Shown here piece by piece: positions 1 to 64,000 of a DNA stretch of 64,000 nucleotides. The first letter of the stretch is position 1, and each line of letters opens with the position of its first letter. Source of the stretch: Rhodococcus sp. HNM0563 (GTDB lineage Bacteria > Actinomycetota > Actinomycetes > Mycobacteriales > Mycobacteriaceae); NCBI RefSeq assembly GCF_012726195.1, contig NZ_JAASAF010000006.1, positions 62,001 to 126,000 on the forward strand, written 5' to 3'. The translations under genes and the position numbers were made by a program. The notes beneath the pieces are model-generated. The model was not told where the DNA came from. It saw only the letters and a program-made list of their open reading frames with translations, and did not search any database.

Positions 1-1266
1 GATGGTGGCGCATCCCGCTCCGGTGAACGCTAACACCCGACCGCGTGTCTTCCCGGACTGGACGACTGGGTGGGCAAGCAGCGTAAGCATGATGTCCTTC
101 GCGCATGTGCCGGAGCGCAACTGCCCCACCAGGCGTACCTGCACGACCTCGGGGACCTTCGTGAGGATCTCGCGGTTGTACCAGGAGTTGGCGATGTCAG
201 TTGCGCCGACACCGAATGCGAATGCACCGACAGCGCCCGCTGTGCACGTGTGACTATCGGTCCCGATGATGAGCTGAGACGGCGCAGCTACGTTCTCGAG
301 AATGTAGTTGTGGCAGATCGCCTCACTGCCGCCTCCGGGCAACGTGCCTACGAATGTTCCGCCCTTAGCCGCGGCGAATTCACGCTGACGCTCGTGGAGG
401 TTGCGAACCCGGCCCACCAGCGTCGGTCCGTCTGGCCGCCGCTCGAGAACCGCGCCGGCCAGGGACAGGTGGTCTTGGAAGAAGTAGCACGAATCCGGGT
501 CCGCCAACGGTGCCTCGTCACCGAATTGATGACTGAACATTTCCGCCGCCATCGGGGTGACGTATTCGTGTGAGAAGCGGACGTCAGTGTTGACGAAATA
601 CGACTCGCCTACGACGATAGATGCGTTCGGCGGACAGGGATTCGTCGCAGACAGATTCCTCTGGATGATCTTCTCGATGCTGTTCAGCGGACGACTCGCG
701 CCGAAGCGCCCTCCCGAGGCCTTGCCGGCGTCGACTGCAGGCCGCTGCCGATTGAAGCCGAACAGACCGCCCGAATCGATGATCGTACGCTCAACGTCGT
801 TGAATCGCCGATTAAAATCGGTCAGCGGGAGTTCCGCGCCCTCTAGAAGGGCGTTGAGTATCCCGAAGTCATCACACGTGATGATCCCCACATTGCGGCA
901 GTTCTGCTCGTAGATCTTCTCGAACGACCTCGCGAACACAATCTCGATACCGGCATATCGTTCCGCGTAGACCGCGTGCTCGCGGGAGGATCCACAGCCC
1001 TTCGACATCCCACTGACCACGATCTGGGGGCGGAGTTTACGTACGGCGGTCTCGTCGAAAACGTCGTCGCGCAAACCGAGATAGGCGAAATCGCCGAGTT
1101 TTTCGTCGTACCAGTAGCAACACCAGCCCGGGATAATCTCGTCGGTCGAGATGTTGTCGAGCAGCGGCGCGGCAAGATAGTCGGCGTAGCGGGATGGGTC
1201 CTGGTCAACCAACTGCCGACGGCGTAGGTCCGGATCTTCGGTGAGGAACAGTGCCGGACCGGTCAT
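1..1266 (-). CDS. Fused aconitase-superfamily hydro-lyase/isomerase, swivel domain first (partial)
   Basis: This frame is open from an ATG at 1264-1266 to the left edge (422 residues, no stop), so the C-terminus is missing. Residues about 30-170 form a LeuD-type swivel domain with the motif GCGSSREHA (90-98). From about residue 230 a LeuC/aconitase large domain begins, with FQDHLSL (263-269) and IGTDSHT (334-340). The cysteines that would hold the 4Fe-4S cluster lie beyond the edge. By family it should shift a hydroxyl group between adjacent carbons, as isopropylmalate isomerase or homoaconitase does. Standard aconitases carry the swivel at the C-terminus, and LeuC and LeuD are normally separate proteins. 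Swivel-first order is known in AcnB, but here there is no HEAT domain in front. It lies 34 nt downstream of the isopropylmalate-synthase-like gene, probably in the same operon and pathway. A TTG at 1299 is an alternative start. The substrate is unknown. Confidence 0.85.
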   Translation of the reverse strand, partial: MTGPALFLTEDPDLRRRQLVDQDPSRYADYLAAPLLDNISTDEIIPGWCCYWYDEKLGDFAYLGLRDDVFDETAVRKLRPQIVVSGMSKGCGSSREHAVYAERYAGIEIVFARSFEKIYEQNCRNVGIITCDDFGILNALLEGAELPLTDFNRRFNDVERTIIDSGGLFGFNRQRPAVDAGKASGGRFGASRPLNSIEKIIQRNLSATNPCPPNASIVVGESYFVNTDVRFSHEYVTPMAAEMFSHQFGDEAPLADPDSCYFFQDHLSLAGAVLERRPDGPTLVGRVRNLHERQREFAAAKGGTFVGTLPGGGSEAICHNYILENVAAPSQLIIGTDSHTCTAGAVGAFAFGVGATDIANSWYNREILTKVPEVVQVRLVGQLRSGTCAKDIMLTLLAHPVVQSGKTRGRVLAFTGAGCATI

Positions 1267-1300
1267 CCGAATGGTGCGCGGTGACGCAGTTGTTGGCAAG

Positions 1301-2539
1301 TCAGTGTTTCTGAGCAACGATCCGTCCGATCTGTTCGTCGGTCAACGGGCGGTCAGCGGCTTTCGCCAACGTCAGAACGTCACGGATGACGTCATCGGAA
1401 GCCGAGTAGCCATTGACTGAGAGCCAGTACTGGACGTTGCTGGCGCCTGACGCACGGTCGATCAGCACTTCCTGATGGCGCCCGAGGAGGCTCGCCGGCA
1501 CGCTTGAGTACACGTTGTCCATCAGCACCCGTTTGCCCTTGTTCGCTGCTTTCAGAATGGCGGAGGCGTGCACGCCGGCGCTGGTCTTGAAGACGTCGTT
1601 TCCCAGAGCTGGATAGTTGGCCGGAATCTCGATGCCTAGCATGGTGGCTACGCATTCGCCGTACGTCCGAACGGCCTCCAAATCGAACTGCTCACCGTGC
1701 TGTAGGGACCGGTTGACGATCAGTTGATCGATCGCGGTGTTACCGGCGCGTTCTCCGATGCCCAGCGCGGTTCCGTGCACGCGATCGCATCCCGCTTCCA
1801 ATGCAACCAGCGCGTTGATCAGAGCCAGCCCACGATCATTGTGGCCATGCCAGTCGAATTGCGCTCGGCAAGAACGAGATTCAAAGAATTCGATGGACCA
1901 GCGGACCAGCGCCCGGGTGGACGCCGGCGACGCCGCGCCGACCGTGTCGCACACAGTGATGCGGTCGACTCCCAAGTCGGCGGCCGCCGCATAGATTTCG
2001 CCGAGCACCTCGGGTGTGCATCGGGTCGTGTCTTCGAGCACCAGGACGAAGGCCACATTGGCCCTTCGGCACTGGAGGGCGGAATCGCGGAGTCGCTCGA
2101 CGACCGAGTCGACAGACCAATCTTCGACGTGCTGCCGGATCGGGCTGACACCGACGAACGCGTAGGCCTCGACCGCGGCTTGGGCCTCGTGCGCGACGTC
2201 GCAGATCGCCGCGATATCGGTTGGGTGGGTACGCCCGGCGAAGGCCGTGATCAGATGGTGTCCACTGTCGCGGACATACCGCATGATCTCGATGCACTCT
2301 TGTTTCGCAGCAGGACTCGCGCCGGGGAACCCGAGGTCCGCGGCGCGGATTCCTGATCTCACCATGTGGTCGACGAACTGCATTTTCGCCTCGAGTGGAG
2401 GGTTGAGCACATACGGCGCTTGGATCCCGTCCCGCAGCGTTTCGTCGAAGAAGAGATAATCCACCGGAGTTCGATGTTCGGCCGGATCCAGCGAACTCCA
2501 GTCGAATAGCTCGTCCGGGTATCGCATCGTTTGAGTCAT
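1301..2539 (-). CDS. 2-isopropylmalate/homocitrate synthase-like (HMGL/DRE-TIM) enzyme
   Basis: This 412-residue protein belongs to the DRE-TIM metallolyase family, which condenses an acyl-CoA (usually acetyl-CoA) with a 2-oxo acid. The signature DETLRDGIQ lies at residues 32-40, the metal-binding HGHN at 231-234 and GIGERAGN at 260-267. A later SAGVHASAILK segment resembles the substrate-lid region. It stops before any LeuA regulatory domain, so feedback control of the LeuA kind is not expected and the length is closer to homocitrate synthases. The ATG at 2539 overlaps the stop of the upstream reductase-hydrolase gene (ATGA), and GGAG lies about 9 nt upstream. With the next-door aconitase-like gene it makes the first two steps of a 2-oxo acid chain-elongation cycle. 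The oxo-acid substrate cannot be read from sequence. Confidence 0.85.
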   Translation of the reverse strand: MTQTMRYPDELFDWSSLDPAEHRTPVDYLFFDETLRDGIQAPYVLNPPLEAKMQFVDHMVRSGIRAADLGFPGASPAAKQECIEIMRYVRDSGHHLITAFAGRTHPTDIAAICDVAHEAQAAVEAYAFVGVSPIRQHVEDWSVDSVVERLRDSALQCRRANVAFVLVLEDTTRCTPEVLGEIYAAAADLGVDRITVCDTVGAASPASTRALVRWSIEFFESRSCRAQFDWHGHNDRGLALINALVALEAGCDRVHGTALGIGERAGNTAIDQLIVNRSLQHGEQFDLEAVRTYGECVATMLGIEIPANYPALGNDVFKTSAGVHASAILKAANKGKRVLMDNVYSSVPASLLGRHQEVLIDRASGASNVQYWLSVNGYSASDDVIRDVLTLAKAADRPLTDEQIGRIVAQKH

Positions 2540-4503
2540 CGCGGCGTAACTCCATCTCGGCACGACAACTCCGCGTGTGCGTCGAACTGGCGGAACACTT
2601 CGTCGGTTCGGCTGTCCATCAAGTAGTGATCGCCCTCATCGAGTTCGAAGCAGCGACCATCGCCCACGTTCGTCGCGACGAAACGCGAGGCATCCGGATG
2701 GGTGTTACCGTCCGTTCGCGCTGCGATGGTCAATGTCGGAACTGCCACTCTGGCGATCAGGTCGCCGGTCTGATCGGCGGCGAACGTCGTGATCAACTTC
2801 GCGTACCGGTATATGTTCTCGGCCGAGCGGAACGGCAACGACGTGTATTGGATGTAGTCCGGATTGGTGTCGTTGAGGAACGTCCGCACGGCGGCGTCCG
2901 TGTCGGCATCCTCCTCATTGCCGTTGTAGATCAAGTCGTAATACAGGGTCGCCAGATCCTGGTCAGCCGCGATTTCGTTCAGCACGTCGGTCAGGTTGAT
3001 CTCGTACGGGGTCTTGAGTGCGGCATCGCTGATGTTGAAACCGCCACTGAGCAGCGTCAACGACATTACCCGGGACGGTTCGTCGGCTGCGATCTGCAGC
3101 GCGATCTTTGCGCCGGTGCACCATCCGATGACGTGCGCACGATCGACGCCGAAATGGTCGAGCACCTCGACCGCATCGCGCGTGTGGCGTGCGACTGTGA
3201 TATCGGTTTTGTCGAGTGGAGCGGATCCCGGCAGATACCGCGTATCCCAAACAAAGAGGTCATACTTCGCGCTAGCCCGGCGAATGAAGGAGCGCCACAG
3301 ATCGACCGGGATTCCGAAGGCAGTCGCGATCAGCACCGCTTCGCGCGGTGCATCGGCCGGCGGCGTGCGGTACGCGCTAACAACGATTCCGTCCGATAGC
3401 GTTACCTGCTCCTCGGACAGGATCGTCGAGGCGAACTGTTCGTCGAGCTCCCGGATGTACGCTGCCGTATAGCCCTCGAGGTCTGATGCTGTACAGCCAT
3501 GCTGGAGGGGGATCGACCGGACGAAGTCCTTCTCGTTGAAAACGTAACTCTTGTAGAATTCGGCACGCTTGCCGATGATCTCGTCGAGCGGCGTCCGAAC
3601 GGGCGAAACCTCGCTGCGGACCTTGAACTTCTCGATCCCGAGCTTCGATTCGACGAGGTTGAAAGCCTCCGCCAGTTGGAACCCGTAGTCGGCTGACAGA
3701 TGAAAGATCGGCCCGCCCGCAAACTCGTTGGCGATGAGGTACCGGATGTCCTCGATCACTCCGTCGATCGGCTTGAAATTGACAATCATGCTGGGATCTG
3801 CAGAGAAAGTCGGCTCGACGTCGACCTTGTCGAGTGTGCGCCCGAGGAGGTATAGGTCGCGGATGAAGGCGTACATGCCAGTCTTGCTTCCCCCGGACCG
3901 CTTCGTCGACGACACACCGATGATCACTGATGGGCGCAGGATCGAGAAGGCCATTCCATGCTCGCGGCAGTACTCAGCTACGACGTGCTCGGCCTGGCAC
4001 TTCGTTTGCTCGTAACTGTTGTTGAACGGCCCGGCGGGATCGTGCAGCTGCTCGGGGACCGAGCCAGTCTGCGGACCGGCGGTATATGCCGTGGAAACGT
4101 ACACAAACCGCTTCACGCCAAGTTCGCTGGCCAGTTCGAGCGCGCGCCGCACACCCTCGACGTTCACGAGGGATATCTTCTCCGCCTTTCGCTTCTCGAA
4201 GTTCAGGTCGGCTGCGAGGTGCCAGAAGATGTCGATTCCGCGACCGCGGAGTGAGTCTCGTTGTTCCGCTTCAAGTCCCAGCCCTGGCGACGCCACGTCG
4301 CCGAGAACGATCTCGATGTCTGCGGCGATGCGGCGGGGTTCAGAATAGGCATCGGCGGCAATCTGAAGCTGGCCCTGCAGCCGGGCGGCCGCTTCATCGA
4401 CCGACGACCCTCGCACCAACGCGACGACGGAATGCTCGCCCGCTTGGTCCAGAACGAAATGTGACCCGATGAAACCGGTTGCACCGGTGACGAAGTACTT
4501 CAT
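2536..4503 (-). CDS. Fusion: thioester-reductase-like extended SDR plus alpha/beta hydrolase
   Basis: A 655-residue two-domain protein. Residues 1 to about 350 are an extended SDR of the thioester-reductase/male-sterility type (NAD_binding_4-like). They show GATGFIGSH (7-15), a serine in VSTAY (137) and the catalytic pair Y164/K168 in SYEQTK. Residues about 365-650 are an alpha/beta hydrolase whose nucleophile elbow reads GWCTG (460-464), so the nucleophile would be cysteine C462 rather than serine. H626 in GDHYLM is the likely catalytic histidine. Family knowledge suggests NAD(P)H reduction of an acyl thioester or a 3-hydroxyl/keto group, and thioester hydrolysis or acyl transfer by the second domain. 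No adenylation or carrier-protein domain is present. Start and stop overlap neighbours by 4 nt on both sides, so it is translationally coupled within the operon. Confidence 0.8.
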   Translation of the reverse strand: MKYFVTGATGFIGSHFVLDQAGEHSVVALVRGSSVDEAAARLQGQLQIAADAYSEPRRIAADIEIVLGDVASPGLGLEAEQRDSLRGRGIDIFWHLAADLNFEKRKAEKISLVNVEGVRRALELASELGVKRFVYVSTAYTAGPQTGSVPEQLHDPAGPFNNSYEQTKCQAEHVVAEYCREHGMAFSILRPSVIIGVSSTKRSGGSKTGMYAFIRDLYLLGRTLDKVDVEPTFSADPSMIVNFKPIDGVIEDIRYLIANEFAGGPIFHLSADYGFQLAEAFNLVESKLGIEKFKVRSEVSPVRTPLDEIIGKRAEFYKSYVFNEKDFVRSIPLQHGCTASDLEGYTAAYIRELDEQFASTILSEEQVTLSDGIVVSAYRTPPADAPREAVLIATAFGIPVDLWRSFIRRASAKYDLFVWDTRYLPGSAPLDKTDITVARHTRDAVEVLDHFGVDRAHVIGWCTGAKIALQIAADEPSRVMSLTLLSGGFNISDAALKTPYEINLTDVLNEIAADQDLATLYYDLIYNGNEEDADTDAAVRTFLNDTNPDYIQYTSLPFRSAENIYRYAKLITTFAADQTGDLIARVAVPTLTIAARTDGNTHPDASRFVATNVGDGRCFELDEGDHYLMDSRTDEVFRQFDAHAELSCRDGVTPR

Positions 4504-5954
4504 TGCGACTCCTGCCTATCGACGATCAGCGCAACTGACTCAATGCCATGCGCCTGGAAAAGCGACCGGCCGATGTCGTCTGCTACGACGGTGACTACGT
4601 GAGGAATGCTCTGCAGGCCGACCGTCGTGTGCACGATGTCGGCGAGGCTGTAGATGTTGGAGACAAACGCGTTCTCTGGTGAATTCGGTTGTAGCCGGAA
4701 GCTCGACGTCAGTTTCGGATACGCCTCGAGGCCGAGAACCAGCTTCCGATCGTCTCCGACCACATCCGCCCACGTCAGGATGTGGTCGCGGATGGCGTCG
4801 AACTCGGGGCGGTGTTTCAGCCCGGGCTCCACGCCAGTAGCGAAGATCAACTTGTCGAACTCGTGGATGTTGCCCTTGGAATGTACTGCCACGCGGTTGC
4901 TTTCGCTTAGGTACTCGATGCGGTCGACAGGCTCTTCTTCGTAAACGGACATCTTGTCGAGCTGGCGCACCCGGCTGAGATACTCCGAATTCGCCGGGGA
5001 GCGCCCGGCCCGAAAGACCGAAGACAGGATTCTGAGCCGCTCGTCATCGGATACGTTCGCGTTGTAAGCGACGAGAGGATCGAGTAGATCGGCTGCGGGT
5101 GAGCCCGTCTCATTCGGAAAGGTCGCCGTGTCGTTCCGGCCTCTCCAGAGATCGAAGAAGGTGTCGCCGCGGGGAAATGGGCTGCGGCTGAAGATGGCGA
5201 CGGATTCGCATCCAGCATCGATCGCGGCTGTGGCATTATCGAATCCGCTTGCGCCGGCGCCGATCACCGCAACGTCCTGACCGACCAAGTCTCCGAACGG
5301 GATATCCTCCCAGGCGCCCGTATATGCTGATTCAGGAAGGCCGCGTACGAGCTCCGCCGGGGCGGACCACCGACCGGCGGACGTAATTCCCGTAGCGAGG
5401 CAAACCCGCCGGGTGTAGAGCACCTTGGAAGCAGCATCGCCTATGCGTTCGGTCGCGACTTCCAGACAGGACTCCGACGCGTTCCACCGAATCGACGTGA
5501 CCCGTGTCTCGTTCCGGGTATCTACATCGATCATGCGCCGGAACCAAGCGAGATACTCACGCCAGTGCTCGGTCGCGATGAACGTGATCTGGTCGTATTG
5601 CTCCTTGGTATAGGCAGCGCAGAACCATGCCCTGAAAGACAACAGAGGATTGAAGCATTCGGGCCCGGGGACGTTTTTGGGGGTCCGCAGGTGGGTCATT
5701 CGCGCGAAGGTCGACCATGGACCGGATTGGTCGGCTTTCTGGGCATCGACGGCGACGATGCGCCGCACCCCACGCAGCTTCAAACTGTAGGTGAGCGCGA
5801 GTCCGCTCTGACCGGCACCGACCACGACGACGTCGTGAATCTTCTCTCCGGCGTCCGTCACACCTGGAGGAACCCAGCTCTGTTTCGAATAGAATCGGTA
5901 TTCATCAAGCCAGTCTCGAATCGCCATCTCGAGTTCGTGAATCGTGTGAAACAA
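4500..5954 (-). CDS. Class B flavin-dependent monooxygenase (FAD/NAD(P)H)
   Basis: This 484-residue flavoprotein has two Rossmann motifs, GAGQSG (46-51) for FAD and GAGASG (232-237) for NADPH, plus ATGV (about 367-370). That is the class B monooxygenase plan of FMO, BVMO and N-hydroxylating enzymes. The internal MTHLRTPKNVPGPE segment occurs in a poorly described branch of FAD-dependent hydroxylases. No signal peptide or membrane segment is visible. It starts at TTG 5954, preceded by AAGGAG (5961-5966) at 6 nt, and its stop overlaps the next ATG. Beside an aminotransferase and a chain-elongation pair, a plausible job is N- or C-oxygenation of an elongated amino or oxo acid, which is inference. 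Confidence 0.8.
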   Translation of the reverse strand: MFHTIHELEMAIRDWLDEYRFYSKQSWVPPGVTDAGEKIHDVVVVGAGQSGLALTYSLKLRGVRRIVAVDAQKADQSGPWSTFARMTHLRTPKNVPGPECFNPLLSFRAWFCAAYTKEQYDQITFIATEHWREYLAWFRRMIDVDTRNETRVTSIRWNASESCLEVATERIGDAASKVLYTRRVCLATGITSAGRWSAPAELVRGLPESAYTGAWEDIPFGDLVGQDVAVIGAGASGFDNATAAIDAGCESVAIFSRSPFPRGDTFFDLWRGRNDTATFPNETGSPAADLLDPLVAYNANVSDDERLRILSSVFRAGRSPANSEYLSRVRQLDKMSVYEEEPVDRIEYLSESNRVAVHSKGNIHEFDKLIFATGVEPGLKHRPEFDAIRDHILTWADVVGDDRKLVLGLEAYPKLTSSFRLQPNSPENAFVSNIYSLADIVHTTVGLQSIPHVVTVVADDIGRSLFQAHGIESVALIVDRQESQ

Positions 5955-5991
5955 AAGAACTCCTTACCAAGTCGATAAGCACTCGAGGCGG

Positions 5992-7128
5992 CTAAATGGC
6001 AACGCCGAGTTGCAGTTCATCGCGCCAGCGCTGCGACGGAGAATCGTAACGCTCCACAGCCATTACTTCCGCTATGGGGCAATCTATCGTGACCTGACGT
6101 GGTAGCGAATTGAAGCCTGAATGCTCTTGCAGAAGTCGCCGATAAAGATCCTGGACTGCGCGGTGTCGTTCGATGGAGCTTTCATACTTGCTACGCAACA
6201 CCGGATCGATCTCGTTCCAGATGACACCGGCAATTCGTGACCGCTCCGCGGGTTGATGCACGCGGATTTCGTCGATCAACTGGTGTAATTCCGGATAGAA
6301 TGGGACACGGTTCGCATCAACGAGTTTTTGTGCGATTTCATCACGCCCGAATCGGAAGTTCAACGACATTCCGTTGTCCACGTATTCGATATAGTGCCAG
6401 ATCGAAGGCGGGAAGTACACCATGTCACCGGGGTTGATAATGGCATCGTAGGCGCCTAAATAGCGGAAGAAATCGAGTTTCTCCTCTGGCGCCATGTTTT
6501 GGATCAACACCTTGCTGAAGTTCATCGCCGGCGAGATCTTCTCGGTCGCGGAGAGCGGAACCATGACGACGCGCTTTCGGCCAAACACCTGGTAGAGGAG
6601 CACGTTACGGAAGTCGCCGTCGAAGTGGAGATGCGCGTAGTTGCCCTTGTTCGCGACGAACATGAACGACACCAGCGGTTCGCCGGAACCCGATGACCTG
6701 CAGTACTCCGGTACTCCGATCATGTCGGCGACCGGCTTCGGTGTGTGGTACTCCACGCAGAGCAGGTCCGTGTCAGGAGTCTTGCGGATATGTGCGAAGT
6801 ATTCAGCGAGTGGCATTTCGAAAATATCGTTGCGGACTTTCTGACTTAGACCGTTTTGGATCCGGTTGCCGCTTTTGACGCGACTCAGTGGACTGGTGTA
6901 GTTCCGCTGCACCTGGATCAAAAGATCGCCGAATGTGTCGATAGCGTCCTGCTCAGTAAGGACATTGGCAATCGGCTCGGAATTTCGGCCGTTTTGGATG
7001 ATGACCGGCGTTGCCGAATCTACGTATTCCTGAAATACAGCCCTTCCTGGACTATTCAAAACAGGAATGTTTCCAAGCGTTGGTGGGACTGAGTCGACAA
7101 CCCGCTTAGATATGGAAGCTTGAGACAC
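5992..7128 (-). CDS. Cupin-like/JmjC-type non-haem iron oxygenase
   Basis: A 378-residue cupin_8/JmjC-like protein. The metal-binding facial triad is visible: H168 and D170 in LHFDGD, and H245 in SIWHYIE, followed by SLNFRF typical of the closing strand. Relatives are 2-oxoglutarate-dependent hydroxylases of amino acids, peptides or proteins. GTG 7128 is chosen because GGGGAGG (7137-7143) sits 8 nt upstream. In-frame ATGs at 7152 and 7164 would lengthen the N-terminus but have no obvious ribosome site. It is the first gene of the leftward operon (37 nt to the monooxygenase) and diverges from the aminotransferase across about 200 bp. Part of the gene is A+T-richer than the core genes (25 of 60 bases are G+C at 7021-7080), which fits acquisition from elsewhere. 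Confidence 0.75.
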   Translation of the reverse strand: MSQASISKRVVDSVPPTLGNIPVLNSPGRAVFQEYVDSATPVIIQNGRNSEPIANVLTEQDAIDTFGDLLIQVQRNYTSPLSRVKSGNRIQNGLSQKVRNDIFEMPLAEYFAHIRKTPDTDLLCVEYHTPKPVADMIGVPEYCRSSGSGEPLVSFMFVANKGNYAHLHFDGDFRNVLLYQVFGRKRVVMVPLSATEKISPAMNFSKVLIQNMAPEEKLDFFRYLGAYDAIINPGDMVYFPPSIWHYIEYVDNGMSLNFRFGRDEIAQKLVDANRVPFYPELHQLIDEIRVHQPAERSRIAGVIWNEIDPVLRSKYESSIERHRAVQDLYRRLLQEHSGFNSLPRQVTIDCPIAEVMAVERYDSPSQRWRDELQLGVAI

Positions 7129-7328
7129 TAGACCATCCTCCCCAAAGGACATAGTGCAATTCATCAGCTGGTCGAAAGTAGCAGACCTGCCTCCGGAGCC
7201 AAGGCCGAAGGGCCGCAATGTGAATGAGATCACTTTGTGCGCGTCACTGCACATCTGTGTCTACGCTAGGCCTCATCCTGCGGCCGATGGCGCCGAGGTG
7301 GGGGGCTTCACAGGAGGAATAGAGTATA

Positions 7329-8549
7329 GTGGGGGGCTACAGTGGCGCGTCCAGGTCAGGGTCGAGGTCGGTCTCGCCGGGCATGCGCGATCTCGCGCAC
7401 ATAGCTCAGTCACCGATTCGCCAGTTGCTTGCGCTGACCGCGAGCCGGTCAGACGTGATCTCCTTGGCCGGCGGATTGCCGGCACCCGAGGCATTCGATG
7501 TGCGTGGGATCGGCGAGGCGTTCGCTCATGTGCTTGCCACCGACGGTGCGGCCGCTCTGCAGTACTCGCCCACCGAGGGAAACGAGGTGCTTCGCAGTAT
7601 CTTCGCGGAGCGATCCAGGGCGCGCGGCCTCGCAGCTTCTGCGGGAACGGTATTGGTGACCTCGGGTGCCCAGCAGGCGCTCACGCTCCTATCGATGGTA
7701 TTGCTTGAGCCGCGAGACGTCGTCGTGGTCGAAGCGCCGACATACCTTGCTGCACTTCAGTGTTTCCAGATCGCTGGTGCCCACATCATTCCGGTCAGTT
7801 CGGATTCTGACGGAATCGATATTGAGTCACTTACCGAGGTCGTCGCCCGTGAGCGGCCCAAGATGCTGTACCTGGTTCCTACGTTTGCCAATCCGACAGG
7901 GCGCTCGGTATCCGATGCACGTCGCGCCGCGATCGCCGAACTAGCCGATCGATTCGGTTTCTGGATCGTCGAAGACGATCCGTACAGCGAGCTTCGCTAC
8001 GCAGGTGGACCGCAGGCGGCAGTGGGGTCTCACGAAGGAGCCGACGGCCGATCGATCTATTGCGGAAGTCTGTCGAAAGTTTGTGCCCCGGGGCTTCGTT
8101 TGGGGTGGATGCACGGACCCGCCAAGGTGATCGCCGCCGCGTCACTGGTGAAGCAGGCCATGGATTTGCACACCTCGACGATCGACCAAGCCGCGGCCGC
8201 GCACTATCTGCAGCACGCCGACGTCGATCAGCAGATTGGAAATTTGCGATCGATGTATCAGCTGCGCCGCGATGCCATGTCCGCTGCGCTGCATCGCCTG
8301 CTGCCCGGCACAGAGTGGACCGAGCCGAGGGGTGGAATGTTTGTTTGGCTGCGCCTCGGCTGGGGAGTGAACACCACCGACCTGTTGCCGCGAGCGATCG
8401 ACGCCGGTGTCGCTTTCGTACCCGGCGAGAGCTTCTATGCCACGTGCCCGGACACATCGACCCTTCGGTTGTCTTTCACAACCTATCACCCTGACTTGAT
8501 CGACGAGGGTATCGCCCGCCTCTCCGGAGTCTTGAATGTCGCTGGCTGA
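7329..8549 (+). CDS. PLP-dependent aminotransferase, 2-aminoadipate (LysN/KAT) type
   Basis: A 406-residue fold-type-I aminotransferase. Early signatures are ISLAGGLPAPEAFD (about 44-57) and LQYSPTEGNEVLR, both typical of 2-aminoadipate/kynurenine-type aminotransferases and the catalytic half of MocR regulators. NPTG, DDPYSELRY and the PLP lysine K250 in GSLSK follow. There is no N-terminal helix-turn-helix, so it is an enzyme and not a MocR regulator. The GTG at 7329 has AGGAGG (7312-7317) 11 nt upstream, a slightly long spacing; the ATG at 7383 is an alternative. In context it would convert the elongated 2-oxo acid made by the divergent operon into an amino acid, as LysN does in the alpha-aminoadipate pathway. 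Substrate specificity is inferred. Confidence 0.85.
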   Translation: MGGYSGASRSGSRSVSPGMRDLAHIAQSPIRQLLALTASRSDVISLAGGLPAPEAFDVRGIGEAFAHVLATDGAAALQYSPTEGNEVLRSIFAERSRARGLAASAGTVLVTSGAQQALTLLSMVLLEPRDVVVVEAPTYLAALQCFQIAGAHIIPVSSDSDGIDIESLTEVVARERPKMLYLVPTFANPTGRSVSDARRAAIAELADRFGFWIVEDDPYSELRYAGGPQAAVGSHEGADGRSIYCGSLSKVCAPGLRLGWMHGPAKVIAAASLVKQAMDLHTSTIDQAAAAHYLQHADVDQQIGNLRSMYQLRRDAMSAALHRLLPGTEWTEPRGGMFVWLRLGWGVNTTDLLPRAIDAGVAFVPGESFYATCPDTSTLRLSFTTYHPDLIDEGIARLSGVLNVAG

Positions 8550-8598
8550 CAGGGAGTCCCGTTGCGCAAACGAGCACCTGAACTGAGTGGAGTCCTCT

Positions 8599-10836
8599 GT
8601 GTTGACCTATCTCGCTAACCTCGCCCATCGACGGCCCAAACGGATACTCGTCGGGGCGGTCCTATTCCTACTGGTCGCGGGCGCGATCGGTGCACCAGTG
8701 AATTCACTGCTGGCCGCAGGTGGTTACAACGACCCGACCTCGCAGTCCCATTTGGCCTCCGACATCCTCCAGAAGCATTTCGATCGCGGGTCCTTGCCTG
8801 TGGTCTTCGAAGTGGTCGCTCCCGGTGGCGCGGACTCGCCTGCAGCACGTAGCCGGGCCGTCGAGGTCGAACGCGTCCTTCGTGAGTCGAATCACATACG
8901 GCAGGTTGTGTCTTATTGGACCTCACCGCCGGCCATCGCAGCCGGATTGAAGAGCAAGAACGGTCAGATCGGGCTGGTCGCCGCCGAGGTCGAGGGCAGT
9001 GACGCTCAAGCGCCCGAATGGGCGCGCGAGATTGCGGACGAAATCCCGACCAGCGCCGATGGTGTGATCGTTCGAGCGGGCGGAACGGCGATTCTGTACG
9101 ACCAGGTCGACAAGCAGTCGGAGAAGGACCTCCTCCTTGCTGAGGTGATTACCGTACCTCTGACGGGATTGGTGCTGCTGTGGATCTTCGGTTCAATCGC
9201 CGCGGCCTTCTTGCCTCTGGCGATCGGGCTCTTCGCCATCGTCGGGACAACCGCGATTCTACGTGGGTTGACCATGGTCACCGATGTGTCGATCTTCGCG
9301 ATGAACCTGACCACGGCGATGGGGCTTGCCCTCGCCATCGACTACGCGTTGTTCATTCTCAACCGGTATCGCGAGGAAATCGCCAATGAAATTGACCGTG
9401 AGCAGGCGTTGGCTCGCACGGTCAACACGGCCGGTCGAACGGTGCTCTATTCGGCGGTCACTGTCGCGTTGTCGCTAGCTGCGATGGCGGTGTTCCCGAT
9501 GTACTTCCTGCGGTCATTCGCGTATGCGGGTCTCGCGGTTGTCGGTCTCGCGGCGTTCGCCGCGGTCTTCATCGCGCCAGCTCTGATTGCGGTGCTGGGG
9601 CCTCGCGTGGAAGCCGGGCGGGGGATGAATCGCACTCGGTTGCAGGCTCCCGTAGAAAAGTCGTTCTGGTACCGCACCGCCCTGCGTGTCATGCGTCGCC
9701 CCGTGGCTGTCGGTGCGGCGGTCATCGCGTTGTTTCTGGTGGTCGGCTCACCGTTCCTCAATCTGAACCTGGGCTACCCCGACGACCGGATTCTGCCGCC
9801 GTCCCATAGCGCTCGCGTGGTTGGAGACGACATCCGGACAGAGTTCGAGAACAACATCGCCGACGCGGTGACGGTCGTCCTACCAGACCTGTCCGGAGTC
9901 ACCGACGAGGACTTGAGTGCGTATGCCTCCGACCTATCCCGGGTCGATGGCGTGTCTGCGGTGACGTCACCCACGGGCGTCTTCCTGCGGGGTGAGCGCG
10001 TCGGGCCCGCCATTGGCCGAGCCGGGGCCGATGGTGAGCGTGCTTACCTGACTATCGACACTCACGCAGATCCGTTGAGCGACGCCGGCGAAGCGAGCCT
10101 GGAGGCGCTGCATCGCGTTCCGGCGCCAGCCGAGACGATGTTCACCGGTTTGGCGCAGTGGAACAGTGACAACGTAAACGGCATCGTTGACCGACTGCCG
10201 CTCGCACTTGGAATCATTGCAGTGACCACATTCGTCATGCTGTTCCTGTTCACGGGAAGTGTGATTCTGCCGGTCAAGGCGCTCCTGATGAACCTCCTGT
10301 CGCTATCGGCGACCTTCGGTGCGATGGTTTGGATCTTCCAGGAGGGAAATCTCGGTGCACTGGGGACCACGTCGATCGGATCGCTGGTGGCGAACATGCC
10401 CGTGCTGATGTTCTGCATCGCGTTCGGTATCTCGATGGACTACGAGGTATTCCTGCTATCGCGAATCCGTGAACAGTGGCTTGCGTCCGGAAAGACCGCC
10501 GCCGACAACGAACGTGCCGTCGCCGTCGGCCTCGCTCGGACCGGTCGCCTCGTCACCGCCGCGGCGATGATCATGGCAATCGTCTTCGCGGGGCTCCTAA
10601 TCTCCGAAGTGTCGACAATGAGGATGTTCGCACTTGGACTGGCATTGGCAGTGCTCGCGGACGCAACGCTTATCCGTGGCCTTCTTGTGCCTGCCTTCAT
10701 CAAGCTGGCCGGGCGTGCAAACTGGTGGGCCCCAGCCCCGCTGGTCCGTCTGCATACACGATTCGGACTCTCTGAGGAGATCCCACGTCCCAGATTGGAT
10801 AGCGACGTCGCGCATTCTGAACCGTCCCGAGTCTGA
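8599..10836 (+). CDS. MMPL/RND-family transporter (probable exporter)
   Basis: A 745-residue inner-membrane protein with the duplicated MMPL plan: one N-terminal membrane helix, a soluble loop, a helix bundle with IDYALFILNRYREE, a second loop, and a second bundle with SMDYEVFLLSRIREQW. The Asp-Tyr pairs in both bundles are the proton-relay residues of this family. It is short compared with mycobacterial MmpL proteins (about 950) and near the size of MMPL proteins found in actinomycete antibiotic clusters (ActII-3-like). GTG 8599 is preferred because GGAG lies 6 nt upstream; an in-frame GTG at 8587 has no good ribosome site. It sits 49 nt after the aminotransferase and is probably cotranscribed. 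Export of the product of this locus is the simplest reading. Confidence 0.88.
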   Translation: MLTYLANLAHRRPKRILVGAVLFLLVAGAIGAPVNSLLAAGGYNDPTSQSHLASDILQKHFDRGSLPVVFEVVAPGGADSPAARSRAVEVERVLRESNHIRQVVSYWTSPPAIAAGLKSKNGQIGLVAAEVEGSDAQAPEWAREIADEIPTSADGVIVRAGGTAILYDQVDKQSEKDLLLAEVITVPLTGLVLLWIFGSIAAAFLPLAIGLFAIVGTTAILRGLTMVTDVSIFAMNLTTAMGLALAIDYALFILNRYREEIANEIDREQALARTVNTAGRTVLYSAVTVALSLAAMAVFPMYFLRSFAYAGLAVVGLAAFAAVFIAPALIAVLGPRVEAGRGMNRTRLQAPVEKSFWYRTALRVMRRPVAVGAAVIALFLVVGSPFLNLNLGYPDDRILPPSHSARVVGDDIRTEFENNIADAVTVVLPDLSGVTDEDLSAYASDLSRVDGVSAVTSPTGVFLRGERVGPAIGRAGADGERAYLTIDTHADPLSDAGEASLEALHRVPAPAETMFTGLAQWNSDNVNGIVDRLPLALGIIAVTTFVMLFLFTGSVILPVKALLMNLLSLSATFGAMVWIFQEGNLGALGTTSIGSLVANMPVLMFCIAFGISMDYEVFLLSRIREQWLASGKTAADNERAVAVGLARTGRLVTAAAMIMAIVFAGLLISEVSTMRMFALGLALAVLADATLIRGLLVPAFIKLAGRANWWAPAPLVRLHTRFGLSEEIPRPRLDSDVAHSEPSRV

Positions 10837-10839
10837 TCC

Positions 10840-10895
10840 CGATTCCTTCCTTGAGGAGGATGCAGGTCATGCCCAAGCCTTACCCAGGCCGAGCA
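10840..10895 (+). pseudogene. Relic of an IS3-type orfA start
   Basis: A strong ribosome site (GAGGAGG) is followed by an ATG at 10869 that reads MPKPYP, the usual first residues of IS3-family OrfA proteins (compare MPKPFP in the orfA at 12311). The frame stops after ten codons. Nothing further of that transposase continues here, so this looks like the 5' tip of a deleted insertion sequence. The match is short and the call is tentative. Confidence 0.35.
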
Positions 10896-10906
10896 GGCTG
10901 AGCGTG

Positions 10907-10941
10907 TTTCAGGCGATGGCGGCAAGAAGTTGCCGCCATCG
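10907..10941. repeat. Hairpin built from IS-end-like 19-mer (copy 1); possible terminator of the MMPL gene
   Basis: The 19-mer TTTCAGGCGATGGCGGCAA (10907-10925) is followed by a 4-nt loop and TTGCCGCCATCG (10930-10941), a perfect 12-bp stem. No T-run follows, so termination would be of the actinobacterial, T-less kind. The same 19-mer occurs exactly at 14430-14448, next to the dnaB stop. Confidence 0.6.
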
Positions 10942-11095
10942 CGAGATCTTGAGATTCTCACCTGCGCAAATGCATTGGTTGAGACGGATTCAACCCCGAA
11001 ACAATGAGACGCACCCGACTAGGCTTACCTTGCCTTGCTGGTGCAGCGTTGACGACAAGTCGGTAGACCAAGCGCTGAGCGCGCTGCGGCCTCGG
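10942..11095. other. Non-coding stretch with repeated TGAGA motifs, probable IS-end remnant
   Basis: No credible coding frame is seen. The sequence contains TTGAGATT, TTGAGACG and ATGAGACG within about 70 bp, similar in spacing to TGAGAC motifs at 14354-14429. Repeated terminal motifs of this kind occur at ends of IS21-type elements, but no istA/istB gene is present, so the family is uncertain. Confidence 0.35.
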
Positions 11096-11963
11096 TCACC
11101 GAAGGCCGTGCGCTGCCACGAGATGAGGCCTCTGAGCGAGCAACGTCTCGAGCCTGCCCTCCGGCCAGAGGTCGATATGCGGCGCTACTGCCGACTCATT
11201 GAGCCGGTCGACCCATGCAACCGCATCCGACGAGAACCGTCCGCTCGTGACAATCAGTAGACCTCGAACAACGGGTGGCTGCCAGAGCCTCACTGCAGCA
11301 ACGTTGGCGGTATTCTCCGCCATCCCAACAGATTTCGAGAGCCAGTGCTTCGCCGGGACGATCACCCGTTCATGTCTGACGCCGCCGGTGCCATCACGCA
11401 ACACCCGGTCCAGTGCAAGGTCTCTGCCACGATCCGGCGCGCGCGTCCTGGTGAGCCATGTGACATTCTCATGTTCGGGAAACTCCCGGAGGAGATCGTA
11501 GAGCAAGCGCTCGAATGTTTCGTCGCCGATCTGATCCCAGCGTAGGGCCGTGCTGGCCGCTCCTGTGAGCCGGCCTGCAGCCGCCTGAGCGAGATCGAAC
11601 TCCGGGACGGGGAAGGGGTCTGTGTCGGGCAGTGATCCGGCTTCGATGCCGGGTTTGATTGTTGGCCAGTCAAACTCGTAAACATCGTGCCAGTCGTGGC
11701 CCTCACCAAATCGCAAATGACGGTGAAGGTCCGCCCACCGCCCCCTCGCTGCGCGGTATCACCAATCAGCCTGTCAATCTCGGCAAAGCTGGCGACAAGT
11801 CGATCGATCTCGTCACCCTCGACTCGGTTTGTAGAGTCCCGAGGTATCGAAGCCAACACGTGGGGCAGCATCGTGTCCACCAAGGCGGTGAGGTGCTGCA
11901 ATCGTTCACGAGCTGCTCGGCGACGCGCTCGGTTCAACCGGTATCGGTACTGGGCCAGGTCCT
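11096..11963 (-). pseudogene. Frameshifted, N-terminally truncated Mrr-like restriction endonuclease
   Basis: Reading leftward, the first part (RYRLNRARRRAARERL to about IGDTA) is in one frame. The sequence then continues sensibly (WADLHRHLRFGEGHDWHDV) in another, so one base is gained or lost near 11735-11755, within a G-rich run. The C-terminal part holds a Mrr_cat/PD-(D/E)XK-like core: FERLLYDLL, DRGRDLAL and VPAKHW, where Mrr-type nucleases have E, D and QxK. Such enzymes cut modified foreign DNA. The 5' end is cut off by an IS3 relic at about 11965 and no start codon remains. Both defects make a functional product unlikely, unless the frameshift is a sequencing error and an internal TTG at 11716 is used. 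Its place among mobile-element debris fits a decayed defence gene. Confidence 0.6.
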
Positions 11964-11965
11964 TT

Positions 11966-12150
11966 CCCGGCCTACTACCGGCATGTGTTCGCGACAAAGG
12001 CCGAGTTGCGGGCCGCGGTCGACGCCTGGGTGCGCCGCTACAACGCCCTCCGACGGCCTTCGAGCATCGGCCATATCAGCCCGATCCGGTTTGAGCTAGC
12101 CTCATCAATGGCAGCTTCGGCTGCATCACCCCGTCCACTTTTCCTGGGGA
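11966..12150 (+). pseudogene. 3' fragment of an IS3-family transposase (orfB)
   Basis: The frame reads YYRHVFATKAELRAAV, then WVRRYNALRRPSS and IGHISPIRFE, the well-known C-terminal end of IS3-family integrase-type transposases. It is followed by PLFLGNL, typical of translated IS3 terminal repeats. The catalytic core is absent. It truncates the Mrr-like gene on its left and ends about 30 bp before the tRNA fragment. Confidence 0.7.
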
Positions 12151-12179
12151 ACCTCAGGGTACTCGCTAGTCGAGAAAGT

Positions 12180-12221
12180 AGCCGATGACGGGAATCGAAC
12201 CCGCGTATTCAGCTTGGGAAG
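12180..12221 (-). tRNA. 3' fragment of a tRNA-Gly(CCC) gene (anticodon loop to acceptor end)
   Basis: On the minus strand the sequence runs from the anticodon loop TTCCCAA through the T-arm GCGGGTTCGATTCCCGT to the acceptor end CATCGGCT. The 5' half is missing: the base-paired 5' arm of the anticodon stem expected upstream (CAGC) is replaced by unrelated sequence. Integrases of genomic islands and phages often recombine in exactly this anticodon-loop-to-3'-end stretch, so this is probably an attachment-site remnant and not a working tRNA. The intact gene is not in the window. Confidence 0.6.
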
Positions 12222-12239
12222 TCGGCCAGAGGCGTGCAT

Positions 12240-13023
12240 AGAGACTGCCCCCGGTTTGGTTGACATCTGATCTGTGAGGACCGCTCCTCGCAGATGAAAG
12301 GATGTGCCCCATGCCGAAGCCGTTCCCCGCGGAGTTCCGCCGCGACGTCATCGCTGTCGCACGCAAGGGCGAGGCGCCGTTGCGGCAGATCGCGAAGGAC
12401 TTCGGAATCTCCGAAGGATGCCTGCATCGCTGGTTGAAGATCGCCAACCGCGAGGACGGCATCGACACCGGAACCAAGGCCACGAGCTCGGACGAGTCGG
12501 CGGAACTGCGAGAAGCCCGCAAACGGATCAAGCTGCTCGAGCAAGAAGCCGAGGTCATGCGCCGTGCCGTCGCCTACCTGTCCCGGGACGTCAACCCAAA
12601 ATGATGTTCCCGCTGGTCCTCGACCTCGCTGCTGACGGAGTGCCCGTCACGGTGACCTGCCGGGTTCTCGAATTCTCCACCCAAGCCTTCTACAAATGGA
12701 AGCAGGACCCGGTCACGCAACGTGATTGGGACGACGCACACCTGATCAACGCTGCCCGCGAGATCCATGCCGATGATCCCGCTTTCGGCTATCGCTTCAT
12801 CGCCGATGAGCTACCGGATCGCGGCATCATCGCTGGCGAAAACAGGGTCGCGCGACTGTGCTCACAAGAGCGCATCTGGTCGGTGTTCTCCAAGAAGCGA
12901 GGCCTCAGCAGGAAGGTCGGCCCGCCGGTCCACGACGACCTCGTCGACCGCCAGTTCACCGCACAGCGACCCAACGAGGTCTGGCTGACCGACATCACCG
13001 AGCACCGCACCGACGAAGGCAAG
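12240..13023 (+). mobile_element. Truncated IS3-family insertion sequence (5' part)
   Basis: The left end begins near 12240 with an IS3-like terminus (GAGACTGCCCCCGGTTTGG), followed by orfA and the first part of orfB. The element stops abruptly at 13023, where the terminal repeat of a second, oppositely oriented IS3 element begins. The remaining half of orfB is not found on the far side, so this is a deletion junction and not a clean insertion. Confidence 0.75.
12311..12604 (+). CDS. IS3-family transposase OrfA (helix-turn-helix)
   Basis: A 97-residue OrfA with an HTH_Tnp_1-type domain (PAEFRRDVIAVARKGEAPLR, DFGISEGCLHRWLK) and a C-terminal leucine-zipper-like helix (ELREARKRIKLLEQEAEV). It binds the ends of the element and, in intact relatives, is fused to OrfB by frameshifting. 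ATG 12311 is chosen because AAAGGA lies at proper distance; ATG 12302 is too close to it. The stop overlaps the orfB start (ATGATG at 12601). The element is truncated, so this protein has no complete partner here. Confidence 0.85.
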   Translation: MPKPFPAEFRRDVIAVARKGEAPLRQIAKDFGISEGCLHRWLKIANREDGIDTGTKATSSDESAELREARKRIKLLEQEAEVMRRAVAYLSRDVNPK

Positions 13024-13026
13024 TGA
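12601..13026 (+). pseudogene. Truncated IS3-family transposase OrfB
   Basis: 141 residues of an OrfB with the HTH_21 region (EIHADDPAFGYRFIADEL) and the start of the rve integrase core. It ends just after the first catalytic aspartate in WLTDITEHRTDEGK. The stop codon TGA at 13024-13026 is supplied by the terminal repeat of the neighbouring IS. The second aspartate and the glutamate of the DDE triad are missing, so it cannot catalyse transposition. Confidence 0.85.
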
Positions 13027-13049
13027 ACCGCCCCGGCATGTCCGGAGAC

Positions 13050-13985
13050 CTACTGATGTGAGAACTCAGCGACGAGCTGAGTCCCGTGGTGACGGTAGTA
13101 GAGGGCTTCGAACTCGGCCGGCGGCAGGTCACCGCAGTGCTCGTACAACCGCCGATGGTTGAACCAGTCGACCCACTCGAGGGTGGCGACTTCTACCTGG
13201 TCAACGGTCCGCCACGGCCCCTGCGGCTTGATCAACTCGGTCTTGTAGAGACCGTTGATCGTCTCCGCGAGGGCGTTGTCGTAGCTGTTGCCGGTGGCCC
13301 CGATCGACGCGTCGATACCGGCCTCGACGAGCCGGTCGGTGAAGGCCAAAAATGTGTACTGCGACCCGCGGTCGTGGTGATGTATCAGCCCCGACAGGTC
13401 GTCGATTCCTTCCCGTTTCCTGGTCCAGATCGCGTGCTCGATCGCGTCGAGAACCAACCCTGACGTCATCGACGTCGAGGTGCGCCAACCGACGATCCGG
13501 CGGGCATTCGCGTCGATCACGAACGCCACGTACACCCACCCAGACCACGTCGACACATACGTGAAATCCGCTATCCACAACACATTTGGTGCATCTGGGC
13601 AGAACTGACGCTGCACCAGGTCGTCGGGCCGGTCGGCCTGAGGATCAGCGAAGGTGGTCCGCTTCCTCTTGCCGCGACGGGCGCCCTCGAGCCCCAGTTC
13701 CCGCATCAGTCGTTCGACCGTGCAGCGGGCCACCTCGATGCCCTCGCGGTGGCATTGCAGCCACACCTTGCGGGCGCCGTAGACCGAGTAGTTCTCTCGG
13801 TGGACCCGGGCGATCTCGGGCTTGAGTTCGGTGTCGCGGATCTGACGATTGGAGGGCTGCCGCCGGCGGGTGCAGGCGTCGTAGTAGGTGGACGGCGCGA
13901 TCTTGCATCCGTGTGCTGTGAGCACCCGGCAGATCGACTCGACGCCGTACTCCTGCTTGTGTTCGTCGATGTAGTCGACGATCAC
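13050..13985 (-). CDS. IS3-family transposase OrfB (DDE integrase type)
   Basis: A 311-residue OrfB. An HTH_21 region (VHRENYSVYGARKVWLQ) is followed by an rve core with the catalytic triad visible: D in WIADFTYV, D in HHHDRGSQYT and E in NALAETINGLYK. The GTG at 13985 overlaps the orfA stop (GTGA), the usual set-up for translational coupling or a -1 frameshift fusion in IS3 elements. It ends with TAG at 13050-13052, inside the left terminal repeat region. It is complete and probably active. Confidence 0.88.
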   Translation of the reverse strand: MIVDYIDEHKQEYGVESICRVLTAHGCKIAPSTYYDACTRRRQPSNRQIRDTELKPEIARVHRENYSVYGARKVWLQCHREGIEVARCTVERLMRELGLEGARRGKRKRTTFADPQADRPDDLVQRQFCPDAPNVLWIADFTYVSTWSGWVYVAFVIDANARRIVGWRTSTSMTSGLVLDAIEHAIWTRKREGIDDLSGLIHHHDRGSQYTFLAFTDRLVEAGIDASIGATGNSYDNALAETINGLYKTELIKPQGPWRTVDQVEVATLEWVDWFNHRRLYEHCGDLPPAEFEALYYRHHGTQLVAEFSHQ

Positions 13986-14302
13986 CGATTGCGGCGGTCG
14001 AGTTCCGCCGCGAAGAAAGTTGATGCTGATTTCAGGATTTCGTTGGCACGCTTGAGTTCTCGATTCTCGGCACGCAGCTTCCGGAGCTCTTCGGCTGCGT
14101 CGGTCGTCATCCCGGGACGCTGGCCCCGGTCGACCTGGTTCTGGTTCACCCAGTTCGCCAACGTCTGTGTGCTCCCGATCCCCAGCTTCTCGGCAACCGA
14201 CCTGATGGCTGCCCACTGCGAGGAGTGCTCGGGGCGGACCTCGGCGACCATCCGCACAGCCCGCTCACGCAGCTCGGCTGGGTACCTCTTCGAACCTGAC
14301 AT
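13982..14302 (-). CDS. IS3-family transposase OrfA
   Basis: 106 residues. The N-terminal HTH (SKRYPAELRERAVRMVAE, with SVAEKLGIGSTQTLANWV) is followed by a leucine-zipper-like segment (AEELRKLRAENRELKRANEI), the standard IS3 OrfA layout. ATG 14302 is chosen over upstream in-frame starts because SGSKRYP is the conserved beginning. The OrfA stop overlaps the OrfB start by 4 nt. Confidence 0.85.
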   Translation of the reverse strand: MSGSKRYPAELRERAVRMVAEVRPEHSSQWAAIRSVAEKLGIGSTQTLANWVNQNQVDRGQRPGMTTDAAEELRKLRAENRELKRANEILKSASTFFAAELDRRNR

Positions 14303-14353
14303 GACTCCATCCTTCCCAAGAGATGAAGTCTCCGGACTCACCGGGGCGGTTCA

Positions 14354-14429
14354 GCCACTGCTGTCTCATCGGTACGCAAAACCCCAGGTGTTCGTCTCAA
14401 AATCTCACCATGCCCGACTTTTGTCTCAT
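14354..14429. other. IS-end-like remnant between the intact IS3 and dnaB
   Basis: Read on the minus strand, this short stretch has ATGAGAC, TTGAGAC and GATGAGAC at intervals of about 25-35 bp, next to the 19-mer at 14430. It mirrors 10942-11022. No coding sequence is visible. It probably represents the terminus of an older element whose middle was replaced. Confidence 0.35.
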
Positions 14430-14448
14430 TTTCAGGCGATGGCGGCAA
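14430..14448. repeat. 19-mer TTTCAGGCGATGGCGGCAA, copy 2, 4 bp from the dnaB stop
   Basis: Identical to 10907-10925. With the hairpin arm at 10930 it also forms an inverted pair (TTGCCGCCATCGC read inward from both sides). It marks the junction between the mobile-element region and the core chromosome. Confidence 0.65.
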
Positions 14449-14452
14449 AGCG

Positions 14453-17400
14453 TCAGCCGCGTGCCATGTCCACGAACCGCGAAAGGTGGAGTTGGTGTGC
14501 AACTGTGATTGTCGCGGTCGGGCCGTTACGGTGCTTACCGACGATCAGGTCGGCTTCACCGCCACGCGGGTCGTCGCGTTCGAATGCGTCGGGGCGGTGC
14601 AGCAGGATGACCATGTCGGCGTCCTGCTCGAGGCTGTTGTGCACCGATACGCCGTCGGCCACGAAATTGTGTGTGCCCGGGACGGTTCCGTCGAAGACGT
14701 CCTGCTCACCGAGGCTGGTGAAGGACACGATCTCGTCCCAGTGGACGTTGTTCGTGGCGACCATGTCGATATCGGCTTCGCCCAGTACACCGGCCACCTC
14801 GGCCAGGCTGGAACGTGGGGCCCCAGCACCGACGAGCTCGCTCGGCGTGAACCGCTCGACAGCGAGGAGCCGGCCCAGTGACTCTTCGAGTTCGGGGGTG
14901 ACACCGTCGACGCTGCGACGTGTGAGCGTGGGCCCGAGTTGTGTCAGCACCCACTGCGCTGCCGTGCCGTGGGCGCCGACGTCGTGCAGGAACACCGCCT
15001 GTCCGTCCGGGTCGGTCACGCGCAGGTCGTAGCCCGACGCGGTTTCCGTGATCTGCGAGAACACACCGATCCGCAGCAACAGGACGGCCAGATCATCGAT
15101 GAATCGCCGGTCGGCGGTCGAGTACCGGATCATCGCCTGCTGCGCGTCGACGTCCCAGGCGAGCAGGCCACTGTCCTCCCACACGTGGCAGAGCAGCGCC
15201 GCAACCTGATCCTTGGGCAACGCGAACGCACGCGCAGGCACGGCAGCATCCGCGACGGCCTGGAGGGCGAGTTCGACGATCTCGTCTTCGGAGGAGGTCA
15301 CCATGTCGATCGGCGCAGGCAGTGCACGCGGCACCGCGACACGTCCGCCCGTCGTCAACTCACCGAGGGGCATCCAGCCGTCGACGGTCAGGAACGGGTG
15401 ATTCGCCGTCGCTTCCACCTGGCGTCCGGATGCGAGCCGCAGCCGGAACACTTCCTTGCGCCCGCTGGGAAAGACCTTCGTCATCGGCCGCGCGACCATG
15501 CGCATCCGCTCGTCGAGCGACCACACGAGCGGCTGCTCACCCGTCGCGAGAAGTTCCCCGAGAGTGACCTCCGCGCCGGTATCCGCGCGCAGGATCCGGG
15601 TGGACGCAGGCAGGCAACCCGACTCACGGAGGTCGGAGACCTGCGGCTTCTTGTCGGTTCGCTGTTCGGGACCGCGGTTGAGCTGGCAGACCGCGATGAC
15701 GGGAACTTCGAGTTCCTTCGCGAGAAGCTTGAGGCTTCGCGAGAACTCCGAGACTTCCTGCTGGCGCGACTCGACCTTCTTGCCGGACGTCATGAGCTGC
15801 AGGTAGTCGATGACGATGAGACGGATGTCGTGCTTCTGCTTGAGACGCCGCGCTTTCGCACGAATCTCCATCATCGTCAGGTTCGGTGAATCGTCGATGA
15901 ACAGCGGTGCCTCGCTGATCTCGCTCATGCGACGCGCGAGCCGGGTCCAGTCGTCATCGGTCATGCGACCGGACCGCATGTCGCCGAGTTTGATCTTCGC
16001 TTCCGCGGAAAGCAGGCGCATGACGATCTCGGTGCGCCCCATCTCCAGGGAGAAGATGACGGAGCCCATGCCGTGCTTGATCGAGCACGACCGCATGAAA
16101 TCCATGCTGAGCGTCGAGTTGTGGGTGGGCACCATCGCGCGACCCGCAAGGTACATGTGCTCGCCGTCGACCTCGACGCAGCGCACCGGCACCGGCTCCA
16201 CCGGCCGCACCGCGACGATGCGACGCTCGACCGGCACCGGGCGGCGGCATTCCTTGTGCAGAAGGGCCTTGCTGGGTAGGACGAAGACGTCGTCGCCGGT
16301 CTCGAACGCCACCGCGTCGCCATCGACGGTGCAGGCGTGCCCCAGACCGGAGAGCAGTTCGGCGACGTCCTCGACCAGGCGTGCGCAGTCCGACGCGAAT
16401 CGGATGGTGCCGTCGCCGTCGACGGTGCCGCCTGCGTCGAGGAGTCCGGCCAGCAGATCGCGGCGCTGTTCCTGTGAGGCACGCAGATACGCAGTGGGGA
16501 TGTGCGCACCGAGCGCCATCAGGGCCTCGGTGCACCCTCCCTCACCTTCGACGCGCATGTGGACGTGCGGATCGGCCGACGGACCACCGAGCCAGGCGCC
16601 GAGCGTGAACGGTGGAACAGGCAGGTCTGCTGCAGGCGTCCGGAGTGGAGCGGCGTTGGTGACGGCGTGGTCGGCATCGACGGTGGCAGCAAGCTCGGCG
16701 GTGGTGCGAACGGCGCCGTCGGAGGTACGCCACTGGTGCTGAGCGTCGGCGACGAGCACGGTGCCGTCGGAGAACACGACGTCGAAGCACGGCCGGCCAT
16801 GCATGATCTCGGTGGCCGCGACGACGCGCGTCGGCTCGCCGTGGGCGTCGAACAGGACGTCGCCGACGGAGACCTCGCCCATGGTGGTCCACCCGTTCGG
16901 GGTGGGCAGGACAGTGTCGAGCGCGAGGGCTTTACCGACACCCGGGCGGGCGGCGATGATGATCATCTGCCCGGCGTGCAGGCCGTTGGTGAGTTCGTCG
17001 AGCTCGGCGAACCCGGTGGGGACTCCGACCGAGATGCCGCCACGGCTGGCGATGGAATCGATCTCGTCCATCGTGGGCTGCAGCAGTTCTTCGAGTGGAA
17101 CGAAATCCTCGCTGGTGCGGCGTTCGGAGACGTCGAAGATCTCGGCCTGGGCGCGGTCGACGACCTCGGCGACATCCTGCCCTTCGGAGCCGGCGTATCC
17201 GTACTGGACGATGCGTGTGCCCGCTTCGACGAGGCGACGCAGGATGGCCTTCTCGGAGACGATCTCGGCGTAATAACCGGCGTTCGCGGCAGTGGGGACC
17301 GTCTGGGTGAGCGTCACGAGGTAGGCGGGCCCACCGATGCGTTTGAGTTCGCCCTTGCGATCGAGTTCGGCCGATACCGTGACGGGGTCCGCCGGCTCGC

Positions 17401-17635
17401 CCCGGCTGTAGAGATCGAGGATCGAGTCGTAGACGAACTGGTGCGCGGGCTTGTAGAAGTCGCCCGGGTGAAGCACCTCGAGGACATCGGCGATGGCGTC
17501 CTTGCTCAGCAGCATGCCGCCGAGCACGGACTGCTCCGCCACGTAGTCGTGGGGAGGCTGACGCCCGAAATCGGTCTCGGGTTCATCGGGCGGTCCGGAA
17601 TATTCGGAGTGGCCTCGATCGTCCACCACTGCCAA
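14453..17635 (-). CDS. dnaB: Replicative DNA helicase DnaB carrying two inteins
   Basis: 1060 residues, of which 462 are helicase; DnaB proteins are normally about 450-480. The hexameric helicase unwinds DNA at the replication fork. Extein parts are residues 1-235 (N-terminal primase-binding domain and the start of the RecA-like core), 507-673 (continuing STLSMDF, with IVIDYLQLM and VIAVCQLNRG) and 1001-1060. Intein 1 interrupts the Walker A loop (GVGK, then S) and intein 2 interrupts RESG/SLEQDADM, another conserved catalytic loop. Without protein splicing the enzyme would be inactive. Gene order rplI-dnaB matches mycobacteria. The long spacer upstream carries many DnaA-box-like 9-mers. Confidence 0.97.
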   Translation of the reverse strand: MAVVDDRGHSEYSGPPDEPETDFGRQPPHDYVAEQSVLGGMLLSKDAIADVLEVLHPGDFYKPAHQFVYDSILDLYSRGEPADPVTVSAELDRKGELKRIGGPAYLVTLTQTVPTAANAGYYAEIVSEKAILRRLVEAGTRIVQYGYAGSEGQDVAEVVDRAQAEIFDVSERRTSEDFVPLEELLQPTMDEIDSIASRGGISVGVPTGFAELDELTNGLHAGQMIIIAARPGVGKALALDTVLPTPNGWTTMGEVSVGDVLFDAHGEPTRVVAATEIMHGRPCFDVVFSDGTVLVADAQHQWRTSDGAVRTTAELAATVDADHAVTNAAPLRTPAADLPVPPFTLGAWLGGPSADPHVHMRVEGEGGCTEALMALGAHIPTAYLRASQEQRRDLLAGLLDAGGTVDGDGTIRFASDCARLVEDVAELLSGLGHACTVDGDAVAFETGDDVFVLPSKALLHKECRRPVPVERRIVAVRPVEPVPVRCVEVDGEHMYLAGRAMVPTHNSTLSMDFMRSCSIKHGMGSVIFSLEMGRTEIVMRLLSAEAKIKLGDMRSGRMTDDDWTRLARRMSEISEAPLFIDDSPNLTMMEIRAKARRLKQKHDIRLIVIDYLQLMTSGKKVESRQQEVSEFSRSLKLLAKELEVPVIAVCQLNRGPEQRTDKKPQVSDLRESGCLPASTRILRADTGAEVTLGELLATGEQPLVWSLDERMRMVARPMTKVFPSGRKEVFRLRLASGRQVEATANHPFLTVDGWMPLGELTTGGRVAVPRALPAPIDMVTSSEDEIVELALQAVADAAVPARAFALPKDQVAALLCHVWEDSGLLAWDVDAQQAMIRYSTADRRFIDDLAVLLLRIGVFSQITETASGYDLRVTDPDGQAVFLHDVGAHGTAAQWVLTQLGPTLTRRSVDGVTPELEESLGRLLAVERFTPSELVGAGAPRSSLAEVAGVLGEADIDMVATNNVHWDEIVSFTSLGEQDVFDGTVPGTHNFVADGVSVHNSLEQDADMVILLHRPDAFERDDPRGGEADLIVGKHRNGPTATITVAHQLHLSRFVDMARG
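14636..15616 (-). other. DnaB intein 2 (class 1, Cys1), 327 residues
   Basis: Covers residues 674-1000 of the precursor. It starts with Cys in CLPASTRI, has the block B TxxH-type motif EATANHPFLTVDGW, and ends in HNFVADGVSVHN followed by Ser of the C-extein. The central region (about 780-930) has the size of a reduced homing-endonuclease domain but lacks clear LAGLIDADG motifs, so the endonuclease is probably dead. The insertion site RESG/SLEQD is a known DnaB intein site. Confidence 0.88.
16118..16930 (-). other. DnaB intein 1 (class 3 features: Ala1 and W-C-T), 271 residues
   Basis: Covers residues 236-506. It begins with Ala (ALALDTVLP), so the usual N-terminal Cys/Ser nucleophile is absent. 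It has W302 in ADAQHQW, C486 in VRCVEVDGEH and T504 in VPTHN, the W-C-T set that defines class 3 inteins, in which the block F cysteine starts splicing. It splits the Walker A motif GVGK/ST. No homing-endonuclease motif is seen. Confidence 0.85.
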
Positions 17636-17840
17636 CGCGCTTCCACCCTTCCGATTCCCGAACCAAGCACGGTCATGCCCGGCCTACGGGCTTTCCGCAG
17701 ACGGATCCGGGCCCTTGCGACCCGAACTCACAATCCACGTTCTACCCGTGCCCACCGACATATTTCCGACCCATACCGAACCCATGGGGGAGAGTCGTGC
17801 GCACGACGTTAGGGACCGAAAAGCCGCTCACCAAATCGGG

Positions 17841-18107
17841 TTGTGCACACATCTGTGGATGAACTGTGGAATCCCGTGGACTACGTTGTGCACCCTCTGT
17901 GGACAACCTGGGGAGAACACATCTCACATCACGCATTTGTCCAGTTCAGAGCGCAAAAATTGTTCCTCACACCTGTGGAGCAAAAGAATTTCGGCGTGTC
18001 GTGGCCATATCGACAGCCGGGCGTGTCCGAAAGTTTCGTTCGAGAAAGATATGTTGTGGATCACATGAGAGCTGAATCCCACAGGGATTATCCACAGGTT
18101 GTACACA
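17841..18107. promoter_or_regulatory. Cluster of DnaA-box-like 9-mers in the dnaB-rplI spacer
   Basis: The 478-bp spacer 17636-18113 has no gene. Within 267 bp I see TTGTGCACA (17841), TGTGGATGA (17854), TGTGGAATC (17865), TGTGGACAA (17898), TTGTCCAGT (17938), TGTGGAGCA (17974), TGTGGATCA (18055), TTATCCACA (18088) and TTGTACACA (18099). TTATCCACA is the exact E. coli consensus, and TGTGGACAA is the inverse of TTGTCCACA, the common actinobacterial form. The others carry one or more mismatches. The cluster lies upstream of dnaB, so DnaA control of dnaB or DnaA titration is possible. dnaA and dnaN are not adjacent. Confidence 0.6.
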
Positions 18108-18113
18108 GACAGC

Positions 18114-18146
18114 GAGGAGCCCCGCGCGATGTGCGCGGGGCTCCTC
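18114..18146 (-). terminator. Terminator of the rpsF-ssb-rpsR-rplI operon
   Basis: A perfect 14-bp G+C-rich stem, GAGGAGCCCCGCGC with loop GATGT, lies 10 nt after the rplI stop in transcription direction. No long T-run follows, as is usual in actinobacteria. Confidence 0.85.
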
Positions 18147-18156
18147 GAAAACCGGA

Positions 18157-18612
18157 TCAGGCAGCGACGACGTTCAGCGTGAACTTCGCGGTGACATCCG
18201 GATGCAGCTTCACAACGACCTCGTGCTTGCCGGTCGCCTTGATGTGCGCCTTGGGCAGCACAACAATGCGCTTGTCGACAACCGGGCCACCGGCAGCCTT
18301 GAGCGCGCCGGCAACGTCGGCAGCGGTGACCGAGCCGAACAGCTTGCCCGAGTCTGCAGCGGTCTTGACTGCCAGCGAGACGCTGTCGAGGCCCTCGATG
18401 GCGGCCTTGAGCTCCTGTGCATGCTCGAGGCCGCGCACTGCACGGGCCTCCTGTGCACGGCGGATGCCCGCGACCTGCTTCTCGGCGCCACGGGTGGCAA
18501 CAATTGCCAGTCCGCGGGGCAGCAGGTAGTTGCGACCGTAACCGTCCTTGACCTCAACGGTGTCGCCAGGCGCACCGAGGTTGTCCACGTCGGCGGTGAG
18601 GATGAGCTTCAT
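18157..18612 (-). CDS. rplI: 50S ribosomal protein L9
   Basis: 151 residues, the normal L9 length. The N-terminal 23S-rRNA-binding domain is clear ([20 protein letters not shown], then [17 protein letters not shown]), followed by the long connecting helix (about 45-75) and the C-terminal domain ending [10 protein letters not shown]9 sits at the base of the L1 stalk and helps keep frame and fidelity. It is the last gene of the rpsF-ssb-rpsR-rplI operon, 15 nt after rpsR, and is followed by a strong hairpin terminator. The start ATG has AAAGGGGAA upstream. Confidence 0.98.
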
Positions 18613-18627
18613 CGTGTTCCCCTTTCC

Positions 18628-18870
18628 TTAGCGAGTCGTCGAGACGTAAGGAAGCAGAGCAACCTCACGGGAGTTCTTCACAGCAACAGCGATATCGCGC
18701 TGGTGCTGCACGCAGTTGCCGGTGACGCGGCGAGCGCGGATCTTGCCGCGATCGCTGACGTACTTACGCAGCAGCGTGGTGTCCTTGTAGTTGATCTGCA
18801 CATTCTTTTCCTTGCAGAAGGCGCAGACCTTCTTCTTCAAAACCTTCTCGCGCGCGGGCGACTTAGGCAT
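18628..18870 (-). CDS. rpsR: 30S ribosomal protein S18, zinc-binding (C+) form
   Basis: 80 residues with the S18 core ([18 protein letters not shown], then RARRVTGNC). C16 and C19 (CAFC) with C53 and H56 form a complete zinc-ribbon set, so this is the zinc-containing C+ version equivalent to mycobacterial RpsR1, not the zinc-free paralogue used in zinc starvation. S18 pairs with S6 on the 30S platform. It lies 40 nt after ssb and 15 nt before rplI. Confidence 0.98.
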
Positions 18871-18910
18871 GGTCTTTCTCCGTACTTAGATGTTCCGATC
18901 GAAGGTCGGA

Positions 18911-19429
18911 TCAGAACGGGGGCTCGTCGTCCCCGCCGCCGCCGAAGGAACCACCCGCGGGAGCGTTGCTCCACGGGTCGTCGCCACCGGTATTGGCGTT
19001 GGAACTGGGGCGCCCACCGCCCGATCCACCGGAGGAACCACCGAAGCCGCCTCCGCCACCGCCGCGACCGGCCTTGGTGACCTTGGCCGTGGCGTAACGG
19101 AGCGAGGGGCCGATCTCGTCGACCTCGAGCTCCACGACAGTGCGCTTCTCGCCTTCACGCGTTTCGTAGCTGCGCTGCTTGAGCCGGCCCTGCACGATCA
19201 CGCGGGATCCTCGAGTCAAGCTCTCGGCCACGTTCTCGGCTGCCTCGCGCCAGATGTTGCAGCGCAGGAACAGAGCCTCGCCGTCCTTCCATTCATTGGA
19301 CTGACGGTCGAACATGCGGGGCGTGGACGCGACGGTGAAGTTCGCGACCGCGGCACCCGACGGGGTGAAACGCAGTTCTGGATCGGCGGTCAGATTGCCG
19401 ACCACGGTGATGACGGTGTCGCCTGCCAT
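18911..19429 (-). CDS. ssb: Single-stranded DNA-binding protein
   Basis: 172 residues. The OB-fold (about 1-110) starts [20 protein letters not shown] and includes [19 protein letters not shown] glycine-rich disordered linker (about 120-160) follows, then the acidic tip DDEPPF that docks replication and repair proteins. SSB coats single-stranded DNA as a tetramer. The conserved position between rpsF and rpsR links it to ribosomal and replication gene expression. ATG 19429 has AGGAGG 7 nt upstream. Confidence 0.98.
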
Positions 19430-19493
19430 GTGGTTCCTCCTGCAGTGTGTGGAGTCCTGATGCGCCAGAGCCTACGGCCAAGCGCCGACAGGC

Positions 19494-19781
19494 TCACTTT
19501 CCGAGGCGCAGAACCTTGGTGCGAAGCACCGACTCGTTCAGGCCGAGCTGACGATCCAGCTCTGCAACCGCAGCAGGCGTCGCGCTGATGTCGACGACCG
19601 CGTAGATGCCTTCGGCATTCTTCTCGATCTCGTACGCGAGACGACGCTTACCCCACACGTCGACCTTGTCGACCTTGCCGCCTTCTTGGCGGATCACGTT
19701 GAGGAACGTCTCCAGCGAGGGAGCGACAGTGCGCTCATCCAGGCTGGGGTCCAGGATGATCATCAATTCGTAATGACGCAT
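19494..19781 (-). CDS. rpsF: 30S ribosomal protein S6
   Basis: 95 residues, standard for actinobacterial S6: [19 protein letters not shown], then [17 protein letters not shown], ending in [11 protein letters not shown]6 binds S18 on the 30S platform. It is the first gene of the operon. The leader upstream (19782-19910, shared with the divergent GT87 gene) holds a GGAGG-containing ribosome site and a hairpin, possibly an autoregulatory S6:S18 site. Confidence 0.97.
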
Positions 19782-19813
19782 AAGACCTCATCACCTCCCA
19801 TGGACTGTGAACG

Positions 19814-19832
19814 GTCACGGACGATCCGTGAC
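19814..19832 (-). promoter_or_regulatory. Hairpin in the rpsF leader
   Basis: GTCACGGA and TCCGTGAC form a perfect 8-bp stem with a 3-nt loop, 33 nt upstream of the rpsF start. S6:S18 complexes bind structured rpsF leaders in many bacteria. Whether this hairpin belongs to that motif cannot be settled by eye. Confidence 0.35.
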
Positions 19833-19910
19833 AGGAGGGTCGTTGCGTCAGCAACCCAAGAAGGGTACATGACCGCCGCTCGACCAGCGAAACTGACTTA
19901 GGGTGAGAAC

Positions 19911-21269
19911 ATGCGCACGAGCCGATCCCTTCCCGCGCTCGTCGCCGTCGTCACCTGTGCGCTGACGCTGCTGCTCGGCTACCTCAACAAGGCCCGTTGC
20001 GCAGGACCGCCCTTCGATCTGTTCGGTCGCTCGATGCAATTCGACGAACTCAAGGACGCCACCGTCTGCTATTCCGATATCCAGCAATTGTGGCTCGGGC
20101 GGGGAATCAACCTCCACCAGTTCCCCTTCGTGGACGGCGGCATCACCACTGCCGGGAACCTCACCGGCGGCACCGTCGAATACCCGGTGCTGGGCGGCGT
20201 TCTCATGTGGGTCGGGGCATTGTTCGCGGAGACCGACGCCGATTTCCTGCTGCACTCCGCGCTGCTCCTGACGCCGTTCGGGTTGCTCACCGCGTGGATC
20301 CTCGGGCGGATCGCCGGATGGCATGCCCTCTGGTGGTCGGCCACACCACCGCTCGTGATGTATGCGTTCTTGAACTGGGACCTGCCTGTGGTCGCGGTGA
20401 CCGTCCTCGCCATCGCAGTCGTCGGCACCCGGCGCTGGTCGCTTCGTACCCGCGGGATGATCGCCGCGGCACTTCTCGCCGTCGGGTTCTGCCTCAAGCT
20501 CTATCCGGGGCTCTTCGTCCTGCCGCTGATCGCCTACGTCTTCGTCGGCGGCACAGCCGAGCGCGACGACAACGCGCCGATCGGACGCCGCGACTTCCGC
20601 GGTGCACTGGCCGTGGCCGGAACGGCCATCGCGACCGTCGTCGCGGTGAACCTGCCGTTCGCGATCCTCGGTTTCGACGGGTGGCGTGCGTCGTTCACGT
20701 TCCAGCAGAACCGAGAGGCGGACGCGACCAGCAACTCGATCTGGTACTGGGGTCTGCGTCCACTGATGGGCAACTACCGAGGGCACGAGGTCACCTCCGA
20801 GTACAACGACGTGGTCGCCCTCGTTTCACCGGTGCTCATGCTCGCGGTGTTCGCGACCGCGCTGTGGCTCGGATGGCGCCGCTGTCTCCGCGAAGGCGTC
20901 TACCCGTGGCTCCCTGTTGCCGCCGCGATCCTGTGCGGGTTCCTCCTTCTGCACAAGGTGCATTCCCCGCAGTACACACTGTGGCTGTTGCCTCTGTTCC
21001 TGTTGCTGCGCATCCCGTGGCAGCTCATCGCGACGTATCTGCTGGTCGACCTGTCGATGGGGATCGGGATCTTCCTCTGGTTCGACTCGACCGCGGGGAA
21101 CAGCGACCAGGCGCTTCCTCTCATGCTCGTCCACATCGGGGTCTGGGGCCGGGCACTACTGTTGGTCGTGTTGTTCTTCGTCTTCCTCAACTCTTCCGAA
21201 CGACGTTCGACTAAGAGGCGCACGCACGGCCACCACGATCGGTCACTCGAGAGCCCGGCAAACGCGTGA
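19911..21269 (+). CDS. GT87 (DUF2029) polytopic glycosyltransferase-like membrane protein
   Basis: 452 residues with about ten membrane helices spread over the full length. After the first helix it has a large extracytoplasmic loop (LNKARCAG, then CYSDIQQLW), and it ends with a basic tail. This is the plan of polyprenyl-phosphomannose-dependent mannosyltransferases (GT-C fold, GT87). CYSDI recurs in the second GT87 protein at 22615, so the two are paralogues. Mycobacteria carry Rv0051 and Rv0052 at this place. It diverges from rpsF across about 130 bp. A role in cell-envelope glycan synthesis is likely; the acceptor is unknown. Confidence 0.8.
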   Translation: MRTSRSLPALVAVVTCALTLLLGYLNKARCAGPPFDLFGRSMQFDELKDATVCYSDIQQLWLGRGINLHQFPFVDGGITTAGNLTGGTVEYPVLGGVLMWVGALFAETDADFLLHSALLLTPFGLLTAWILGRIAGWHALWWSATPPLVMYAFLNWDLPVVAVTVLAIAVVGTRRWSLRTRGMIAAALLAVGFCLKLYPGLFVLPLIAYVFVGGTAERDDNAPIGRRDFRGALAVAGTAIATVVAVNLPFAILGFDGWRASFTFQQNREADATSNSIWYWGLRPLMGNYRGHEVTSEYNDVVALVSPVLMLAVFATALWLGWRRCLREGVYPWLPVAAAILCGFLLLHKVHSPQYTLWLLPLFLLLRIPWQLIATYLLVDLSMGIGIFLWFDSTAGNSDQALPLMLVHIGVWGRALLLVVLFFVFLNSSERRSTKRRTHGHHDRSLESPANA

Positions 21270-21321
21270 TGACGGGCGACGAACCCACCGCACACACGCA
21301 ACCAGAGGAGCGCGCCGGCGA

Positions 21322-21654
21322 ATGAATGCGTATCGACAGTTCCCACCACCCGGCCCGCAGCCCGGTGCCTACGGTTCACCGTTCCATCCGTATGGTCGGC
21401 CGCCGGAGAACAACATGGTCTGGGGCATCGTCGCGACCGTGGTGTTCTGCATGCCGCTCGGGATCGTCTCGCTGGTCAAGGCGGCGCGGGTCAACAATCT
21501 GTGGGCACAGGGACGTTTCGACGAAGCGCACCGGGCCGCGCGCTCGGCGAAGACCTGGGCGATCTGGTCAGCGGTGATCTGGGTTGTCGGGCTGATCGCG
21601 CTCGTCGTGGCTTATTTCGCGTTCTGGGCCGCTGTCGTGGCCACGACTCACTGA
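21322..21654 (+). CDS. CD225/dispanin-like small membrane protein
   Basis: 110 residues: a proline- and tyrosine-rich N-terminus (about 1-30), then two membrane helices (about 32-50 and 80-105) separated by VKAARVNNLWAQGRFDEAHR. That cytoplasmic loop (SLVKAARVNNLWAQGR, then AAR/AK) is typical of CD225-type proteins in actinobacteria. Its function is unknown. It lies 52 nt after the GT87 gene and starts at the first ATG of AATGAATG. Its last codons lie inside a 25-bp tandem duplication. Confidence 0.8.
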   Translation: MNAYRQFPPPGPQPGAYGSPFHPYGRPPENNMVWGIVATVVFCMPLGIVSLVKAARVNNLWAQGRFDEAHRAARSAKTWAIWSAVIWVVGLIALVVAYFAFWAAVVATTH

Positions 21655-21681
21655 GCGCTGTCGTGGCCACGACTCACTGAG
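21631..21681. repeat. Tandem 25-bp duplication containing a palindrome
   Basis: The unit containing CTGTCGTGGCCACGACTCA occurs at 21631-21655 and again at 21657-21681. Each unit holds the perfect palindrome GTCGTGGCCACGAC. The first copy encodes the last residues and stop of the CD225-like gene. The second leads up to the ribosome site of the DUF2752 gene. Confidence 0.9.
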
Positions 21682-21687
21682 GACCTC

Positions 21688-22101
21688 ATGGAACGCACCC
21701 TCGCACGCCTGAAAGCGCCCGCCGCGGTCGCGGCAGGTGCGGTGTGCGCGTGCGCGTTCGTGGCGTGGGCCGACCCGACCACCCCGGGCGGAATCATCCC
21801 GCCGTGCCCCACCTACGCGATCTTCGGGATCCTCTGCCCCGGGTGCGGTGCGTCGAGAATGTTGTATTCACTTGTGCACCTTGATATTCCGTCAGCAGTT
21901 CGGTTCAATGCATTGGGCGTCGCCGTGACGGTCGGGCTGCTCGCAATGTTCTTGCTGTGGACCGTGAATCGCACTCGCGGCACATCGATGCCCCGATGGG
22001 GCGGGTACCGGTGGGCCCCGCACATCGCGCTCGCGGTGATCGCCGTGTGGTTCGTGGTGCGCAACCTCCCGATCGAGCCGTTCACGGCACTTCGAATCTG
22101 A
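21688..22101 (+). CDS. DUF2752 membrane protein
   Basis: 137 residues with three membrane helices. The DUF2752 hallmark is ILCPGCGASRMLYSLVHLD (about 48-66), with a CxxC pair facing the membrane surface. The family has no settled function. GGACCTC precedes the ATG at 21688. It follows the CD225-like gene, and the pair is found together in several actinomycetes. It is convergent with the sigma-like gene at 22129. Confidence 0.8.
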   Translation: MERTLARLKAPAAVAAGAVCACAFVAWADPTTPGGIIPPCPTYAIFGILCPGCGASRMLYSLVHLDIPSAVRFNALGVAVTVGLLAMFLLWTVNRTRGTSMPRWGGYRWAPHIALAVIAVWFVVRNLPIEPFTALRI

Positions 22102-22128
22102 GGCAGCTCGCCGCCGACCCCGAGGATC

Positions 22129-22593
22129 TCAGGCCGCGCGGAGCGACCTCAACGCTATGTGCTGCTCGGCGCGCACCCGCCGCGGACTGATGCCCAATGC
22201 GATTGCAGTCAGTTCCAGGTCCAGACCGACGATGGTGCGCAGAATGAGGATCTCCCGTTGCATCCGGGTACCGGCATGGTCTCCCGAACGAGCAAACCGG
22301 GCGTCGGCGGCGTCCACGGCGGTCGCATAGGCAAGGCGGACGAACGGTTGCTGGGCGCCCACCACCGACGACACCGCGGCGAGGATCTCGTGGCACACCT
22401 CGAGAGCCAGACGATCGGCTTCGGTGAAGGAAACGCCGGTGTCGCGAGCACGCGCCCGGCAGTACGCGGAGACCTGAGGATACAACTGCCGAAGGAGCGC
22501 AGGCATCGCAGCCGCGTCACCTGCGGCCACCGACCAGGCGAGTTCGCACATCGTGAAATGTCCGAGTACTCCGCCACCACGCACAGTGCTCAT
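22129..22593 (-). CDS. Sigma-70/ECF-like small regulatory protein
   Basis: 154 residues. Residues about 15-70 resemble a sigma region 2 (AAMPALLRQLYPQVSAYCRAR, with ADRLALEVCHEILAA). Residues about 120-150 resemble a region 4 helix-turn-helix (LELTAIALGISPRRV, RAEQHIALRSLRA). It is short for an ECF sigma factor, and the -10 recognition part is weakly conserved, so it may be a degenerate sigma or an adaptor. It ends 27 nt from the convergent DUF2752 gene and lies downstream of the second GT87 gene. Target promoters are unknown. Confidence 0.6.
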   Translation of the reverse strand: MSTVRGGGVLGHFTMCELAWSVAAGDAAAMPALLRQLYPQVSAYCRARARDTGVSFTEADRLALEVCHEILAAVSSVVGAQQPFVRLAYATAVDAADARFARSGDHAGTRMQREILILRTIVGLDLELTAIALGISPRRVRAEQHIALRSLRAA

Positions 22594-22614
22594 GTCCCCT
22601 CCCTTCGCACAAGC

Positions 22615-24234
22615 CTAGGACGACGTGCGGGCCTTCGCTGTCCTCCGATCGAACGAAACCGAATCGAAAGAAACCGGTCGGGACACCTTCGACGGCGCGC
22701 GGCCGTGTGCCGGTTTCAACCATCCCGGTAGCCACCGTGGGTACGCATCGGGCGCCTGGTCCAGAACACCACCGACGGGGTCGTCGATGAATCCGTACCG
22801 GACGGGATCGTCGACCGGATGCCGGATCTGCCACAACACCACCGCGCACAGCGCCAGGACGGCGAGGTCCCGGATCGCCACCGTCGCGGTGAACCACTGC
22901 TCCGGTACGCCCTTGTTGTCAGGACCGAGGTAATAGAACATGCGCGGAACCCACACGAGGGCATCGACCGTCATCCACGCGAGGAGAGCCCTGCGGTGCG
23001 GTATCGCGAGTACCGCGAGCGGGACCAGCCACAGTGAGTACTGCGGACTCCAGACCTTGTTGGTGAACAGGAATGCCGCCACGAGCAGGAAACACAGCTG
23101 GGCCAGTCGCGGGCGCCGAGGTGCGGTCAGCGCAAGCCATCCGATCCCGACGCATGCGATCGCGAACAGCAGCAGCGACACGTAGTTCAGCGTCGAGGGG
23201 GACCAGTTCGGCCATCCGACGAACGACCGCACCACGTTGTAGATCGAATCAGGGTCGGCGCCGCGATCGGAATTCAAGCGGAAGAATTCGTACCATCCCC
23301 GCGGATACAACAGCAGGATCGGCAGATTGACCGCCAGCCACGCACCTGCCGCGGCACCGAAGGTTCGGAAGAACGCGGGCATCTTCCCGGTACGCAGACA
23401 CAACACCAGCAGTGGGCCGAGCAGCAGCAGCGGGTACAGCTTCGTCGCGGCACCGATCCCCAGCAGCACCCCCGCAAGCACGGGGCGGCGGCGAGCCCAC
23501 GCGAGCAGACCGCCCGCCGCGAATGCCGCAGCCAAGGCATCGAAGTTCGTGAACGCATGCACCATCACGAGCGGCGACGCAGCGACGAGCGCGGCATCCC
23601 ACACTCGCCGTCCGGCCGACCTGGCGGTGGCCCACAACGTCGCGAGCCACGCGAACGCGAGCCCCAAGGCAACGACATTGAAATAGATCGCGACCTGGAG
23701 TCCACCGGGCAACCACGACACCGAATCCCATGCCTTCGCGACACGCATCGACACGTACTGGTAGAGGCCCGAAACTACGGGGTACTCCATATACCGGGTC
23801 TGCGTCTGCCCGTCCGCCCCCGGCTCCTCCCACGACGTCGCGTACGGAAATGCGCCCTCGTTGAGCCGCTCCGCACCGTAGAGCGGAACGATGTCGGAAT
23901 AACACATCGCCACGTACTGCCGGTTGTCGCTCCAGTCCAACCCGAGTCCACCGTCGGGGCCGACCGGCGCCTGCTGGATGCACGCGGCCTTGCCGAACCA
24001 TCCCAACGCCAAGAACACCACCGCGAGCAACAGCATCGCCCGCAGCGGCGTGAAGAAGCGGGTGCGGCCCAGCAGTGCGTGCCTGCCGACAGGTCCCCCG
24101 ACAAGTGCGGAAAGGCGCGACACCATCGGGTCGGTTCGACCCGGGGTGTCGCGCCAGTCCACGGAACGACGATCGTCGGCGAGGGGCTCAGGAGAGACGT
24201 GTCCCCTGTGCGCGGCCTCCCCGTCGACGGTCAC
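22615..24234 (-). CDS. GT87 (DUF2029) polytopic glycosyltransferase-like membrane protein, Rv0051-like
   Basis: 539 residues: a cytoplasmic N-terminus of about 65, then about ten membrane helices with an extracytoplasmic loop containing KAACIQQAPV and CYSDIVPLYG. The short lumenal repeats WSPQYSLWLVPL and GAATKLYPLL match the GT-C mannosyltransferase-like family. It begins 9 nt after ponA1 on the same strand, the same arrangement as Rv0050-Rv0051, so it is probably cotranscribed with the cell-wall synthase. The paralogue at 19911 shares the CYSDI loop. A role in polyprenol-linked sugar transfer during envelope assembly is inferred. Confidence 0.82.
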   Translation of the reverse strand: MTVDGEAAHRGHVSPEPLADDRRSVDWRDTPGRTDPMVSRLSALVGGPVGRHALLGRTRFFTPLRAMLLLAVVFLALGWFGKAACIQQAPVGPDGGLGLDWSDNRQYVAMCYSDIVPLYGAERLNEGAFPYATSWEEPGADGQTQTRYMEYPVVSGLYQYVSMRVAKAWDSVSWLPGGLQVAIYFNVVALGLAFAWLATLWATARSAGRRVWDAALVAASPLVMVHAFTNFDALAAAFAAGGLLAWARRRPVLAGVLLGIGAATKLYPLLLLGPLLVLCLRTGKMPAFFRTFGAAAGAWLAVNLPILLLYPRGWYEFFRLNSDRGADPDSIYNVVRSFVGWPNWSPSTLNYVSLLLFAIACVGIGWLALTAPRRPRLAQLCFLLVAAFLFTNKVWSPQYSLWLVPLAVLAIPHRRALLAWMTVDALVWVPRMFYYLGPDNKGVPEQWFTATVAIRDLAVLALCAVVLWQIRHPVDDPVRYGFIDDPVGGVLDQAPDAYPRWLPGWLKPAHGRAPSKVSRPVSFDSVSFDRRTAKARTSS

Positions 24235-24243
24235 GCCGAGAGG

Positions 24244-27150
24244 CTACCCGGCAGGCTGGAGCTCATCGTAATCTCGACCGTTCGCCGCGTCCGGAAACTG
24301 GTTGAACTGGGGGACCCGATTGGTGGTGGTGGGTGCCGACGGCACGGTGGGGTCGCTGCCGTCCGAGCCGTCACTTCCGGTTTCCTCCTCTTTGGAGGTC
24401 GAAGTGTCGTTCGACGGCCCACGCGGCGGAGTCGTGGTGACCGGCGCCTGCGCCACGCCCGGAATCGGAATCGTCACACCCGGGAAGATCTCCACGTTCT
24501 GCGTCGTGATCTCGGGAACCTCCGACAACGTCGGAATCGTTCGGGACGTCGACGGCTTGTCACTGGTCGGTGGGGCCGTCGTCTTCGCGGACCAGCTCGG
24601 CACACCGGACTCACCGGCGATCTTGCCCGGCTTGGGGAAGGACTCGACATCGGTGCCCTCCAGGGCTCCGTCCATCGTGTCCTTCCAGATGTCCGACGGC
24701 AGGCCGGACCCGTAGATCATGCCGCCCCAGCTGTTCTCGAGTGGCAGTCCCTGCTCGGTACCGACCCACACCGCGGTGGCCAGCGACGGGGTGTAGCCGA
24801 CCATCCACGCGTCCTTGTTCGACCCGGTGTCGCCGAGCTGGGCGGTTCCGGTCTTCGCAGCCGACGGACGACCGCCCGCGAGGGCATGCCCGTTGGAGTA
24901 GGCAGCGATCGGCGTCATGGCCGCGGTGGTGTTGTCGGCCACGGCCTCGTCGACCACCTGTTCACCGCTCGGCGCGCCACGGTCGAGGAGCACCTCCCCG
25001 TCGGAGGTGACGACCTTCTGCACGAAGTGCGGGTCGTAGTGCATACCCGACGCCGCGAGCGTCGCATAGGCCGACGCCATGTCGAGGACTCGCGACTGGT
25101 ACTGACCGAGGACGATGCCGTAGTTCGGTCCCACGCCACCCGGTTCGGTGAGGGTCTCGCCGATACCGGGGAGTTCCTTCGCGACACCGAGCTTGTGAGC
25201 CATATCGGCGATGGCCTGCGGGCCGTCCTCCATGTCGAGCATCATCCGATAGAAACTCGTGTTCAGCGAACGCTTGAGCGCCTCGGCGATCGTGCATTCA
25301 CCGCACTGTTCACCTTCGACATTGCCGATCTTGATGCCGTTGATGGTGAGCGGACCGCTGTCGTACGTCGTCGACAACGGATTGCCCTGATCGAGGTTCG
25401 CAGCCAGACCGAACACCTTGAACGACGAGCCTGTCTGCAGCCCTGCCTGCGCGAAGTCGTAACCGACGCCGCTGTCGCCGCCGTAGTACGCCCGCACCGC
25501 GCCGCTGTGTGGGTCGACGGACACCACCGCGGTACGCAGGTTCTCGTCCTCTCCCTCGAGGTTCGACTGCGCAGCGTCGACCGCGGCGGCCTGCGCGGTG
25601 GTGTCGATCGTCGTGGTGATCTCGAGACCGGCGGTGTTGAGCAGGTTCTCGTCGATCCCTTCGGCGGAGAGTTCTGCCAGAACCTGGTTCTTGATCAGCC
25701 CTTCCGGGCCCATCGACTGGTCGCCGAAGTCGAGCTCGGCGAGCGGAACGTACGCCGGGTACTGCTTCGTCGCACGGTCTTGCGCGTTGAGCGTGCCCGC
25801 GGACACCATGCCGTCGAGCACATAGTTCCAGCGGGCCTCGGCGCCCTCGGGGTTCTGTTCCGGGTCCAGCAGCGACGGCAGCTGGATCGACGACGCGAGG
25901 ACCGCGCCTTCCTCGACTGTCAGATCGCTGACGGGTTTACCGAAGTACGCGGTCGCGGCCGCCGAGATGCCGTACGCACCACGGCCGAAGTAGATGGTGT
26001 TCAGGTAGGCGGACAGGATCTCGTCCTTCGACCACTGGTTGGCCATCTTCACCGACAGGACCAGCTCCTTGGCCTTACGCGTGAGGCTCCGCTCGTCGCC
26101 GACCAGCGCCTTCTTGACGTACTGCTGCGTGATCGTCGAACCACCGCCCGCGCTCTCACGCCCGAGAATGTTGTCGCGGGCGGCACGCGCGAAGCCTGAG
26201 ATCGAGAACCCGGAGTTGCTGTAGAAATCACGGTCCTCGGCCGCGAGCACGGCGTTGCGGACATGCTCGGGGATCTCCTGGAGATCCACCTCGTTGCGGT
26301 TGCCTTCAGGCGGAATGACCTTGGTGATGACGCTCGAGCCGTCGGCGTTGTAGATAGTCGACACCTGGTTGGTGACGAGTTCACCGGGCTTCGGCACGTC
26401 CTGCGCAATGTAGGCGAGCATGAACGTGAGGATGGGAACGAGGATGCCCGCAGCAACCACCACGTAACCGATGCGCCGGATCGTGCGCCACGGCATACGC
26501 CGCTTCCGGCCATCGCCCCCGGATCCATCGCCGGGGCCACCCGTGGGAGGTGTCCCCGCGGGCGGGCCACCGGCGGAACCGGGAGCGGAGGCAGCTGCCC
26601 GCGGCGGGGGCTGCCTGACTGCCGCTTGCTCCTGACTGTTCGGCGCACCGGACTGCATCCGGCGGGTGGGATCGGCAGCGGGGGCACCCCGTCCGGCGGG
26701 GCTTCCCTGTGCACGATCGGTAGGCCCGCCGGGGAACTGCTGCGGTGGACGCTGCTGCTGAGGGACGGGACCCGTGCCGGGGCGCATCGGCTGCCCCGGC
26801 CCCTGGGGCGGAAGTCTCCGCCCCTGCTGGGGCGGCGGCCCACCGCGGCCGGGCAGCGGACCCTGCGGTCCTTGCTGCTGGGGGCCGGCCGGACGAGGGC
26901 CCGGCTGCTGCGGCGGAAGCCCGCCACGCCCGGGCGGTTGCTGCTGCGGACGCCCGTGAGGGGGGAGCGGCGGCCGTGGACCTGGACCCGGAGGTTGCCC
27001 CGACCCCTGCTGACGCGGTGGAGGCGGCAGCGGACGCCCCGGAGCGGACGCACCATCCGGTGTCGGCCGCTGCGGCGGGATACCGCCGGGACCGTTCGGC
27101 TGGGGCGGAACCGCCCGGTTGTCCTCGGGTTCGTTGTCGGTGGAACTCAC
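24244..27150 (-). CDS. ponA1: Bifunctional class A penicillin-binding protein PonA1
   Basis: 968 residues. An unusually long proline/glutamine/glycine-rich cytoplasmic tail (1 to about 215) is followed by a membrane anchor (IGYVVVAAGILVPILTFML, about 228-246). The GT51 transglycosylase domain shows LAAEDRDFYSNSGFS, with the catalytic glutamate, and GGGSTITQQYVK. The transpeptidase domain has TGSSFKVF (SxxK), RSLNTSF (SxN) and KTGTAQ. The C-terminus is an acidic, Ser/Thr/Pro-rich tail. It polymerises and cross-links peptidoglycan. GTG 27150 follows TTTGGAGAAA. Mycobacterial PonA1 is regulated by phosphorylation of its cytoplasmic tail, and this tail is longer. A second, shorter homologue lies at 33651. 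Confidence 0.95.
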   Translation of the reverse strand: MSSTDNEPEDNRAVPPQPNGPGGIPPQRPTPDGASAPGRPLPPPPRQQGSGQPPGPGPRPPLPPHGRPQQQPPGRGGLPPQQPGPRPAGPQQQGPQGPLPGRGGPPPQQGRRLPPQGPGQPMRPGTGPVPQQQRPPQQFPGGPTDRAQGSPAGRGAPAADPTRRMQSGAPNSQEQAAVRQPPPRAAASAPGSAGGPPAGTPPTGGPGDGSGGDGRKRRMPWRTIRRIGYVVVAAGILVPILTFMLAYIAQDVPKPGELVTNQVSTIYNADGSSVITKVIPPEGNRNEVDLQEIPEHVRNAVLAAEDRDFYSNSGFSISGFARAARDNILGRESAGGGSTITQQYVKKALVGDERSLTRKAKELVLSVKMANQWSKDEILSAYLNTIYFGRGAYGISAAATAYFGKPVSDLTVEEGAVLASSIQLPSLLDPEQNPEGAEARWNYVLDGMVSAGTLNAQDRATKQYPAYVPLAELDFGDQSMGPEGLIKNQVLAELSAEGIDENLLNTAGLEITTTIDTTAQAAAVDAAQSNLEGEDENLRTAVVSVDPHSGAVRAYYGGDSGVGYDFAQAGLQTGSSFKVFGLAANLDQGNPLSTTYDSGPLTINGIKIGNVEGEQCGECTIAEALKRSLNTSFYRMMLDMEDGPQAIADMAHKLGVAKELPGIGETLTEPGGVGPNYGIVLGQYQSRVLDMASAYATLAASGMHYDPHFVQKVVTSDGEVLLDRGAPSGEQVVDEAVADNTTAAMTPIAAYSNGHALAGGRPSAAKTGTAQLGDTGSNKDAWMVGYTPSLATAVWVGTEQGLPLENSWGGMIYGSGLPSDIWKDTMDGALEGTDVESFPKPGKIAGESGVPSWSAKTTAPPTSDKPSTSRTIPTLSEVPEITTQNVEIFPGVTIPIPGVAQAPVTTTPPRGPSNDTSTSKEEETGSDGSDGSDPTVPSAPTTTNRVPQFNQFPDAANGRDYDELQPAG

Positions 27151-27294
27151 GTACGTTTCTCCAAATGTCGGCGCGACGCGTTACGCCCGATCCTCGAATC
27201 CGTCCTCGGACAGGGGGTCGACGACTCGGTCGTTCGGTCTTGTGCAGCTGTGTACACCGTCGGGCACGTCGATGTCACGTCGTCCGGCGACCGT

Positions 27295-27717
27295 TCACTC
27301 GCTCGCGGTGCGTCGATTTGCACCCGTCGATCGACGACGGGGCCGCTTCGGCGCGGGTTGCGCACCGAGAACGTACGACTGCACCAGGTGGTTCCAACTG
27401 CAGGTTCGGCAAACTTCGACCACGTGGACGGAGAATTCCTCCTGGCTGGAGGCCAGGCGGGTCAACTCTTCGGGAGTGCGCGCGGAACCGGAAACCGCTC
27501 CGAGCTTGTCGCCGAAGACCCACGAAACGATGGTCAGCTGCTCCCTGCGGCAGATAGGGCACACGACCTCACTGCCCGTGCCGTGGAACTTTGCGGCTCG
27601 CAGCAGGTAAGGGCTTGCATCGCAGACCTCGGCCACGCCGCGTCTCCCCGAGTAGACCTCGGCGAGCAGCGACCGCCGCTGCAACGCGTAGTCCACCACC
27701 TGCCGCTGAGTTTGCAC
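27295..27717 (-). CDS. DUF5318 zinc-ribbon protein (Rv0049-like)
   Basis: 140 residues. C53/C56 (CPIC) and C103/C106 (CRTC) form a zinc-ribbon, and the N-terminal part (QRQVVDYALQRRSLLAEVYSG) is conserved in mycolic-acid actinobacteria. The tail is arginine-rich. The GTG at 27717 (reading VQTQRQVVDY) is chosen because homologues begin there; longer upstream frames are not conserved-looking. It is the neighbour of ponA1 as in M. tuberculosis, about 145 bp upstream and on the same strand. Function is unknown. Confidence 0.82.
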   Translation of the reverse strand: MQTQRQVVDYALQRRSLLAEVYSGRRGVAEVCDASPYLLRAAKFHGTGSEVVCPICRREQLTIVSWVFGDKLGAVSGSARTPEELTRLASSQEEFSVHVVEVCRTCSWNHLVQSYVLGAQPAPKRPRRRSTGANRRTASE

Positions 27718-27813
27718 GGGCTCCAGAGTACGTGCGGCCCAAGTGCAAGTGGCCGCGGAGTGTGCTCGGTCCTGTACACGGCAGACCCATTCCGGACGAA
27801 CTACGCTTCTGCC

Positions 27814-28047
27814 GTGATTCGCCGACGATCGCCTCAGACCCGAGTTCGCGACAGCGACCGTCTTCGCGCACGCACCCGTCTCGATGCTGCCTATGACGAG
27901 GGGCAGTTGACGGCAGAACAACGGCGCGACCTCGTCGCACGCACCGAAACAGCGACAACACTGCCGGAACTCGCCGACCTCGTTCGCGACCTGGAACCGC
28001 CGGTCGAATCCGAGGGTGACGGGGCCGAAAGGCCGCCGGGGGACTGA
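27814..28047 (+). CDS. DUF1707 protein, short form (Rv0048-like position)
   Basis: 77 residues: a DUF1707-type domain (RVRDSDRLRARTRLDAAYDE, GQLTAEQRRDLVARTETA). GTG 27814 is the likely start. The family often carries a membrane helix after this domain. Here the frame stops at TGA 28045, but the -1 frame just after the GGGGG run (28038-28042) encodes LIAPMIAGVAVVAVAVVLWG before a stop at 28113. The anchor may therefore be split off by a frameshift (real, programmed or sequencing error). It is divergent from DUF5318. Confidence 0.65.
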   Translation: MIRRRSPQTRVRDSDRLRARTRLDAAYDEGQLTAEQRRDLVARTETATTLPELADLVRDLEPPVESEGDGAERPPGD

Positions 28048-28217
28048 TCGCCCCGATGATCGCCGGTGTGGCGGTCGTCGCTGTCGCTGTCGTTCTGTGG
28101 GGTGCACTTCTCTGAGGGGCGGGTTGGGGACAGGCGTATGGTTCTATATATCGGTGCGATATAGTTTTGCATCGCATCAGTCGGTTAGGTTCGAACGGAC
28201 GTAGGAGGTGGCCCCCT

Positions 28218-28778
28218 TTGCTCGAACTGGCAATCCTCGGGCTGCTTCTCGAATCGCCCATGCACGGTTACGAGCTCCGCAAGCGATTGACCGGGCTTCT
28301 GGGCGCCTTCCGCGCCTTCTCGTACGGGTCGCTGTATCCGACATTGCGGCGGATGCAGGCCGATGGCCTCATCGCCGAGCAGGATGCCGGAGTCCCCGGG
28401 CCGGTGAAGCGGCGCGCTCGTCGCGTCTACCAGCTGACCCCGGTAGGCCGGGAACGGTTCACCGAGCTGGTGGCCGACACGGGTCCACAGAACTACACCG
28501 ATGACGGATTCGGCGTTCACCTCGCTTTCTTCAGCCGGACTCCCGCGGAAGCGCGGATGCGGATTCTGGAAGGCAGGCGACGCCAGGTCGAGGAACGCCG
28601 GGAAGGCCTCCGCGACGCCATCGGGCGGGCGAGCGGCACATTGGATCGCTACACCCGTCAGCTACACCAACTCGGCCTCGAGTCCAGCGAACGCGAAGTC
28701 CGCTGGCTCAACGAACTCATCGCCGCCGAGCAGTCGTCAGCAGCAAGCAGAAAAGAAGGAGAACCCGACCATGGGTGA
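28218..28778 (+). CDS. PadR-family transcriptional regulator (Rv0047c-like)
   Basis: 186 residues. The winged helix ([20 protein letters not shown], then [18 protein letters not shown]) is followed by the long C-terminal helix used for dimerisation ([17 protein letters not shown]). The TTG at 28218 is chosen because GTAGGAGGTG (28201-28210) is correctly spaced and homologues begin LELAILG. Its stop lies inside the start of ino1 (8-nt overlap), so the regulator and inositol-phosphate synthase are translationally coupled. Control of ino1 and self-control are likely by analogy with mycobacteria. Confidence 0.9.
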
Positions 28779-29871
28779 GAACAGCACCTCGGTGCGCGTG
28801 GCCATTGTGGGCGTGGGGAACTGTGCCTCGTCTCTGGTTCAGGGCGTCGAGTACTACAAGGACGCCGACGCCACCTCGACCGTCCCCGGTCTGATGCACG
28901 TCGCATTCGGCAAGTACCACGTGCGCGACGTCAAGTTCGTCGCCGCGTTCGACGTCGATGCCAAGAAGGTCGGGTTCGATCTCTCCGAGGCGATCAACGC
29001 CAGCGAGAACAACACCATCAAGATCACGGACGTGCCGCCGACGGGCGTCTCCGTCCAGCGCGGCCACACCCTCGACGGCATCGGCAAGTACTACTCCGAG
29101 ACCATCGAACTCTCCGACGCCGAGCCCGTCGACGTCGTCCAGGCACTCAAGGACGCCGAGGTCGACGTTCTCGTGTCGTACCTGCCCGTCGGGTCCGACG
29201 AGGCCGACAAGTTCTACGCCCAGTGCTGCATCGACGCCGGCGTGGCGTTCGTCAACGCGCTCCCGGTGTTCATCGCCTCCGACCCGGTGTGGGCCAAGAA
29301 GTTCACCGACGCCGGTGTCCCGATCGTCGGCGACGACATCAAGTCGCAGGTCGGCGCTACCATCACCCACCGCGTGATGGCGAAGCTGTTCGAGGATCGC
29401 GGTGTCGTGCTCGACCGCACCTACCAGCTCAACGTCGGCGGCAACATGGACTTCAAGAACATGCTCGAGCGTGAGCGTCTCGAGTCCAAGAAGGTTTCCA
29501 AGACCCAGGCCGTCACGTCGAACCTCAACGGCCCGCTGGCAGGCAAGGTCCACGACCGCGACGTCCACATCGGCCCGTCCGACTACGTTCAGTGGCTCGA
29601 CGACCGCAAGTGGGCATACGTCCGCCTCGAGGGCCGTGCCTTCGGCGACGCCCCCCTGAACCTCGAGTACAAGCTCGAGGTGTGGGACTCGCCGAACTCC
29701 GCAGGCATCATCATCGACGCGATCCGCGCCGCGAAGATCGCCAAGGACCGCGGCCTCGGTGGCCCGATCCTCCCGGCATCTGCCTACCTGATGAAGTCCC
29801 CGCCGGTCCAGATGGCCGACGACAAGGCTCGTACCGAGCTCGAGGCCTTCATCATCGGCGCCGAGGACTGA
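28771..29871 (+). CDS. ino1: Inositol-3-phosphate synthase
   Basis: 366 residues, matching the mycobacterial enzyme (367). The N-terminal Rossmann motif [17 protein letters not shown] binds NAD. The conserved segments [29 protein letters not shown] and [15 protein letters not shown] line the active site. It converts glucose 6-phosphate to inositol 3-phosphate, the first step toward phosphatidylinositol, PIM/LAM glycolipids and mycothiol. ATG 28771 follows AAGAAGGAGAA and overlaps the PadR stop. A long inverted repeat at 29881 terminates it. Confidence 0.96.
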
Positions 29872-29880
29872 TCCCCCTTC

Positions 29881-29935
29881 ATGACCGAATGTCACCTTCG
29901 TACACTTCAACTGTATGAAGGTGACATTCGGCCAT
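29881..29935. terminator. Palindromic element copy 1, bidirectional terminator
   Basis: CCGAATGTCACCTTC is mirrored by GAAGGTGACATTCGG around a short loop, giving a stem of about 20 bp with one mismatch. It lies between convergent ino1 and the SDR gene. A near-identical element is at 55424-55478. Confidence 0.8.
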
Positions 29936-29945
29936 TTCGGGGCGG

Positions 29946-30704
29946 TTATGACATTCGCCGTACCACCGACAACGGCAACACCTTCATTGCGTAGGCCAGC
30001 GGGATCCACGGCCACCCCGGCACGTATGCCTTGGCCGGCTCCTTCTCGATCGCCGCAGCCAGTGCACGACAACCGGTTTCGGTGTCGACGATGAACGGGA
30101 CCTTCTTCACCTTCTCATTGATCTCCGAGCGGATGTAGCCGGGAAAGATGGTGCTGACGTCGATCCCGGTGCCCGCCAGGTCCGATCGCATCCCCTCTCC
30201 GAGGGCCGCGACCCCCGCTTTCGACGCGCCGTAGGTCGTCATGTTGCGCGGCATTCCGCGCAGTGCGCTCATCGACGAGATCAGGACGACGTGCCCCGCA
30301 TTGCGCGGGCGCATGAGCTCGAGCGCTGCCTCGCTCTGGGCGAGCGCCCCGAGGAAATTGGTCTGAGCAGTCTGCGCGTTCGCACGGAAGTAGCCCGTGC
30401 CCAACGGCTGCCCTTTGCCGAGACCGGCATTGACGATCACCCGGTCGAGGCCACCGAGTTCCTCGTCGAGCTCCCGGAAGACGGTGAAGACGTCGTCGTG
30501 CCGGTCGACGTCCAGCGCCCGCACCGCGACGGTAATATGCGGATGCTCGGCGAGCAGTTCCGACCGCAGTGCGTCGAGGCGATCCACCCTGCGGGCGGCG
30601 AGCGCGAGATTGCGTCCCCGCGCGGCGAATTCGCGGGCCATTCCCGCGCCGAGTCCGGAACTCGCTCCGGTGATGAGGATGTTGCGTCGCTGTGGCCGGC
30701 TCAT
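29946..30704 (-). CDS. Short-chain dehydrogenase/reductase (SDR)
   Basis: 252 residues, a classical SDR: cofactor motif TGASSGLGAG near the N-terminus, NAG and a serine in ISSMSALRG, and the catalytic TYGASKAG (Y-x3-K). It oxidises or reduces an alcohol/ketone with NAD(P)H. ATG 30704 has AAGGAGG 5 nt upstream and overlaps the stop of the preceding phosphotransferase-like gene (ATGA). Together with the acyl-CoA dehydrogenase at 31790 the operon suggests fatty-acid-like beta-oxidation chemistry. The substrate is unknown. Confidence 0.88.
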   Translation of the reverse strand: MSRPQRRNILITGASSGLGAGMAREFAARGRNLALAARRVDRLDALRSELLAEHPHITVAVRALDVDRHDDVFTVFRELDEELGGLDRVIVNAGLGKGQPLGTGYFRANAQTAQTNFLGALAQSEAALELMRPRNAGHVVLISSMSALRGMPRNMTTYGASKAGVAALGEGMRSDLAGTGIDVSTIFPGYIRSEINEKVKKVPFIVDTETGCRALAAAIEKEPAKAYVPGWPWIPLAYAMKVLPLSVVRRMS

Positions 30705-31774
30705 CGGCCCTCCTTCTCGAGTTGGTCGATGAGTTCGTTGCACCGGGAGTCGAGGTAGCCGACGACAACCCAGAAGTCCTTGAACGCGGGGTTGGTGGTG
30801 TGCCCGTGGTGGTAGCGGTAGTAGATCTGCTGGGCGATCACGGCGAGCCGGAACAGGCCGAAGACCTCGTAGAATCGCCAGTTGTCCACCGGCAGTCCGG
30901 ATTTCCTGGAGTAGTACTCGACTATCTCACGGCGGGTGAGCATACCGGGCAGATCCGACGGCTGCCGCTTGGTGGCGAGCAGCATCGGGTCGTCGTCGGC
31001 CTGCACCCAGTACGCGAGCGACGAGCCCAGATCCATGAGCGGGTCGCCGATCGTCGCAAGTTCCCAGTCGAGCACAGCGACCGGCCGCAGCGGATCGTCC
31101 GCGTCGAGCACCACATTGTCGAGCCGGAAATCTCCGTGCACGACAGTCGACGCGACGTCGGCGGGTTGGGTCTCGTCGAGCCAGCGGGTGACGCGTGCGA
31201 AATCGGGGACGTTGTCGGTCCGGGCCTTCTCGTAGCGCGCGGTCCAGCCCGCGACCTGCCGCGCGACGTACCCGGTGCCGCGGCTGAATTCGTTCAGCCC
31301 GGAGGTCCCGGGGTCGACACCGTGAAGTTCGACGAGCAGGTCGACGATCCGCAGGCACAAGGCACGGGTCTGTTCCGGCGTCAGGTCCAGGGTGGTCTGC
31401 GGGTCGGCCCGCAGGATCGTGCCGGGCACGCGTTCCATCACGTAGAAATCGCTGCCGAGCACCCCATGGTCGGTGCACATGCCGACCATGGCAGGCACGT
31501 GCGGGTAGACCGGTGCGAGCAGCGACTGGATGCGGTACTCGCGCGCCATGTCGTGTCCGGACGACGGCTTCGCCCCGGCCGGCGGACGACGCAGCACGAG
31601 ATCTCGATCCGGATAGCGCAGCAGGTAGGTCAGATTGGACGCGCCACCCGAGAATTGACGCACCTCCGGAAGTCCCGGAATGCCTGCGTGTTCGTCGAGC
31701 CATGCCGCAACGGCCCGGACGTCGAATGCGTCCTCGTCGCGGACCGCTCGCGCGTTGTCAGGAAGTTCACTCAC
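30701..31774 (-). CDS. Phosphotransferase-family (APH/ACAD10-like) protein
   Basis: 357 residues of the aminoglycoside-phosphotransferase-like kinase fold: LVLRRPPAGAK (nucleotide-binding lysine region), VHGDFRLDNVVLD (Brenner-type HGD) and AVLDWELATIGDPLMDLG (DxD-like metal site). This subfamily is commonly paired with acyl-CoA dehydrogenases, as in the fused human ACAD10/ACAD11, where it phosphorylates 4-hydroxy-acyl-CoAs. The pairing here (16 nt after the dehydrogenase, overlapping the SDR start) points to the same chemistry, although the operon is not experimentally defined. It is not an antibiotic-resistance gene on this evidence. Confidence 0.85.
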   Translation of the reverse strand: MSELPDNARAVRDEDAFDVRAVAAWLDEHAGIPGLPEVRQFSGGASNLTYLLRYPDRDLVLRRPPAGAKPSSGHDMAREYRIQSLLAPVYPHVPAMVGMCTDHGVLGSDFYVMERVPGTILRADPQTTLDLTPEQTRALCLRIVDLLVELHGVDPGTSGLNEFSRGTGYVARQVAGWTARYEKARTDNVPDFARVTRWLDETQPADVASTVVHGDFRLDNVVLDADDPLRPVAVLDWELATIGDPLMDLGSSLAYWVQADDDPMLLATKRQPSDLPGMLTRREIVEYYSRKSGLPVDNWRFYEVFGLFRLAVIAQQIYYRYHHGHTTNPAFKDFWVVVGYLDSRCNELIDQLEKEGR

Positions 31775-31789
31775 TCCTGTATCCCCATC

Positions 31790-33016
31790 TCAGTTGTATT
31801 TGCCGAGTTCGAATCGTGCGACGAGGCCTTGATGCACCTCGTCGGGTCCGTCCGCAAGACGCAGTGCCCGCGCTGCCGTCCAGGCACCGGCGAGCGGGAA
31901 GTCGTCGGACAGACCTGCGCCACCGTGGATCTGGATCGCGAAATCGATGATCTGTTGCGCGACCCGCGGCGCGGCGACCTTGATCTCGGAAACCGCGGAT
32001 CGGGCACCCGCCAGACCTTGCGTGTCGAGCAGCCATGCGGCGTGCAGGACGAGTAGTCGAAGCTGGTTGATGGCGATGCGCGCGTCGGCGATGCGTTCGC
32101 GGTTACCGCCGAGGTCGACGATCGGTCTGCCGAAGGCCCTCCGGTCGAGTCCGCGGCGGCACGCGAGTTCGAGTGTGTGCTCGGCAAGCCCGACCAGACG
32201 CATGCAGTGATGGATTCGCCCCGGGCCGAGACGGCCCTGGGCGATCTCGAAACCGCGGCCAGGACCGGCGATCACCGCATCGAGGGGCAGCCGGACGTCG
32301 GTGAACGACACCTCGCCGTGCCCACCGGGTTCGTCGAAGTATCCCATCGTCGGGAGCATGCGCTCGATCGTCACCCCCGGTGTGTCGATCGGGACGAGAA
32401 CCATCGAATGTTGCTGGTACTTGTGCGCGTTCGGGTCGGTCAGGCCCATGAAGATGAGCACCCTGCAGTCGGGGTGCCCGATACCTGTGCTCCACCACTT
32501 TCGTCCGTTCAAGACCACCTCGTCGCCGTCGATGACGGCGGTCGCGGCCATGTTGGTGGCATCCGACGAGGCGACGTCGGGTTCGGTCATGCAGAACGCC
32601 GACCGGATCTCACCGTCGAGCAGGGGACGCAGCCAGCGCTCCTTCTGTTCGGCGCTGCCGTAGTGGTAGAGCACCTCCATGTTCCCGGTGTCGGGCGCAT
32701 CGCAATTGAACACGGCCGACGCGAACATCGACCGGCCCATCTCCTCGGCGAGCGGGGCGTACTCGACGTTGGACAGGCCCGCACCCAGGTCCGGATCGGG
32801 GAGGAAGAGATTCCACAGTCCGGCCTCGCGGGCCTTGCGCTGCAGTTCTCGGAATTCCGGCGCGACGGACCAGCTTCCGGTGGCGTCGCGACGCTGGGCG
32901 AGCCCCTCGCTCCGCCCGGCACGGACCTGCCGTTCGACAGGTTCGACCTCGGCGGCGATGAAGCTGCGCAGACGCTCGAGATAGTCGAGGCTCCGCGCGG
33001 ACTGTCCGAAATCCAT
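31790..33016 (-). CDS. Acyl-CoA dehydrogenase (ACAD11-like)
   Basis: 408 residues. Segments [16 protein letters not shown] and [17 protein letters not shown] bind FAD and substrate. [16 protein letters not shown] is the conserved C-terminal FAD motif, followed by [11 protein letters not shown]. This is the ACAD10/11-like branch that works with the neighbouring phosphotransferase-like protein. ATG 33016 follows GAGGACGGAG. The 45-bp spacer to the divergent TetR gene carries a palindrome that could repress both. It is the first gene of a three-gene operon with the APH-like and SDR genes. Confidence 0.9.
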
Positions 33017-33031
33017 GAAGGCTCCGTCCTC

Positions 33032-33050
33032 AATTGAGCAATGCTCAGTT
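33032..33050. promoter_or_regulatory. Palindromic operator between acyl-CoA dehydrogenase and TetR genes
   Basis: TGAGCA A TGCTCA (33035-33047) is a perfect 6-1-6 palindrome that extends imperfectly to 33032-33050. It sits in the only 45 bp between the two divergent starts, so the TetR protein is the natural binder. Confidence 0.6.
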
Positions 33051-33061
33051 AGGCTAGCGGG

Positions 33062-33676
33062 GTGAGTACTCCCCGACAAGTCCCGGATGTCAGACGCCGG
33101 CTGCCACCCGAAGAGCGTCGACGCCAGCTCGTCGCGGTGGGCCTTCAAGAGTTGTCGAACCGCCCGATCCACGCACTGTCGATCGACCGCGTCGCCGAGA
33201 TCGCCGGTATCTCACGCGGCCTGCTCTTCCGGTACTTCCCCACGAAGCAGGACTTCTACGTGGCGGTCGTGGGCGCCGCGTCCCGCCGTATGCTGCGCGC
33301 GGCCACACCGGACCCGGACGACCCCGACCCGCTTCGGGCGTGCCTGAACGCATTCGTCTCGTTCGTCGACCGACACAGCGACAACTACCAGGCCTTCTTC
33401 CACGGCGGATTCGGTGCCGACCCGCAGATCCTCGAGATCCACGACGAGGTCAGGAACACGATGGTCGGACGAATCCTGACCGCAACAAGAGCAACGCCGA
33501 ATCCGCTCACCACCATGAGACTGCGCGGCTGGTGGTCGATGGTCGAATCACTTGCGGTCGATCGCACCGCCGCCCCGGATACCTCGGTCGACGATGTTGT
33601 CGACTACAGCATCATCGTGCTGCGGGCCGTCGTTCTCGACGACCCCGGCGTCACATCCCCGGGATCTGGATCGTGA
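33062..33676 (+). CDS. TetR-family regulator of the acyl-CoA dehydrogenase operon
   Basis: 204 residues with an N-terminal TetR HTH ([30 protein letters not shown]) and a helical ligand domain. GTG 33062 starts right beside the palindrome. Divergence from the ACAD-APH-SDR operon suggests it is the local repressor, probably sensing an acyl-CoA or related ligand. Its last 26 nt overlap the 3' end of the convergent PBP gene at 33651, an unusually tight arrangement. Confidence 0.88.
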
Positions 33677-35795
33677 CGCCTGGGAAGACCTCGATCTGCG
33701 GCGGTAACTGAACCTCCGGCGGGATCTCGACCGGCGGCGCCGGGATCGTGATCGGCGGCAGGTCGCTCAGATCGGGGAGTTCGAACCCGGGTACCGGACG
33801 CCCGGTGGTCGTCGGGGTGCTGATACCCGCGTCGGCGGGCACTCCCGCCTGTCCACCGATCGGGTCGGGCCACGGGAAACTCTCCACATCGGTGCCCGCG
33901 AGCGCGGTGTCCATCGTGTCCTTCCAGATGTCGGAAGGAAGACTGGAGCCGTAGATGGAGCCACCCCACAGATTGGTGATCGGCCCCGCATCGGCGGTGC
34001 CGATCCACACGGCGGTCGACAGCGACGGGGTGTACCCGACCATCCACGCGTCCTTGTTCATGCCTGTGTCACCGAGCTGGGTGGTGCCGGTCTTCGCAGC
34101 CGACGGTCGCCCGCCGGCAAGCGCGTGGCCACGCGAGTACGCCGCGACGGGCAGCAGCGCTTGGCTGACGTTGTCGGCCACGGCCGGGTCGATGCGATCC
34201 TCCGCGGGGGACGCAGGCCGGTCGAGGAGCACCTCACCGTCGGACGTGGTGACCTTCTGCACGAAATACGGCTGATGGAAGGTGCCCGACGCCGCGAGCG
34301 TGGCATACGCCGACGCCATGTCGATCACGCGGGACTGATATTGGCCGAGCACGATGCCCCCTTCCGGGATGCCGTTCGCCTCGGTGAGCGAAGTACCCTC
34401 CACCCCGGGGATCTCCATCGGGATACCGGCGTCGTGCGCCGCGTCGGCGATCTTCTGCGGACCGTTCTCCATGGACATCATCAGCCGATAGAAGCTGGTG
34501 TTCAGCGATCGTTTCGTCGCCTCCGCGATCGTGCACTTACCGCACGACTCGCCTTCGACGTTGTTGATCTCGATGCTGCCGACGGTCAGCGGGGTGCTGT
34601 CGTAGCGCGCGCCGAGGCCGATGCCCTCACGCAGAGCCGCGACCAGACCGAACACCTTGAACGACGAACCGGTCTGGAGCGGCGCCTGCGCATAGTCGTA
34701 ACCCGCGCCTTCCTCGCCGCCGTAGTACGCCCGCACCGCGCCCGAGCGCGGGTCGACGGACACCACGGCAGTGCGCAGGTCCTCGGGTTCGCCCTCGAGG
34801 TTGCCCCGCGCCGCGTCGACCGCCGCCTGCTGGGCCACCGGATCGATCGTGGTGACGATGCGCAGCCCCTCGGTGTTGAGCACCTGTTCGCTGATCCCCG
34901 CTGCAGAAAGCTCACGCAGCACCTGGGTGCGGATCAGTCCTTCGGGGCCGGGCGCCTCGTTGGCGCGCGCCAGCTGATCGGACGGGACGGTCTCCGGGAA
35001 GGCGGCTTCGGCGCGGTCACCGGGATCGAGCACGCCCATATCGACCATGCCGTCGAGGACGTAGTTCCAGCGCGCCTCGATCGCGGGACGATTGAACTCG
35101 GGATCGAGCGACGACGGTGTCTGGATCACGCCCGCGAGGACCGCGCCCTCGGAAACCGTCAGGTCGCCGACCGCCTTCCCGAAGTACGCCTGCGACGCCG
35201 CGGCGATGCCGTAGGCGCCGCGGCCGAAGTAGATGGTGTTCAGGTACGCCTCGAGGATCTCGTCCTTCGACCATTCGCGGGCCATCTTCGACGAGATGAC
35301 CAGCTCCTTCATCTTGCGCGTGAGGGTGCGGTCGGCGCCGACCAGCACGTTCTTGACGTACTGCTGGGTGATCGTGGAGCCGCCGCCGGCGGTGTCCTTG
35401 CCCATGACGTTGTCGCGGGCCGCGCGAGCGAATCCGGAGATCGAGAAACCGGGGTTGCTGTAGAAGTCGCGGTCCTCGGCCGAGAGCACGGCGTTGCGCA
35501 CGTGCGCGGGGACCTCGTCGATGCCGACTTCGACGCGATTGCCCTCCGGTGGCACCACTCGGCTGATCTCGGTGGTGTCATCGGCAGCATAGATGCGAGC
35601 GATCTGGTTGGTCGTCATGTCGGAGGGGCGGGGTACCTCTGCCGAGACGTACGCGCCAGCGAACACTCCGATCGGCACGAGAACCAGCAGCGCAACCACC
35701 ACGAGTACGACATACCGGACAATTCGCCACCGCCGTGACTTCGAACCAGCGGAAGCGCGTCCGCTGCTGGACGTCGACGGATTCGGGGGACTCAC
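33651..35795 (-). CDS. Second bifunctional class A PBP (PonA1 paralogue)
   Basis: 714 residues: a short cytoplasmic tail (about 1-25), a membrane anchor (VRYVVLVVVALLVLVPIGVF), a GT51 domain with LSAEDRDFYSNPGFS and GGGSTITQQYVK, and a transpeptidase domain with TGSSFKVF, RSLNTSF and KTGTTQ. The proline-rich tail ends in [14 protein letters not shown], matching VEIFPGVTIPIPG near the C-terminus of PonA1. It lacks PonA1's 200-residue cytoplasmic extension. GTG 35795 is chosen by analogy with ponA1 (both follow GGAGAAA and read VSPP/VSST). It is close to PonA1 throughout, so a duplication is likely. M. tuberculosis has one PonA1. Confidence 0.92.
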   Translation of the reverse strand: MSPPNPSTSSSGRASAGSKSRRWRIVRYVVLVVVALLVLVPIGVFAGAYVSAEVPRPSDMTTNQIARIYAADDTTEISRVVPPEGNRVEVGIDEVPAHVRNAVLSAEDRDFYSNPGFSISGFARAARDNVMGKDTAGGGSTITQQYVKNVLVGADRTLTRKMKELVISSKMAREWSKDEILEAYLNTIYFGRGAYGIAAASQAYFGKAVGDLTVSEGAVLAGVIQTPSSLDPEFNRPAIEARWNYVLDGMVDMGVLDPGDRAEAAFPETVPSDQLARANEAPGPEGLIRTQVLRELSAAGISEQVLNTEGLRIVTTIDPVAQQAAVDAARGNLEGEPEDLRTAVVSVDPRSGAVRAYYGGEEGAGYDYAQAPLQTGSSFKVFGLVAALREGIGLGARYDSTPLTVGSIEINNVEGESCGKCTIAEATKRSLNTSFYRLMMSMENGPQKIADAAHDAGIPMEIPGVEGTSLTEANGIPEGGIVLGQYQSRVIDMASAYATLAASGTFHQPYFVQKVTTSDGEVLLDRPASPAEDRIDPAVADNVSQALLPVAAYSRGHALAGGRPSAAKTGTTQLGDTGMNKDAWMVGYTPSLSTAVWIGTADAGPITNLWGGSIYGSSLPSDIWKDTMDTALAGTDVESFPWPDPIGGQAGVPADAGISTPTTTGRPVPGFELPDLSDLPPITIPAPPVEIPPEVQLPPQIEVFPGVTIQIPGM

Positions 35796-35875
35796 ACGTA
35801 CCACTTTCTCCAGAATGGGCCTCGGCAGATTCTTCCATCCTGCCGACAGCATGGTGCGAAGTCACGCGCATAAGT

Positions 35876-35967
35876 GACGTACGCAGCACTGTGCCGAATG
35901 TGTGCGCAGCACGACGCCGAATGTGTGCGCAGCACTACGCAGATTGTGTGCGCAGCACTACTACGGC
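35876..35967. repeat. 23-bp tandem repeats upstream of the second PBP gene
   Basis: TGTGTGCGCAGCAC recurs at 35899, 35922 and 35945, exactly 23 bp apart, and a weaker copy (ACGCAGCAC) precedes at 35881. The array lies about 80 bp upstream of the PBP start, between it and the convergent-side end of the small membrane protein gene. It may be an operator array or a variable-number repeat. Confidence 0.85.
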
Positions 35968-36158
35968 TCTGTGCGACGCCACGCACGGTATGTGAACCAC
36001 CACGCAAGCGCGAACCCTGCCAGCACCAATGACGGCACGATACCCGGCTCCGGTGACAACATTTCCGCGACAGCCCCCACCACCGCCATCACGGCAAAGA
36101 CCGTGATGACACCGAGCAGCATCTCGAGTCGCTGACGGCGGGGGAGGCGACGACTCAC
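35961..36158 (-). CDS. Small two-helix membrane protein coupled to the ABC permease
   Basis: 65 residues. A basic N-terminus (MSRRLPRRQR) precedes two membrane helices (about 14-33 and 40-57). The GTG at 36158 overlaps the permease stop (GTGA), so it is translated with the importer operon, which argues that it is real in spite of its size. Its stop lies inside the 23-bp repeat array. Function is unknown; it may assist or regulate the permeases. Confidence 0.65.
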   Translation of the reverse strand: MSRRLPRRQRLEMLLGVITVFAVMAVVGAVAEMLSPEPGIVPSLVLAGFALAWWFTYRAWRRTEP

Positions 36159-37057
36159 GACTTCACGCCACCCGCCGTCAGGCCCGAGATGATCCGACGC
36201 TGGAAGATCAGCACCATCACGACCAGCGGCACCATCACCAACGTGCCACCGGCCATGATCGACGCATACGGCGTCACATAAGGGTCGGTGCCCGTGAACC
36301 GCGCCATCGCCACCGTCACCGGGGCCGTCCGTTCACTCGAGAGCTGCGACATGAGCAGATATTCGTTGACCGTCGCGATGAACGCGAGGATCGCAGTGGT
36401 GAACAACGCGGGCGCCGCGAGCGGCAGCATGATCAAGCGGAATGCCTGCCCGCGCGTCGCCCCGTCCATGCGCGCGGCCTCCTCGAGTTCCCACGGCAAC
36501 TCCGAGAAGAACGACGTGAGGGTGTAGACCGTCAGCGGAAGCACGAACGAAATATTCGGGATGATCAGCGCCTGATAGCTGCCGATCCAGCCGATGTCGG
36601 TGAACAACTGGAACAACGGGGTCACGAGCGCGACAACGGGGAACATCGAAGCACCGAGGATGATGCCGGTGACGAAGTACTTGCCCCGGAACTCGAAACG
36701 CGAAAGCGCGTACGCGGTGAACACACCGATGAGCAGTGCGATCAGCGTGGTTGCCCCGGCGATGATGACGCTGTTCATCAGCGCGCGGGAGAAGTTGACC
36801 TTGGCGTCCGGGTCGAGCGCATCGGCGAAGTTCTGCAGGGTCGGATTCGTCGGCCACAGACTCGTACTGAACGTGTCGGCAGGATCGCGCAACGCGGTGA
36901 CGATCATCCAGTAGCACGGAGCGAGCCCCCAGACGACGATGAGCGCCACCCCGATATAGGTGCCGATCGTTCCCATCCGGAACCTGCCCGCCCGCTTGGG
37001 GCCGGGCGGCGGAGTCTCGTCGGCAGACGTCTCGGAGGCAGTGATCGTGCCGGTCAT
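36155..37057 (-). CDS. Carbohydrate ABC transporter permease (MalG/SugB type)
   Basis: 300 residues with six membrane helices. The EAA loop that docks the ATPase reads WELEEAARMDGATRGQAF. The long loop between helices 1 and 2 (about 60-100) is typical of MalG-like permeases. ATG 37057 overlaps the stop of the partner permease. A longer upstream frame exists but is antisense-like noise within the partner gene. It acts in the inner membrane with the permease at 37054, the binding protein at 38151 and the ATPase at 39602. Confidence 0.92.
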   Translation of the reverse strand: MTGTITASETSADETPPPGPKRAGRFRMGTIGTYIGVALIVVWGLAPCYWMIVTALRDPADTFSTSLWPTNPTLQNFADALDPDAKVNFSRALMNSVIIAGATTLIALLIGVFTAYALSRFEFRGKYFVTGIILGASMFPVVALVTPLFQLFTDIGWIGSYQALIIPNISFVLPLTVYTLTSFFSELPWELEEAARMDGATRGQAFRLIMLPLAAPALFTTAILAFIATVNEYLLMSQLSSERTAPVTVAMARFTGTDPYVTPYASIMAGGTLVMVPLVVMVLIFQRRIISGLTAGGVKS

Positions 37058-38133
37058 GCCATGTCTCCCTTCCGCTGCTTCTCCTGGGTACTGACCGCAT
37101 TGGCGCCGAGGAACCGCACCAGGATGAAGGCGACCGCGAAGATGATGAGGAATGTGATCGTCGACAACGCGGACGCCGAGTTGGCGCCCTGGCGCATCTG
37201 GTCGACCACCAGCACGGAAATCGTCGAGGTCGCGGGGTTGGAGCCCATCATGATGGCCGGCAGGTCGTACATGCGCAGCGCGTCCATCGTGCGAAACAGG
37301 ATCGCCACCATGAGCGCGGGCTTGACGAGTGGCAACGTGATCTGAGTGAAGCGCTGCCAGGCGTTCGCGCCGTCGACCTTCGCAGCCTCGTACACATCCG
37401 ACGGAATCATCTGCAGGCCCGCGAGGATGAGCAACGCCATGAACGGCGCGGTCTTCCACACGTCGGCGACGATGATCGCGAATCGGGCGGGCCACGGATC
37501 GGCGGTCCACAGGATGTCTGTGCCGAGCATCTTGTTGGCGATACCGTCGTTGGCGAAGATGAAGAACCACAGCTTGGCGGTCACTGCGGTGGGGATGGCC
37601 CACGGCACCAGAACCGACGCACGCAGCAGACCGCGGCCCCGGAACGACTTGGCCATCACGAGCGCCATCGCGAAACCGATCACTGTCTCGATCGACACCG
37701 TCACGACAGTGAAGAAGAAGGTGTTGAAGATCGACTGCCAGAACTGAGAACCGAGGGTTCCCGGCGGGCAGGGGATCGAACCGGTGGCAGTACCGCAGGT
37801 CTGGGTGATCCAGCGGGTGTAGTTCTCGATACCCACGAACCCGCCCGTGACGAACCGGCCCGTATCGGGGTCGAGCGTCTTCGCGTCGCCGTGCAGCGAC
37901 ATCCAGATCGCTCTGCCGAGCGGGTACAGGATGATCACTGCGAGGACGATCATCGACGGCGCGATGAACATCCACACCGGCACCTTCCGCCGGGCCTTGG
38001 CCGGCGGAGCGGTCATCGGCGGCGGCGCGGGCGCACGGTGCCGACCGGCCACACGTCCGCGGCCGGGACCATCGGTCCCGACCGCGGTGTCATGTGGCGG
38101 ATCCGCCGGCTTTCCGACCTGCGGTTCTGCCAT
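37054..38133 (-). CDS. Carbohydrate ABC transporter permease (MalF/SugA type)
   Basis: 359 residues. A proline/basic cytoplasmic N-terminus (about 1-55) is followed by membrane helices; the EAA-type loop reads VYEAAKVDGANAWQRF. A large extracytoplasmic loop between helices 1 and 2 (about 80-120) contains DPDTGRFVTGGFVGIENY. It is paired by ATGA overlap with the second permease and lies 17 nt after the binding protein. The importer is of the CUT1 kind, taking up sugars or polyols. The true substrate (trehalose-like sugar in mycobacterial relatives) is not shown by sequence. Confidence 0.92.
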   Translation of the reverse strand: MAEPQVGKPADPPHDTAVGTDGPGRGRVAGRHRAPAPPPMTAPPAKARRKVPVWMFIAPSMIVLAVIILYPLGRAIWMSLHGDAKTLDPDTGRFVTGGFVGIENYTRWITQTCGTATGSIPCPPGTLGSQFWQSIFNTFFFTVVTVSIETVIGFAMALVMAKSFRGRGLLRASVLVPWAIPTAVTAKLWFFIFANDGIANKMLGTDILWTADPWPARFAIIVADVWKTAPFMALLILAGLQMIPSDVYEAAKVDGANAWQRFTQITLPLVKPALMVAILFRTMDALRMYDLPAIMMGSNPATSTISVLVVDQMRQGANSASALSTITFLIIFAVAFILVRFLGANAVSTQEKQRKGDMA

Positions 38134-38150
38134 CTACTGCTCCTAGTGGA

Positions 38151-39434
38151 TCAGTTGCCGGCGGTTTCGATGCCGGCCTGCGTGTCGTCCAGGGCCTGCT
38201 GGACGGGCTTCTCTCCCCGGATCGCAGCGTAGGCGTTGTCGGAGATCGCCTTCGACACGGCCGAGTAGTACGGCGACGACGGACGCGGCTTCGCGCTCTC
38301 GAGCGCTTCCTTCAGCGTCGAGAAGTACGGGTACTGCTCGAGAATCTCCGGGTCGTCGTAGACCTCGGCGAGGACCGGTGCGCCGCCGACCTCGGCGTAG
38401 TACTCCTGCGACTGACGGGTCTGCATGAACTCGAGGAAGTCGCGGGCTGTGGCCGGAGCATCCGTGAACGCGCTGATGCCGACGTTGTAGCCACCGAGGG
38501 TGGACACACCCGGGCCGTCGACACCCGGGAGAACGGCGATACCGTACTTACCGGCGACCGACGACTGCTCACCGTCGGTGTAGAAGCCGGGCCACGTACG
38601 CATGAACATGGCCTCACCGTTGCCGAATGCGGTCTGCGACTCGCCCTCGGTGTAGGTCTGCGCGGCTGCCGGGATGGTGCCGTCCTCGAACGAGTCGACG
38701 ATGAACTGCAGGCCCTCGGCCGTCTTGTCGTCGATCGCGGGAGTGAGGCCGTCCTCGGCGACGAAGCTGCCGCCGAAGGCGTTGACGATCTCGGTGACGT
38801 TGACCGTCAGGCCCTCGTAGTTGCTGAACTGACCGATGTAGCAGGCGATACCCGCTTCCTCTGCCTTCGGGCACTCGGCCTTCAGGTCGTCCCACGTGGC
38901 GGGTGCCTGATCGACGAGGTCGGTGCGGTAGTAGAGGAACGCACCGTTGGTGTTCTTCGGAGCCGCGTAGAGCGTGCCGTTGTAGGTGCCCGATTCGACG
39001 GTCGCGGGCAGCAGCCCGTCGGTGTCGATCGCGTTGTCGCCCTCGAGCGGCAGCAGCCAGCCGTTGGCGGCGAACTCGGCGGTGTTCGTGACGTCGACGG
39101 CGACGAGGTCGTACTCGTCGCTCTGCGCCTGCATGCGCTGCGCGATATCGGCGTACTGGTCGTTGGCCTCGCGTGCGAGCGGCTTGAAGGTGACCTGCTC
39201 GTCGGGGTTCTCGGCGTTCCAGTCGGCGATGATGTTCTCGAGCGCCGCGTTCAAGGGGTCCTGGCCCTCGACGATGGTGATCGGACCGCGGCCCTCACCG
39301 GATGCGGCGGCGCCCGTGTCGGTCGAGCCGGTGTCGCTGCCACCGTCGTCGGAACCACACGCCGTCAGAACCAGCAGCGCCGCCGAGGAGGCGGCGATGG
39401 CAGCTCTGCGCATCGCCTTCTTGTTCAAAGCCAT
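38151..39434 (-). CDS. Sugar-binding lipoprotein of the ABC transporter
   Basis: 427 residues with a lipoprotein signal: MALNKKAMRR basic start, a hydrophobic stretch and the lipobox LTAC with C26 as lipidated residue. A Gly/Ser/Asp-rich linker follows. The rest is an SBP_bac_1 fold (YNGTLYAAPKNTNGAFLYYR, FMRTWPGFY and GGYNVGISAF). ATG 39434 is chosen because GGGAG lies 6 nt upstream; the upstream in-frame ATG at 39440 touches it. It captures the sugar outside the membrane for the two downstream permeases. Confidence 0.92.
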   Translation of the reverse strand: MALNKKAMRRAAIAASSAALLVLTACGSDDGGSDTGSTDTGAAASGEGRGPITIVEGQDPLNAALENIIADWNAENPDEQVTFKPLAREANDQYADIAQRMQAQSDEYDLVAVDVTNTAEFAANGWLLPLEGDNAIDTDGLLPATVESGTYNGTLYAAPKNTNGAFLYYRTDLVDQAPATWDDLKAECPKAEEAGIACYIGQFSNYEGLTVNVTEIVNAFGGSFVAEDGLTPAIDDKTAEGLQFIVDSFEDGTIPAAAQTYTEGESQTAFGNGEAMFMRTWPGFYTDGEQSSVAGKYGIAVLPGVDGPGVSTLGGYNVGISAFTDAPATARDFLEFMQTRQSQEYYAEVGGAPVLAEVYDDPEILEQYPYFSTLKEALESAKPRPSSPYYSAVSKAISDNAYAAIRGEKPVQQALDDTQAGIETAGN

Positions 39435-39601
39435 GTACATCTCCCGTGTGAGATCGGAAAAACAACTCGCCGGTAACCCCTGAGGCACCGACACCGGCCA
39501 CTACTGTGGCACGGGCCACCTCGAAAAGTCGGCATTCCACCCATCCTTGATCGGTTCTGTGTCGGCGATCCCAATGGCCGAATACGCCGGAACCGACCGA
39601 T

Positions 39602-40675
39602 TCAGCCGATGCGACAACCGTCCGAGGTCTTGAACACGTGCACGTGGTTGGGGTCGAACCGCAGGTGAACGCGGTCCCCCTTCTGCGGTGGAGTTCGCCA
39701 GTCGCTACGAGCCACGATCTCCTGGCGGATCCCACCGATCGTGGCGTTGCCGTACACGTAGGCGTCGGATCCCAATTCCTCGAGGACGTCCACATCGACG
39801 GGGAGCCCGTCGGAGGCGATCTCGAGGTGCTCCGGACGGATGCCGATCGTCACCTCGGTCTCGGTCACCTGCCCGAGGATGTCGCGGGGCACCTGGACGT
39901 GGACGTCGCCCACCATGACTCCGCGTTCGACGACGGGGAGGGTGAACAGATTCATTGCGGGTGAGCCCATGAAACCGGCGACGAACACGTTGGCCGGCTG
40001 GTTGTAGAGCACGCGCGGCGACGCGCACTGCTGGAGGATGCCCTTCTCCAGCACAGCGACGCGGTCGCCCATCGTCATGGCTTCCACCTGGTCGTGTGTG
40101 ACGTAGACGGTGGTGGTGTTGAGCCTGCGCTGCAGCTGGGCGATCTGGGTGCGGGTCTGGACGCGCAGCTTCGCGTCGAGGTTGGACAACGGCTCGTCCA
40201 TGAGGAACACCTGCGGTTCCCGCACGATCGCACGCCCCATTGCGACGCGCTGCCGCTGGCCACCGGAGAGGGCCTTCGGTTTGCGGTCGAGGTACTGCTC
40301 GAGATCGAGCATCTTGGCGACCTCGGTGACCCGCTCACGGATCTGGGATTTCGGGGTCTTCGCGAGCTTGAGCGCGAATCCCATGTTCTCGGCCACCGAC
40401 ATGTGCGGGTACAGCGCATAGTTCTGGAACACCATCGCGATGTCGCGTTCCTTCGGATCCTGCGCGGTGACGTCGTTGTCTCCGATGAGGATGCGGCCAC
40501 TGTGCACCTGTTCGAGTCCTGCCAGCATCCGCAGCGACGTCGACTTACCGCAACCGGAGGGCCCGACCAGGACAAGGAACTCGCCGTCCTCGATCTCGAG
40601 ATCCAGTGCGTCGACCGCAGGTGTACTCGAGCCGGGGAACAGACACGTCGTCTTGTCGAAGGTCACCGAGGCCAT
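39602..40675 (-). CDS. Sugar ABC transporter ATPase (MalK/UgpC/SugC type)
   Basis: 357 residues. Walker A GPSGCGKST (38-46), the Q-loop, signature LSGGQ (136-140), Walker B VFLMDE and the switch His in VTHDQ are complete. A C-terminal TOBE/regulatory region (about 240-357) has MNLFTLPVV and IGIRPEHLE. Such ATPases drive CUT1 sugar import and are sometimes shared by several transporters. It is upstream of its binding protein, in contrast to mycobacterial lpqY-sugABC where the ATPase is last. ATG 40675 has GGAAAGGATC upstream. Confidence 0.93.
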   Translation of the reverse strand: MASVTFDKTTCLFPGSSTPAVDALDLEIEDGEFLVLVGPSGCGKSTSLRMLAGLEQVHSGRILIGDNDVTAQDPKERDIAMVFQNYALYPHMSVAENMGFALKLAKTPKSQIRERVTEVAKMLDLEQYLDRKPKALSGGQRQRVAMGRAIVREPQVFLMDEPLSNLDAKLRVQTRTQIAQLQRRLNTTTVYVTHDQVEAMTMGDRVAVLEKGILQQCASPRVLYNQPANVFVAGFMGSPAMNLFTLPVVERGVMVGDVHVQVPRDILGQVTETEVTIGIRPEHLEIASDGLPVDVDVLEELGSDAYVYGNATIGGIRQEIVARSDWRTPPQKGDRVHLRFDPNHVHVFKTSDGCRIG

Positions 40676-40719
40676 CGCAGATCCTTTCCGAAGCGGACAC
40701 GCTCGTGCGCTACCGGAAT

Positions 40720-42168
40720 CTACCGTGCGTCTTCGCGGTCCACCGCCACCGGCGCGTCGTCGTCGCCCCACACCTGGATCCCACGGACCCCCGGCACATC
40801 GCCACGATGGAAGACCGGGTCGCGTCCCTGCTTGCGTTGCGCGCTGTAGTTGTGGAACAGGGCGTACGCGATACCCGACAACGGGATCAGCGCGATGAGG
40901 TTGACCGTCGCCATCACGCCCATCGCCAGATCGGCGAGCGCCCACACCAGCGGCACCGACCCGATCGCGCCGAGGAACACGCACACCACCACGGCCGAAC
41001 GCAGATAGGGCAGGGCCTTCCGCGAACCGGTGAGGAACTCGATGTTCGATTCGCTGTAGTAGTAGTTGCCGATGACGGAGGTGAATGCGAGGAAGAAGAT
41101 GAGGACGGCGAGGAAGTGCACGGTCCAGTCGCCGAGCTGCAAGGCCATCGCGTTCTGCGTCAGCGCGGCGCCTTCGAGGCCCGACCCGAACTCCGGCTCG
41201 GACAGCAGGATGATGAATCCGGTGATCGAACACACCAGCCACGTGTCGAAGTAGACGCCGAGGCTCTGCACGAGGCCCTGCTTGACCGGATGCGACACCG
41301 ATGCGGTCGCGCCGGCGTTCGGCGCCGAACCCATGCCGGCCTCGTTCGAGAACAGGCCGCGCCGGATGCCGTACATGAACGCGGCACCGAACCCGCCTCC
41401 CGCGACCTCGCGGATGCCGAAGGCGTTCTCGAACACCAGCTTGAACATCCCGGGGACCTCATCGAGGTTGAGGACCACCACGATGATTCCGATGATCAGG
41501 TAGGCGATGGCCATGAGCGGAACCACCACCTGCGACACACTCGAGATCCGCCGCACCCCACCGAAAATGACCAGAGCGACGAGGATCGCCACCGCGATGC
41601 CGATACCGACCTGCAGACCCGTCGTCTTCTCACCCACCGAACTCGACACCGCGTCGACGATCGAGTTGGTCTGCACGGCGTTGAACACGAATCCGTAGGT
41701 GATCGTGATGATCACCGCGAAGATCATGCCCATCCACCGTTTACCGAGCCCGTATTGCATGTAGTAGGCCGGTCCGCCCCGGAACGCGCCCTTGTCGCGC
41801 ACCTTGTACAGCTGCGCGAGAGTCGACTCGACGAATGCGGTGGAGGCGCCGATCAGCGCCATCGCCCACATCCAGAACAGTGCGCCGGGTCCGCCGATAC
41901 TGATCGCGATCGCGACGCCCGCGATGTTGCCCGTTCCTACCCGCGACGCTGCGGAAATGGAGAATGCCCGGAACGCCGAGATCCCTTTCTCCCCGTCGGG
42001 GAGGTCCTCGGCCTTCTCCACGATGGACCGCAGCATGTCGGGAATCAGCCGAATCTGGATGAACCTGGACCGGAACGAGTAATACAGTCCGGATCCGACG
42101 AGTAGCGCGATGACCGCATACCAGTACCAGTCGTTGATGTCGGTGACGAATTCGACCGCGGTGTCCAT
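40720..42168 (-). CDS. Sodium:alanine (AGCS) symporter
   Basis: 482 residues with about ten membrane helices. The AGCS signature RVGTGNIAGVAIAIS is followed by IGGPGALFWMWAMALIG, and FRGGPAYYMQYGLGKRWM is a second hallmark. It imports alanine or glycine with sodium or protons. It precedes the ABC ATPase by 44 nt on the same strand and may share its promoter, though the two transport different substrates. ATG 42168 starts the first amphipathic segment; no signal peptide. Confidence 0.92.
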   Translation of the reverse strand: MDTAVEFVTDINDWYWYAVIALLVGSGLYYSFRSRFIQIRLIPDMLRSIVEKAEDLPDGEKGISAFRAFSISAASRVGTGNIAGVAIAISIGGPGALFWMWAMALIGASTAFVESTLAQLYKVRDKGAFRGGPAYYMQYGLGKRWMGMIFAVIITITYGFVFNAVQTNSIVDAVSSSVGEKTTGLQVGIGIAVAILVALVIFGGVRRISSVSQVVVPLMAIAYLIIGIIVVVLNLDEVPGMFKLVFENAFGIREVAGGGFGAAFMYGIRRGLFSNEAGMGSAPNAGATASVSHPVKQGLVQSLGVYFDTWLVCSITGFIILLSEPEFGSGLEGAALTQNAMALQLGDWTVHFLAVLIFFLAFTSVIGNYYYSESNIEFLTGSRKALPYLRSAVVVCVFLGAIGSVPLVWALADLAMGVMATVNLIALIPLSGIAYALFHNYSAQRKQGRDPVFHRGDVPGVRGIQVWGDDDAPVAVDREDAR

Positions 42169-42229
42169 TCCACCGATCTTCGCGGTCGCGGAACGATTCC
42201 GTCAGCGTTTTCGGCCCCGCGATTCGCTC

Positions 42230-44814
<2,585 letters not shown>

Positions 44815-44824
44815 GGGAAGAGTA

Positions 44825-44854
44825 TGCAACCAGGTGCATATGCAATCAAGTGCA
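44825..44854. promoter_or_regulatory. Tandem palindromic operators for the PadR regulator
   Basis: TGCAACCAGGTGCA (44825-44838) and TGCAATCAAGTGCA (44841-44854) are two copies of TGCA-n6-TGCA, 16 bp apart, centred about 26 bp upstream of the PadR start. The divergent DUF2786 gene begins 46 bp away and may share the control. Confidence 0.6.
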
Positions 44855-44899
44855 GTGCGTCGCCGGGCTGCTGTCGGCACGACCCTCTACGCTCGACGC

Positions 44900-45706
44900 G
44901 TGAGTTCGGACAAGATGCTGACCCGCATCGGCGGCCTGTTGCGGCAGGCGGAGTCGACCGACAATCCGCACGAGGCCGACGCCTTCCTCGCCGCCGCCCA
45001 GCGGCTTGCGACATCCGCCTCGGTCGATCTCGCAGTGGCCCGCGCCCACACGACCGCCAGGCAGCGCCGTGCGGCGCCCGTCCAGCGACTCGTCACCATC
45101 GGGGAGGCCGGGAAGAAGGGACTGCGGACGTATGCGCAGCTGTTCCTGGCGATCGCCGCGGCCAACGACGTCCAGTGCGACATCACCGCGACCTCCACGG
45201 TGATCTACGCGTACGGTTTCGCCGCCGACATCGACGTCTGCGAGGCCCTCTACTCGTCGCTGCTGGTGCAGATGGTGCGCGCCTCCGACGCATACCTGCG
45301 CTCGGGCACCTACAAGGACGAGACGACGGTGCGGACGGCGATCGAACGCCGCGGAGGCCGACAGGTCCGCACAAAGGTGCGCAAACCCGTCGCGGGCGTC
45401 ACCGCACGCCTGAACTTCCAGTCGGCGTTCGCCGCGCGAATCGGTGCGCGCCTCGCCGAAGCGAAACAGGACACCGAGCGCGAAGCCGAGGAATCGACGC
45501 CCGGCACCGCCCTCGTCCTTCGCGGCAAGGAACTCGAGTTGCGCGATTTCTACCGCACGACCTCGCAGGCGCGAGGAAGCTGGCGGGGGAACCGTGTGGC
45601 GACACGATCCGCCGACGCGCAACGCGCCGGCGACCGCGCTGGGCGCACGGCGCGACTCGGCGGCTCACCCGAACTACCACCTGCCGCGAGGAGGCTGGAA
45701 TCGTGA
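44900..45706 (+). CDS. DUF2786 protein
   Basis: 268 residues. The N-terminal DUF2786 motif is KMLTRIGGLLRQAESTDNP, with HEADAFLAAAQRLATSASVD. A central domain (LRTYAQLFLAIAAANDVQCD) follows, and the C-terminal third is basic and low in structure. The function of the family is unknown; the domain is found in phages and actinobacteria. GTG 44900 is chosen. The stop overlaps the TIGR04338 metalloprotein start (GTGA), and this pairing is recurrent in mycolic-acid bacteria. Confidence 0.82.
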   Translation: MSSDKMLTRIGGLLRQAESTDNPHEADAFLAAAQRLATSASVDLAVARAHTTARQRRAAPVQRLVTIGEAGKKGLRTYAQLFLAIAAANDVQCDITATSTVIYAYGFAADIDVCEALYSSLLVQMVRASDAYLRSGTYKDETTVRTAIERRGGRQVRTKVRKPVAGVTARLNFQSAFAARIGARLAEAKQDTEREAEESTPGTALVLRGKELELRDFYRTTSQARGSWRGNRVATRSADAQRAGDRAGRTARLGGSPELPPAARRLES

Positions 45707-46218
45707 CCAAGGTGCGCGATACACAGAGAACGTCTGTGTACGAGGCAGAGTCGCTCGTCCGGCGCATGTTCGATCTCGCGGACGAGCGCGGCCTGCGCGC
45801 CGTCGAAGTGGCCGGGTCCCACGTCACCTTGCCGATCGAACGGCGTTTCGCATCGCTCGAGTCCGCGCAGCAGTACGTCGACAAGGTGCTTGCCCTGAAC
45901 TGGGTGCGTGCGCGTTGGTCGCGCGCAGCACTGCCTGTGCGAGTCCGTGCGCGGTCGGGAAACACCGCGGCGCACTACGAGAGCGACTGCGCAACCATCG
46001 CTCTCCCAGTACATCGCGGCAATCAGGCATGGGCGTTCCGCGAACTCGTCGTGTTGCACGAACTCGCACATCACCTCGACCCGCAGGACCCGGATGATCC
46101 GACCGAAGCGGCCCACGGGCCCGCGTTCGTCGACCGGTTCCTGACATTGGTCGACGAGATCATCGGGCCCGAGGCCGCATTCGTGTTGCGCGCGTCGGGG
46201 ATCGCGGTTCGCGAGTGA
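45703..46218 (+). CDS. TIGR04338-type metallohydrolase (HExxH)
   Basis: 171 residues with the zinc-protease signature VLHELAHHLD: H119, E120 and H123, plus H138 in AAHGPAF as third ligand. This fits TIGR04338, a small actinobacterial metalloprotein family of unknown role. There is no signal peptide, so it is cytoplasmic. GTG 45703 overlaps the DUF2786 stop, indicating coupled expression and probably a joint function. It ends 7 nt from the convergent acyl-CoA dehydrogenase. Confidence 0.82.
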   Translation: MTKVRDTQRTSVYEAESLVRRMFDLADERGLRAVEVAGSHVTLPIERRFASLESAQQYVDKVLALNWVRARWSRAALPVRVRARSGNTAAHYESDCATIALPVHRGNQAWAFRELVVLHELAHHLDPQDPDDPTEAAHGPAFVDRFLTLVDEIIGPEAAFVLRASGIAVRE

Positions 46219-46225
46219 GCTCGCG

Positions 46226-47362
46226 TCACATACCGGCGATCTCCACACGCTCGTAGTCGCCGACACCTGCGGCAAGCACCCGCAAGTGGTCGTCCATGGT
46301 GCCGAGAGTGTGCTCGATCGCGGTGAGCCGGCTCAGGTAGTGCCCGATGGAGTGTTCTGCGGTGACACCGATACCGCCGTGCATCTGCACCGCCTCCTGC
46401 CCGATCTTGCGTGCCGACCGGCCGACCTGCAGTTTCGCACGCGAAGCGATCACCGGGTCGACGATGCCGTCGGCCAGCGCCATGGTCGCGTACAGGCTCA
46501 TGCTCGCCGCCAGTTCGTACTGCACGTACATGTCGGCGGCGCGGTGTGTCAGGGCCTGGAACGTCGCGAGCGGAACACCGAACTGCTTGCGCTGCTTCAG
46601 GTAATCCGCCGTGGCGCGCACTGCTCGATCGATCGCGCCGGTCGCCTCGGCGCACAGCACCGCCTGCGCTCGGACCTGTGCCGCGACGATCGCGGCCGAC
46701 GCGTCGGTGGCCTCACCGAGCGCGACAGCAGCAACGCCGTCGAGCACGATCTGCGCAGCGCGGCGCTCGTCGTTCGTTCGGTACGACGTGCGGGTGAGCC
46801 CGTCGGCGTCGGCGGAAACGATGAACAGACCCACGCCGCCGTCGGGCAGCTGCGCTGAGACGATCAGCGTCTCGGCGCAATCACCGTGGAGCACAGGGTT
46901 CTTGCGTCCGGTCAGAGTCCATGAATCGCCGCTACGCACAGCGGTGGTGGTGACGGACATGGACGGCCAGCGGGTTCCGGGTTCGTCGTGCGCGAACGCC
47001 ATCAACAGCGTTCCTTCGGACAGCCGCGGCAGGAAGTCGCCCCGCTGGTCGTCGCTGCCGACCTCCGCGACGAGCCCGCCGGGCAGGTACACGGCAGCGA
47101 GCACCGGTTCGGGAGCGAGGGCCGCGCCGAGTTCGGTCGCGACGGCCATCACCTCGACGGGCCCGGCACCCATTCCGCCGTGCTTCTCGGGAAACGGCAG
47201 GCCGAGCACACCGAGTTCGGCGAGCTGTTGCCACAATTCGCGGCTCCAGCCGAGATCGCCTTCTGCCACGCGGTTGCGGGTCTCCACGTCGTACGCATCG
47301 GCGAGCAGGTCGCGGACGGTCTTGCGGAGCAGGTCCTGTTCGGTATCGAGATCGAAGTTCAT
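46226..47362 (-). CDS. Acyl-CoA dehydrogenase, short FadE type
   Basis: 378 residues. The N-terminal helical domain (MNFDLDTEQDLLRKTVRDLL, GLPFPEKHGGMG) and the C-terminal VQMHGGIGVTAEHSIGHYL are present, but the middle strand reads WTLTGRKNPVLHGDCAE and the usual catalytic Glu region is weak. The conserved LAFSEP-type substrate motif reads MAFAHDEPGTRW. In actinobacteria such proteins form alpha2beta2 heterotetramers with a partner FadE, and the upstream gene at 47373 is an obvious partner. ATG 47362 is chosen. Confidence 0.88.
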   Translation of the reverse strand: MNFDLDTEQDLLRKTVRDLLADAYDVETRNRVAEGDLGWSRELWQQLAELGVLGLPFPEKHGGMGAGPVEVMAVATELGAALAPEPVLAAVYLPGGLVAEVGSDDQRGDFLPRLSEGTLLMAFAHDEPGTRWPSMSVTTTAVRSGDSWTLTGRKNPVLHGDCAETLIVSAQLPDGGVGLFIVSADADGLTRTSYRTNDERRAAQIVLDGVAAVALGEATDASAAIVAAQVRAQAVLCAEATGAIDRAVRATADYLKQRKQFGVPLATFQALTHRAADMYVQYELAASMSLYATMALADGIVDPVIASRAKLQVGRSARKIGQEAVQMHGGIGVTAEHSIGHYLSRLTAIEHTLGTMDDHLRVLAAGVGDYERVEIAGM

Positions 47363-47372
47363 GTCCTTGGCC

Positions 47373-48542
<1,170 letters not shown>

Positions 48543-48614
48543 GGGTGGCCCTCTGTCGCGGTTGTGCGGTGGGGAGACCAGCGGAAAGGCTGCTGATCTG
48601 TACTCCCGAACCGT

Positions 48615-48633
48615 AACCTGACACTGTAAGGTT
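48615..48633. promoter_or_regulatory. Inverted repeat between FadE pair and TetR gene
   Basis: AACCT-n9-AGGTT, with the centre GACACTGTA, lies 32 bp upstream of the TetR start and about 75 bp upstream of the FadE start. It is a reasonable TetR operator for both. Confidence 0.5.
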
Positions 48634-48664
48634 GTCCAGTACGACGACAGGAAAGGAGACGCAC

Positions 48665-49297
48665 ATGGCGCGGCCACGCACCCCGATACTGAGCCGGGAG
48701 CTCATTCGTGAGACGACACTGCGCCTGGTCGACGAACACGGCCTCGATGCCGTGTCGATGCGCAAGATCGCGAACGAACTCGGCGTCCGCGCACCCTCGC
48801 TGTACAGCCACTACGCCAACAAGGACGAACTGCTCGACGACATCGCCCGCACCGTCGCCGAGAACGTCGACGTGAGCGGATTCGACGACGACGATTGGCA
48901 GAACGCCCTGCGTAGCTGGGCACGCTCGTACCGCAACGCCCTTGCCGCGCATCCCAACATGGTGCCGTTCCTCGCCTACGGCCCGAGCGACCGACCCGTC
49001 GCACTCGACCGCGCCGACGCCGTGCACGGCGGACTCACTCGCGCAGGTTGGCCACCACGGACCGCGACGATGATCGGGGCATCGATCAAGTACATCGTCG
49101 TCGGCTCCGCGATCACGTCGTTCGCCGGTGGGTTCATCGACGACATCGACACCTACAACGAACGCTATCCGCACCTGTCTCAGGCGCACCGGCTCCGCGA
49201 GTACGCCGCCGAGATCGACGAGGACAGTTTCGAGCTGGTCCTCGGCACGTTCTTGTCGGGGCTCGCCGCGCAATACGCGGCGCTCGACAAAAGCTGA
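48665..49297 (+). CDS. TetR-family regulator with TetR_C-like domain
   Basis: 210 residues. The N-terminal HTH (LRLVDEHGLDAVSMRKIANE, LGVRAPSLYSHYANKDELLD) resembles the tetracycline-repressor proper, and the C-terminal domain is TetR_C_1-like. ATG 48665 has GGAAAGGAG at good spacing. It diverges from the FadE operon and probably controls it through the inverted repeat between them. Confidence 0.88.
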   Translation: MARPRTPILSRELIRETTLRLVDEHGLDAVSMRKIANELGVRAPSLYSHYANKDELLDDIARTVAENVDVSGFDDDDWQNALRSWARSYRNALAAHPNMVPFLAYGPSDRPVALDRADAVHGGLTRAGWPPRTATMIGASIKYIVVGSAITSFAGGFIDDIDTYNERYPHLSQAHRLREYAAEIDEDSFELVLGTFLSGLAAQYAALDKS

Positions 49298-49303
49298 CGA
49301 CGG

Positions 49304-49792
49304 TCAGGTACGCCGCAACCGCACGAACCTGATCCGACTCCCGGCTTCACGGAAGTCACTGTCACTGCCGTCGACCTCGAATCCCATGGTCGCGGACAGC
49401 TTGACGGCAAGCTTCCGGTGGCGGCGCGCATAATGCGCGAAAAAGTGCGCACCCTCGTCCGGCTCGAGAAACTCCGCCGTGACCGCGACCCGCTCTCGCC
49501 GCGACTCGACGCGTGCGTGCGGATCGGCTCGCAGATTGCGATACCAGTCCGACGTGGCTCCGAAACCGACCGCGACGACGAAACCGTCGTGCGTGTCGTC
49601 GTAATTGACGACCTCGAGCACCACATACCGAGGTTTCCCGGTCTTGCGACCTCGGTGCTCGAGGAGAAGGAAGTGGCGCCCCAGCAGGAACCCGAGGTGC
49701 CATCGATACAACCGGATCGGCGAGCGGAAGAGCCGACGCCGGATACCGGTCGGCGGTACAGCGGGTTCCGTGACGCGCATGTCTTCCACCAT
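49304..49792 (-). CDS. Deazaflavin (F420)-dependent nitroreductase-family protein
   Basis: 162 residues, a DDN/DUF385 split-barrel: LLLEHRGRKTGKPRYVVLEV near the N-terminus and VAVGFGATSDWYRNLRADP for cofactor and substrate. The family uses F420H2 to reduce quinones and nitro compounds at the membrane. An ATG at 49780 (MRVTEPAV) with GGAAG upstream is an alternative start to 49792. It is convergent with the TetR gene (7 bp apart). Confidence 0.88.
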   Translation of the reverse strand: MVEDMRVTEPAVPPTGIRRRLFRSPIRLYRWHLGFLLGRHFLLLEHRGRKTGKPRYVVLEVVNYDDTHDGFVVAVGFGATSDWYRNLRADPHARVESRRERVAVTAEFLEPDEGAHFFAHYARRHRKLAVKLSATMGFEVDGSDSDFREAGSRIRFVRLRRT

Positions 49793-49873
49793 GCACCGCC
49801 GCGTCGCTCATGTCGACACGCCGACCCATGTCCTCCGGGTCGAGCGCCATAATCACGCATAACTTCGATAGGT

Positions 49874-51130
49874 ATGCAGCACAACGGCGCGTCTCGTCGG
49901 GCTCGCAACCACCCCCGGTGGTGGCTGGCCGTGCTGGGCCTCGCCGCGGCCGTCGCGTTCGTCGCGCACGATCGGCTTCTCGGCTTCGACACCTTCTACG
50001 GGCTGTTCGGCAACACCGTCGACGCCGAGGTCTACCGGTACGGCGGCACAACCGTCCGGACGTCCGAGCCGCTGTACGACTTCGTCCTGCACGACGCGCT
50101 CCCGTTCACGTATCCGCCGTTCGCGGCCCTGACATTCCTGCCGCTGTCGGTCCTGTCGATCCACGGCACGGAACTCGCGCTCAACCTGGCCAATCTCGTG
50201 CTCGTGTATCTCGCGGTGTGGTTGTGCTGGCGGCAACTCGGCTACCGGGATTCTGCGCGCACCAGGCTGATCAGTATCTTTCTCGCGGTTCTGTTCACGT
50301 GGATCGAACCCGTCCGCATGACGATCTGGCTCGGACAGGTCAATCTCATCCTGCTGGTTCTGGTGCTGTGGGACCTCGGGAGGCCCGAACACTCCCGGCT
50401 ACGGGGGATCGGGGTCGGGATCGCGGCGGGCCTCAAGCTCACCCCGCTGTTCTTCATCGCCTATCTCGCCGCGCTGCGACAGTGGCGCGCCGCGGTCGTG
50501 GCCACCGCGACGTTCGTCGCGACCGTGCTCCTCGGCTTCGTCGTGATCTTCTCGGACTCCTGGCGATTCTGGACCAGCACCATCATCCGGTCGGAGCGGA
50601 TCGGGCTGATCTCTTCACCCGCGAACCAGTCGATTCGCGGGATCCTCGCCCGCACCCTGCATACCGAAGATCCCCCCATGTGGTTGTGGCTGCTGTGCGC
50701 CGGGGCGGTCGGAGTCCTCGGGTTGTGGGCGGCATACCTCGCGCATCGCAACGGCAAACGTCTCCTGAGCCTGACCGTCGCAGGACTCACTGCCCCGATG
50801 GTGGCGCCGTTCTCGTGGGGACACCATTGGGTGTGGGTGATCCCGCTGCTCGTCCTGTGCCTGGATCAGGCACTGCGCTGGCGGCGATGGTGGGGATACC
50901 TTCTGCCGTTCGCCGCGGCCGTGCCGCTGCTCGCCTGGTACCGGTCGTATCCCGACGGTGTCGTGGCGATCGGGATATTCATGACGCCCGGCTCACCCGT
51001 GGTGCAAAGCATGCTCCAAGCCACGTACCCGATCGTCTACACGGTGCTGCTCGTCGTCGTGCTTGCGACGAACCGTCCCACCGGAATCACGCTGCATCGT
51101 GAAGCCGATCCGCCTACCGTGGACGCATGA
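49874..51130 (+). CDS. GT87 alpha-mannosyltransferase-like membrane protein
   Basis: 418 residues with about ten membrane helices. The first extracytoplasmic loop has DAEVYRYGGTTV and FTYPPFAALTFLPL, and the VRMTIWLGQVNLILLVLVLWD and APFSWGHHWVWVIPLLVL segments are typical of polyprenol-phosphomannose-dependent alpha-(1,2)-mannosyltransferases (PimE/Rv2181-like). It probably adds mannose to PIM, LM or LAM outside the membrane. Its stop overlaps the start of the LLM oxidoreductase (ATGA). Confidence 0.85.
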   Translation: MQHNGASRRARNHPRWWLAVLGLAAAVAFVAHDRLLGFDTFYGLFGNTVDAEVYRYGGTTVRTSEPLYDFVLHDALPFTYPPFAALTFLPLSVLSIHGTELALNLANLVLVYLAVWLCWRQLGYRDSARTRLISIFLAVLFTWIEPVRMTIWLGQVNLILLVLVLWDLGRPEHSRLRGIGVGIAAGLKLTPLFFIAYLAALRQWRAAVVATATFVATVLLGFVVIFSDSWRFWTSTIIRSERIGLISSPANQSIRGILARTLHTEDPPMWLWLLCAGAVGVLGLWAAYLAHRNGKRLLSLTVAGLTAPMVAPFSWGHHWVWVIPLLVLCLDQALRWRRWWGYLLPFAAAVPLLAWYRSYPDGVVAIGIFMTPGSPVVQSMLQATYPIVYTVLLVVVLATNRPTGITLHREADPPTVDA

Positions 51131-51921
51131 CACGCCCCGTTCGCATCGGTCTCCAACTCCAGCCCCAACACCAACCGGATTACCAAGTCATCCGCGACAC
51201 CGTGCTCCGAGCTGAGGACGCAGGCGCAGACATCGTTTTCAACTGGGATCACTTCTATCCGCTCACCGGCGATCCCGACGGCGCCCACTTCGAATGCTGG
51301 ACCATGCTCGGCGCGTGGGCCGAGCAGACCGAACGGGTCGAGATCGGTGCGCTCGTCACAGGAGGCGGATACCGCAACCCCGAGCTACTCGCCGACATGG
51401 CCCGCACCGTCGACCACATCAGCGGTGGTCGACTGATCCTCGGCATCGGCTCCGGCTGGTTCGAGAAGGACTACGACGAATACGGCTACGAGTTCGGCAC
51501 CAAAGGGTCGCGCCTCGACCTACTCGCCGAATACCTGCCGCGCATCACCTCCCGGCTCGGCAAGCTCAACCCACAGCCCACCCGGCACATTCCGCTGCTC
51601 ATCGGTGGTGGCGGACCGAAGAAGACGCTGCCGCTGGTCGCCAAGTACGCCGATATCTGGCACAGCTTCGGCGAATTCGACACCCACACGGAGAAATCGA
51701 AGATCCTCGAAGCCCGATGCGCGGATGTCGGCCGATCGCCTTCGGAGATCGAACGGTCGGCGCCATGGCCAGGCCTCGAGCACGCCGCGGCATACGCAGA
51801 GGCGGGCATCACGTTGTTCACCGTGGGTGTCGGGGGCCCCGACTACGACCTGGCCCAGCTGGTCGAAGCAATCGAGTGGCGCGACGAGAATTCACCGCCC
51901 CCCGTGACAGGTCTGGCGTAA
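51127..51921 (+). CDS. LLM-class (F420-dependent) oxidoreductase
   Basis: 264 residues of a luciferase-like TIM barrel: VFNWDHFYPL, EIGALVTGGGYRNPELLADM, GRLILGIGSGWFEKDYDEYG and PLLIGGGGPKKTL. These bind F420 in actinobacterial members. Substrate is unknown. It is translationally coupled to the upstream GT87 gene, though no functional link is obvious. Confidence 0.88.
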   Translation: MTRPVRIGLQLQPQHQPDYQVIRDTVLRAEDAGADIVFNWDHFYPLTGDPDGAHFECWTMLGAWAEQTERVEIGALVTGGGYRNPELLADMARTVDHISGGRLILGIGSGWFEKDYDEYGYEFGTKGSRLDLLAEYLPRITSRLGKLNPQPTRHIPLLIGGGGPKKTLPLVAKYADIWHSFGEFDTHTEKSKILEARCADVGRSPSEIERSAPWPGLEHAAAYAEAGITLFTVGVGGPDYDLAQLVEAIEWRDENSPPPVTGLA

Positions 51922-52027
51922 TCGGACGGCGTGGCACTTGCGACAGCTCGCCGAGCCGAGACGCTGAGGCGCGCCGGCGCCGCGCCGCTTCGCAGCATCG
52001 CCGATACGTCTCTACGATCGAACGTGC

Positions 52028-53224
52028 ATGCCCGATGTACCGACGCTTCCACCGTGCACCGCCGGCGACTGGGACGACGCCCGCCGGAGGCGGCGCCTGC
52101 GTGACAGCCGCACCGGCCACAGTTGGGTTCGATTCGGCAGGCTTCGCCGCTTCGTCGCCCGCACTGCGATCGCGATCGTGCCGTTTGTGGCCCTCTACAC
52201 GCAGTACTGGCATTTCGACGTTGCGCCGATGCGCGAACAACTCGCCGACACGCAGCCGCGCATCCATCAGGTCTACGAGGCCCGCGATCGGGATGACCGC
52301 GACACCGCCGTGGTGGACCTCGTCGGCCTCGGCAATCTCGACGCCACGGACACTGCCTCCCACCTCCCCGCCCTGAGTGGCCTCGGCGAAGTGTGGGCTG
52401 TCGAGTACGACAACGGCGGTCTCGACACCGCCGTCGTGAGCCGTCTCGTGGCAGCACGCGCCGAGACCCTCGGAATCGACTCGGTGATCCTCACCGGCCA
52501 CAGCATGGGTGGCATCATCGCGCTCGAGGTCGCGCAGCACCTGTATCAGGACACACCTCTCGACGTCCTCGGAGTGATCCTCGACTGCACACCGATAGAT
52601 CTGCACGCCGTACGTGCCGACAGTCGCGATGCGGGGGAGGACCTGCTGCGCTGGATCGGTTGGATCCCCGGAGCCCGCGAGAGCCGAATCATGCGGATGA
52701 CCGTCGAGATCGCGGCACGCCAGCACCGGTTCGTGCTTCCGTCGGATCGTTGGTACAGGCGCATCGACGGTTCCGAACTCATCGACGTCGTCGAGGAGGT
52801 GCTGAACGACAAGATTCTGTCGACCGACGCCGCGAGCAACGGTCTGATCGAATCCCAGTTCCAGGCGATCGTCGCCTCCGGCGCTTCCGACAGCCTGCGT
52901 GCACTCGCCGCCGAACAGGACGACAAGGTGCGTCCTGCAATCGTGTTCGTGCGGCCACGGAATGCGTCGAACGATCATGTCGTGGACGTCGAGTACACAC
53001 AGCAGGCCCTCGTCGACCACTCCGGCGGGGTCGACGGCACACTGCTCGTCGCGAAGCTCGATCACACCGGGCACGCCAATCCGATCCAGGCGCCCGAGGC
53101 CTACAACGACGCGATCATCAAGCGAATCGAACCGTTCATCGACCTGCGACCCGGCGAGAACGACGGGGACGACGAGGACGACACCGGGAGCGTGCCGCCA
53201 TCCGGCCCGTCGGCCGGTCCGTGA
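52028..53224 (+). CDS. Membrane-anchored alpha/beta hydrolase
   Basis: 398 residues. A basic N-terminal cytoplasmic part (1 to about 40), one membrane helix (about 41-58), then an exported alpha/beta-hydrolase fold. The nucleophile elbow is TGHSMGG with S159, and HTGHANP near the end gives a candidate histidine. The C-terminal tail is acidic (DGDDEDDTG). It probably hydrolyses an ester or amide at the cell surface. The substrate is not evident. Confidence 0.82.
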   Translation: MPDVPTLPPCTAGDWDDARRRRRLRDSRTGHSWVRFGRLRRFVARTAIAIVPFVALYTQYWHFDVAPMREQLADTQPRIHQVYEARDRDDRDTAVVDLVGLGNLDATDTASHLPALSGLGEVWAVEYDNGGLDTAVVSRLVAARAETLGIDSVILTGHSMGGIIALEVAQHLYQDTPLDVLGVILDCTPIDLHAVRADSRDAGEDLLRWIGWIPGARESRIMRMTVEIAARQHRFVLPSDRWYRRIDGSELIDVVEEVLNDKILSTDAASNGLIESQFQAIVASGASDSLRALAAEQDDKVRPAIVFVRPRNASNDHVVDVEYTQQALVDHSGGVDGTLLVAKLDHTGHANPIQAPEAYNDAIIKRIEPFIDLRPGENDGDDEDDTGSVPPSGPSAGP

Positions 53225-53326
53225 TCTTCGAAACACTCACCCTGCGTTCACCTTCTCGTTGCCTTCGACACGCTTCCGGCTTCTACGGTCCCTCGGTTGT
53301 ACCTAGAAGATGAGGGAGACAGCCCC

Positions 53327-55408
53327 GTGGCCCGCAAAGATTTACCTCTGATCGTCATGCACGACGGCAAGTCGTCACGTTCGAACATCACCTGCAAGTA
53401 CAAGTGCGGCGACGCGTGCTCGCACAACGTGCCCAACACCTCCGGCGGCGCCTATTTCGGAGACCTCGTGCGTCACGCGGTGTCTCGGCGTGGAGTGCTG
53501 CGTGGCGGCGCGATGGCCGTACTCGCCGTGGGCGCCGGAGGCGCGCTCGTCGCATGCTCCGACGATTCCGCTGCCGCGCCCGCCGAGGGCGGCGCCCAGG
53601 GTGCCGCCGATCTCGGCCCCAGCCCCGCCGGCACCGACTTCGTCGCCGTCGCTCCCAACACCGACGATGCGGTCACCGTGCCCGAGGGCTACGAGCAGGA
53701 AGTCGTGATCCGCTGGGGCGACAAGGTCCTCCCGGACGCCCCCGACTTCGATATCGACAACCAGACTGCAGTAGCGCAGGAGAAACAGTTCGGATTCAAC
53801 AACGATTTTGCGGGCCTGCTGCCCGTCGACGGTGTCCCGAACACGTACCTGCTCGTCGTCAACCACGAATACAGCACCGAACCGTTCATGTTCGCCGGGT
53901 ACGACGAGGAGAACCCGACCGAGGAGCAGGTCCGCATCGGCATCGCGAACCACGGGATGTCGGTCGTCCAGGTCAAGGGCGAGTCCGGATCCGGGCGTCT
54001 CACACCGGAGTTCGGAGAGTACAACCGGCGCATCACCGGCACCACCGAGTTCCTGGTCACAGGCCCGGCAGCGGGCAGCGACCTGCTGAAGACCACCGCC
54101 GACCCCACCGGTACGCGGGTGGCCGGAACATTCAACAACTGTGCGGGCGGCGTCACCCCGTGGGGGACCGTGCTTTCCGGCGAAGAGAACTTCAACCAGT
54201 ACTTCGCGAACGCCGAGACGGTCACCGACGCTGCCGGCGCCGAACGCCTCGCCCGGTACGGCCTCGAAGGTGGTGCATCCGACCGCAAATGGGAGCGCTT
54301 CGACCGCCGCTTCGATGTTGCAGCAGAACCCAACGAGGTCAACCGGTTCGGCTGGGTTGTCGAAATCGATCCCTTCGACGCCACGTCGACGCCCGTCAAG
54401 CACACAGCGCTCGGCCGCTTCAAGCACGAAGCAGCCAACATCCACGTCACCGGTGACGGAACGGTCGTCGCGTACAGCGGCGACGACGAGCGCTTCGACT
54501 ACATGTACAAGTTCGTCTCGTCCCGCAAGATGCAGGATGGAAACTCCCGCGCCGCGACGGCTCACAACATGACACTGCTCGACGCGGGCACGCTGTACGT
54601 CGCGGTGCTCGAGGGCGACAACCCGGATGCCGTCGACGGCTCGGGAGATCTACCCGAGAGCGGAGCATTCACAGGTACCGGAACGTGGATTCCCCTGCTG
54701 CGCGCCAACGAGGACGGTACGAGCGAATCCCTCGTCGACGGGATGAGTGCCGAAGAAGTCGCGGTGTTCACCCGCTTGGCGGGCGACAGGGTCGGTGCCA
54801 CCAAGATGGACCGGCCCGAGGACTTCGAGGCCAACCCCGTCACCGGCAAGGTCTACGTCGCGCTGACCAACAACACCAAGCGCGGTGTCGACGGTGGCGC
54901 TGCCGCCGACGAAGCCAACCCGCGCAACAACAACAAGAACGGACAGGTCCTCGAGATCGACGACGACCACGCCGGTACGTCGTTCACGTGGAACCTCCTG
55001 TTGGTGTGCGGTGACCCGGCCGCCGCCGACACCTACTTCGGCGGATTCGACAAGTCCCAGGTCAGTCCGATTTCGTGTCCCGACAACCTCGCGTTCGATC
55101 CACACGGCAACCTGTGGATCTCCACCGACGGAAACGCGCTCGGTTCCAACGACGGCCTGTTCGCCGTGGTCCTCGATGGGCCGCGCCGCGGTGAGACGAA
55201 GCAGTTCCTCACTGTGCCGGTCGGCGCCGAGACATGCGGGCCGATCATTCAGGACGGCCGCGTCGTCGTGTGCGTCCAGCATCCGGGCGAGACCGACGAC
55301 GCATCGTGGGACAGCCCGGGGTCGCACTGGCCCGACGGCGGTGACTCGCAGCCGCGCCCGTCGGTGGTCGCGGCATGGAAGAGTGGGGGCGGCCGGATCG
55401 GCATCTGA
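53327..55408 (+). CDS. phoX: PhoX-family alkaline phosphatase (DUF839), Tat-exported lipoprotein-like
   Basis: 693 residues. The N-terminus has a conserved pre-signal region (MARKDLPLIVMHDGKSSRSN with CKYKCGDACSHN), then the twin-arginine motif SRRGVLRGG (R54/R55), a hydrophobic stretch and ALVAC with C77 as a possible lipidation site. The beta-propeller body contains NCAGGVTPWGTVLSGEENF and FVALTNN-like repeats typical of PhoX, a Ca2+/Fe3+ phosphomonoesterase used when phosphate is scarce. GTG 53327 is chosen because GAGGGAG lies 7 nt upstream. It ends at a palindromic element. Confidence 0.92.
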   Translation: MARKDLPLIVMHDGKSSRSNITCKYKCGDACSHNVPNTSGGAYFGDLVRHAVSRRGVLRGGAMAVLAVGAGGALVACSDDSAAAPAEGGAQGAADLGPSPAGTDFVAVAPNTDDAVTVPEGYEQEVVIRWGDKVLPDAPDFDIDNQTAVAQEKQFGFNNDFAGLLPVDGVPNTYLLVVNHEYSTEPFMFAGYDEENPTEEQVRIGIANHGMSVVQVKGESGSGRLTPEFGEYNRRITGTTEFLVTGPAAGSDLLKTTADPTGTRVAGTFNNCAGGVTPWGTVLSGEENFNQYFANAETVTDAAGAERLARYGLEGGASDRKWERFDRRFDVAAEPNEVNRFGWVVEIDPFDATSTPVKHTALGRFKHEAANIHVTGDGTVVAYSGDDERFDYMYKFVSSRKMQDGNSRAATAHNMTLLDAGTLYVAVLEGDNPDAVDGSGDLPESGAFTGTGTWIPLLRANEDGTSESLVDGMSAEEVAVFTRLAGDRVGATKMDRPEDFEANPVTGKVYVALTNNTKRGVDGGAAADEANPRNNNKNGQVLEIDDDHAGTSFTWNLLLVCGDPAAADTYFGGFDKSQVSPISCPDNLAFDPHGNLWISTDGNALGSNDGLFAVVLDGPRRGETKQFLTVPVGAETCGPIIQDGRVVVCVQHPGETDDASWDSPGSHWPDGGDSQPRPSVVAAWKSGGGRIGI

Positions 55409-55423
55409 CCACCTATCACCCCT

Positions 55424-55478
55424 ATGACCGAATGTCACCTTCGTACATTCCAACTTGCCGAAGGTGACATTCGGCCAT
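55424..55478. terminator. Palindromic element copy 2, bidirectional terminator
   Basis: Carries the same arms as 29881-29935 (CCGAATGTCACCTTC and GAAGGTGACATTCGG) with a different loop. It lies between the convergent phoX and glucosylglycerate hydrolase genes. Confidence 0.8.
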
Positions 55479-55493
55479 CTCGCGGCGAAGCCG

Positions 55494-56831
55494 CTAACCC
55501 AACCAATCCAGAACCGCTGCGGCAGTCCAGGATTGCTGCATGCTTCCCAGAGGCTCGCCGGTGAACGGCTCGTAGTACTCGGCGAACGAGCCGCCGGCGG
55601 CCTGCCGCAGCCCTTCTGCTCGCAGGGTGTTCGCGCGCTCGATCCAGCCGCGGCGCGCGAACACCCACGAGAACAACCACGTCATGACGGGCCACACCGG
55701 GCCCCGCCAGTACTCCCGCGACCGGAAGTCCAGCGACACCGGCGACGTGGACGGTGGCACCGCGTAACGCAGGTCGGGGTGGCCGCAGAACTTCGGGCCT
55801 TCGAAGGTGCGCAGCAACGACCGCTCGACGGGCCGATCCAGCCCTCCGCTGAGCAGCGGCGCGAACATCGCGAGGGTGTCTGTGGCCACCCACTTCCCGG
55901 TTCTGAGGTCGAAGTCCTTCGCTGCGCCCGTCCGCGCATCGGCCGAGTCGACGATGCCGCGGCGGAACCGGTCGGCCCACTCGCGCAGTTCCCGTACGTC
56001 GGCGTGGGGGCGCGACTCTTCCTCGCCGATCTCGGCGAGTACCTCGCACGACAACGCGAACACAGCACTGACGAAGACGTCCTCCACTGCGAAACCCATT
56101 GTCTCGGCAAGCACGTCGTCCTCGTACCGCGCAGCCTTCATCTCCTCGAGTAGGTACAGGTAGCGGGCGTACTCCACATCACTGGGGCGCTCTCCCGGAT
56201 CGGCGACATGAGCGAGGTCCTCGCGACGGAATTCGGGGACGGCATCGACGACGACGTTCGCGTAGGCGGCGTCCCACCGGGGCGAATTGTCCATACCGGA
56301 CTCCCATCCGTGGAAGATCGCAATACGCCCGTTGCCGGCGATGTCCCGGGCCTCCGCGAGCCAGCGATGCCAGCGCATCAGATCGGGCCAGCGTCGATCG
56401 AGGAACGCATCGGCGACCGCGCGGGTGCTGCGACCGTGCCGGCGAGCGTGGTCGAGGATGCGCTGGACAGCGATCGCGTGTACCGGCGGCTGAGTGATCC
56501 CGGAGGTCTGTACCCCTTTCGGTGCGTGGGCCGCGAGCCGGTTGCATTCCCACCGCGACGGCCCGGGAAAGTATCCGTCGACACCGCCCGCGAACACGAT
56601 GTGCGGGATCATCCCGTTCGACCATTGCGCAGACAGCAGAGTGTCGAGCTCGACCACGGCGCGCTCCACACTCAGCGGAGCCAGTCCGATCGACACGAAC
56701 GCCGCGTCCCAGCTCCACATGTGCGGGTACAGCTTGGGCGCAGCGCTGGTCATGGTGCCCAGGTCGTTGCCGCGAAGTAGATATGCAGCGCGTGCGGCGA
56801 GCTGGGTGGGGGTGAATCCGCGGTCCGGCAT
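55494..56831 (-). CDS. ggh: Glucosylglycerate/mannosylglycerate hydrolase (GH63)
   Basis: 445 residues, the length of actinobacterial glucosylglycerate hydrolase. LYPHMWSWDAAFVSIGLA, GWESGMDNSPRWD (D181, candidate acid) and SFAEYYEPFTGEPLG (E418, candidate base) match the GH63 catalytic pattern. As I recall, the Mycolicibacterium hassiacum enzyme uses D182 and E419. It would release glycerate and glucose from glucosylglycerate, a compatible solute accumulated under nitrogen limitation or stress. There is no signal peptide. It diverges from the spermidine-synthase-like gene across 62 bp. Confidence 0.88.
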   Translation of the reverse strand: MPDRGFTPTQLAARAAYLLRGNDLGTMTSAAPKLYPHMWSWDAAFVSIGLAPLSVERAVVELDTLLSAQWSNGMIPHIVFAGGVDGYFPGPSRWECNRLAAHAPKGVQTSGITQPPVHAIAVQRILDHARRHGRSTRAVADAFLDRRWPDLMRWHRWLAEARDIAGNGRIAIFHGWESGMDNSPRWDAAYANVVVDAVPEFRREDLAHVADPGERPSDVEYARYLYLLEEMKAARYEDDVLAETMGFAVEDVFVSAVFALSCEVLAEIGEEESRPHADVRELREWADRFRRGIVDSADARTGAAKDFDLRTGKWVATDTLAMFAPLLSGGLDRPVERSLLRTFEGPKFCGHPDLRYAVPPSTSPVSLDFRSREYWRGPVWPVMTWLFSWVFARRGWIERANTLRAEGLRQAAGGSFAEYYEPFTGEPLGSMQQSWTAAAVLDWLG

Positions 56832-56893
56832 CGTCCCATTCTCCGGCTTTCGGTCGAATACGCACCTCGGGCGTCTCGTACTAGGCTCGTCAC

Positions 56894-57778
56894 ATGGGCA
56901 GACGCAGGGCTGGCCGGGCCAAGCCGACTGTGTCGAGCCATGTACCGGTCGCAGGGTTGTACGACACCGATACGGGTACGTGTGAGCTGATCAAGGACCC
57001 GTACCGCGATTCGGGATGGATTCTCGAGGTCAACGGCGTGCCGAGTTCCCACATCGACCCGGACGATCCGACGCTTCTCGAGTTCGAGTACATGCGCTGG
57101 ATCACGATGCTGGTGCACAGTCACTTCTCACGCGACACGCGGTTGCGTGTCCTGCACCTCGGCGGCGGTGCGTGCACCATGGCGCGGTACCTCGCCGCGA
57201 CGTATCCCGAGGCCCGGCAGGTCGTCGTCGAGATCGACGGGCGTCTCGCCGAGCTGGTGCGCGAGTGGTTCGATCTACCTCGCGCACCGCTGCTTCGGAT
57301 CCGGGTGGGCGAGGCCCGGTCAGTTCTCACCTCACTCACCGACGCAACGCGGGATGTCATCGTCCGCGATGTATTCGCGATCGACCGGACACCGGTGGCG
57401 CTGACGACCGTCGAGTTCACGCGACAGGCGAGACGCGTCCTGGCGCCCGGTGGTCTCTACGTCGTGAACTGCGGCGATACCCGCGACCTGACCACCGCCC
57501 GACGCGAGGCCGCGACCATCGGCTCGGTGTTCGAGCACACCGTGATGATCGCGGATCCGGCAATGTTCAAAGGCCGGCGCTACGGCAATCTCATCATCGC
57601 GGGCAGCGACCGGCCGCTCGGAGAGTCCGACGCCCTGATTCGCGACCTGCTCGGTGGTGCCGTGCCCGCACAGATCAAACACACGGAGCAAACACGCATG
57701 TTCGCGGCCGGCTCGAAGGTCCTCGACGACAGCGAGGCACCCCGGCGGCCCGGGCCGGGAACACCCCGGCCCTCCTAG
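56894..57778 (+). CDS. Spermidine-synthase-like methyltransferase-fold protein
   Basis: 294 residues of a SpeE-like Rossmann fold: VLHLGGGACTMARYLA binds the nucleotide substrate, then VVEIDGRLAELVREWF and VRDVFAIDRTP, where spermidine synthases have a DAFD-type motif. The polyamine-binding aspartates are not clearly kept, so it may not make spermidine. The C-terminus is basic and proline-rich. It lies 14 nt before the pirin gene. Confidence 0.8.
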   Translation: MGRRRAGRAKPTVSSHVPVAGLYDTDTGTCELIKDPYRDSGWILEVNGVPSSHIDPDDPTLLEFEYMRWITMLVHSHFSRDTRLRVLHLGGGACTMARYLAATYPEARQVVVEIDGRLAELVREWFDLPRAPLLRIRVGEARSVLTSLTDATRDVIVRDVFAIDRTPVALTTVEFTRQARRVLAPGGLYVVNCGDTRDLTTARREAATIGSVFEHTVMIADPAMFKGRRYGNLIIAGSDRPLGESDALIRDLLGGAVPAQIKHTEQTRMFAAGSKVLDDSEAPRRPGPGTPRPS

Positions 57779-57792
57779 TTGTTGAAGCCTGC

Positions 57793-58818
57793 ATGACTTC
57801 GACACATTCGCCCGTACTGCAGGTTTTCGAACTGGGTTCGCCTTGGCAGACGATCGACCCGTTCCTGTTCGTCGCCCACCACGTCGATGCGTATCCCGCG
57901 GGCAATGCGGATCTCGGACCGGATGCATCGCTCGACGGGCGGCCGCTCGGGCAGGATTTCGGCAACCCTTCGGGGTGGAACATGTATCACGGCACCACCG
58001 TCCCCGGTTTCCCCGGCCATCCGCACCGCGGGTTCGAAACAGTCACGTTCGTGCGCTCGGGTTTCATCGACCACTCCGACTCCGTCGGTGCATCCGCCCG
58101 ATTCGGCGGCGGCGACACCCAATGGCTCACCGCAGGACACGGCGTCGTGCACAGCGAGATGTTTCCGCTGTTGAATCAAGAGGACGAGAATCCGCTCGAG
58201 CTGTTCCAGATCTGGCTCAATCTGCCCGCCGAGTCGAAGACCGCCGACCCGCACTTCGCGATGCTGTGGAACGAGGACACACCGACGGTGACATTCACCG
58301 ACGACACCGATCGGACCGTCGCCGTCCGAGTCCTTGCAGGAAAGCTGGACGACGCGACCGCTCCGGCGCCCCCGCCGCACTCGTGGGCGTCACGCCCCGA
58401 CACCGACGTGGCGATCTGGAACATCGACCTGTCTACCGGCGCACAGTGGGCTCTGCCCCCTGCTGCCGGATCAGAAACTCAGCGTGTTCTCTACGTCTAC
58501 AACGGTTCTCCGGTGACGATCGGAGACCGGCAAGTGAATTCAGGGCACGGTGTCGTCGTCGACGCCTCCGTACCCATCACGCTCCGCTGTGGCGACGACA
58601 CCACCCAAATCCTGATGCTGCAGGGACGCCCGATCGGCGAGCCCGTCGCACAGTACGGTCCGTTCGTACTCAACGACGAGGCCGGCATCCAGCAGGCGTT
58701 CGACGACTACCGCCGCACCGGATTCGGTGGCTGGCCCTGGGAGAGCAACGATCCCGTTCATCCGGCGGACGCCGGACGTTTCGCGCGGTATCCCGACCGA
58801 CGGGTCGAACGCCCCTGA
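57793..58818 (+). CDS. Pirin-family bicupin protein
   Basis: 341 residues: two cupin domains. The first has the metal site PGFPGHPHRGFETVTFV and AGHGVVHSEMF, typical of pirins that bind iron and may act as quercetinase or redox-linked regulator. The long N-terminal form VLQVFELGSPWQTIDPFLFV is common in actinobacteria. ATG 57793 is 14 nt after the upstream gene. Convergent with the flavin monooxygenase. Confidence 0.9.
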   Translation: MTSTHSPVLQVFELGSPWQTIDPFLFVAHHVDAYPAGNADLGPDASLDGRPLGQDFGNPSGWNMYHGTTVPGFPGHPHRGFETVTFVRSGFIDHSDSVGASARFGGGDTQWLTAGHGVVHSEMFPLLNQEDENPLELFQIWLNLPAESKTADPHFAMLWNEDTPTVTFTDDTDRTVAVRVLAGKLDDATAPAPPPHSWASRPDTDVAIWNIDLSTGAQWALPPAAGSETQRVLYVYNGSPVTIGDRQVNSGHGVVVDASVPITLRCGDDTTQILMLQGRPIGEPVAQYGPFVLNDEAGIQQAFDDYRRTGFGGWPWESNDPVHPADAGRFARYPDRRVERP

Positions 58819-58836
58819 CCGTTTCGCGGGTGCATC

Positions 58837-60390
58837 TCAGCGTGCCGACGACACGCCGTCCACGCCGTGTCTCGCCAGCAATGCCTTCGTCGATCGGCGG
58901 TACGACGAGGGTCGCGCCGGCAGAATCCACTGCGAGAATCTGATCAGGGGACTCACGTTGGCGTCGATCTCGTCGAGGATCTCATCGACGTGCCTCAGCG
59001 AGAACGGGATGATGTTGGTGCCGCGGGCGGGTTTACCCTCGGTACGTTCGACCATCCAGTCCAGGCGCGCCCGAACAAACTCGCGGCGTTGCTCGAGCGG
59101 CGGCAGCACGGCACCACCGAGCATGTGGTTCGCGGTCCAGAGCGCGGCGGCCTCTGCGGCGAGCGGACTGAACAGCGACGACCCGTAGCCGACGAAATAC
59201 AGATGGGACACATCCAGGGGCAGGATCTGACGGTAGAGCTGGAAATTGCCGTCCTCATCGAGGAGGCTCCGCTGGACCTCGTCGTCCAGGAACGGTACCC
59301 GCTGCTCGTATCCTGTTGCGCACACAATGACGTCGGCCGACACTATGCTGCCGTCGGACAGTTCTGCGACTGCGCGACTGTCCTTCTCATGCAGGGCGGT
59401 AATGACGGTGCCGCGACGCACCTCGATCATGCCGGACTCCACCTTGTCGTAGAATCCCTCGGTCACCAGACTCACCGCGTGGCGCACGAGACGCTCGAAG
59501 GGCCCCTCGGGCAGCAAGCCGACCCGATCGAGCGGCAGCTGCCGCCGCACGATCTGCTGGATAGTTCCCAACATTCCGTTGCGCAGGAACTTGCCGGGGC
59601 CGGTGAGGAACCGTGCGAATCCGCGTTGTTCGATGTGCTCGAACAAGCCCTCGCTGAGCCGTGTCAGGAGAATGTACTTGTAATTGAGTATATTTCCGAG
59701 TTTGCGCGGCATCTTCCAGGTCACCTCGCGGGCAACGACCGTCATCGTCGCGGTGACCTCGCTCAGAGCCTCTGCGACATCGCACGCGGACTTTCCGTAA
59801 CCGACCACCAGTACGTGCTTGCCTGCCGCGTCGGCAAGATCATGGAAGTCCGATGCCGGACACAGTCGACCGCCTGCGTTCTCGAATTCGTCGACGCCCG
59901 GATATGCCGGCACGAACGGGTCGCAGAAGATGCCGTTGGCGATCACAAGGTCGTCGTACCAGCGGTCCTCGACCTCTCCGGTGTCGATGTCACGGGTCGA
60001 GACCGACCAACGTCCGGTGTTCTCATCCTGGCACGCGGAGGTCACTTCGGTACCGAGCTTCAGGTGCCGGTCCACTCCGAAGTGCTCGGCGTAGCCGGCC
60101 AGATAGCTCTGCACCTGGGCACCCGACGGCCATTCCGGATAGGACCGCGGCATCGGAAAATCCGAGAATGCGTAGGTGCCCTTGTTGTTCTGGGTCATCA
60201 CACCCGGATAACGACGGGTCTCGCTCCACACTCCGCCCACATCGGGAGTCCGGTCGTACACGACGACGTCGAAGCCGAACTGCTTCAGCACCTTTGCGGT
60301 GCACAGTCCAGAGATACCGGCGCCGATGATCGCGACCTTCTTCGAGCCCGGGCCGCGGCTCTCCCGAATCGACGCCCCTGACTCGTTCAC
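58837..60390 (-). CDS. Flavin-containing monooxygenase (FMO/BVMO-like)
   Basis: 517 residues. GAGISG (about 22-27) binds FAD; LVVGYGKSACDVAE is the NADPH Rossmann motif; CATGYEQRVPFL is the FATGY-type signature. It oxygenates a heteroatom or carbonyl. It is the last gene of the right-edge operon, and its ATG overlaps the hydrolase stop by 4 nt. In this context it might insert oxygen into a ketone or oxidise a ring nitrogen before hydrolysis, which is inference. Confidence 0.9.
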   Translation of the reverse strand: MNESGASIRESRGPGSKKVAIIGAGISGLCTAKVLKQFGFDVVVYDRTPDVGGVWSETRRYPGVMTQNNKGTYAFSDFPMPRSYPEWPSGAQVQSYLAGYAEHFGVDRHLKLGTEVTSACQDENTGRWSVSTRDIDTGEVEDRWYDDLVIANGIFCDPFVPAYPGVDEFENAGGRLCPASDFHDLADAAGKHVLVVGYGKSACDVAEALSEVTATMTVVAREVTWKMPRKLGNILNYKYILLTRLSEGLFEHIEQRGFARFLTGPGKFLRNGMLGTIQQIVRRQLPLDRVGLLPEGPFERLVRHAVSLVTEGFYDKVESGMIEVRRGTVITALHEKDSRAVAELSDGSIVSADVIVCATGYEQRVPFLDDEVQRSLLDEDGNFQLYRQILPLDVSHLYFVGYGSSLFSPLAAEAAALWTANHMLGGAVLPPLEQRREFVRARLDWMVERTEGKPARGTNIIPFSLRHVDEILDEIDANVSPLIRFSQWILPARPSSYRRSTKALLARHGVDGVSSAR

Positions 60391-61247
60391 TGGACTGTCT
60401 CCGGTACCCGGGCTTCACCGAGGAAACTGTCGACCAACTGCTGGAATCGGGCCGCATGCTCGATCTGTGTCCAGTGCCCGCACTTGCCGAACACATGCAG
60501 CTGGCAGTTCGGGATGACGTCGAACAGGTGCTGTGAGGCCTCGAGCGGCACGACACGATCTTCTCGGCCGTGCAGGATCAGCACCTCGTGTTCGATCTTC
60601 GCAAGATCCTCGTCCGCCACGATCTGCGCATCGAGCCAACGCTGCCGCGGCTCCGGGAACACCTGCTCGAAGGCTTCCTGAGCACCCGGCCTGATGGTGG
60701 CGCGGTAGCGCAGTTCGGCCAGTTCATCGGTGACGAGCGACCTGTCGTACGCCATGATGTCCATGATGGTCTTCATGTTCTCCACCGAAGGCGTGTATCC
60801 CCACAGTGCGTCGAGTTCGGGGGTAAAATCGATCTTGACGCCGCCCGAGCCCATGAGCACAATGCGGTCGAGCCGCTCAGGGAATCGGGTTGCGAGGTGA
60901 AGCGCGAGCCCACCGCCGAACGAGTTCCCGACGACATGCACCTTCTCTATGCCCAATTCGTCGAGCACAGCGAGGATCTGGTCGATCCAGGTATCGAAGA
61001 TCTCGAATCGGACAGGGTCGGGTAGCGTGGTGTATCCGAATCCCACCAGGTCCGGCGCGATCACCCGGAAGTTCTCCGCCAGAACAGGAATCAACCCACG
61101 CCAGTTCGCCCACGCGGACACACCGGCGCCCGAACCATGCAGCAGCAGCACGGGGGATCCCGGTCCGCTGCCCACATCGTGGTAGTTGGTTTCGAACCCT
61201 GCTGTGCGGAGGGTTTTCCCGATTTCAGGATTGGTTGCGTGTGTCAT
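60387..61247 (-). CDS. Alpha/beta hydrolase, meta-cleavage hydrolase-like
   Basis: 286 residues resembling C-C bond hydrolases (BphD/HsaD type): LLHGSGAGVSAWANW near the oxyanion site, VVGNSFGGGLALHLA with the nucleophile serine, an Asp in GREDRVVPLEA, and GKCGHWTQIEHAARF with the catalytic histidine. Members cleave vinylogous diketones from ring fission, or amide/formyl groups. It is 9 nt after the racemase-like gene and overlaps the monooxygenase. Confidence 0.9.
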   Translation of the reverse strand: MTHATNPEIGKTLRTAGFETNYHDVGSGPGSPVLLLHGSGAGVSAWANWRGLIPVLAENFRVIAPDLVGFGYTTLPDPVRFEIFDTWIDQILAVLDELGIEKVHVVGNSFGGGLALHLATRFPERLDRIVLMGSGGVKIDFTPELDALWGYTPSVENMKTIMDIMAYDRSLVTDELAELRYRATIRPGAQEAFEQVFPEPRQRWLDAQIVADEDLAKIEHEVLILHGREDRVVPLEASQHLFDVIPNCQLHVFGKCGHWTQIEHAARFQQLVDSFLGEARVPETVQ

Positions 61248-61256
61248 GTTGGATTC

Positions 61257-62012
61257 CTAGCTCTGGAAGACCGAGGCGACCGACAACAGGAGGTCGTCCT
61301 GGGGGTGCTCGGGCGAAGGGTATGCGCGTTTGCTGTGCGACAATCCGGTCTGCACGAGCGTTTCGCACATCTTGTAGGCGACCACTCCGGGGTTGAGAAC
61401 GGGTACATCGAGCACCGACGACAGATGCGCGTGACTCTGGTGCATGGTGGTGGATCCGAGCACGATGACATCGGCCCCGTCCTCATCCACGGCCGCACGC
61501 GCCTGACGCTCGAGTTCGGCGAACACGAACTCCTCCTTCCCTGCGAGGAGTTCGGCCGTATCGGGGCGGACTCCGATGTCCCGCACCGATGCGAGGCGTC
61601 CGCTGATCCCGTTCTCCCGAGCCGCCTTGTGATACAACTCGTGCCACTGGGGCCACATAGTGACGACCGAGAAGCGTTTCCCCAGCAGGCATGCGAGCAA
61701 CATGGTTGCCTGACTCGGCGCGACCACCGGAATCGTCAATCGTGAACGGAGCGCAGCGAGTGCGGAGTCGCTCATCGAATTGACACAGACGCCCACATAA
61801 CCTTCCTCCTCCGCCCGACACCCCGCATCGAGCACAAAGGCGTCGGCCAGGGTGGTCTCGTAGGCGCTGTCGAGCGTCGCGCCGCCGGCCTTGGCCGAGA
61901 CGAACACGTTCTCGAAGGTCGGGTGGACGAAATCGCCACCGAGTTGAGCAGCAAAGGCATCCAATGCTTCCGGAGGTACGGGGACGGGGACGATGTTGAG
62001 TACACGGTTCAC
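61257..62012 (-). CDS. Asp/Glu/hydantoin racemase-superfamily protein without the catalytic cysteines
   Basis: 251 residues of the Asp/Glu/hydantoin racemase fold: LSRLTIPVVAPSQATM, KRFSVVTMW and ADVIVLGSTTMHQ line up with hydantoin racemases and maleate isomerase. In those enzymes the two catalytic cysteines are in the (A)CxxDPGL and GCAGM motifs. Here the matching positions are S79 in NSMSDSAL and S187 in GSTTM. A cysteine at 76 is close to the first site but displaced. The reaction is therefore open. GTG 62012 overlaps the stop of the M20-like gene. Confidence 0.8.
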   Translation of the reverse strand: MNRVLNIVPVPVPPEALDAFAAQLGGDFVHPTFENVFVSAKAGGATLDSAYETTLADAFVLDAGCRAEEEGYVGVCVNSMSDSALAALRSRLTIPVVAPSQATMLLACLLGKRFSVVTMWPQWHELYHKAARENGISGRLASVRDIGVRPDTAELLAGKEEFVFAELERQARAAVDEDGADVIVLGSTTMHQSHAHLSSVLDVPVLNPGVVAYKMCETLVQTGLSHSKRAYPSPEHPQDDLLLSVASVFQS

Positions 62013-63343
62013 AGCTCGAGGTCCTCTCTGGTGCGGGTGAGGGTGTCGACGACGGCATAGGCTATCGCCTTGGTCGCCATCATCACGTCGCTCACCGAGG
62101 CGACGCCCATCCCTCCCAATCCGTCTTTCAGCTCGTCGGGGGTTGTGGCCGGTGGCCATGGGTATCCGATACGCGCGCAGGGAATTCCGAGACGTCGGAT
62201 GAGGGTGCCGTCGGTCTGCCCACCGAGGAGCGGTGTCGTGGAGTACGGACGGCCCTCGACTTCCTCCCATCCACGCCGGCACGACTGGATGATCCAATTG
62301 TTCGGATCGGTCATGCCACCGGGTAGCGAGCCGTACATTTCCCAATCCAGATCGAGATCGGGATGGCGTTTGCACATGCCGTCGATCATCTGCGCGAACT
62401 GGTGTCGAACATCGCCCGGGGTCACGCGGGGGTTGACCCGGACGTCGAGACAGATCTCCGTGGTCGCGGACGGGAAGGCGGGTTTGTCCGGGCTTCCCGA
62501 CCGAACGGCCGAGATCCAACCCTCAGGGATGGTCGAACCGGAGGTGTTGCGCGCGGTGTACTCGGGGAGCCACTCCTCGATCGCTTGGATCACCGTCGCC
62601 GCCGGCACGATCGAAGATCGGAATCCTTCTGTGCCCCTTGAAATTCCAGCGTATCCGAAGGTGCCACGTACCGACACCTTGAACCAGCACATACCCGGCT
62701 CTTCCGGATATACCGCCCACCACGGCTTGAGTACGACGGCATGGTCCGGTGCCATCCCGTGGGTGAGCAGGTGGAAGACACCGCTGCTCATTCCGACGTT
62801 GTCGCGTTTGCTCATCGTCACAGGCATTCCGCCACCTGCGAATCCGATTGCGAGATCGCCGATCAGCGGTATCTCGGCGTCGACGACAGCGTGCATGACC
62901 TCGGTGAGCCCGGCCACCATGCATTTCGGGTTCGAGGCACCCAGGCCGACGACGAGATCTCCGTGCACACTCGCCTCGGGAAGCATGTCGGGCCGCAGGT
63001 CTTTTCCGACCCAGGGAACATCCGATTCCGGGTCGATGTGCGTGTCGATGGGGGCGTAGAGCAACAGCCTGCTTCCACCACCAGATCCGCGCAACTCTCC
63101 GATCGCGTTGCCGGTGTTCTCGGAGATCGGCTGGTATCGGGCATCGATACCGACCCGATCACGCAGGTGGGTCGCCATGAACTCGGACGCGGCGCGTTCC
63201 TGGCCGGTAGGGCTGTGAATGCCGATCAGGTCGACTAGCAGGTCCCGGAATCGATCCGCGTCGAGCCGGGCGCATACGGCCTCGTACAGCTCACGGCGAT
63301 GACCGTCGAGCAGGAGCACTTCGGTCGGCGAGCTATCGGTCAT
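62009..63343 (-). CDS. M20-family (ArgE/DapE-like) protein with degenerate metal site
   Basis: 444 residues, with recognisable M20 fold segments (LVDLIGIHSPTGQERAASEF, GQTDGTLIRRLGIPCARIGYP). The usual metal ligands are changed: the GHxD site reads APID (97-100), the second GxDxKG aspartate site reads GASNPKC (135-141, N138), and the catalytic EE pair is replaced by AGGG (169-172). A standard two-zinc amidohydrolase mechanism therefore looks impossible or altered. ATG 63343 overlaps the upstream amidase stop by 11 nt. Confidence 0.82.
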   Translation of the reverse strand: MTDSSPTEVLLLDGHRRELYEAVCARLDADRFRDLLVDLIGIHSPTGQERAASEFMATHLRDRVGIDARYQPISENTGNAIGELRGSGGGSRLLLYAPIDTHIDPESDVPWVGKDLRPDMLPEASVHGDLVVGLGASNPKCMVAGLTEVMHAVVDAEIPLIGDLAIGFAGGGMPVTMSKRDNVGMSSGVFHLLTHGMAPDHAVVLKPWWAVYPEEPGMCWFKVSVRGTFGYAGISRGTEGFRSSIVPAATVIQAIEEWLPEYTARNTSGSTIPEGWISAVRSGSPDKPAFPSATTEICLDVRVNPRVTPGDVRHQFAQMIDGMCKRHPDLDLDWEMYGSLPGGMTDPNNWIIQSCRRGWEEVEGRPYSTTPLLGGQTDGTLIRRLGIPCARIGYPWPPATTPDELKDGLGGMGVASVSDVMMATKAIAYAVVDTLTRTREDLEL

Positions 63344-64000
63344 CTTTGTCTCCTTCCTGGACGCCGAGCTTCGCCGTCAGACCGGCACGATCCGTCAGAC
63401 AGGTCGCTATGCGTACGAGTGACTGGTCGGCGTGTGGCGGTGCCACCAGTTGGATTCCGAGCGGCATACCGTGTTCTCCTCGTCCGGCCGGAAGGCCCAC
63501 GGCGGGGCATCCGCTTACGCTTGCGAACTTGTTGAACACAGGATCCCCTGTCCCGGAGCCGATCTCGGGTGCTTCGCCGGACGCAGCGAGCGTCACCAAC
63601 AGGTCCACATCGTCGAACGCGCGATCAGTGACGCTGCGCGATCGCCTGAGTACTGTCCTGGCGTGCTGGATCGAGCTTGCAGGCGCTTCCCGTCCGGACT
63701 CCAGGAAGCTCGTCAGTTGGGCGCTGGGGCTTCCCTCAGGCCGTCCGCGGAGGCGTCCAGCGAGCGCGGCGGATGCCTCGGCCGCCATGAGCAGGGTGTG
63801 TGCATCGTCGAGATCGGCGAGGTCGGCCGGGACGTGCACATCGATCGTGTCGGATACGAACCCTGCAAGGCCGGCGACGAACTCTTCCAACAGGGCAGCA
63901 GCCGCCGGGGTCGCACGGTCGGCCCACGGAGGCCTCAGCACCCCGACACGCAACGTGTTCAGTGCGGGAAGCACGGTTGTCACAGGTGGGAAGTCTCCTG
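63333..64000 (-). CDS. Amidase-signature family protein, C-terminal part (partial)
   Basis: The frame is open to the right edge; only the last 221 codons are seen. The C-terminal amidase segment FDDVDLLVTLAASGEAPEIG and FNKFASVSGCPAVGLPAGRGEHGMPLGIQLV is typical of amidase-signature enzymes (GatA/allophanate-hydrolase class). The Ser-Ser-Lys catalytic triad lies outside the window. It would hydrolyse an amide of the compound handled by this operon. Confidence 0.8.
   Translation of the reverse strand, partial: GDFPPVTTVLPALNTLRVGVLRPPWADRATPAAAALLEEFVAGLAGFVSDTIDVHVPADLADLDDAHTLLMAAEASAALAGRLRGRPEGSPSAQLTSFLESGREAPASSIQHARTVLRRSRSVTDRAFDDVDLLVTLAASGEAPEIGSGTGDPVFNKFASVSGCPAVGLPAGRGEHGMPLGIQLVAPPHADQSLVRIATCLTDRAGLTAKLGVQEGDKDDR

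Follow-up and report, generated by a model that had tools for sequence, protein, structure and literature searches.

Eleven genes of Rhodococcus sp. HNM0563 form a cluster that, on balance, was probably acquired horizontally and probably serves to produce homotryptophan (2-amino-4-(indol-3-yl)butanoate) and to convert it further, where we infer every reaction, substrate and product. The homologation of an aromatic 2-oxo acid is likely; indolepyruvate is the probable substrate, and we also expect, with reasonable probability, that the product is released as an aldehyde or alcohol.

Gene content and organization of the cluster

The window, i.e., the whole stretch of 64,000 nucleotides that was analysed, cuts the cluster in half at its left edge, as the cluster extends left of base 1; positions outside the window are given in L006 numbering (window position = L006 position - 18000). 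Five genes on the minus strand of the window encode an aconitase-like isomerase with the Pfam domains Aconitase_C and Aconitase (1..1317 in the window, whole gene L006:17305-19317), a 2-isopropylmalate/homocitrate-synthase-like enzyme (1301..2563; HMGL-like, E 9e-38; motifs RDG, HGHND and GIGERAGN), a fusion of a thioester-reductase-like domain with an alpha/beta hydrolase (2536..4503; NAD_binding_4, E 4e-40; Abhydrolase_1, E 2e-16), a flavoprotein that resembles monooxygenases and has a pair of Rossmann motifs (4500..5954) and a Cupin_8/JmjC-type oxygenase (Cupin_8/JmjC_2, 5992..7254; Cupin_8, E 3e-15; HFD at residue 210). The plus strand carries a class I/II (MocR-like) aminotransferase (7329..8549; Aminotran_1_2, E 4e-36) and a predicted MMPL-family exporter (8587..10836; MMPL, E 3e-76). 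Left of the window, on the minus strand, we found an isopropylmalate/homoisocitrate-type dehydrogenase (L006:16274-17308; Iso_dh, E 8.5e-79), TrpB (L006:15069-16277; TIGR00263, 605.9 bits, cut-off 392.45), TrpA (L006:14251-15072; TIGR00262, 256.9 bits, cut-off 102.35) and, as the last gene of the operon, an NRPS adenylation-carrier (A-T) didomain (L006:12404-14254, 3.7-5.6 kb beyond the left edge of the window; TIGR01733, 336.9 bits, cut-off 317.4).

These genes are tightly packed. The A-T/TrpA, TrpA/TrpB and TrpB/dehydrogenase junctions each overlap by 4 nt, as does the dehydrogenase with the isomerase gene if GTG at L006:17308 is taken as its start; the overlaps are 17 nt between isomerase and synthase, 28 nt between synthase and fusion and 4 nt between fusion and flavoprotein, and a gap of 37 nt separates the flavoprotein and cupin genes. 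A scan for promoters and terminators gave no promoter-like sites, and terminator-like sites were not above those of shuffled sequences. The G+C content of the eleven genes (60.9%) is below that of both flanks (65.5-66.8%), which fits the horizontal gain suggested in the preliminary description; the mobile DNA mentioned there consists of transposase-type genes at ~12.3-14.3 kb of the window.

The seven reading frames named in that description exist and belong to the families given there, and these families support its idea of a biosynthetic locus for 2-oxo acid chain elongation and amination. It had also proposed looking further left for an isopropylmalate dehydrogenase-like gene and a carrier protein, and both are present there, the latter within the A-T didomain. 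Its remark that no NRPS is in view is thus correct for the window but not for the operon as a whole.

TrpA and TrpB score above their curated family cut-offs and contain motifs that we take to be the catalytic ones. They are second copies, since another trpB-trpA pair is found on contig C1 of the same genome. In the A-T protein, the adenylation and carrier domains were both detected, and this A domain is the only one seen in the operon. Its adenylation code, read by hand on the core motifs without a predictor, appears to be D-S-L-I-I-G-G-V-A-K, from which we draw only the putative amino-acid-type Asp (FD).

A recurring cassette predicted to homologate 2-oxo acids

A synthase of the isopropylmalate synthase type, an isomerase and a dehydrogenase of the isopropylmalate dehydrogenase type are present together in this cluster. 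The isomerase has 670 aa (439 aa within the window), and its small (swivel) domain precedes the large one. In agreement with the earlier view that this is not an ordinary leucine or lysine pathway, all three enzymes score under the cut-offs of the leucine and lysine families listed by NCBIfam; the scores are below the cut-offs of the best leucine-pathway models listed for the synthase (170.8 bits, cut-off 517) and the dehydrogenase (277.9 bits, cut-off 393) and of the best aconitase/dehydratase large-subunit family listed for the isomerase (283.1 bits, cut-off 385); the aminotransferase is also under the curated cut-offs of the families listed.

We compared this locus with ten other regions of 20-41 kb, chosen for carrying the isomerase or the synthase, from the plasmid NZ_CP139046 of Streptomyces sp. 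KN37 and nine genomes of one genus. Synthase, isomerase, dehydrogenase and aminotransferase occur together in all ten, sharing 51-66% identity with the genes described here (synthase 55-60%, isomerase 64-66%, dehydrogenase 55-60%, aminotransferase 51-54%). In contrast, the fusion, flavoprotein, cupin, MMPL protein, TrpA and TrpB had no tblastn match at 1e-8 in any of these regions. The quartet is therefore a recurring cassette, and these six genes are add-ons seen beside it only here; the suggestion that the oxygenases and the fusion belong with the synthase/isomerase pair in one recurring set does not hold in these ten regions. An A-domain match was found in nine of the ten stretches, several of them in large NRPS or NRPS/PKS genes; G1077 has none, and the match in G1282 is only a 199-residue piece. 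The available text of PMC11085741 did not link the KN37 cluster to a compound.

In wider samples, the isomerase was retrieved at E 1e-160 from one of 394 genomes of the class (its own genome) and is carried by nine of 392 in the genus of G336, and close relatives of the fusion from one of 298 genomes of the order and one of 18 of the genus (its own genome each time), with at most three candidates scored per genome for the isomerase, four for the fusion order sample and the synthase search and six in a further scan, so that misses are possible. Two synthase relatives (L018 and L019, 37%) were not counted as cassettes on the basis of the 18 kb around each: an aconitase-like match (30%) lies near one of them, and neither has a dehydrogenase or aminotransferase match at 1e-4 in that stretch.

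Probable substrate of the cassette and proposed pathway

Ala109 of the synthase aligns with Ala73 of HphA, and this Ala is present in 11/11 cassette synthases (own and ten others). The position is Leu in both leucine-type and His in both homocitrate synthases taken from the PDB, as in the residue table of PMC12961565 (Ala in HphA, Leu in leucine enzymes, His in homocitrate synthases). The synthase also has Val where the comparison enzymes have Arg/Glu. The His and Arg by which homocitrate synthases bind 2-oxoglutarate are replaced by Ala109 and Val173, arguing against the alpha-aminoadipate logic that had been proposed for this locus. Similarly, the dehydrogenase has a hydrophobic ILLG in 11/11 cassettes, as opposed to Arg in homoisocitrate dehydrogenase. 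The other HphA pocket residues, Asp157, Ala159, Met186 and Ser242, are not matched (Val, Val, Thr and His in the synthase), although Asp157 and Met186 are poorly conserved among HphA enzymes, unlike Ala159 and Ser242 (PMC12961565). Because of these four mismatches, we file the synthase as apparently hph-like and not as an hphA orthologue. In addition, it was the replacement of Ala73 of HphA by Leu, and not the Ala enzyme, that gave the highest indolepyruvate activity of the Ala73 series, amounting to 5.3% of what the wild-type enzyme reaches on its native substrate (PMC12961565); therefore, the Ala can at most be read as the sign of an aromatic pocket, but not of one for indole.

A prephenate dehydratase gene lies inside the cassette stretch in four of the ten other regions, which belong to one cluster family and thus count as one association, not four; in every one of these genomes it is one of two genes of this kind. 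This duplication points to a dedicated supply of phenylpyruvate in those relatives, in the place that TrpA and TrpB occupy here, pointing to a dedicated supply of tryptophan in this cluster.

In the proposed route, the extra TrpA and TrpB would supply tryptophan, which the aminotransferase would convert to indole-3-pyruvate; the synthase would add acetyl-CoA, the isomerase would shift the hydroxyl group and the dehydrogenase would oxidize and decarboxylate the intermediate to 4-(indol-3-yl)-2-oxobutanoate, to be re-aminated by the aminotransferase. The A-T didomain would load the resulting amino acid as a carrier-bound thioester, from which the reductase half of the fusion may form an alpha-amino aldehyde (or alcohol), its Cys-type hydrolase half possibly editing, releasing or cyclising. 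Oxidation by the JmjC-type oxygenase and the flavoprotein, and export via the MMPL protein, would follow.

The cassette could instead lengthen phenylpyruvate to homophenylalanine, or 4-hydroxyphenylpyruvate to homotyrosine, as its relatives presumably do, with TrpA/TrpB giving tryptophan as a building block or precursor in its own right. All five pocket residues are identical here and in those relatives that have an extra prephenate dehydratase gene, as this alternative would have it, and therefore do not discriminate between the two substrates; nevertheless, we consider it rather unlikely, given that two building blocks would need an activating enzyme besides the single A domain of the operon, and that prephenate dehydratase is absent from the cluster, with one match in the genome, ~290 kb away on the same contig. 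Elongation by the cassette of a 2-oxo acid that is hydrophobic but not aromatic, with tryptophan used independently, is quite improbable: mycoplanecins offer an established case of alkyl homologation by a LeuA-like synthase and an aminotransferase (PMC10817943), but the synthase has Ala and not the Leu of leucine-type synthases, and aromatic supply genes adjoin the cassette in this cluster as well as in one family of related ones. Promiscuity is known among TrpB enzymes, and this TrpB might have been retuned to a non-indole beta-substitution, another beta-substituted alanine then being homologated; the probability of this is very slight, as the adjoining TrpA looks intact, with its catalytic motif, which would suit the formation of indole from indole-glycerol phosphate. 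Finally, the locus might be a leucine, lysine (alpha-aminoadipate) or homocitrate pathway of the ordinary kind, or a duplicate of one, its neighbours being unrelated. Although synthase, isomerase and dehydrogenase resemble the enzymes of these pathways at the family level, this is scarcely credible and was rejected, since the curated cut-offs are missed by wide margins, the synthase pocket lacks the Arg and His by which 2-oxoglutarate is recognised, and overlapping genes bind the cassette to trpAB, the A-T gene and the reductase.

Within the homotryptophan pathway, the reduction/hydrolysis and oxidation steps are the weakest, because none of our searches retrieved close characterised relatives of the fusion, the flavoprotein or the cupin. 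The reductase half of the fusion, on a protein separate from the A-T, contains NAD_binding_4 and YxxxK and reaches 111 bits with TIGR01746 (cut-off 213), and the hydrolase half has a Cys-type elbow, GWCTG. Scanning genome contigs with the fusion gave one locus, similar to the reductase half (30% over residues 2-210). Class B flavin monooxygenases have the fingerprint FxGxxxHxxx(W/Y/F). The flavoprotein, described before as a member of this class, does have both GxGxxG motifs (residues 46 and 232) but not this fingerprint, the closest stretch starting with YTG at 211. Against the PDB, the cupin retrieved JMJD5 and FIH chains at E 4e-7 to 2e-5; among the plasmid matches listed for the cupin and the flavoprotein, one partial match at 31% and matches of 31-34% are uninformative. 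Closure of homotryptophan aldehyde onto indole carbon 2, where a six-membered ring is geometrically possible, would lead to amino-tetrahydrocarbazoles or carbazoles by a new route, with the hydrolase as cyclase and the oxygenases finishing the product; this is a highly improbable outcome.

Related systems and implications

The cyanobacterial hphA/hphB/hphCD genes for Phe/Tyr homologation (PMC12961565, PMC6562525) have the synthase, isomerase, dehydrogenase and specificity Ala in common with this cluster, which differs in its dedicated aminotransferase and trpAB and in its predicted substrate, indolepyruvate; the cyanobacterial sequences were not aligned directly in this comparison. The echinocandin homotyrosine genes likewise encode an isopropylmalate-synthase-like enzyme, an aconitase, a dehydrogenase and a transaminase, and a 2-oxoglutarate-dependent oxygenase hydroxylates after homologation, a further likeness; in contrast, they are fungal and feed a multimodular NRPS, and the available text mentions neither trpAB nor a reductase-hydrolase fusion (PMC7778625). 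Mycoplanecin MypK/MypL likewise elongate a 2-oxo acid within an actinobacterial NRPS cluster, and their homoleucine pathway has been reconstituted in vitro, but they act on aliphatic substrates, with an isomerase subunit fused to the aminotransferase and LeuB and LeuC recruited from primary metabolism (PMC10817943).

Regarding release, amino aldehydes are the reported products of one-module A-T-R synthetases of the ATRed type, in which adenylation, carrier and thioester reductase domains act on one amino acid (PMC7586950); here, the reductase is on a second protein, fused to the alpha/beta hydrolase with the Cys elbow. The fusion and MMPL pair was found once elsewhere, on Mycobacterium avium plasmid pS2b (NZ_CP076860; fusion 35%, with the elbow GWCAG, MMPL 48%), where genes for an AMP-binding enzyme and for aminotransferases accompany it. 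That stretch differs in its ATP-grasp and methyltransferase genes and has neither the cassette nor a trpAB match at 1e-4.

According to PMC12961565 (2026), whose authors set out to widen HphA to further substrates, indolepyruvate included, nature has not yielded any homologated tryptophan. Our literature search, judged by titles and the beginnings of abstracts, retrieved no paper on homotryptophan biosynthesis. A natural operon of trpAB and a homologation cassette would provide candidate homotryptophan enzymes and put the statement of PMC12961565 directly to the test. More generally, the four genes constitute a portable homologation cassette, and its retuning may come about by exchange of the adjoining supply gene, prephenate dehydratase or trpAB, which would make substrate predictions for other clusters testable.

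Layout and flanks of the cluster

All seven genes named in the preliminary description are present in the window of this 5.54 Mb genome, and the minus-strand operon continues left of base 1. In the 20 kb fetched from this side (L006, contig C50:44001-64000, whose final 2 kb are identical to the window start), the isomerase reaches its full length of 670 aa and is followed leftwards, on the same strand, by a dehydrogenase of the isocitrate/isopropylmalate family, TrpB, TrpA and, at the operon end, an NRPS adenylation-carrier didomain (A-T). The leftward extension proposed earlier therefore located both a dehydrogenase-like gene and a carrier protein. The operon comprises nine genes, from the cupin to the A-T, with the aminotransferase and MMPL genes divergent on the opposite strand.

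On the left, the cluster adjoins a plus-strand HD-domain gene (L006:11207-11794), with an MFS gene beyond; to its right lies a minus-strand gene with an Mrr-like restriction endonuclease domain (window 11096-11716), and transposase-type genes are also found on this flank. The G+C content of the 11 cluster genes (60.9%) is lower than that of the left (66.8%, L006:1-11200) and right (65.5%, window 16001-64000) flanks, a composition consistent with acquisition from elsewhere and in agreement with the horizontal gain previously proposed.

Other elements surround the cluster. Two adjacent transposase-type gene sets on opposite strands (HTH_21, rve, HTH_Tnp_1; window 12302-14341) separate it from a dnaB-like helicase gene (window 14453-17635, minus strand, 1060 aa) whose product has intein splicing and LAGLIDADG-like domains; a second insertion in this frame looks possible by eye near residues 240-510. 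Past the MMPL gene, positions 10854-10900 look similar, by eye, to how the transposase frame at 12302 begins and are perhaps an insertion element remnant. A possible catabolic island lies in L006 between the adjoining HD-domain gene and another on the opposite strand (L006:3266-3889), with genes for MFS, class II aldolase, amidohydrolase, GntR and 2-hydroxyacid dehydrogenase proteins.

A recurrent, probable homologation cassette

The predicted core chemistry of the cluster, amino acid homologation, is of a known kind. A tblastn search of plasmids with the synthase retrieved a 57% match in Streptomyces sp. KN37, where the synthase, an aconitase-family protein and the dehydrogenase are consecutive and the aminotransferase lies ~12 kb away, while the isomerase was found at E 1e-160 in nine genomes among 392 sampled from a single genus with large genomes, presumably Streptomyces. 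These two proteins were the selection criteria in KN37 and the nine genomes, respectively, the remaining cassette members being unselected; all four proteins are present in the ten regions, with identities to the window cluster of 55-60% (synthase), 64-66% (isomerase), 55-60% (dehydrogenase) and 51-54% (aminotransferase). In G1379, the dehydrogenase and aminotransferase are 3.4 kb apart. Adenylation-domain matches occur in nine of the ten stretches (G1077 being without one), and TrpA, TrpB, the reductase-hydrolase fusion, flavoprotein, cupin and MMPL had no match at 1e-8 in any of them (20-41 kb). Thus, the gene set initially considered undescribed was not seen as a whole, with its oxygenases and fusion, in the regions examined, whereas the four-gene cassette recurs.

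Five substrate-pocket positions, read from a MAFFT alignment anchored on 6KTQ, are Ala109, Val173, Val175, Thr203 and His263 in the window synthase, and identical in nine of the ten relatives (KN37 has Cys for Thr). The available text of PMC12961565 gives His, Arg, Thr, Ser and His for homocitrate synthase, Leu, Glu, Ser, Asn and Glu for isopropylmalate synthase, and Ala73, Asp157, Ala159, Met186 and Ser242 for HphA, the synthase of cyanobacterial Phe/Tyr homologation. By this alignment, the two most telling positions set the pocket apart from both the leucine and the 2-oxoglutarate pattern; agreement with HphA is limited to Ala109, so that by this test the window synthase is not an HphA orthologue. 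The residues do not distinguish Trp from Phe as the substrate source, and within the Ala73 series of HphA most indolepyruvate activity was obtained with the Ala73-to-Leu mutant (5.3% of that of the wild type on its native substrate; PMC12961565), which argues against an easy reading of Ala at this position. The dehydrogenase motif ILLG, at the Arg position of homoisocitrate dehydrogenase, and the isomerase loop WCCYWYD are invariant in the 11 cassette sequences.

Precursor supply and the probable homologated substrate

The substrate is probably aromatic, and we are fairly confident that the cluster homologates an aromatic 2-oxo acid. A prephenate dehydratase gene is located in the cassette stretch of G1282 (286 bits, cut-off 219) and, at 80-93% identity, in those of G1106, G1058 and G1077, but not in the other six (E up to 1). 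Genome-wide, these four genomes have two matches each, one within the cassette stretch; among the other five of the genus, G1105 has two, neither on the cassette contig, and four have one each. Since the four clusters share further genes, they were counted as one association, which suggests phenylpyruvate as the cassette substrate there. Applied to the window cluster, this reasoning would make indolepyruvate the suggested substrate, given trpAB in the operon. The cluster family concerned (L034/L035 and matching stretches of G1106, G1058 and G1077) combines the cassette and extra prephenate dehydratase with a class C beta-lactamase-like protein and two-component genes, and possibly makes a homophenylalanine peptide.

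The cluster TrpA and TrpB satisfy curated family cut-offs and keep the LELGxxFSDPxADGP, HKTN and ETGAGQHG motifs. Another trpB and trpA, next to each other, are found on contig C1 of the same genome (58% and 31% identity, respectively). The best listed TrpA matches in the plasmid collection (41-46%) mostly belong to Enterobacterales and Aeromonas, two being of Deinococcus, and among 394 sampled genomes of the class one other genome was retrieved at E 1e-45 or better (45%); by these comparisons, the cluster copy does not look like the usual TrpA of this lineage. Tryptophan is, on balance, our favoured source of the homologated 2-oxo acid. Homologated Trp is stated to be so far unfound in nature (PMC12961565, available text), and no paper on homotryptophan biosynthesis was found in a literature search whose reach excluded most subscription journals.

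Finishing enzymes

With a single adenylation-carrier didomain and a single reductase-like domain, the cluster resembles the one-module A-T-R synthetases, whose amino aldehyde products are able to pair into pyrazines, as described for a Phe-using enzyme with minor Trp and Tyr products (PMC7586950, available text). In contrast to these, its reductase shares a polypeptide with an alpha/beta hydrolase that has Cys in the nucleophile elbow (GWCTG). The sole relative of the fusion in the plasmid collection with at least 80% query coverage in one place, on M. avium pS2b (35% identity), keeps this Cys (GWCAG); an MMPL protein (48% to the cluster MMPL), an AMP-binding enzyme and aminotransferases are encoded nearby, but the cassette is not. 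Therefore, the fusion and MMPL may represent a second portable unit, joined here to the homologation cassette. The small pS2b cluster (NZ_CP076860, 14306-27053) also includes a methyltransferase and an ATP-grasp protein, with two aminotransferases in all. The HxD motif and JMJD5/FIH-like matches of the cupin make 2-oxoglutarate-dependent hydroxylation likely; for the flavoprotein, either N- or C-oxidation is conceivable. This set of finishing enzymes is unusual, and the cluster substrate is probably new for amino acid homologation.
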